Part shown: positions 1-18,600 of the stretch, piece by piece
Layout of the letters: the number at the start of each line of letters is the position of its first letter
How positions within the stretch are numbered: the first letter of the stretch is position 1
From: Bacilli bacterium
GTDB lineage: Bacteria > Bacillota_I > Bacilli_A > RFN20 > CAG-826
Direction: 5' to 3'
NCBI GenBank assembly: GCA_024693415.1
Contig: JAILKX010000127.1
Coordinates: 1 to 18,600 of the forward strand
DNA length: 18,600 bases
Translations under genes and position numbers: made by a program
The notes under the pieces: generated by a model
What the model was told of the DNA's origin: nothing
Databases searched by the model: none
Seen by the model: only the letters and a program-made list of their open reading frames with translations

Positions 1-143
1 CCTTCCCGTCGCTTCGCCCGAAAGGGCCATTCCAGAAGCCTTGGGGTAGCTCCCCTCCGCTCAGCCTGGCGTGGACGTGCGTGAATAACCAGGGCGTTAA
101 CCTGTTGTAGGATGAAGGTCCGTCGGAATGTGAAGAACCGATT
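1..143 (+). ncRNA. Possible 3' part of a structured RNA (unidentified)
   Basis: No reading frame here looks like a protein. The stretch is GC-rich and has several short hairpins: GCCC-GAAA-GGGC at 16-27, closed by a GNRA-type tetraloop; GGGG-TAGCT-CCCC at 43-55; and CCTGG (65-69) pairing with CCAGG (89-93). It leads straight into an intrinsic terminator at 144-167. That pattern fits the 3' end of a non-coding RNA whose 5' end lies before the window. I looked for rRNA, tmRNA, SRP RNA, RNase P and T-box signatures and recognised none. It could also be the untranslated tail of an upstream transcript or the end of a short ORF (frame 3 is open to about 110). Confidence 0.3.
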
Positions 144-167
144 AAGGCGGCTTGTTCCGCCTTTTTT
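144..167 (+). terminator. Intrinsic terminator after the left-edge transcript
   Basis: A seven-base-pair stem AAGGCGG (144-150) / CCGCCTT (157-163) with the loop CTTGTT runs into a T tract ending at 167. It ends whatever is transcribed from the left edge and separates it from the ESCRT-like operon. Confidence 0.85.
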
Positions 168-389
168 CGTCGTTTCTGCCACGCGAAACGGCCACCCCGC
201 AGACCGCTCACGCTCATCTCGGGCGGCCCCTTTGGCACTTTTTTGGCGCTGGGGGTTGTTTAATAGTTTTTGGCAAAAGCCTCCATTAAATGATTTGACG
301 CGCATGTTTATGTGCACGCGTCCATGCATTTGTGGTAAACTTTTGGACAATAATATGAATATGCGCACAAAGCGCAGAAGGGGAAACAT
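168..389 (+). promoter_or_regulatory. Leader and probable promoter region of the ESCRT-like operon
   Basis: This gene-free stretch must hold the promoter of the eight-gene operon. The best -10 candidate is TAATAT at 351-356, but its upstream partner (TTGTGG at 330-335) is too close for a good -35 match, so the promoter may be weak, activated, or read by another sigma factor. A TTGACG at 295-300 has no matching -10. Two small inverted repeats could be operators or leader hairpins: GCGCAT/ATGTGC at 300-315 and GCGC/GCGC at 363-375. The Shine-Dalgarno AGAAGGGGA at 376-384 sits five bases before the ATG at 390. Confidence 0.4.
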
Positions 390-1337
390 ATGCCTTGGTT
401 CACAGACGTGATCGAACTTGAGATGAAAGACTCTCGCAACAACCTGGTCGAGAAATACACTTTCGACGTCAGGAAACGCAACATCCAAATCAAGGTGAAG
501 CCCGGCTACGAAGCCATCGTGAACAACACCAAGTTCCTCGGCGGACAGACTCAGGATTTCACCAAGAAGAACTTCGGGGATTCCGTGATCGCCTTCGTCT
601 ATCAGCCCGCGAGGCTGAACGACCCGATCCTCATCCCGTTCTTCGCCGGCCAGCATACGGTGTCGCTCGACACCCATAAGACCGCGAAGGCGAAATTCGC
701 CCTCGTCGGCGAGGCTTCGGTCGAGGTCGCCGATTACATGGCGCTTGCGCGTTATTTCGACGCGACCATCTCGCTTCAGGACGTCGAGAACCGCCTGAAC
801 GAGGTGTTCAAGGATCCCTTCTCCACCCAGGTCACCGCGGCGGCGAAGACCCATATCAACAGCGCCTCCACCGACGTGAGCCTCTATTCGGAGCTTCCGG
901 CCATCGCCAAGGACGCTTCTCACGGCTCGGCCGCGAAGAAGCTCTTCGACATGGGGTTGGTCCTCGGCTCCCGCGGCATCGCGATGCGCCTCAACCCGAT
1001 CGGGGAGACGAGCGAGATCATCGATAGGATCAACGATGCCTTCAACAACAAGGCGATGGAGCAGTTCGACGAAGAGAAGATCGAGAAGCTACGCGGCTGG
1101 GAGATCGAGGACCGCAACGCGGCCAACCAGCACGAGATCGACGTCATCAACGCCCATCACACCAACACGAGCAACCAGAACACATCCAATACCTACAATT
1201 ACAACGGCAACGTCCCGCAGCAGCCCGTCCAGGAGCCCAGGCAGCAGCCGAAGAGGCATTTCTGCCCCAACTGCGGCAGGGAGCTTCAGGGCCACGAGGC
1301 CTATTGCCCCGACTGCGGCAACAAGATCGTTAAATAA
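390..1337 (+). CDS. SPFH-like protein with C-terminal zinc ribbon (YdjI-like)
   Basis: This 315-residue protein heads the operon. Residues about 30-215 read like an SPFH/band-7-type fold. The opening IKVKPGYEAIVNNTKFLGG resembles the first strands of that family, which scaffolds membrane microdomains. A polar Asn/Gln-rich linker (about 250-288) joins it to a C-terminal zinc ribbon with CPNC at 292-295 and CPDC at 306-309. There is no signal peptide or clear membrane span, so it probably sits on the cytosolic side of the membrane. The architecture recalls the family of B. subtilis YdjI ('virion core protein'-like), which is encoded beside a PspA-type protein in ydjFGHI. PspA is itself a bacterial ESCRT-III relative, so the context fits. 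Its likely role here is recruiting or organising the downstream filament proteins at the membrane. The zinc ribbon is clear; the SPFH call is from memory of the family. Confidence 0.7.
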   Translation: MPWFTDVIELEMKDSRNNLVEKYTFDVRKRNIQIKVKPGYEAIVNNTKFLGGQTQDFTKKNFGDSVIAFVYQPARLNDPILIPFFAGQHTVSLDTHKTAKAKFALVGEASVEVADYMALARYFDATISLQDVENRLNEVFKDPFSTQVTAAAKTHINSASTDVSLYSELPAIAKDASHGSAAKKLFDMGLVLGSRGIAMRLNPIGETSEIIDRINDAFNNKAMEQFDEEKIEKLRGWEIEDRNAANQHEIDVINAHHTNTSNQNTSNTYNYNGNVPQQPVQEPRQQPKRHFCPNCGRELQGHEAYCPDCGNKIVK

Positions 1338-1339
1338 AT

Positions 1340-1345
1340 AAGGAG
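1340..1345 (+). promoter_or_regulatory. Ribosome binding site for the second operon gene
   Basis: AAGGAG lies ten bases before the ATG at 1356, just past the TAA of the SPFH-like gene. It supports translation within one transcript. Confidence 0.75.
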
Positions 1346-1355
1346 TTTACACACC

Positions 1356-2312
1356 ATGGGACTATTTGGCTTTAAGAGCAAAGAAGAGAGAATGAAGGAG
1401 GCCAAGGAGAAGCAGCGCCAGGCCGAGATCCGCGGCAACGCGGGCGGCGTCGAGGCCGACCCGAAGAAGACCGCCAACAACAAGAAGGCAAACGACGCCC
1501 AGATCGCCGACAACCAGGCCGTCCAGAGGGAAAAGGACGCCCTCGACGCCGCGCTTCGCACCCTCTATAACGAGATGAGCCGCAAGGAGTGCGACGACGC
1601 CGCGATGGACGCCATCCGCGACGACCTGCTCCCCCAGATCCGCGCCTTGCAGCTAGAGGGCGAGCTTTTCGACATGCAGACCACCTCCTCCTTCCTCAAG
1701 GACGCGATCAAGTCCGTGATGGTCGCGGTCCAGCAAGGCGACAAGTTCGCCGCCATCATCGGCAAGAACTTCATCCAGGAATGGATCAGCAAGCTTTCGA
1801 CCCCTGGCTTCACCAAGCACTTCCACAACCCGAAATACGTCAAGTCCGTCCGCGACGAATTCAGCCTGAGGTTCTCGATCGAGCGCGCCGAGCGCATCCT
1901 CGAGCAGAACCGCCTCGCCGGGCAGAAAATCGTCGAACAGGCCAACGCCAAGCAGATCTCCGGCGCCCGCGCCCAGGCCGAGATCGATAAGCTCAAGGTC
2001 GCCAACGGCAGGCTGCGCAACCAGATCGCGACCTGGAACAACCAGCTCAATTCCGTCCAGGCCATCATCAGCGCCGAGGAGATGGTCAACGTCGCCGAGG
2101 AAGCCGGATCGATGGACCTGACCGACAGGACCAACGAGGTCCTCGACAGGAAGCAGGACATGACCGACGACTTGAATTCCGCCGCCAAGTCCGCGGCGAA
2201 GCTCGACGAGAACAACCTCGCCTCCACCGGGATGGACATCACCGGTTTCAGCGTCAACGAGGCCCCGGTCAACGACGATGCGCCGGCAACCCTCGACCTG
2301 AGCGGCCTATGA
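1356..2312 (+). CDS. Long helical protein with ESCRT-III-like N-terminus
   Basis: This 318-residue protein is almost all helix and charged coiled coil. It begins MGLFGFKSKEER, strikingly like the N-terminal LFG motif of ESCRT-III subunits (for example CHMP3, MGLFGK), a segment that helps those proteins bind membrane. A basic, Lys-rich region (10-50) is followed by helices at about 50-150, a less regular Trp/Phe/Pro-containing segment (about 140-170), and a long amphipathic helix region (about 175-290). The tail is acidic and ends LDLSGL. It has no membrane span and no enzyme motif. It lies 18 bases after the SPFH-like gene and 14 before the next ESCRT-III-like gene. I infer a filament-forming or filament-nucleating subunit of the ESCRT-III/PspA superfamily. 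It is longer than usual (about 200-240 residues), so an adaptor role is also possible. A plain coiled-coil protein of another family cannot be excluded. Confidence 0.55.
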   Translation: MGLFGFKSKEERMKEAKEKQRQAEIRGNAGGVEADPKKTANNKKANDAQIADNQAVQREKDALDAALRTLYNEMSRKECDDAAMDAIRDDLLPQIRALQLEGELFDMQTTSSFLKDAIKSVMVAVQQGDKFAAIIGKNFIQEWISKLSTPGFTKHFHNPKYVKSVRDEFSLRFSIERAERILEQNRLAGQKIVEQANAKQISGARAQAEIDKLKVANGRLRNQIATWNNQLNSVQAIISAEEMVNVAEEAGSMDLTDRTNEVLDRKQDMTDDLNSAAKSAAKLDENNLASTGMDITGFSVNEAPVNDDAPATLDLSGL

Positions 2313-2313
2313 T

Positions 2314-2320
2314 GAGGAGA
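2314..2320 (+). promoter_or_regulatory. Ribosome binding site for the third operon gene
   Basis: GAGGAGA starts two bases after the TGA of the previous gene and lies six bases before the ATG at 2327. It fixes that start and suggests tight translational coupling. Confidence 0.75.
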
Positions 2321-2326
2321 TGAACC

Positions 2327-2905
2327 ATGTTCGGAAAGAAAGAGCAACCCCCGGTCGACAAATCCGAGATCGACCGCAAATTCAGGACGACCCTCCGCGG
2401 CATTCAGCGCACGATCGACGGCTATGAGGAGAAGATCCAGGCCGAATTCGACAACGCCGTCAACTACCGCAAGGCCGGCAACATCGACGAGGAATCCCGC
2501 TGCATGAGGAAGATCTCGCGCCTTATGGCCGCCAAGATCCAGAAAGAGGAATTCTACGATAACGTCGAACAGGTCCAGGAACGCATCGACGATATGCTCG
2601 ACCAGGCCGCGGTTTCCCGCACCCTAGCCGACACCTACTCCGGGCTCGACAACCTCGTCGATTCCCGCGAGATGAAGTCGATCGTCAAGCAGCTAGAAGG
2701 CTTCAACAAGACCTTCGCCAAGGCCGGAAACATGATGGATGCCTTCATGAGCACCGTCGATTCGACCGTATCCAACAACCAAGTCAGCCAGACCTATTCC
2801 CCGACCGTGCAGGCGATGCTCGATCAGCGGATGAAATCGGTCGAGCAGCGCATAGAGGAGAAAGTGGAACAGGAGCAGGGGGCTGCTTCCATGTTCACCC
2901 TTTAA
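2327..2905 (+). CDS. ESCRT-III-like (Snf7/CHMP-type) protein with MIM1-like motif
   Basis: This 192-residue protein has the size and helical layout of an ESCRT-III subunit. It opens MFGKKEQPP, like the LFG start of CHMP2/CHMP3. A basic first helix (about 12-48) and a long second helix (about 52-105) form the hairpin-like core. The segment 114-145 (EMKSIVKQLEGFNKTFAKAG and onward, rich in Met) resembles helices 3-4 of CHMP1-type proteins. A flexible linker (about 146-160) precedes a C-terminal helix with AMLDQRMKSV at 163-172. This is close to the eukaryotic MIM1 consensus (D/E)xxLxxRLxxL, the motif that Vps4 MIT domains bind. The next gene, three bases on, encodes a Vps4-like ATPase with an MIT-like N-terminus. 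Expected role: polymerise on the membrane and be remodelled by that ATPase. A PspA-type relative is the main alternative, but PspA proteins lack this tail. Confidence 0.7.
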   Translation: MFGKKEQPPVDKSEIDRKFRTTLRGIQRTIDGYEEKIQAEFDNAVNYRKAGNIDEESRCMRKISRLMAAKIQKEEFYDNVEQVQERIDDMLDQAAVSRTLADTYSGLDNLVDSREMKSIVKQLEGFNKTFAKAGNMMDAFMSTVDSTVSNNQVSQTYSPTVQAMLDQRMKSVEQRIEEKVEQEQGAASMFTL

Positions 2906-2908
2906 ACC

Positions 2909-4117
2909 ATGGAAAGCATCAACAGCATCCGCAACCGCTTCATCGACATCAAGAAGCAGGCCGAGGCTGCGATACTCGTCAAGGACTTCGCCTCCGCCAA
3001 AATGCATCTACAGAAGGCGGTCGAGATCCTGCGCGACCTCTATCAGCGCGACACCAATCCCAAGAATCGCGAGGATTACGTCACCGCGATGAACACCCTG
3101 CGCGCCCAGCACGATCGCTGCCTCCAGGAGCTAGGCGAAGCCAAGAAGGTCCCCCTTCAGGCGACCAAGCGCCCGGTTCAGCAGAAGCCCGCGGGCGGAA
3201 AGGCTGAGCCCGGGAAGCCGGCGGACGATGGCATCACCTACGAATTCAATGGGATCGACGTCAAGAACTTCCTGACCCAGGAAGCGCGCTCGAAGGTCAC
3301 CTTCAGCGACGTCATCGGCATGGAGGAGGAGAAGCGGATCGTCCGCCAGGAGCTCTTCCTCACCCCCGAGCAGATGGAATACAAGAAATCGCTCGGCCTC
3401 GACCCCAAGAACTTCATCTTGCTCTACGGCCTCCCCGGCACCGGCAAGACCTTCTTCGCGATGGCGCTCTCGAACGAACTAAGCGCCTTCTCGAGCTCCG
3501 ACATCCCCTTCTTCTCGGTGCTCTGCACCCAGCTCAAAGGGTCGCTCGTCGGCCAGACCGAGAACAACATCATCGCCCTGTTCGAATTCACCAAGCAATT
3601 CGACCGCTGCGTCCTCTTCATGGACGAATTCGACGCCATCGGCATGTCGCGCACCCAGGCTTCCAACGACCCGACCGCGATCCCGACCGTCAACACCCTA
3701 TTGACCCAATTGTCCGGCTTCTCGTCGAACCCGAACCTCTTGTTCCTCGCCGCGACGAACTGCCCGTACAACCTTGACGGCGCCCTTCTTTCCAGGGCCG
3801 CCTTAAGGATCGAGGTCCCCCTTCCCTCTGCTGCGGTGCTTGAGGCATTGCTCAAGAGGAAGCTTGGCAACAAGGTCGACCAGTCCGTTGACCTCGCTAG
3901 CCTCGCCAGGGCCCTCGAGAAGGGAAAATACTCCAACCGCGACGCCTCGAACTTCATCCAGGCCGCCCTGTCCGAGGTCTTCAACGCCCACCTCGCAGAT
4001 CCCTCCGTCAACCTGATCGACGTGAACATGATCAACCTTGCTCTAAGCAAGGCGAAGTCCTCGATCAAGGCCAACGAAGAAGCGCGCCTCGAGGCGTTCA
4101 AACTCCAGGGAATCTGA
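2909..4117 (+). CDS. Vps4-like AAA+ ATPase with MIT-like N-terminus (first copy)
   Basis: A 402-residue protein in three parts. Residues 1-75 form an MIT-like three-helix bundle (KDFASAKMHLQKAVEIL fits the MIT helix 1-2 pattern). Residues 80-125 are a Pro/Lys/Gly linker. Residues 128-402 are an AAA+ domain. Walker A is GLPGTGKT (174-181), Walker B is VLFMDE (235-240) with catalytic E240, and sensor 1 is AATN (281-284). The C-terminal EARLEAFKLQG matches the terminal helix of the Vps4/katanin/spastin clade. Two features are unusual. The pore-loop aromatic (KWMG in Vps4) is replaced by SLVG at 212-215, and the Arg-finger region reads LLSRAALRIEV rather than RRRF. It may therefore hydrolyse or translocate differently from the second copy. 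It lies three bases after an ESCRT-III-like gene. Expected job: disassemble or remodel the filaments. Cytosolic. AAA+ is certain, Vps4-like is strong. Confidence 0.88.
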   Translation: MESINSIRNRFIDIKKQAEAAILVKDFASAKMHLQKAVEILRDLYQRDTNPKNREDYVTAMNTLRAQHDRCLQELGEAKKVPLQATKRPVQQKPAGGKAEPGKPADDGITYEFNGIDVKNFLTQEARSKVTFSDVIGMEEEKRIVRQELFLTPEQMEYKKSLGLDPKNFILLYGLPGTGKTFFAMALSNELSAFSSSDIPFFSVLCTQLKGSLVGQTENNIIALFEFTKQFDRCVLFMDEFDAIGMSRTQASNDPTAIPTVNTLLTQLSGFSSNPNLLFLAATNCPYNLDGALLSRAALRIEVPLPSAAVLEALLKRKLGNKVDQSVDLASLARALEKGKYSNRDASNFIQAALSEVFNAHLADPSVNLIDVNMINLALSKAKSSIKANEEARLEAFKLQGI

Positions 4118-4155
4118 TCGAATATCGATGCACGTCCCTCACCGATTCACCAACT

Positions 4156-4163
4156 AAAGGAGA
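4156..4163 (+). promoter_or_regulatory. Ribosome binding site for the fifth operon gene
   Basis: AAAGGAGA lies six bases before the ATG at 4170. The 52-base gap before this gene is the largest between the first seven operon genes and separates the two ESCRT-III/ATPase pairs. I saw no terminator or convincing promoter in it. Confidence 0.8.
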
Positions 4164-4169
4164 AAATCC

Positions 4170-4763
4170 ATGAATGAACTAAAACGCAAAATGAAGATGA
4201 TGGAAGAGAAGCAGGAAGCGAAAGAGATCATCAAGCAATTCGATTCCGTCATCGTCAAGCTCGACAACGGCATCGCCCAATGCCGCGAAAAGGCCAAAGA
4301 AGCCCTGCTCAAGAGGAACGACATGAATTCCTTCAAGATGTTCGGGCGCTCGATGAAGTATTACACCAACATGAAGAACTCCATCGAGACCATCAAGTGC
4401 CAATTCGAGAACTACTTGATCCAGGTCGAGGTCGCCAACACCTTCGTCGGCCTCAAAGGGGTCCTTGGCAAAACCGCGAAGATGATGGACTCGATGCCCT
4501 CCCTCCGCCAGAACAGCCGCGACTTCATGAAGTTCAAGAAGTCAATCATGAAGGGCCAGCTCTCGATGGATTCCATCAACTCGATGATGGCCAACATCGA
4601 CCCCTCCGCCGATTCCGAGATGTCGGTCGACGAGATCAACGCCCTCAAGGACGAGATCATGATGTCTTCCGGCGCCTCCCAGGTCCAGGTCGGCAACACC
4701 GACACCAACAAAGGCACATCCACCGAATCGCAGGGCGATTTCTTCCAAGAGCTCGACATCTGA
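4170..4763 (+). CDS. ESCRT-III-like helical protein (second pair)
   Basis: This 197-residue protein has an ESCRT-III-like plan. A basic first segment (MNELKRKMKMM) is followed by two long helices at about 12-48 and 52-100 (ENYLIQVEVANTFVGLKGVLG), then Met-rich shorter helices at 101-142. Residues 150-165 (MSVDEINALKDEI) form an acidic helix. A Ser/Thr/Gln-rich linker ends in DFFQELDI. The helix order and Met-rich third and fourth helices match the small ESCRT-III-like protein encoded at 2327-2905, but the sequences are very diverged, suggesting an old duplication with specialisation. No MIM1-like RL motif is obvious, so the acidic DFFxEL tail may be the ATPase contact. The partner ATPase gene starts three bases downstream. 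Confidence is moderate: the fold is inferred from pattern and from repetition of the gene-pair arrangement. Confidence 0.6.
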   Translation: MNELKRKMKMMEEKQEAKEIIKQFDSVIVKLDNGIAQCREKAKEALLKRNDMNSFKMFGRSMKYYTNMKNSIETIKCQFENYLIQVEVANTFVGLKGVLGKTAKMMDSMPSLRQNSRDFMKFKKSIMKGQLSMDSINSMMANIDPSADSEMSVDEINALKDEIMMSSGASQVQVGNTDTNKGTSTESQGDFFQELDI

Positions 4764-4766
4764 TCC

Positions 4767-5930
4767 ATGGCCTTCGATTTTCAAACAAAGCTCAAAACCT
4801 ACGAGGCCGCTTTGTCGAAGACCAAGGAGTGCCTATTGGCCAATGACACCACCAGCGGCTCCATGTACCTAGCCAAGGCCATCGAGCTTTCCGCCGAATT
4901 GGCCGCCAATGCCGCGGTCTCCGATTTCAAGGTGCGCTTTTCGACCGAGCATGCGCGCCTTTTGAAGATCGACGCCGCTTTGAAGTCCGGCAATAACCCC
5001 TTCCTCAAGAAGGCGACCAATAACGCCGGCAACTCCCCGAAATCCGAAAAAGACGGCAAGGATGATGAGCCGACCGGGTTCTTCAAGAAGGACATCCCCT
5101 CGGTCACCCTCGCCGACGTCGCGGGCCTAGAGGAGGTCAAGCGCGAGATCAAATTGAACGTCTTGCTCCCCCTCCAGAACCCCGACCTCTATTTCCGCTA
5201 CAAAGACGAAACGGGAAGCCGAATATTGATGTACGGCCCCCCTGGATGCGGCAAATCCTTCGTCGCCGAATGCATCGCGGGCGAACTAAAATGCGCCTAT
5301 GCGGTCCTAAGCGTCGCCGACATCCTCGACAAATACGTCGGCGAAGCGCCTAAGCGCGTCAAGGCGATCTTCGACGAAGCCGAGAAGTACGATAACTGCC
5401 TCCTCTTCTTCGACGAGATCGATTCCCTCGGCGCGAGCCGCGATTCCGATGAGTCGAGCCACACCAAAGACGTCCTGACCGCGTTTTTGACCTGCATGTC
5501 GGGATTTAAGCCCAAGGGCAAATCCCTCAAGGTCATCATCGCCGCCACCAATAGGCCGTGGTCGCTTGATAGCGCCTTGATCCGCGGCCAGCGCTTCGAC
5601 ACCCAGCTTTACGTCACTTTGCCTGACGATGAGGCGAGGATGTTTTTCGTGAAGAAAGCCTTCAAGAAGCATCCCGAGCTCATCGAGGGAAGCGACCTCA
5701 CCATGGAGCACATGGTTGAGCAATTGGATGGGTTCTCGGGCGCCGATATTACGACAATCCTTGCAAAAACCAAGGATTCCGCCCTCGCAAGGGCCCTCGA
5801 GGAGAAACCGCAAGAGGGCTATTGCAAGGTCACCAAAGCCGATTTCGATGGGGTCATTGAGAATTACCGCAACCCGATCACCCCGGATTCCCTGATGCGC
5901 TTCGAAGCGTTCAGGAAGGGGGTTATCTGA
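4767..5930 (+). CDS. Vps4-like AAA+ ATPase with MIT-like N-terminus (second copy)
   Basis: A 387-residue protein with the same plan as the first ATPase. Residues 1-75 form an MIT-like helical bundle, residues 76-108 a charged linker, and residues 110-387 the AAA+ domain. Motifs are canonical: Walker A GPPGCGKS (157-164), pore loop KYVGE (189-193) with aromatic Y190, Walker B LLFFDEID (212-219) with catalytic E217, sensor 1 AATNRP (259-264), an Arg finger in RGQRFD (273-278), and the FSGADI sensor-2 region (323-328). The C-terminal SLMRFEAFRKG matches the terminal helix of Vps4/katanin-type ATPases. It therefore looks like the fully competent translocase of the cluster. FtsH is excluded: there is no membrane anchor and no HEXXH protease. 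It is coupled to its ESCRT-III-like neighbour (gap of three bases), and its stop codon overlaps the next start by one base. Confidence 0.9.
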   Translation: MAFDFQTKLKTYEAALSKTKECLLANDTTSGSMYLAKAIELSAELAANAAVSDFKVRFSTEHARLLKIDAALKSGNNPFLKKATNNAGNSPKSEKDGKDDEPTGFFKKDIPSVTLADVAGLEEVKREIKLNVLLPLQNPDLYFRYKDETGSRILMYGPPGCGKSFVAECIAGELKCAYAVLSVADILDKYVGEAPKRVKAIFDEAEKYDNCLLFFDEIDSLGASRDSDESSHTKDVLTAFLTCMSGFKPKGKSLKVIIAATNRPWSLDSALIRGQRFDTQLYVTLPDDEARMFFVKKAFKKHPELIEGSDLTMEHMVEQLDGFSGADITTILAKTKDSALARALEEKPQEGYCKVTKADFDGVIENYRNPITPDSLMRFEAFRKGVI

Positions 5931-7159
5931 TGAACAGCACCGACTTGCTCCGCATCGTGAAGGACTGCATCTCGCGCGGCGATTTCGCTAGGGCGGTTCC
6001 GCCGCTAGAGAAATTGCTCCGACTTCTGAAGCTCGATTACGATAACGGCATCAACCGCACCCAGAACGGCAAAGCGTTCAACTCCTTGCTCAAAGTCCGC
6101 AGGGAATTGCTCGCCGGTGAGCTTAGCGACGCTTCCTATGCATTATTGAAGCTTCAGGCCCCGCGCAAAGCCGAGCCGCCGAAACCTGAGCCGCCGAAAC
6201 CTGAGCCGCCGAAGCCCGCACCGAAGCCCGCCGATGACGACATCTGGAACGTGAGGCCCGCACCCGACCCCATTCCATCCGACAACGCCGGCGAAGAGGA
6301 GATCATCGAGATCGAGAATCCCGAACCCGCCCCCGTCAAGGAAAGGGGCGACGAAAGGGACTTCGAATACGCCGACGCTTCGGGCGAAATCTACGGCAAA
6401 GCCGGAGATGGCCTCGTCATCGTGAAATACAACGGCGACAAGGAAGAGGTCACCGTCCCCGCCTCGTATGAGGGGAAAGCGGTGGTGGCCCTCGGCGAAA
6501 AAGCGTTCGCCGGCAATACCAAAATCACTGCCGTCCACCTGCCGGATTCCATCCGCTACGTGAGCGGATTCTATGGATGCAGCGCCCTTAGGAGCGTGAA
6601 TATCCCCGAGTCCGTCGTGGTTATCGCTAGCGAGGCCTTCTCGCAGTGCCTCGGACTTGAGATGCTGCGCATCCCGTCCTCGGTGAACGAGATCGGAGGC
6701 TTAGCCTTCTATATGTGCGGCGCCGACGTCGTCGTCGACCCCGCCAACAAAGCCTACTGCAACGACGAATGCGGGGCGCTTCTCGACAAGCACAAGGTGC
6801 GGCTCATCCGCTTCCCGGTGCTCCGCCGCGACGAGAAATACGAACTGCCGCGCTCCATCCAGGAAATCGAGCCGTTCGCCTTCGCCGGATGCGAGGTGCT
6901 GCAAAGCGTCACCTTGCCCGTCGGTTTGGAGAAAATCGGACAGCGCGCATTCGAGAAATGCTCATTCCCGTCGATCCGGATCCCGTCAGGGGTCGAGCGG
7001 ATCGATTCCGAAGCCTTCATGGGCGAGGCGCTCACCGTGATGTGCGACGTCCCGGTGAAGCCCGAGGAATGGGCCGCCGACTGGTGCGTGGGCGCGAACG
7101 TCATCTGGGGAGGAGCCTCCTCCGACGAATTCTTCGCCGACCTGCCGCCGCTAGACTGA
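5930..7159 (+). CDS. MIT-like / proline-rich / BspA-type leucine-rich repeat protein
   Basis: A 409-residue protein whose ATG shares its A with the preceding TGA (TGATG), so translation is probably coupled. Residues 1-75 form a helical bundle; ISRGDFARAVPPLEKLLRLL matches the MIT pattern seen in the two ATPases. Residues 78-100 are a PPKPE repeat and 101-145 an acidic Pro-rich linker. Residues about 150-395 hold LRR_5 (BspA-type) repeats, recognisable from recurring phrases such as VTVPASYEGK, KAFAG, VNIPESVVVIASEAF and IPSSVNEIGGLAF. There is no signal peptide, whereas many BspA-type LRR proteins are exported. The tail DEFFADLPPLD resembles the DFFQELDI tail of the second ESCRT-III-like protein. 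Likely role: an adaptor that binds ESCRT-III tails through its helical domain and a target through its LRR face. LRR is secure; the MIT call is inference. Confidence 0.75.
   Translation: MNSTDLLRIVKDCISRGDFARAVPPLEKLLRLLKLDYDNGINRTQNGKAFNSLLKVRRELLAGELSDASYALLKLQAPRKAEPPKPEPPKPEPPKPAPKPADDDIWNVRPAPDPIPSDNAGEEEIIEIENPEPAPVKERGDERDFEYADASGEIYGKAGDGLVIVKYNGDKEEVTVPASYEGKAVVALGEKAFAGNTKITAVHLPDSIRYVSGFYGCSALRSVNIPESVVVIASEAFSQCLGLEMLRIPSSVNEIGGLAFYMCGADVVVDPANKAYCNDECGALLDKHKVRLIRFPVLRRDEKYELPRSIQEIEPFAFAGCEVLQSVTLPVGLEKIGQRAFEKCSFPSIRIPSGVERIDSEAFMGEALTVMCDVPVKPEEWAADWCVGANVIWGGASSDEFFADLPPLD
6173..6232 (+). repeat. 15-bp tandem repeat encoding PPKPE
   Basis: GAGCCGCCGAAACCT occurs at 6173-6187 and again at 6188-6202. 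A variant copy (GAGCCGCCGAAGCCC) follows at 6203-6217, and then a decayed one. It stays in frame and encodes the stiff proline linker between the helical and LRR domains. Repeat number could vary between strains. Confidence 0.9.
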
Positions 7160-7213
7160 AAACGTTGATTCATGGGGGACGTGTATGCGTTCTCCGATAA
7201 AAAAGAACCTATT

Positions 7214-7225
7214 GAAGGGGGAAAG
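7214..7225 (+). promoter_or_regulatory. Ribosome binding site that fixes the protease start
   Basis: The purine run GAAGGGGGAAAG lies just before the ATG at 7229. Its strength, against nothing upstream of 7172, decides the start codon. Confidence 0.8.
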
Positions 7226-7228
7226 ATT

Positions 7229-8152
7229 ATGGATGTGAAAGAAAGATGCCCGGTCTGCAAAGGCGGACTATTCATGGAGAAAGCCGATGGGTCGCGCGTG
7301 TGCGCTAAGTGCGGCTACGCGATCGTCAAGGCCAAGAAGCCTTATCCCGCGGAAAAAAGCGTCGCCTCCAAAGGAAGTGAAGCGACGGGGGTCGCCTGCG
7401 TGCAGTGCGGAAGCCCCGCCAAATTGCTCCGCTTCGACCCGGATGGAGTGGGGGTCTATAGCTGCACCCTCTGCGGCCATACCTTCCGCAAGGAGCCTAA
7501 AGCCTCCCCAAAGCAAGAAGCCCCCAAGGAAAAGAAGCTCGACGGGCGCGATATCTTCAACCTCGCCAAGGGCAATACGGTCGAGGTCGTCTCCCATTAT
7601 GACAAGACCAGGAGCCTCGGCAGCGGATTCATCTTCTCCGATGGCTTTATCTTAACCAACGCCCACGTCGTCTTCCGCAACGTCTATGATGAAGGCGAGC
7701 CGATCCCCTGCAAGAAAGTCACCGTCAACTACAAAGGCGGCGAATCGATCCCGGCACAGCTTGTCGCCGCGACGATCAGGGAGGATATGGCGATCCTCCA
7801 TATCGATCAGCACACCCCGAACATCGCGACCATCGCCAAGGAAATGCCTGAGACCGGCGAAGCGATCTTCGCGGTCGGCAATTCCAATGGCGAAGGCATG
7901 TGCATCCTCGAAGGCATCGTCGCGGACCAATTGCGCGACGTCTATGACCTGCCCTTCATGATGACGAGCGCCAACACGGTGCACGGCAATTCCGGCGGAC
8001 CGATCTTCTCCACTAAGGGCGAAGTCGTCGGCGAACTGACGCTAGGAAGCAGTGAGGCGGTCGCGATGAACTACGCGATCCCCATCACGAGGATCCGTCG
8101 TTTCATCCAGAGCGTTTCGGCGGAGGCGCATATCCCCTTCAAGCTGAAATAA
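7229..8152 (+). CDS. Trypsin-like serine protease with two N-terminal zinc ribbons
   Basis: I chose the ATG at 7229 because AAGGGGGAAAG lies just upstream; the in-frame ATG at 7172 has no good site. The product is 307 residues. Zinc ribbon 1 has CPVC (7-10) and CAKC (25-28); zinc ribbon 2 has CVQC (57-60) and CTLC (79-82). A Lys/Pro linker leads into a chymotrypsin-fold protease of the HtrA/DegP family (about 108-305). The triad is visible: H146 in LTNAHVV, D186 in REDMAILH and S255 in GNSGGP. There is no PDZ domain, signal peptide or membrane anchor, so unlike most HtrA proteins it should be cytosolic. As the last gene of the operon it may process or clear filament proteins, or cleave a target on activation. 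The zinc ribbons echo the one on the SPFH-like protein. The protease fold is certain, its role is inferred. Confidence 0.9.
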   Translation: MDVKERCPVCKGGLFMEKADGSRVCAKCGYAIVKAKKPYPAEKSVASKGSEATGVACVQCGSPAKLLRFDPDGVGVYSCTLCGHTFRKEPKASPKQEAPKEKKLDGRDIFNLAKGNTVEVVSHYDKTRSLGSGFIFSDGFILTNAHVVFRNVYDEGEPIPCKKVTVNYKGGESIPAQLVAATIREDMAILHIDQHTPNIATIAKEMPETGEAIFAVGNSNGEGMCILEGIVADQLRDVYDLPFMMTSANTVHGNSGGPIFSTKGEVVGELTLGSSEAVAMNYAIPITRIRRFIQSVSAEAHIPFKLK

Positions 8153-8190
8153 GCGCGAATTCGCATACACGTCCTCAACGGATTTGAAAA

Positions 8191-8212
8191 AAGCGGGCCT
8201 TGCGGTCCGCTT
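8191..8212. terminator. Bidirectional terminator between convergent genes
   Basis: AAGCGGGCC (8191-8199) pairs with GGTCCGCTT (8204-8212), with one G-T pair, around a TTGC loop. The right side runs into TTGTTTTATTT for the + strand operon. The left side has an A run (8187-8192) that gives a T tract on the - strand for the GGDEF/EAL gene ending at 8216. The hairpin closes both transcripts. Confidence 0.85.
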
Positions 8213-8215
8213 GTT

Positions 8216-11200
8216 TTATTTATCGAACAGAACTGGCTCAGGCGTCTCCTTGCCTTCCTTCTTCGCCTTCTTGTGGCGGTAGAGGTCTTCGTCGGCGATG
8301 CCGTAGAGCTTATCGATCCTCGTGCCGTCCTCAGGGATGAGGGCGAAGCCGGCGGAGCAGTGGATGGCGTGGTCGAGGCCCGTCTTCTTGCCGCATTCGG
8401 CAAGGGCGCGGTCCAGCAGGTTCCTGACCTTGTTGCGGCTGAAGTGCCTGGGGCGCTTCTTGAGCAATAAGCAGAACTCATCGCCGCCGAAGCGTGTCAC
8501 GATATCGTATTCCTCAGGCAATGTCGCGAGGGCGTCCTTGATTTCGGCGAGCACGCGGTCGCCAAGCGGATGCCCATAGTTGTCGTTCAGGGCCTTGAAA
8601 CCGTCGATATCGAGGATGATGAAGGCCATTTTATCGATGGGGTGCACCGAAATATAGCGGTTCATGAGCGCCGAGCCTGCGTTGCGGGCCAATAGCCCAG
8701 TGAGGATGTCGTAGTCCTTCATCCGCATATCGGTTACGTCTTCGCTGTAGAAGCAGGCGTAATGGCGGCCCTTGAAGTAGTAGGTCTGGATGCGGACGCG
8801 GAAGTAGCGGTTCCTCGCGTGGATCTTGTAATTGAGCTCGAAGCACTGGTTGGTCCTCGAGACTTCGCGGAGGTATTCGAGCTTCATCTTCTCGGCGATG
8901 CCTGGGCGGTCGGTCTCGGCGACATAGGAGAGGAACATCGGGTAATAATCGTTTTCGTATTCGCCTTGGCGGAAGAGCTTGTTGTCGAAGGCGGTGTCGT
9001 TCAGCCTCACCTGCAAGAAGCGGTCTTCGTCGAGGTCGATCTCGGTATAGTAGACGGCGACCGCTTTCAAAGAAGCGAGCGCGCGGTCGAAGAATTCGAA
9101 TCCGTCGCTGACGGTTTCGACGAAGTGGGCGCGGTCGTGGGCCATGAGCTGGATCGAAATCGCGAGGCAATCGTCGTCGTCGATGACGGCCGGCGTGATG
9201 TCGACGGTCCTGATCGTGGAATCGTCGGTGTCGTAGAAGCGCCTTCTGCCGATATGCTGAGGATAGTTCGGCCCGAAGATATCGCTGACGTTCTTCACCT
9301 TATCAAGCGCGGGATAATAGCGGAGCGCGGTCTGATTGTAGGATTTGATGTCCCCGTTTTTCTCGGTGAGGATGTATCCGGTGAACTTGAGGTTCGAGAA
9401 ATACCGCTCGAACTGCTCGGAGGTGAAGGTATTGATGGTGGTGAGCCCGTTCGTGCTGCGATCGGCTGGCGAGGCGGTCATCAGGAAGTACCTTTCCTGG
9501 CCATCGCGCTTCAGAAGCATCGAGGCGATGTTGAAGCGATATAGCTGGACGCCATGCTGGAATGTGACGGTCTGCGGGTCGCCGAATTCATAGAGATTCT
9601 TCGGGCCCCTGAGGCATTCGAGGGCACCTTTGCGGCTTTTTTCGACAAGCATGGAGAGCAAATCGGTGCGGAAGAAGTGCTCGGGCGTGCCGATCTTGGC
9701 GACGGTCGCGATGAGCGTCTGGTTGATGAATATCGGCATCAGGGTGTTGCCGTCGAAGCGGTAAATGCCGATCGGCGCCGGGAAGTTCTGCGCGAAGAAA
9801 TTGAGGTTGGTCTTATCGTCGAGGATCTCGTTGAGGAGCATCTTCGAGTCGGCGCTGTTGGAGAGCTGGAATTCGGCGCGCTTGTTCGCGAGCGCCTCGA
9901 ATTCGGGGATCGGCATCGCCTTGCCGAACAGGAAGCCCTGGACATAGCGGACGCCATGGGCGCGGAAATAGCTCGCGTCGGATTCCTCTTCGACGCCTTC
10001 GATGACGATGGGGATGCCAAGGCTTCTTGAGAGCGAGATGATCGATTCGATGATCTTGCGCCTCTTTTCGCCAGACCCGCGCTTCTGGAGGAACTTATAG
10101 TCGAGCTTGATGGTGTCGATGTCGAGGTTCTTGAGCGAGTTGAACGAGGACTTGCCGGAGCCGAAGTCGTCCATCAGGATGCGGATTCCCGCCGCGTGGC
10201 ATTTCTCGATGAAGGAGATGATCTTCTGCTCGAAGTCGACGTAGGCCGATTCGGTGATCTCGATTTCGATGAGGTTCGCGGGGATGCCGGCGTCCTTGAT
10301 GATGGACATGGTATGTTCGAACAATCCGTCGTCGGCGAAGTCGATGCGCGAATAGTTGACCGAGATCGGGACGACCTCATGCTTGCCGTCCTTGAGCCAT
10401 TTGGCCTGCAGTTCGCAGACTTTCTTAAGGACATATAGGTCAAGGTCGTGGCAAAGGCCATTGCTTTCGAATAGCGGGATGAATTGGCCCGGCAGGACCA
10501 CTTCGTCGTGCTTTCCCCAGCGCACGAGCGCTTCGCCGCTATAGTAGCGGTTGGTCTCAAGGTTGTAGCGGGGCTGGATGTAGACCTTGAATTCCTCATT
10601 GGCGATCGCCTTCCTGAACTGGTCGGTCAATAACTGGTCGTGCTTCTCGGTTTCGGCCATCTCGTCGTCGAAGATGACGATGGAGAGGAAGGGGTCTTCC
10701 TTGGCTTGGGCGTGGGCGAAGGCCACCTTGAGCGAGGCGGCGGCGAAGGATTCGGTCCTATCCTTGATCTGATAGATGCCGAACGCCATATTGATGAGCA
10801 TCTCGGGGTAGAGGCTGCGGATCTCGGCGTTGATGTTCTGCGCCTCGATGAGGAGGTTCTCCGCCAAGCCGTTGGTCACGATGTAGAAGACGTCGGACCC
10901 ATAGCGCCTTGAGATGAAGGAGCGCGGGTATTTGCGCTTCAATATGCCGGCGACCGAGACGAGCAGCTGGTCCGCCTTGGCGACGCCATAGCTGCGGCTG
11001 ATCATCCTGAAGCGCGAGATGTCGAGCGCCATCATGACGACCGGGGTGTTCTTGTGCTCGTTCAGGAACTGGATGTAGCCGGTGTCGGCCGCCATGTTCC
11101 ACGGGAGCATGGTGAGGCTATCGAAGTAGAGGTTCGAATAGAGCTGGCCGCGATAGATCAAGGTTCCGATCGCGTTCCCGGCGAAATCGGCGAGGAAAAA

Positions 11201-11941
11201 ATCAAAAGACCCCCCGACCGTCTTGGGATTCGAGAGCACTAAGAACCCCGCCATTTCGCCCTCGATGAAGAAGGGCATGATCAGCACGCGGTGGATCCCG
11301 AGCTCGAGGAATGTGTTGTAGAGCTGCTCATCGAAGGCGGCGAAGCCCTCGACGCTTTCGCAGAGCAACGAATAGCCTTTGGAGAAGAAGTTGGCGAACG
11401 AATTGATCCAATATTCCTTGATCTTGACGTGGCGGGGCTTGGGATTCTCATCCTTGCCTAAGGCGTATTGCAAAAGATCCCCCTCCGTCTTCGCTTCGTC
11501 GGTGAAGATGATGAGGTGGGCGTATGGCGATTTGTAGTAGGCGATGGTCTTCTGGACGACCTGGTCGATCAAAAGGTCATGGTTGCGCTTGCCCTTATCG
11601 GTGGAGAGGAAGTCGACGTCGATCTCCTCGCGGATCCCGGACTCGATGTGCGAGATGGTGGTCCTTAGGTCCATGTCGTAGGACAAAGCGGTCTTCGGGA
11701 AGACGCGCTCATAGGCCTCGATGACGCATTGCCGGCCATCGATGGTGTCGAGGTAGGAATTGACGGAAAGGAATCTTTCGTCGAACGGCGGCACCTTTCC
11801 GTTCAGCCTTCTGATCTCCTGCTTGTAGGCTTTGTTGAACAGGAGGTTTTCGCGGGTGTTCGCGTCTTCGATGATGATGAAATTCGGGCAGAGGTCGAAC
11901 TCGGCGATGGATTTCATCTTCTTATAAGGGGTGAGGTCCAT
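8216..11941 (-). CDS. Large hybrid c-di-GMP protein: GAF / degenerate GGDEF / EAL / PAS / GGDEF
   Basis: I chose the ATG at 11941 (MDLTPYKK, 1241 residues). The in-frame ATG at 11968 lies inside the -10 element, and the longer open frame further upstream crosses the nagB terminator. Residues about 120-265 look GAF-like. Residues 270-425 are a degenerate GGDEF domain (YGSDVF at 347-352). Residues 435-685 are an EAL domain with GEALVRW (E470), VNYS, EITES, DDFGSG (591-596), IKLD and EGVE, so probably active. Residues about 715-1070 are PAS-like sensor regions. Residues 1075-1230 are an intact GGDEF (1152-1156) with DIDGF upstream. The RxxD inhibitory site is absent (EEYD at that place), so product feedback is unlikely. 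There is no membrane span. The protein could both make and break c-di-GMP under ligand control. It is an isolated gene ending at the shared terminator. Confidence 0.9.
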   Translation of the reverse strand: MDLTPYKKMKSIAEFDLCPNFIIIEDANTRENLLFNKAYKQEIRRLNGKVPPFDERFLSVNSYLDTIDGRQCVIEAYERVFPKTALSYDMDLRTTISHIESGIREEIDVDFLSTDKGKRNHDLLIDQVVQKTIAYYKSPYAHLIIFTDEAKTEGDLLQYALGKDENPKPRHVKIKEYWINSFANFFSKGYSLLCESVEGFAAFDEQLYNTFLELGIHRVLIMPFFIEGEMAGFLVLSNPKTVGGSFDFFLADFAGNAIGTLIYRGQLYSNLYFDSLTMLPWNMAADTGYIQFLNEHKNTPVVMMALDISRFRMISRSYGVAKADQLLVSVAGILKRKYPRSFISRRYGSDVFYIVTNGLAENLLIEAQNINAEIRSLYPEMLINMAFGIYQIKDRTESFAAASLKVAFAHAQAKEDPFLSIVIFDDEMAETEKHDQLLTDQFRKAIANEEFKVYIQPRYNLETNRYYSGEALVRWGKHDEVVLPGQFIPLFESNGLCHDLDLYVLKKVCELQAKWLKDGKHEVVPISVNYSRIDFADDGLFEHTMSIIKDAGIPANLIEIEITESAYVDFEQKIISFIEKCHAAGIRILMDDFGSGKSSFNSLKNLDIDTIKLDYKFLQKRGSGEKRRKIIESIISLSRSLGIPIVIEGVEEESDASYFRAHGVRYVQGFLFGKAMPIPEFEALANKRAEFQLSNSADSKMLLNEILDDKTNLNFFAQNFPAPIGIYRFDGNTLMPIFINQTLIATVAKIGTPEHFFRTDLLSMLVEKSRKGALECLRGPKNLYEFGDPQTVTFQHGVQLYRFNIASMLLKRDGQERYFLMTASPADRSTNGLTTINTFTSEQFERYFSNLKFTGYILTEKNGDIKSYNQTALRYYPALDKVKNVSDIFGPNYPQHIGRRRFYDTDDSTIRTVDITPAVIDDDDCLAISIQLMAHDRAHFVETVSDGFEFFDRALASLKAVAVYYTEIDLDEDRFLQVRLNDTAFDNKLFRQGEYENDYYPMFLSYVAETDRPGIAEKMKLEYLREVSRTNQCFELNYKIHARNRYFRVRIQTYYFKGRHYACFYSEDVTDMRMKDYDILTGLLARNAGSALMNRYISVHPIDKMAFIILDIDGFKALNDNYGHPLGDRVLAEIKDALATLPEEYDIVTRFGGDEFCLLLKKRPRHFSRNKVRNLLDRALAECGKKTGLDHAIHCSAGFALIPEDGTRIDKLYGIADEDLYRHKKAKKEGKETPEPVLFDK

Positions 11942-11963
11942 AATTATGAGGTCTTTCGGATAT

Positions 11964-11994
11964 ATCATACCAAAGAAAAACGGTTTGGGGACAA
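11964..11994 (-). promoter_or_regulatory. Extended -10 promoter for the hybrid c-di-GMP gene
   Basis: On the - strand TGGTATGAT (11964-11972) is an extended -10 element. TTGTCC at 11989-11994 is a plausible but weak -35 with a 19-base spacer. It places the transcript start about 15-20 bases before the ATG at 11941. The leader would be very short and has no clear Shine-Dalgarno. Confidence 0.6.
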
Positions 11995-12050
11995 GAACTT
12001 CGCGCGTTTGCTTGCATACGCGAGATATTGGACCTTTTTGCAAAAGAGTC

Positions 12051-12074
12051 AAAAAACCTCCGCTATAGCGGAGG
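12051..12074 (-). terminator. Intrinsic terminator after nagB
   Basis: On the - strand CCTCCGC-TATA-GCGGAGG (12057-12074), a perfect seven-base-pair stem, is followed by six Ts (12051-12056). It ends the glmM-acetyltransferase-nagB operon. Confidence 0.9.
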
Positions 12075-12095
12075 CTTGGATATCGGAAATTGATA

Positions 12096-12818
12096 TTACC
12101 TGCAGAGGCTGTAGGCGTCTTCGTCGACGTAGACGGTGACGTCGGGGTGGTCCTGGAGGATGGAGCAGGGCATATCCTCGGTCTTCGGGCCCTTGATGAG
12201 GCCATAGACCGCCTTCGCCTTGTTCTTGCCGGTGGCGATCAGGACGATCTTGCGGGCATTCATGATGGATTTGAGGCCCATGGTGACGGCCCTGATCGGG
12301 ACTTCGGAGATGTCATTGAAGAGGCGGCTGTTGTCCTTGATGGTCTGCTCGGTGAGCGGGGTCTCGTGGGTCAAGGAATCGAACGGGGTGCCCGGCTCGT
12401 TAAAGGCGATGTGGCCATCGCTTCCGATGCCGAGGATCTGGATGTCGATGCCGCCGGCTTTGGCGATCTTGTCATCGTACTGGTTCATGAAGGTGACGTA
12501 GTCGCCGACGCCAAGGAGGACGTTGGTGTTCTTCTTGTCGACGTCGATGTGGTTGAAGAGGTTCTCGTTCATGAAGTAGCGGTAGCTTTGGTTGTGGGTG
12601 CCCTCGAGCCCGACGTATTCGTCGAGGTTGAAGGTGGTGACGCCCTTGAAGGAGACGCGGCCCTCTTTGCAGGCCTTCGCCATATCGGCATAGACCTTAA
12701 GCGGGGAGGTGCCGGTGGCAAGGCCGAGGACGGCATTGGGTTTCGCTTTGACGACTTCGATGAAGTCCTCAGCGATCATTTCGGAGATCTTCTCTTCGGT
12801 GTTGACGACGATTTTCAT
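12096..12818 (-). CDS. nagB: Glucosamine-6-phosphate deaminase
   Basis: This cytosolic 240-residue enzyme converts glucosamine-6-phosphate to fructose-6-phosphate and ammonia. The length is right for the short NagB form found in Firmicutes. Visible motifs are the phosphate loop LGLATGTSP (31-39), TFNLDEYVGL with catalytic base D66, and GIGSDGHIAFNEPG (130-143) with H136 and E141. The Shine-Dalgarno AAAAGGA lies about 9 bases before the ATG. The gene is 16 bases after the acetyltransferase gene and is last in the operon, directly before a terminator. It returns amino sugar to glycolysis, opposing the biosynthetic direction of its two operon partners, so the operon as a whole sets amino-sugar balance. 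Confidence 0.96.
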   Translation of the reverse strand: MKIVVNTEEKISEMIAEDFIEVVKAKPNAVLGLATGTSPLKVYADMAKACKEGRVSFKGVTTFNLDEYVGLEGTHNQSYRYFMNENLFNHIDVDKKNTNVLLGVGDYVTFMNQYDDKIAKAGGIDIQILGIGSDGHIAFNEPGTPFDSLTHETPLTEQTIKDNSRLFNDISEVPIRAVTMGLKSIMNARKIVLIATGKNKAKAVYGLIKGPKTEDMPCSILQDHPDVTVYVDEDAYSLCR

Positions 12819-12834
12819 TTTTGTGTTTTCCTTT

Positions 12835-13500
12835 TTATTTTTTCGCGACGACGACGCGGGTGGATTTGACGATGGAGTTTTCGGGGTAGACGCCGCGGCA
12901 CATGGTGAGCGGGTAGACCTGGGTGTTCTTGCCGATGATGGTGCCGGGGTTCAATACCGAGCCGCAGCCGATGTCGGCGTGGTCGGCGAGGAAGGAGCCG
13001 ATCTTGCGGATGCCGGTCGGGACGTCTTCGCCTTCGTTATGGATGATGACGGGTTTGTTGTCGGATCTCAGGTTCGAGAGGATGCTTCCCGCGCCCATGT
13101 GGGCGTAGCTGCCGAGCACCGAATCCCCGACGTAGTTGTAGTGGGGGACCTGGGTGTGGCGCATGAGGACCGCGTTCTTGAGCTCGGAGGAGTTGCCGAC
13201 GACCGATTCGTCGCCGACGACGACGTTGCCCCTGATGTAGGCGCCGGGGCGGACCTCGACGTTATTGCCGAGGACGCATGGCCCGTTGATGGTCGCGGTG
13301 TCGGCGATCTTGACGTTCTCGCCGACGAGGACCCCTTCCTTGAGGAGCTTGTAGCCCGGGATTCCCTTCTCGACGAGCCCTTTGGCGAATCCGCCGATCA
13401 GGGGGAGGAGCTCCCAGGGGTTCTCTTTCGAGAAGACGAATTCGTCGATGTAGTCGACCCCGCATTTGTCATAGAGGTCGACGATCTTAATTCTGCTCAC
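12835..13500 (-). CDS. Left-handed beta-helix acetyltransferase, GlmU C-terminal-like (predicted GlcN-1-P N-acetyltransferase)
   Basis: A 221-residue protein. Residues about 55-215 carry hexapeptide repeats such as VLVGENVKIADTATINGP and VVVGDESVVG. The segment HTQVPHYNYVGDSVLGSYAH resembles the GlmU acetyltransferase stretch around its catalytic His (VGHLSYIGD), making H120 the likely catalytic residue; GAGSILSN parallels the GlmU GAGT motif. There is no nucleotidyltransferase domain, so it would acetylate glucosamine-1-phosphate, the product of the upstream GlmM, but could not by itself make UDP-GlcNAc. The start is GTG, supported by AGGGAGG eight bases upstream. It overlaps the end of the glmM frame by 14 bases. 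An alternative is another sugar acyltransferase of the same fold. Confidence 0.75.
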   Translation of the reverse strand: MSRIKIVDLYDKCGVDYIDEFVFSKENPWELLPLIGGFAKGLVEKGIPGYKLLKEGVLVGENVKIADTATINGPCVLGNNVEVRPGAYIRGNVVVGDESVVGNSSELKNAVLMRHTQVPHYNYVGDSVLGSYAHMGAGSILSNLRSDNKPVIIHNEGEDVPTGIRKIGSFLADHADIGCGSVLNPGTIIGKNTQVYPLTMCRGVYPENSIVKSTRVVVAKK

Positions 13501-15130
13501 AGATGTAGCCTCCCTTTTTGATTAACGCATACACGCTATCGATGTATTTGTCGCAGACCTCTTTGTTGTCGGCCTCGACCATGATGCGGATGACGGGCTC
13601 GGTGCCGGATTCGCGGAGGAGGATGCGGCCGTCGCCATTGAGCTCGGCGTTGATCTCGGCGACCCGCTTCTGGATCGCGGGATCGGCGGCGACGAGCTTC
13701 TTGTCGACGACGCGCACGTTCTTGAGATATTGAGGATATAGGGTGACGGGCGAGGCGAGTTTGGAGAGGGGCACCTTGGCATCGATGATGCGCTCGGTGA
13801 CCTTGAGGGCGGTCAGGATGCCGTCGCCGGTGGTCGCGTATTTGCGGATGATGACGTGCCCGGACTGCTCGCCGCCGAGGACGTAGTTCTTCTCGACCAT
13901 CCTCTCGTAGACGAAGCGGTCGCCGACGGTGGTCTGCTCGTTGTTGATGCCGGCGGCCTTGAAGGCTTTGGCGACGCCCGAGTTCGACATGATGGTGGTG
14001 ACGACGGTGTTGCCGTTCAGGCTGCCCTTGGCCTTCATCGAAGTGCCGAGGATATAGAGGATCTTGTCGCCGTCGACGAGGCGTCCCTTCTCATCGACCG
14101 CCAAACAGCGGTCGGCGTCGCCGTCGAAGGCGAATCCGAAGTCGAGCTTGTTGGCTTTGACGAGCTCTTGGAGCTTCTCGATGTGGGTGGAGCCGCAGTC
14201 GCGGTTGGTGTTGAGGCCGTTGGGCTCGATGCCGATGCAGGTGATCTCGGCGCCGAGGGCATCGAAGACGCTGCGGGCGATGTTCCAGGAGGCGCCGTTA
14301 GCGCAGTCGAGGCCGATGCGGAGGCCGCGGAGGTTCTTGGAGACGGTGGAGATGAGGAAGCCGACGTAGCGGTTCCGTCCGGCGACGTAATCGACGACCG
14401 CGCCGATGTTCTCGCGCTTGGCGAAGGGGATGTCCTTCTCCTCGATGCCGAGGTATGCCATATCGCCGTCGATGTAGGCCTCGATGAGGTCGGTGACCTC
14501 GTCCTCGAGCTTTTCGCCGTTGGCGTTGAGGACCTTGATGCCGTTATCGTAGAAGATGTTGTGCGAGGCGGTGATCATGACGCCGCAGTCGAATCCGTCG
14601 GTTCTCGCGATATAGGAGACGGACGGGGTGGTGGTGACGTGGAGGATGTAGGCGTCGGCGCCGCTGGCGGTGATGCCGGCGGCGATCGCGTATTCGAACA
14701 TATAGGAGCTCTTGCGCGTGTCTTTGCCGATGACGATCCTCACCTTCTCGCCGGGCTTGCGGCGGGAGGCGAATTTCGCGGTGCCGTAGTACCAGCCGAG
14801 GAACCGTCCGACCTTGAACGCATGGTCGGCGGTCAGGTTCACGTTGCTTTCGCCGCGGAACCCGTCGGTGCCGAAGTATTTGTTCCGCGGACGGGCGGGG
14901 AGCTCATCGATGTGCACTCCCTTGCTGATCGTGATGTTATCGTCGATCAGCTCATCGGCCTTCACCCCGAAAAGCCGGCAGATCTCGAGGACCTTGGCGA
15001 TTTGGGGACTGGCCTGGTTGCCCTCCCATTTGGAAATGGACTGGCGGGTCACCTGAAGGGCATCGGCCAATTGTTCTTGGTTCATGCCGGCGTTGATCCT
15101 CAGGTGGGTAATCTTTTCGCCTATTGTCAT
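13487..15130 (-). CDS. glmM: XRE-type HTH domain fused to phosphoglucosamine mutase
   Basis: A 547-residue fusion. Residues 1-65 are an XRE/Cro helix-turn-helix (NQEQLADALQVTRQSISKWE). Residues 84-547 are a complete GlmM, which converts glucosamine-6-P to glucosamine-1-P for cell-wall UDP-GlcNAc. Its start KYFGTDGFRG, phosphoserine loop TASHN with S189, metal loop DGDADR (336-341), sugar loop GEQSGH (420-425) and phosphate loop RESGTEP (506-512) are all intact, so it should be active. The usual GlmM is about 450 residues without a DNA-binding domain. The fusion is one continuous frame with a good Shine-Dalgarno (GAGGG) before MTIGEK. It probably lets the enzyme sense its substrate or phosphorylation state and regulate its own operon. 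Such HTH-enzyme fusions are known in principle, but this one is unfamiliar to me. Confidence 0.93.
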   Translation of the reverse strand: MTIGEKITHLRINAGMNQEQLADALQVTRQSISKWEGNQASPQIAKVLEICRLFGVKADELIDDNITISKGVHIDELPARPRNKYFGTDGFRGESNVNLTADHAFKVGRFLGWYYGTAKFASRRKPGEKVRIVIGKDTRKSSYMFEYAIAAGITASGADAYILHVTTTPSVSYIARTDGFDCGVMITASHNIFYDNGIKVLNANGEKLEDEVTDLIEAYIDGDMAYLGIEEKDIPFAKRENIGAVVDYVAGRNRYVGFLISTVSKNLRGLRIGLDCANGASWNIARSVFDALGAEITCIGIEPNGLNTNRDCGSTHIEKLQELVKANKLDFGFAFDGDADRCLAVDEKGRLVDGDKILYILGTSMKAKGSLNGNTVVTTIMSNSGVAKAFKAAGINNEQTTVGDRFVYERMVEKNYVLGGEQSGHVIIRKYATTGDGILTALKVTERIIDAKVPLSKLASPVTLYPQYLKNVRVVDKKLVAADPAIQKRVAEINAELNGDGRILLRESGTEPVIRIMVEADNKEVCDKYIDSVYALIKKGGYICEQN

Positions 15131-15143
15131 AATTTTCCCTCAT

Positions 15144-15262
15144 GCAACTGTTGGTTGCTTTTGTTGCGACAATTGTTTTGTCGGGCAATTATCGACCCAA
15201 AAATCACTATTAATCAAGAAAAATTTTTCGTGCGGATGTCGTGTTAATTTTTGTTGCGCAAC
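15144..15262 (-). promoter_or_regulatory. Cluster of GTTGC/GCAAC inverted repeats around the glmM promoter (putative operators)
   Basis: Several related inverted repeats flank the promoter: GTTGCGCAAC (15253-15262, perfect), CGACAA/TTGTCG (15167-15183), TTGT-TGCG-ACAA (15161-15172) and GCAAC/GTTGC (15144-15158). The shared GTTGC/GCAAC core upstream and downstream of the promoter suggests operators for a dimeric HTH protein. The fused HTH domain of this operon is the obvious candidate. Some repeats could instead act as leader hairpins. Confidence 0.5.
15188..15217 (-). promoter_or_regulatory. Sigma-A-type promoter of the HTH-glmM operon
   Basis: On the - strand TTGATT (15212-15217) and GATAAT (15188-15193) are separated by 18 bases. 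The predicted start is near 15181, giving a leader of about 50 bases before the ATG at 15130. Confidence 0.75.
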
Positions 15263-15356
15263 CAAGATTTTTGAAAACTTAAGATGCTGTCCTCAGTTTT
15301 CTTGAACTCAAAAAATGTCAAGAGGGCAATTTTAGTCCCTAAATATTTTTCGCATG

Positions 15357-15377
15357 AAAAAGGCGCCCGCAGGCGCC
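15357..15377 (-). terminator. Intrinsic terminator after the membrane EAL gene
   Basis: On the - strand GGCGCC-TGCG-GGCGCC (15362-15377) is followed by TTTTT (15357-15361), twenty bases after the stop codon of the EAL gene. Confidence 0.85.
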
Positions 15378-15397
15378 ATGGTTTCAGGAGTTGCGAC

Positions 15398-17524
15398 CTA
15401 TTCGTTGAAGAACTTGTGGGTGAGTTCCTCTTTCGGAAGCGGCTTGCCGTAGAGGTAGCCTTGGAGCCTCCCGCATCCGATCTTCGAGAGGAAGTCGGCC
15501 TCGACTTTGCTCTCGACCCCTTCGCAGAGGGTCAGCATGCCGATGTGCTCGGCCATGTTGATGATCGATTCGATGAGGGACTTCGACTTCTCGTTGTTCT
15601 CGAAGTCGACCAAGAACTTCATGTCGATCTTCAAGACGTCGAAGCTATAGTCCTTCAAGACGTTCAAGGAGGAGTAGCCGGACCCGAAGTCGTCGAGCCA
15701 GAGGGCGAATCCCTCGGCCTTGAGCTTCTTGACCGCGTTGGTCAATAATCCGAGGTCGTTGACGAGGGCCGATTCGGTGATCTCGACGTGGAGCAATTCT
15801 TTGGGGATGTTATATTCCGCGACGCAGGCCTTGAGCTCTTCGACCGCGTCCATGAGCTCAAAGTCGAGGCGCGAGAAGTTGATGGAGACCGGGACGACCG
15901 GCAGGTTGGCGTCGAGCCGCTCCCTTAAGTCGCGGCATACCGCCCTTAGGATCGCGCGGTCGAGCTTATGGATGAGGCGGGCTTCCTCCAAGACGGGGAC
16001 GAACGCGCCGGGGGAGAGGAAGCCGAGTTCGGGATCGATCCACCTCGCGAGGGCCTCGCATCCGGAAAGGGTGCCGTCCTTCGACCAGACGACCGGCTGA
16101 TAGAAGGGCTTGATCCATCCCTTCTCGACCGCCTCGTCGATATGGCGGGTGATGTAGTGGTGCATGTTGAGGGCGTCGCTCATCTTCGAGTCGTATTCGT
16201 TGTAGATGAGCTCGCCATTGCCCTTGACGAGCGAGCAGGCGTAGCGCGCATGCTCCATCGCTCTTCTCGGATCGTAGTCCTTGCGCGGCAATACCATGCC
16301 GCCCGCGACGATGGATAAGCCGACGTCGGGGTTCAGGCCGACGACTTTTGCGTTCAGGTCCTGAAGCTTTTCCATGAACGTCGCTTTTTCGGCCATCGCG
16401 GCGAAGTGGTCGTCGCCGACGCGGCAGGTGAATTCCTCGCCGAAGGCCTCTTCGAGCAGGACGGCGGTCTGCTTGAGGAATTCATTGCCCTCCTCGAAGC
16501 CCCTTTGGTTGTTGATGATCTTGAAGTTGACGATGTCGATGAAGAGGAACACCTTCGCCTCGTGGTCGCTCTGGTGTTCGGCGAGGTATTCGCGGCACGC
16601 GCCGAGGAAGTGGCGGTAGTTGTGGGCGCCGGTGAGGTCGTCGTACTGGGCGAGGCGCTCAAGCTTCTCGCTCTTGTCGGCGCCGTTGAAGCGCTGGTGG
16701 TAAAGCGAGATGGCGACCATCGAAAGCGAGATGAAGAAGGTGATGTAGTTGACGGCGTCGCCCGATTGGAAATCGCCAAGGGATGTCTCGGGGACGTAAT
16801 GGATGATCAGGAGATAGAAGCCCTCGAAGATCGCGCCGACCATCGCCACCGAGATATAGGGGCGCCAGACCAAGAGGCAGGCGGCGTATATCATCATCGT
16901 GAGGAAGCAGATGATCTCCTTGCCGCCGATGAAGTCGAGGTAGGAGACCCAAACGCCAAAGGCGAGCATGATGATCGAGAAGAGGGTGATGGTCGTTATC
17001 GATAGCCAGTTGGCGTCCTTGCCCTTGTAGTATTCATAGATCGCCCCGCCGATGATCGCGGCGGCGAAAGCGCCCGAAACAGCGTAGAGCATGATGATCA
17101 GGACGTTGTAGATCGCCATGTCGTTGAAGCGTTCGAAGAAGATGAGCCAGGTCCAGATGAACGCGGGCGCGGCGAATCCGACCTTGAGGCCGAGCCGGAG
17201 CTTCGGGTTCATCTTGCGGTGGTAGGTGAAGCAGAAGACCGCCATCGCCATGCCGACGAACAGCAGCAGCCAGAAATATGAGGTGTTGCGGAAGAAATTC
17301 CAGAGCCAGGTATGCTCGGGCTTGTAGCGTTCGGGCAGCTTCTCGAGGATCTGGCGGAAAAGCATCCAGATCTCAAGGGCCACGACGACGATGCCCATGT
17401 AAAAGCCGGAACGAACGTTCTCTTCGTTCATGTGCTTCCTTACGTAAGCGCTCTTTTTATCAAAACCCACCGCATGGACGAGGCGGCGCATAAAGGCTTT
17501 TAGGGTCTGTGAGAACTTCTCCAT
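15398..17524 (-). CDS. Membrane-bound c-di-GMP phosphodiesterase (degenerate GGDEF + EAL)
   Basis: A 708-residue protein. The first 280 residues contain about seven or eight hydrophobic segments (near 40-56, 83-101, 113-130, 138-163, 173-197, 203-220, 224-243 and 259-276), forming a multipass sensor. Residues 285-445 are a GGDEF fold whose signature is GDDHF (370-374), so it is probably not a cyclase but may bind GTP or regulate. Residues 455-705 are an EAL domain with CEALARW (E490), INFS, EITES, LDDFGSG (610-616), LKID and CEGVES, consistent with hydrolysis of c-di-GMP. MEKFSQ is the only sensible start. It has no Shine-Dalgarno and sits directly behind a -10 element. The gene follows the nuclease-like gene by 27 bases on the same strand. 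Confidence 0.92.
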   Translation of the reverse strand: MEKFSQTLKAFMRRLVHAVGFDKKSAYVRKHMNEENVRSGFYMGIVVVALEIWMLFRQILEKLPERYKPEHTWLWNFFRNTSYFWLLLFVGMAMAVFCFTYHRKMNPKLRLGLKVGFAAPAFIWTWLIFFERFNDMAIYNVLIIMLYAVSGAFAAAIIGGAIYEYYKGKDANWLSITTITLFSIIMLAFGVWVSYLDFIGGKEIICFLTMMIYAACLLVWRPYISVAMVGAIFEGFYLLIIHYVPETSLGDFQSGDAVNYITFFISLSMVAISLYHQRFNGADKSEKLERLAQYDDLTGAHNYRHFLGACREYLAEHQSDHEAKVFLFIDIVNFKIINNQRGFEEGNEFLKQTAVLLEEAFGEEFTCRVGDDHFAAMAEKATFMEKLQDLNAKVVGLNPDVGLSIVAGGMVLPRKDYDPRRAMEHARYACSLVKGNGELIYNEYDSKMSDALNMHHYITRHIDEAVEKGWIKPFYQPVVWSKDGTLSGCEALARWIDPELGFLSPGAFVPVLEEARLIHKLDRAILRAVCRDLRERLDANLPVVPVSINFSRLDFELMDAVEELKACVAEYNIPKELLHVEITESALVNDLGLLTNAVKKLKAEGFALWLDDFGSGYSSLNVLKDYSFDVLKIDMKFLVDFENNEKSKSLIESIINMAEHIGMLTLCEGVESKVEADFLSKIGCGRLQGYLYGKPLPKEELTHKFFNE

Positions 17525-17530
17525 AAAAGT

Positions 17531-17536
17531 ATGATA
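17531..17536 (-). promoter_or_regulatory. -10 element for a probable leaderless EAL transcript
   Basis: On the - strand TATCAT (17531-17536) is followed by only six bases (ACTTTT) before the ATG. Transcription would begin at or next to the start codon. No good -35 is visible; a weak one may lie at the end of the nuclease-like gene. Confidence 0.5.
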
Positions 17537-17551
17537 TCACACGCGCGAAAA

Positions 17552-18295
17552 TTAAATGCCATTGAATTTTTTATAAGGCAGCGATTCCGTATTTTTCACC
17601 GCGTTCACAAGGCGCGGGTCGTCGTGGCAATAACGGTTCTCGATGTAGGGGTCCAAGAGGATCAATGAGGCGAAGGCCCTTCTGGCCTCGTTCCGATGTT
17701 TAGGGGGGACGTGCATCAGAAATTGGTTCAGATGATGCTCATTGAACCCGCCGCAGGAGGCGATTGTTTTATCGAAAAATTCCTTGGCTTTTGGATTCGA
17801 ATCCGGCCAGAGATATAAGTCGAACGGAATCCGGTCGACGTCGATCATCGCATACACGTATCCCCTCTTTTTGCAGAAATCGGACATGTAGGTATACTTC
17901 GCGATCGTCTCGTCCTGGCACATCCCCATGATCGACTTCACCTCGAGGAAGCATATCCTGCCATCGTGGGAGTAGATGATGAAGTCGGGGTAGTAGGGCG
18001 AGCTCTTCTTGGCCCAGGGCTTGACGAAGGGGATCGCGTAGGTCTGGCCCCTGATCGCCCTAGCGAATCCGCTGGAGGCGAAGCTTTTGGCGATGCTCAC
18101 CTCGACCATATCGTTCAAGACGAGGTCGAAGCCATCGCTATTTAGATGCAGCTTTCCGGTCGGGACGACGCGCGGATCGTGAAGCGAAAGGAATTCCTGA
18201 TAGGACTTCGGTACACCCTGCCCCTCGAAAAGCTCATCCCACTGGATGGCCTCATCGTTCCTTTTGGATGCAAACTTAAGCGCGTGTTCCCTCAT
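17552..18295 (-). CDS. PD-(D/E)XK nuclease-like protein (orphan)
   Basis: A 247-residue cytosolic protein of no family I can name exactly. Residues about 85-160 carry the PD-(D/E)XK nuclease pattern: PYYPDFIIYS, with D104, then after a turn ICFLEVKS, with E118 and K120, followed by a helix and a strand (YVYAMIDVD) as in TnsA-like and restriction-type nucleases. The N-terminal 60 and C-terminal 85 residues are helical and unrecognised; they may bind DNA. It stands alone, divergent from a methyltransferase gene 46 bases away. No restriction specificity subunit or transposase is visible. The ATG at 18295 is the first possible start after an upstream in-frame stop; GGTGAG lies 11 bases before it. 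No terminator was seen after it. Confidence 0.65.
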   Translation of the reverse strand: MREHALKFASKRNDEAIQWDELFEGQGVPKSYQEFLSLHDPRVVPTGKLHLNSDGFDLVLNDMVEVSIAKSFASSGFARAIRGQTYAIPFVKPWAKKSSPYYPDFIIYSHDGRICFLEVKSIMGMCQDETIAKYTYMSDFCKKRGYVYAMIDVDRIPFDLYLWPDSNPKAKEFFDKTIASCGGFNEHHLNQFLMHVPPKHRNEARRAFASLILLDPYIENRYCHDDPRLVNAVKNTESLPYKKFNGI

Positions 18296-18329
18296 GCCAC
18301 CATTTTCTCACCTTTTCCCGTTTTTGCGG

Positions 18330-18335
18330 TATGAT
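18330..18335 (+). promoter_or_regulatory. -10 element for a probable leaderless methyltransferase transcript
   Basis: TATGAT is followed by exactly six bases (TTGTCC) before the ATG at 18342. This is the same geometry as the -10 before the membrane EAL gene. No Shine-Dalgarno is present between them. Confidence 0.55.
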
Positions 18336-18341
18336 TTGTCC

Positions 18342-18600
18342 ATGGGCTATTACGAAAACCACGTCGAGGATTACATCGCCTTCTCCGCCGAGAACCCGAT
18401 CCGGCCTGAGCACGCCGAGTTTTTGAAGCGCCTAAAGCCCGATAGCCTGATCCTAGACGTCGGCTTCGGGGCCGCCAACGACATGCGCCATTTCCAAAAA
18501 GAGGGGATGCGTGTATGCGGAATCGACCTATGCGAGCCCTTCGTCGAACGCGCCAAGAACTTCGGCTTAGACGTCAGGGCCCTAAGCATCCTAGACCTTA
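18342..18600 (+). CDS. Class I SAM-dependent methyltransferase (partial, runs off window)
   Basis: The first 86 codons are present and the 3' end lies beyond the window. After a short helical N-terminus, residues 37-45 read ILDVGFGAA, the glycine-rich SAM-binding motif I (D39, G41, G43). GIDLCEPFVERAK at 60-72 holds the acidic residue (D62) that binds the SAM ribose. This resembles small-molecule (UbiE/BioC-type) methyltransferases rather than DNA methylases, but the substrate motifs lie off the edge. It starts directly after a -10 element with no Shine-Dalgarno. It is divergent from the nuclease-like gene. Confidence 0.85.
   Translation, partial: MGYYENHVEDYIAFSAENPIRPEHAEFLKRLKPDSLILDVGFGAANDMRHFQKEGMRVCGIDLCEPFVERAKNFGLDVRALSILDL

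Follow-up and report, generated by a model that had tools for sequence, protein, structure and literature searches.

Analysis of the window, the whole 18,600-nucleotide stretch of a Bacilli contig considered here, identified a conserved operon carrying two genes for Snf7/ESCRT-III-type proteins, one scoring over and the other under the Pfam cut-off, each directly followed by a gene for an AAA ATPase, the first of which has a predicted MIT domain. Most probably, the Snf7-type proteins form membrane-bound polymers and the ATPases dismantle them. Because the Snf7-type matches lie beside ATPases, one of them with a predicted MIT domain, the bacterium likely assembles and disassembles membrane-shaping polymers. 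A first-pass annotation had proposed a bacterial ESCRT-III/Vps4-like machine with an SPFH accessory; its core was retained, namely Snf7-type proteins encoded next to an ATPase for which an MIT domain is predicted, whereas the SPFH part was not.

Table 1. Features of the operon and its flanks; genes are referred to in the text by their start positions.
Feature	Length (aa)	Position	Strand	Remarks
Terminator-like hairpin		144..163	+	5′ of operon
Zinc-ribbon protein	315	390..1337	+	Zinc ribbon; SPFH not confirmed
Long helical protein, MGLFG N-terminus	318	1356..2312	+	No known family
ESCRT-III/Snf7-family protein a	192	2327..2905	+	Pfam Snf7 over cut-off
MIT-AAA ATPase 1	402	2909..4117	+	Predicted MIT at about residues 1-77
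ESCRT-III/Snf7-like protein b	197	4170..4763	+	Snf7 under cut-off; C-terminal DFFxELDI
MIT-like AAA ATPase 2, Vps4/CdvC-like	387	4767..5930	+	Pfam AAA; CdvC best NCBIfam
MIT-like LRR protein	409	5930..7159	+	Putative third ATPase gene minus AAA domain
Trypsin-like (HtrA-like) serine protease, double zinc-ribbon		7172..8152	+	Trypsin_2
Terminator-like hairpin		8191..8212	+	Operon 3′ end

As listed in Table 1, all eight open reading frames claimed for the operon were present on one strand, with intergenic gaps of 18, 14, 3, 52, 3, -1, and 12 bases in order. Because 20 terminator-like sites were observed versus a shuffle mean of 11.9, the hairpins flanking the operon are weak evidence. Rfam gave no match above the gathering score. 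The conserved neighborhood that the annotation had suggested searching for was found, as six other genomes share the gene order; in the most distant of them, the recognizable genes are 25-56% identical. Furthermore, comparison of the window with the related locus L019 gave a dN/dS of approximately 0.09-0.15 for both Snf7-type genes and both ATPase genes. The kept order and the low dN/dS indicate that the operon is more than a chance arrangement, and purifying selection on its core genes is strong. A weak TnsA-like gene also lies within the window.

The 2327 protein matched Pfam Snf7 (PF03357) at 2e-6 and 28.1 bits, over the cut-off of 27.3. Snf7 was detected at E ≤1 in 17 of the 18 members of this family and had by far the best E-value, with Fib_alpha equaling it in member count. 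The 4170 protein, taken singly, gave Snf7 at 0.01 and 15.9 bits, under the cut-off, so of the two small ESCRT-III-like proteins claimed, the former was confirmed and the latter is weak; in the 4170 family, 33 of 34 members matched Snf7 at E ≤1 (best 1e-7), and Snf7 was the Pfam family with the most members. Across the six related genomes, 10 of the 11 Snf7 matches fell in 2327/4170-type genes, and no PspA_IM30 (PF04012) match occurred at these genes at E ≤1. The tail of the 4170 protein carries a conserved DFFxELDI preceded by a variable linker, a candidate MIT handle judging from the sequence. When the two Snf7-type profiles were compared by hhalign, a probability of 12% was obtained, with no clear match from shallow alignments.

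The structure of the 2327 protein was then considered, the one Snf7-type protein with a model. AF2 placed helices at residues 12-49, 53-108, 114-149, and 159-189 (pLDDT 75), which would make up a long alpha1-alpha2 hairpin with shorter helices after it; the ESCRT-III helical hairpin whose absence the annotation had named as a test was therefore predicted to be present. In Foldseek, archaeal CdvB2/CdvB filled ranks 1-10 with the model (E 2.5e-3 to 0.11), with low TM-scores. The hairpin superposed on CHMP2A-CHMP3 at 2.6 Å over 106 residues, and VIA scored BAR domains above ESCRT-III. In the PDB profile search, the best match of the 2327 alignment was an unrelated protein at 0.11, followed by CHMP1B at 0.17, and the 4170 alignment had no match at E ≤1.

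Both claimed AAA ATPases were borne out by Pfam AAA (3.2e-30 for ATPase 1 and 2.9e-37 for ATPase 2), and each has one AAA cassette of the classical type, in which the Walker motifs A and B are intact and sensor 1 is present. Their N-termini had been called MIT-like. For ATPase 1, this is supported by predicted structure: the N-domain model (pLDDT 89.1) put Vps4 MIT domains first in both Foldseek (best E 0.051) and VIA (top match, an archaeal Vps4 MIT), pointing to an MIT bundle. For ATPase 2, the likeness comes from the look of the alignment only (32 aligned homologues, 47-86% identity). Pfam MIT gave only below-cut-off matches, and keratin and TPR chains led the PDB profile search with the ATPase 1 N-domain, with Atg38 at 0.12 and CdvC 4lcb at 0.28. 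Compared with each other by hhalign of shallow alignments, the two N-domains gave no match (probability 3.4%). Among NCBIfam models, CdvC was best for ATPase 2 with 167.2 bits (cut-off 650), followed by PAN (157.7) and CDC48 (157.3), and ATPase 1 gave FtsH at 104.7 and CdvC at 84.7 bits. Since Vps4_C (PF09336) was absent among the 24 Pfam families matched by ATPase 2 at E ≤10, this protein was filed as Vps4-like, not as Vps4.

The 390 protein had been annotated as an SPFH-zinc ribbon protein. The zinc ribbon was found in 7/7 orthologues, and a BLAST match lay at the same position in 6/6 relatives. SPFH was not supported: Band_7_1 gave eight matches across the six genomes, none of them at the 390 gene (0/6 relatives), Band 7 was absent among the 25 of 57 Pfam families listed for the seven orthologues, and the PDB profile search likewise gave no support. 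The long helical protein with an LFG N-terminus was present as described and belongs to no known family, its top Pfam match being at 0.12. At its position, an ORF of 311-322 aa occurred in 6/6 relatives and was recognizable by BLAST in 3/6, and it was the fastest evolving among the seven genes compared (pN/pS 0.70).

The 5930 protein, described earlier as an MIT-like LRR protein, matched Pfam LRR_5 at 2.7e-32. In relatives, the ORF at this position encodes an N-domain plus AAA plus LRR (L019) or an N-domain plus AAA (L018, L003, L015, and L016), and N-domains of the third-gene family matched those of ATPase 1 with an hhalign probability of 89.6%; with ATPase 2 N-domains, the probability was 0.7% from shallow alignments. 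Judged from the relatives' ORFs, the 5930 gene is thus recast as a third ATPase gene that lost its AAA domain. The last gene encodes the claimed zinc-ribbon serine protease, as supported by Trypsin_2 at 1.5e-23, four CxxC, T-x-A-H, and GNSGGP. This protein lacks a membrane-helix-like stretch (maximum 19-residue hydropathy 1.13). The protease gene occurs in the window, L019, and L018, and was not found in L015 and L016, although both contigs reach far enough.

In the 279 genomes of the order, ATPase 2 was found in six, and homologues occur also in Clostridia. The annotation had raised the prospect of homologues that never co-occur; 4170-type and 4767-type genes were together in 6/6 genomes having either among the 279, with one spurious match removed. 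This match to the 4170 profile, in G055, covered 88 residues within a 446 aa protein on a contig without an ATPase match. Viral contigs contained no sequence related to the 4170 protein, and for ATPase 2 they gave AAA matches only, at identity ≤37%. On plasmids, no match was found to the 2327 protein (E ≤1e-5) or to the ATPase 2 homologue P0130 (E ≤1e-40), and zinc ribbons were the only matches of the 390 protein. PspA passed its cut-off in 0/279 genomes, with weaker matches in 5/279; the idea that the operon replaces PspA was therefore dropped, because no anti-correlation could be demonstrated.

A divergent second system was found in another order, where a third, divergent protein adjoining an AAA gene exceeded the Snf7 cut-off with 28.2 bits. 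This system joins Snf7, AAA, and a trypsin-like protease; its downstream genes differ, and an integrase-like ORF, recognized by eye, lies near two of four loci. By hhalign of shallow alignments, the window's Snf7 types did not match the second-system Snf7 (0.4% and 2.4%), and N-domain comparisons for this system likewise gave no match (0.2% and 15%).

We propose that the 2327 and 4170 proteins co-polymerize on the cytoplasmic side of the cell membrane, where the zinc-ribbon (390) and long helical (1356) proteins may recruit or nucleate the polymer. The MIT domains of the ATPases would grip C-terminal tails of the ESCRT-III-type proteins, most likely by the DFFxELDI end of the 4170 protein. By analogy with ESCRT biology, subunits would be threaded through the AAA ring, and the resulting polymer turnover would drive remodeling or scission. 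Since the 5930 LRR protein retains the N-domain but no motor, it would serve as an adaptor, perhaps delivering ligands to the polymer, and the cytoplasmic protease could clip recruited clients. Most likely, this machinery serves to repair the membrane or maintain the envelope in a lineage without PspA.

Alternatively, the polymer machine might perform the last membrane scission in cell division once FtsZ is gone, like Cdv/ESCRT-III in archaea and eukaryotes, and a review suggests that ESCRT-III relatives in some bacteria may act so (PMC7615534). In the relative G057, the operon follows mraZ, mraW, ftsA, and ftsZ on the same contig, although a terminator-like hairpin lies between ftsZ and the operon, and ezrA lies two genes downstream of it in G002. 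However, such genes were near the operon in only two of seven loci, with the other flanks scanned in part, and FtsZ is kept in 6/6 relatives. Moreover, ATPase 2 was not found in 273/279 genomes, so the operon is not generally required for division in this order, and we regard a role in division as unlikely. A role in defence or conflict, in which LRR and zinc-ribbon modules would detect damage or an invader, the polymer would collect MIT-bearing parts, and the protease would be the effector, appears equally doubtful. All PADLOC matches looked like general homology to AAA proteins and proteases, the partial scan of flank genes at window-type loci revealed no integrase, and the strong purifying selection on the core genes also speaks against it. 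What favors defence is the patchy distribution (6/279), LRR and protease parts that vary from locus to locus, a Schlafen/AlbA-type gene after the operon in L015, and the TnsA-like gene mentioned above, together with the protease linkage, differing downstream genes, and integrase-like ORFs of the second system, from which the defence signal, as far as these data hint, mainly stems.

It is still less probable that the small helical proteins act as ordinary coiled-coil adaptors whose Snf7-like helix pattern is convergent, and that the ATPases are a generic Cdc48-like unfoldase feeding the protease. The AAA cores best match p97/Cdc48-type PDB chains, and the BAR ranking in VIA, the low CdvB TM-scores, the Fib_alpha count, and the two Snf7-like profiles without a clear mutual match would fit such an explanation. 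Against this, Snf7 leads by E-value in the 2327 family and by members in the 4170 family, nearly all Snf7 matches of the six genomes fall in these genes, the divergent protein of the second system, likewise next to an AAA gene, passes the Snf7 cut-off, Vps4 MIT domains are the top matches of the ATPase 1 N-domain, and L015 and L016 yielded no protease gene to be fed.

Among known systems, archaeal ESCRT/Cdv (CdvB plus CdvC/Vps4) resembles the window in that several Snf7-type proteins accompany an AAA ATPase of one cassette whose N-terminus carries an MIT domain, predicted here; the CdvB2/CdvB, archaeal Vps4 MIT, and CdvC top ranks described above agree with this likeness. Unlike the archaeal system, the window operon sits in Bacilli retaining FtsZ, has two or three ATPase genes instead of one and two Snf7-ATPase pairs, and adds zinc-ribbon, LRR, and protease parts. 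Methanogen "Meth_adaptin" ESCRT loci, in the passages describing them (Makarova 2024, PMC11188069), likewise contain an extra zinc-ribbon protein; there, however, it belongs to the SPFH family and is accompanied by GOLD and ProX parts, whereas SPFH is not confirmed in the window and neither GOLD nor ProX appears in the Pfam families listed for the eight proteins. Bacterial PspA with its YdjI-type SPFH/zinc-ribbon partner, according to excerpts of PMC8581546 and PMC11237479, shares the ESCRT-III superfamily, the membrane, and a zinc-ribbon partner encoded alongside, but the window-type proteins lack PspA profile matches in six relatives. Passages of a review hold that a clear Vps4 homologue is lacking in bacteria. 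Ravi and colleagues, in sections of their 2024 survey (PMC11237479), reported proteins of the Snf7 clade from some bacteria and, separately, AAA ATPases resembling Vps4, the genes for the latter accompanying a TPR/6TM gene instead of snf7, and other loci pairing Snf7/PspA proteins with a two-AAA protein. The window differs from the loci as described there in having a single-AAA ATPase with a predicted MIT beside several Snf7 genes.

The pairing of an ESCRT-III-type protein with an MIT-ATPase is, in the passages of published surveys cited here, said to be lacking in bacteria. If bacteria have parts of both kinds in one conserved locus, the disassembly of a bacterial ESCRT-III polymer and the origin of ESCRT would both become directly testable, and ESCRT biochemistry would gain small genetic systems. 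The locus also displays modular change, from a motor gene to a possible adaptor through loss of the AAA domain. A bolder reading, to which we give somewhat less than an even chance, is a true ESCRT system in Bacilli, with two Snf7-clade, not PspA-clade, polymers, each with a dedicated MIT-bearing Vps4-type motor, and a third motor able to turn into an MIT-LRR adaptor by losing its AAA domain; in another bacterial branch, located on mobile DNA, Snf7 and MIT-type motors would be linked with an MIT-tagged protease. If this is true, ESCRT would be a machine common to all three domains of life.

All eight ORFs that the first-pass annotation had assigned to an ESCRT-III/Vps4-like operon at 390..8152 were confirmed at their positions, lying on a single strand with intergenic gaps of -1 to 52 bases, and terminator-like hairpins (144-163 and 8191-8212) bracketed the operon. 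Snf7 a (2327-2905) and Snf7 b (4170-4763) were each followed, after 3 bases and in the same frame, by an ATPase gene, which started at 2909 and 4767, respectively. Therefore, the operon contains two Snf7-ATPase pairs. The window genes 3' of the operon were bacterial in kind, and the GGDEF/EAL gene at 8216-12205 was convergent with it. The HTH-phosphoglucomutase gene adjoined a hexapeptide transferase gene and one of the glucosamine-6-phosphate isomerase family.

Features downstream of the operon and the second Snf7-AAA-protease system
Feature	Location	Strand	Remark
Two large GGDEF/EAL proteins	window 8216-12205 and 15398-17524	-	opposite strand to operon
Phosphoglucomutase-family enzyme with fused N-terminal Cro-type HTH domain	window 13487-15130	-	
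TnsA-like endonuclease, weak match	window 17552-18295	-	0.0001, 23.2 bits, under 26.5 cut-off
Second system: 203 aa helical protein, Snf7 protein, AAA ATPase, trypsin-like protease, RuvB-like ATPase	L108:6536-11443	-	also in L113, L114, L115

The order zinc-ribbon, long helical, Snf7 a, ATPase 1, Snf7 b, ATPase 2 was common to seven loci, namely the window and six relatives (L019, L018, L003, L014, L015, and L016). The long helical gene was in place in all six relatives and recognizable by BLAST in three. L015 carried an additional ATPase 1 copy between ATPase 1 and Snf7 b (7470-8360, -), which started near the AAA part and was without the N-domain. A third N-domain-AAA gene came next in five of the six relatives, the L014 contig stopping before that point; in L019 it was one ORF combining N-domain, AAA, and LRR, and the window version kept the N-domain and LRR with the AAA part absent. 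The N-domains of ATPase 1 and of this third gene matched each other with an hhalign probability of 89.6%. The protease was present in three of the five loci of sufficient extent (window, L019, and L018) and was not found in L015 and L016, whose contigs reach far enough. In L015, the third ATPase gene adjoined a gene (2700-3998, -) for a Schlafen/AlbA-type protein whose C-terminal part is RecG-like.

The Snf7 b profile matched 7 of 279 genomes in the order of G001, one match being spurious, and ATPase 2 (E up to 1e-80) occurred there in exactly the six other genomes. A class-wide draw of 395 genomes gave a match in G001 only. Among the ATPase 2 homologues listed (120 of 4,778; alignment of 33 rows), P0130, P0142, and P0157, named Clostridia or Candidatus Coproplasma, had 48-52% identity and the N-domain; judged by these sequences, the system may extend beyond the surveyed order.

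A phylum draw (392 genomes, E up to 1e-80) yielded one more locus, in G489, where a 208 aa protein scoring above the Snf7 cut-off (1.8e-6, 28.2 bits) stood directly ahead of an AAA ATPase (398 aa), with a trypsin-like protease and a RuvB-like ATPase next. The AAA gene of this second system was found in 4 of 160 genomes of its order, with a shared five-gene set in all four loci and varying genes beyond it; a putative tyrosine integrase ORF, identified by eye, lay near the set in L108, and L114 had one close by that was 68% identical to it. Its AAA ATPase, protease, and RuvB-like ATPase each bore an extra N-domain of ~75-80 residues that looks MIT-like; MIT was absent among the Pfam families listed for these enzymes, and profile comparisons of the N-domains gave no match. 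The Snf7 protein had no direct match to the window Snf7 profiles, and the second system therefore separately supports the pairing of Snf7 and AAA genes in bacteria.

In the portions consulted, a 2023 review states that a clear Vps4 homologue is missing from bacteria (PMC7615534), a 2025 paper on Asgard archaea names PspA/Vipp1 as the branch belonging to bacteria (PMC11804906), PMC8581546 deals with YdjI and PspA, and Ravi and colleagues (2024) describe, for some bacteria, proteins of the Snf7 clade as well as AAA ATPases, Vps4-like or other, in different arrangements (PMC11237479). The terms ESCRT, Vps4, and Snf7 were not found in the text of Kaur and colleagues (2020; PMC7159879). Titles and abstract starts among the matches listed in the open literature, which leaves subscription papers and most preprints outside, gave no description of such a bacterial operon.

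None of the eight proteins had a membrane-helix-like stretch (top 19-residue hydropathy, 1.45), so all parts, including the protease, would be cytoplasmic or peripheral. PspA was above its cut-off in 0 of the 279 genomes of the order, whether the operon was present or not. The putative polymer machine could serve cell division, since in G057 the operon (L014:4749-10384, -) follows mraZ, mraW, ftsA, and ftsZ on one contig, and in G002 the septation ring regulator gene ezrA (L018:10479-12230, +) is the second gene 3' of it; however, FtsZ is kept in all six relatives and a terminator-like hairpin follows ftsZ in G057, and we consider this service unlikely. Service in defence seems equally improbable. 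These odds overlap with that of repair or remodelling, because all would use the same machine. On balance, the operon probably encodes a polymer machine, turned over by the predicted MIT ATPases, that would serve membrane repair or remodelling.
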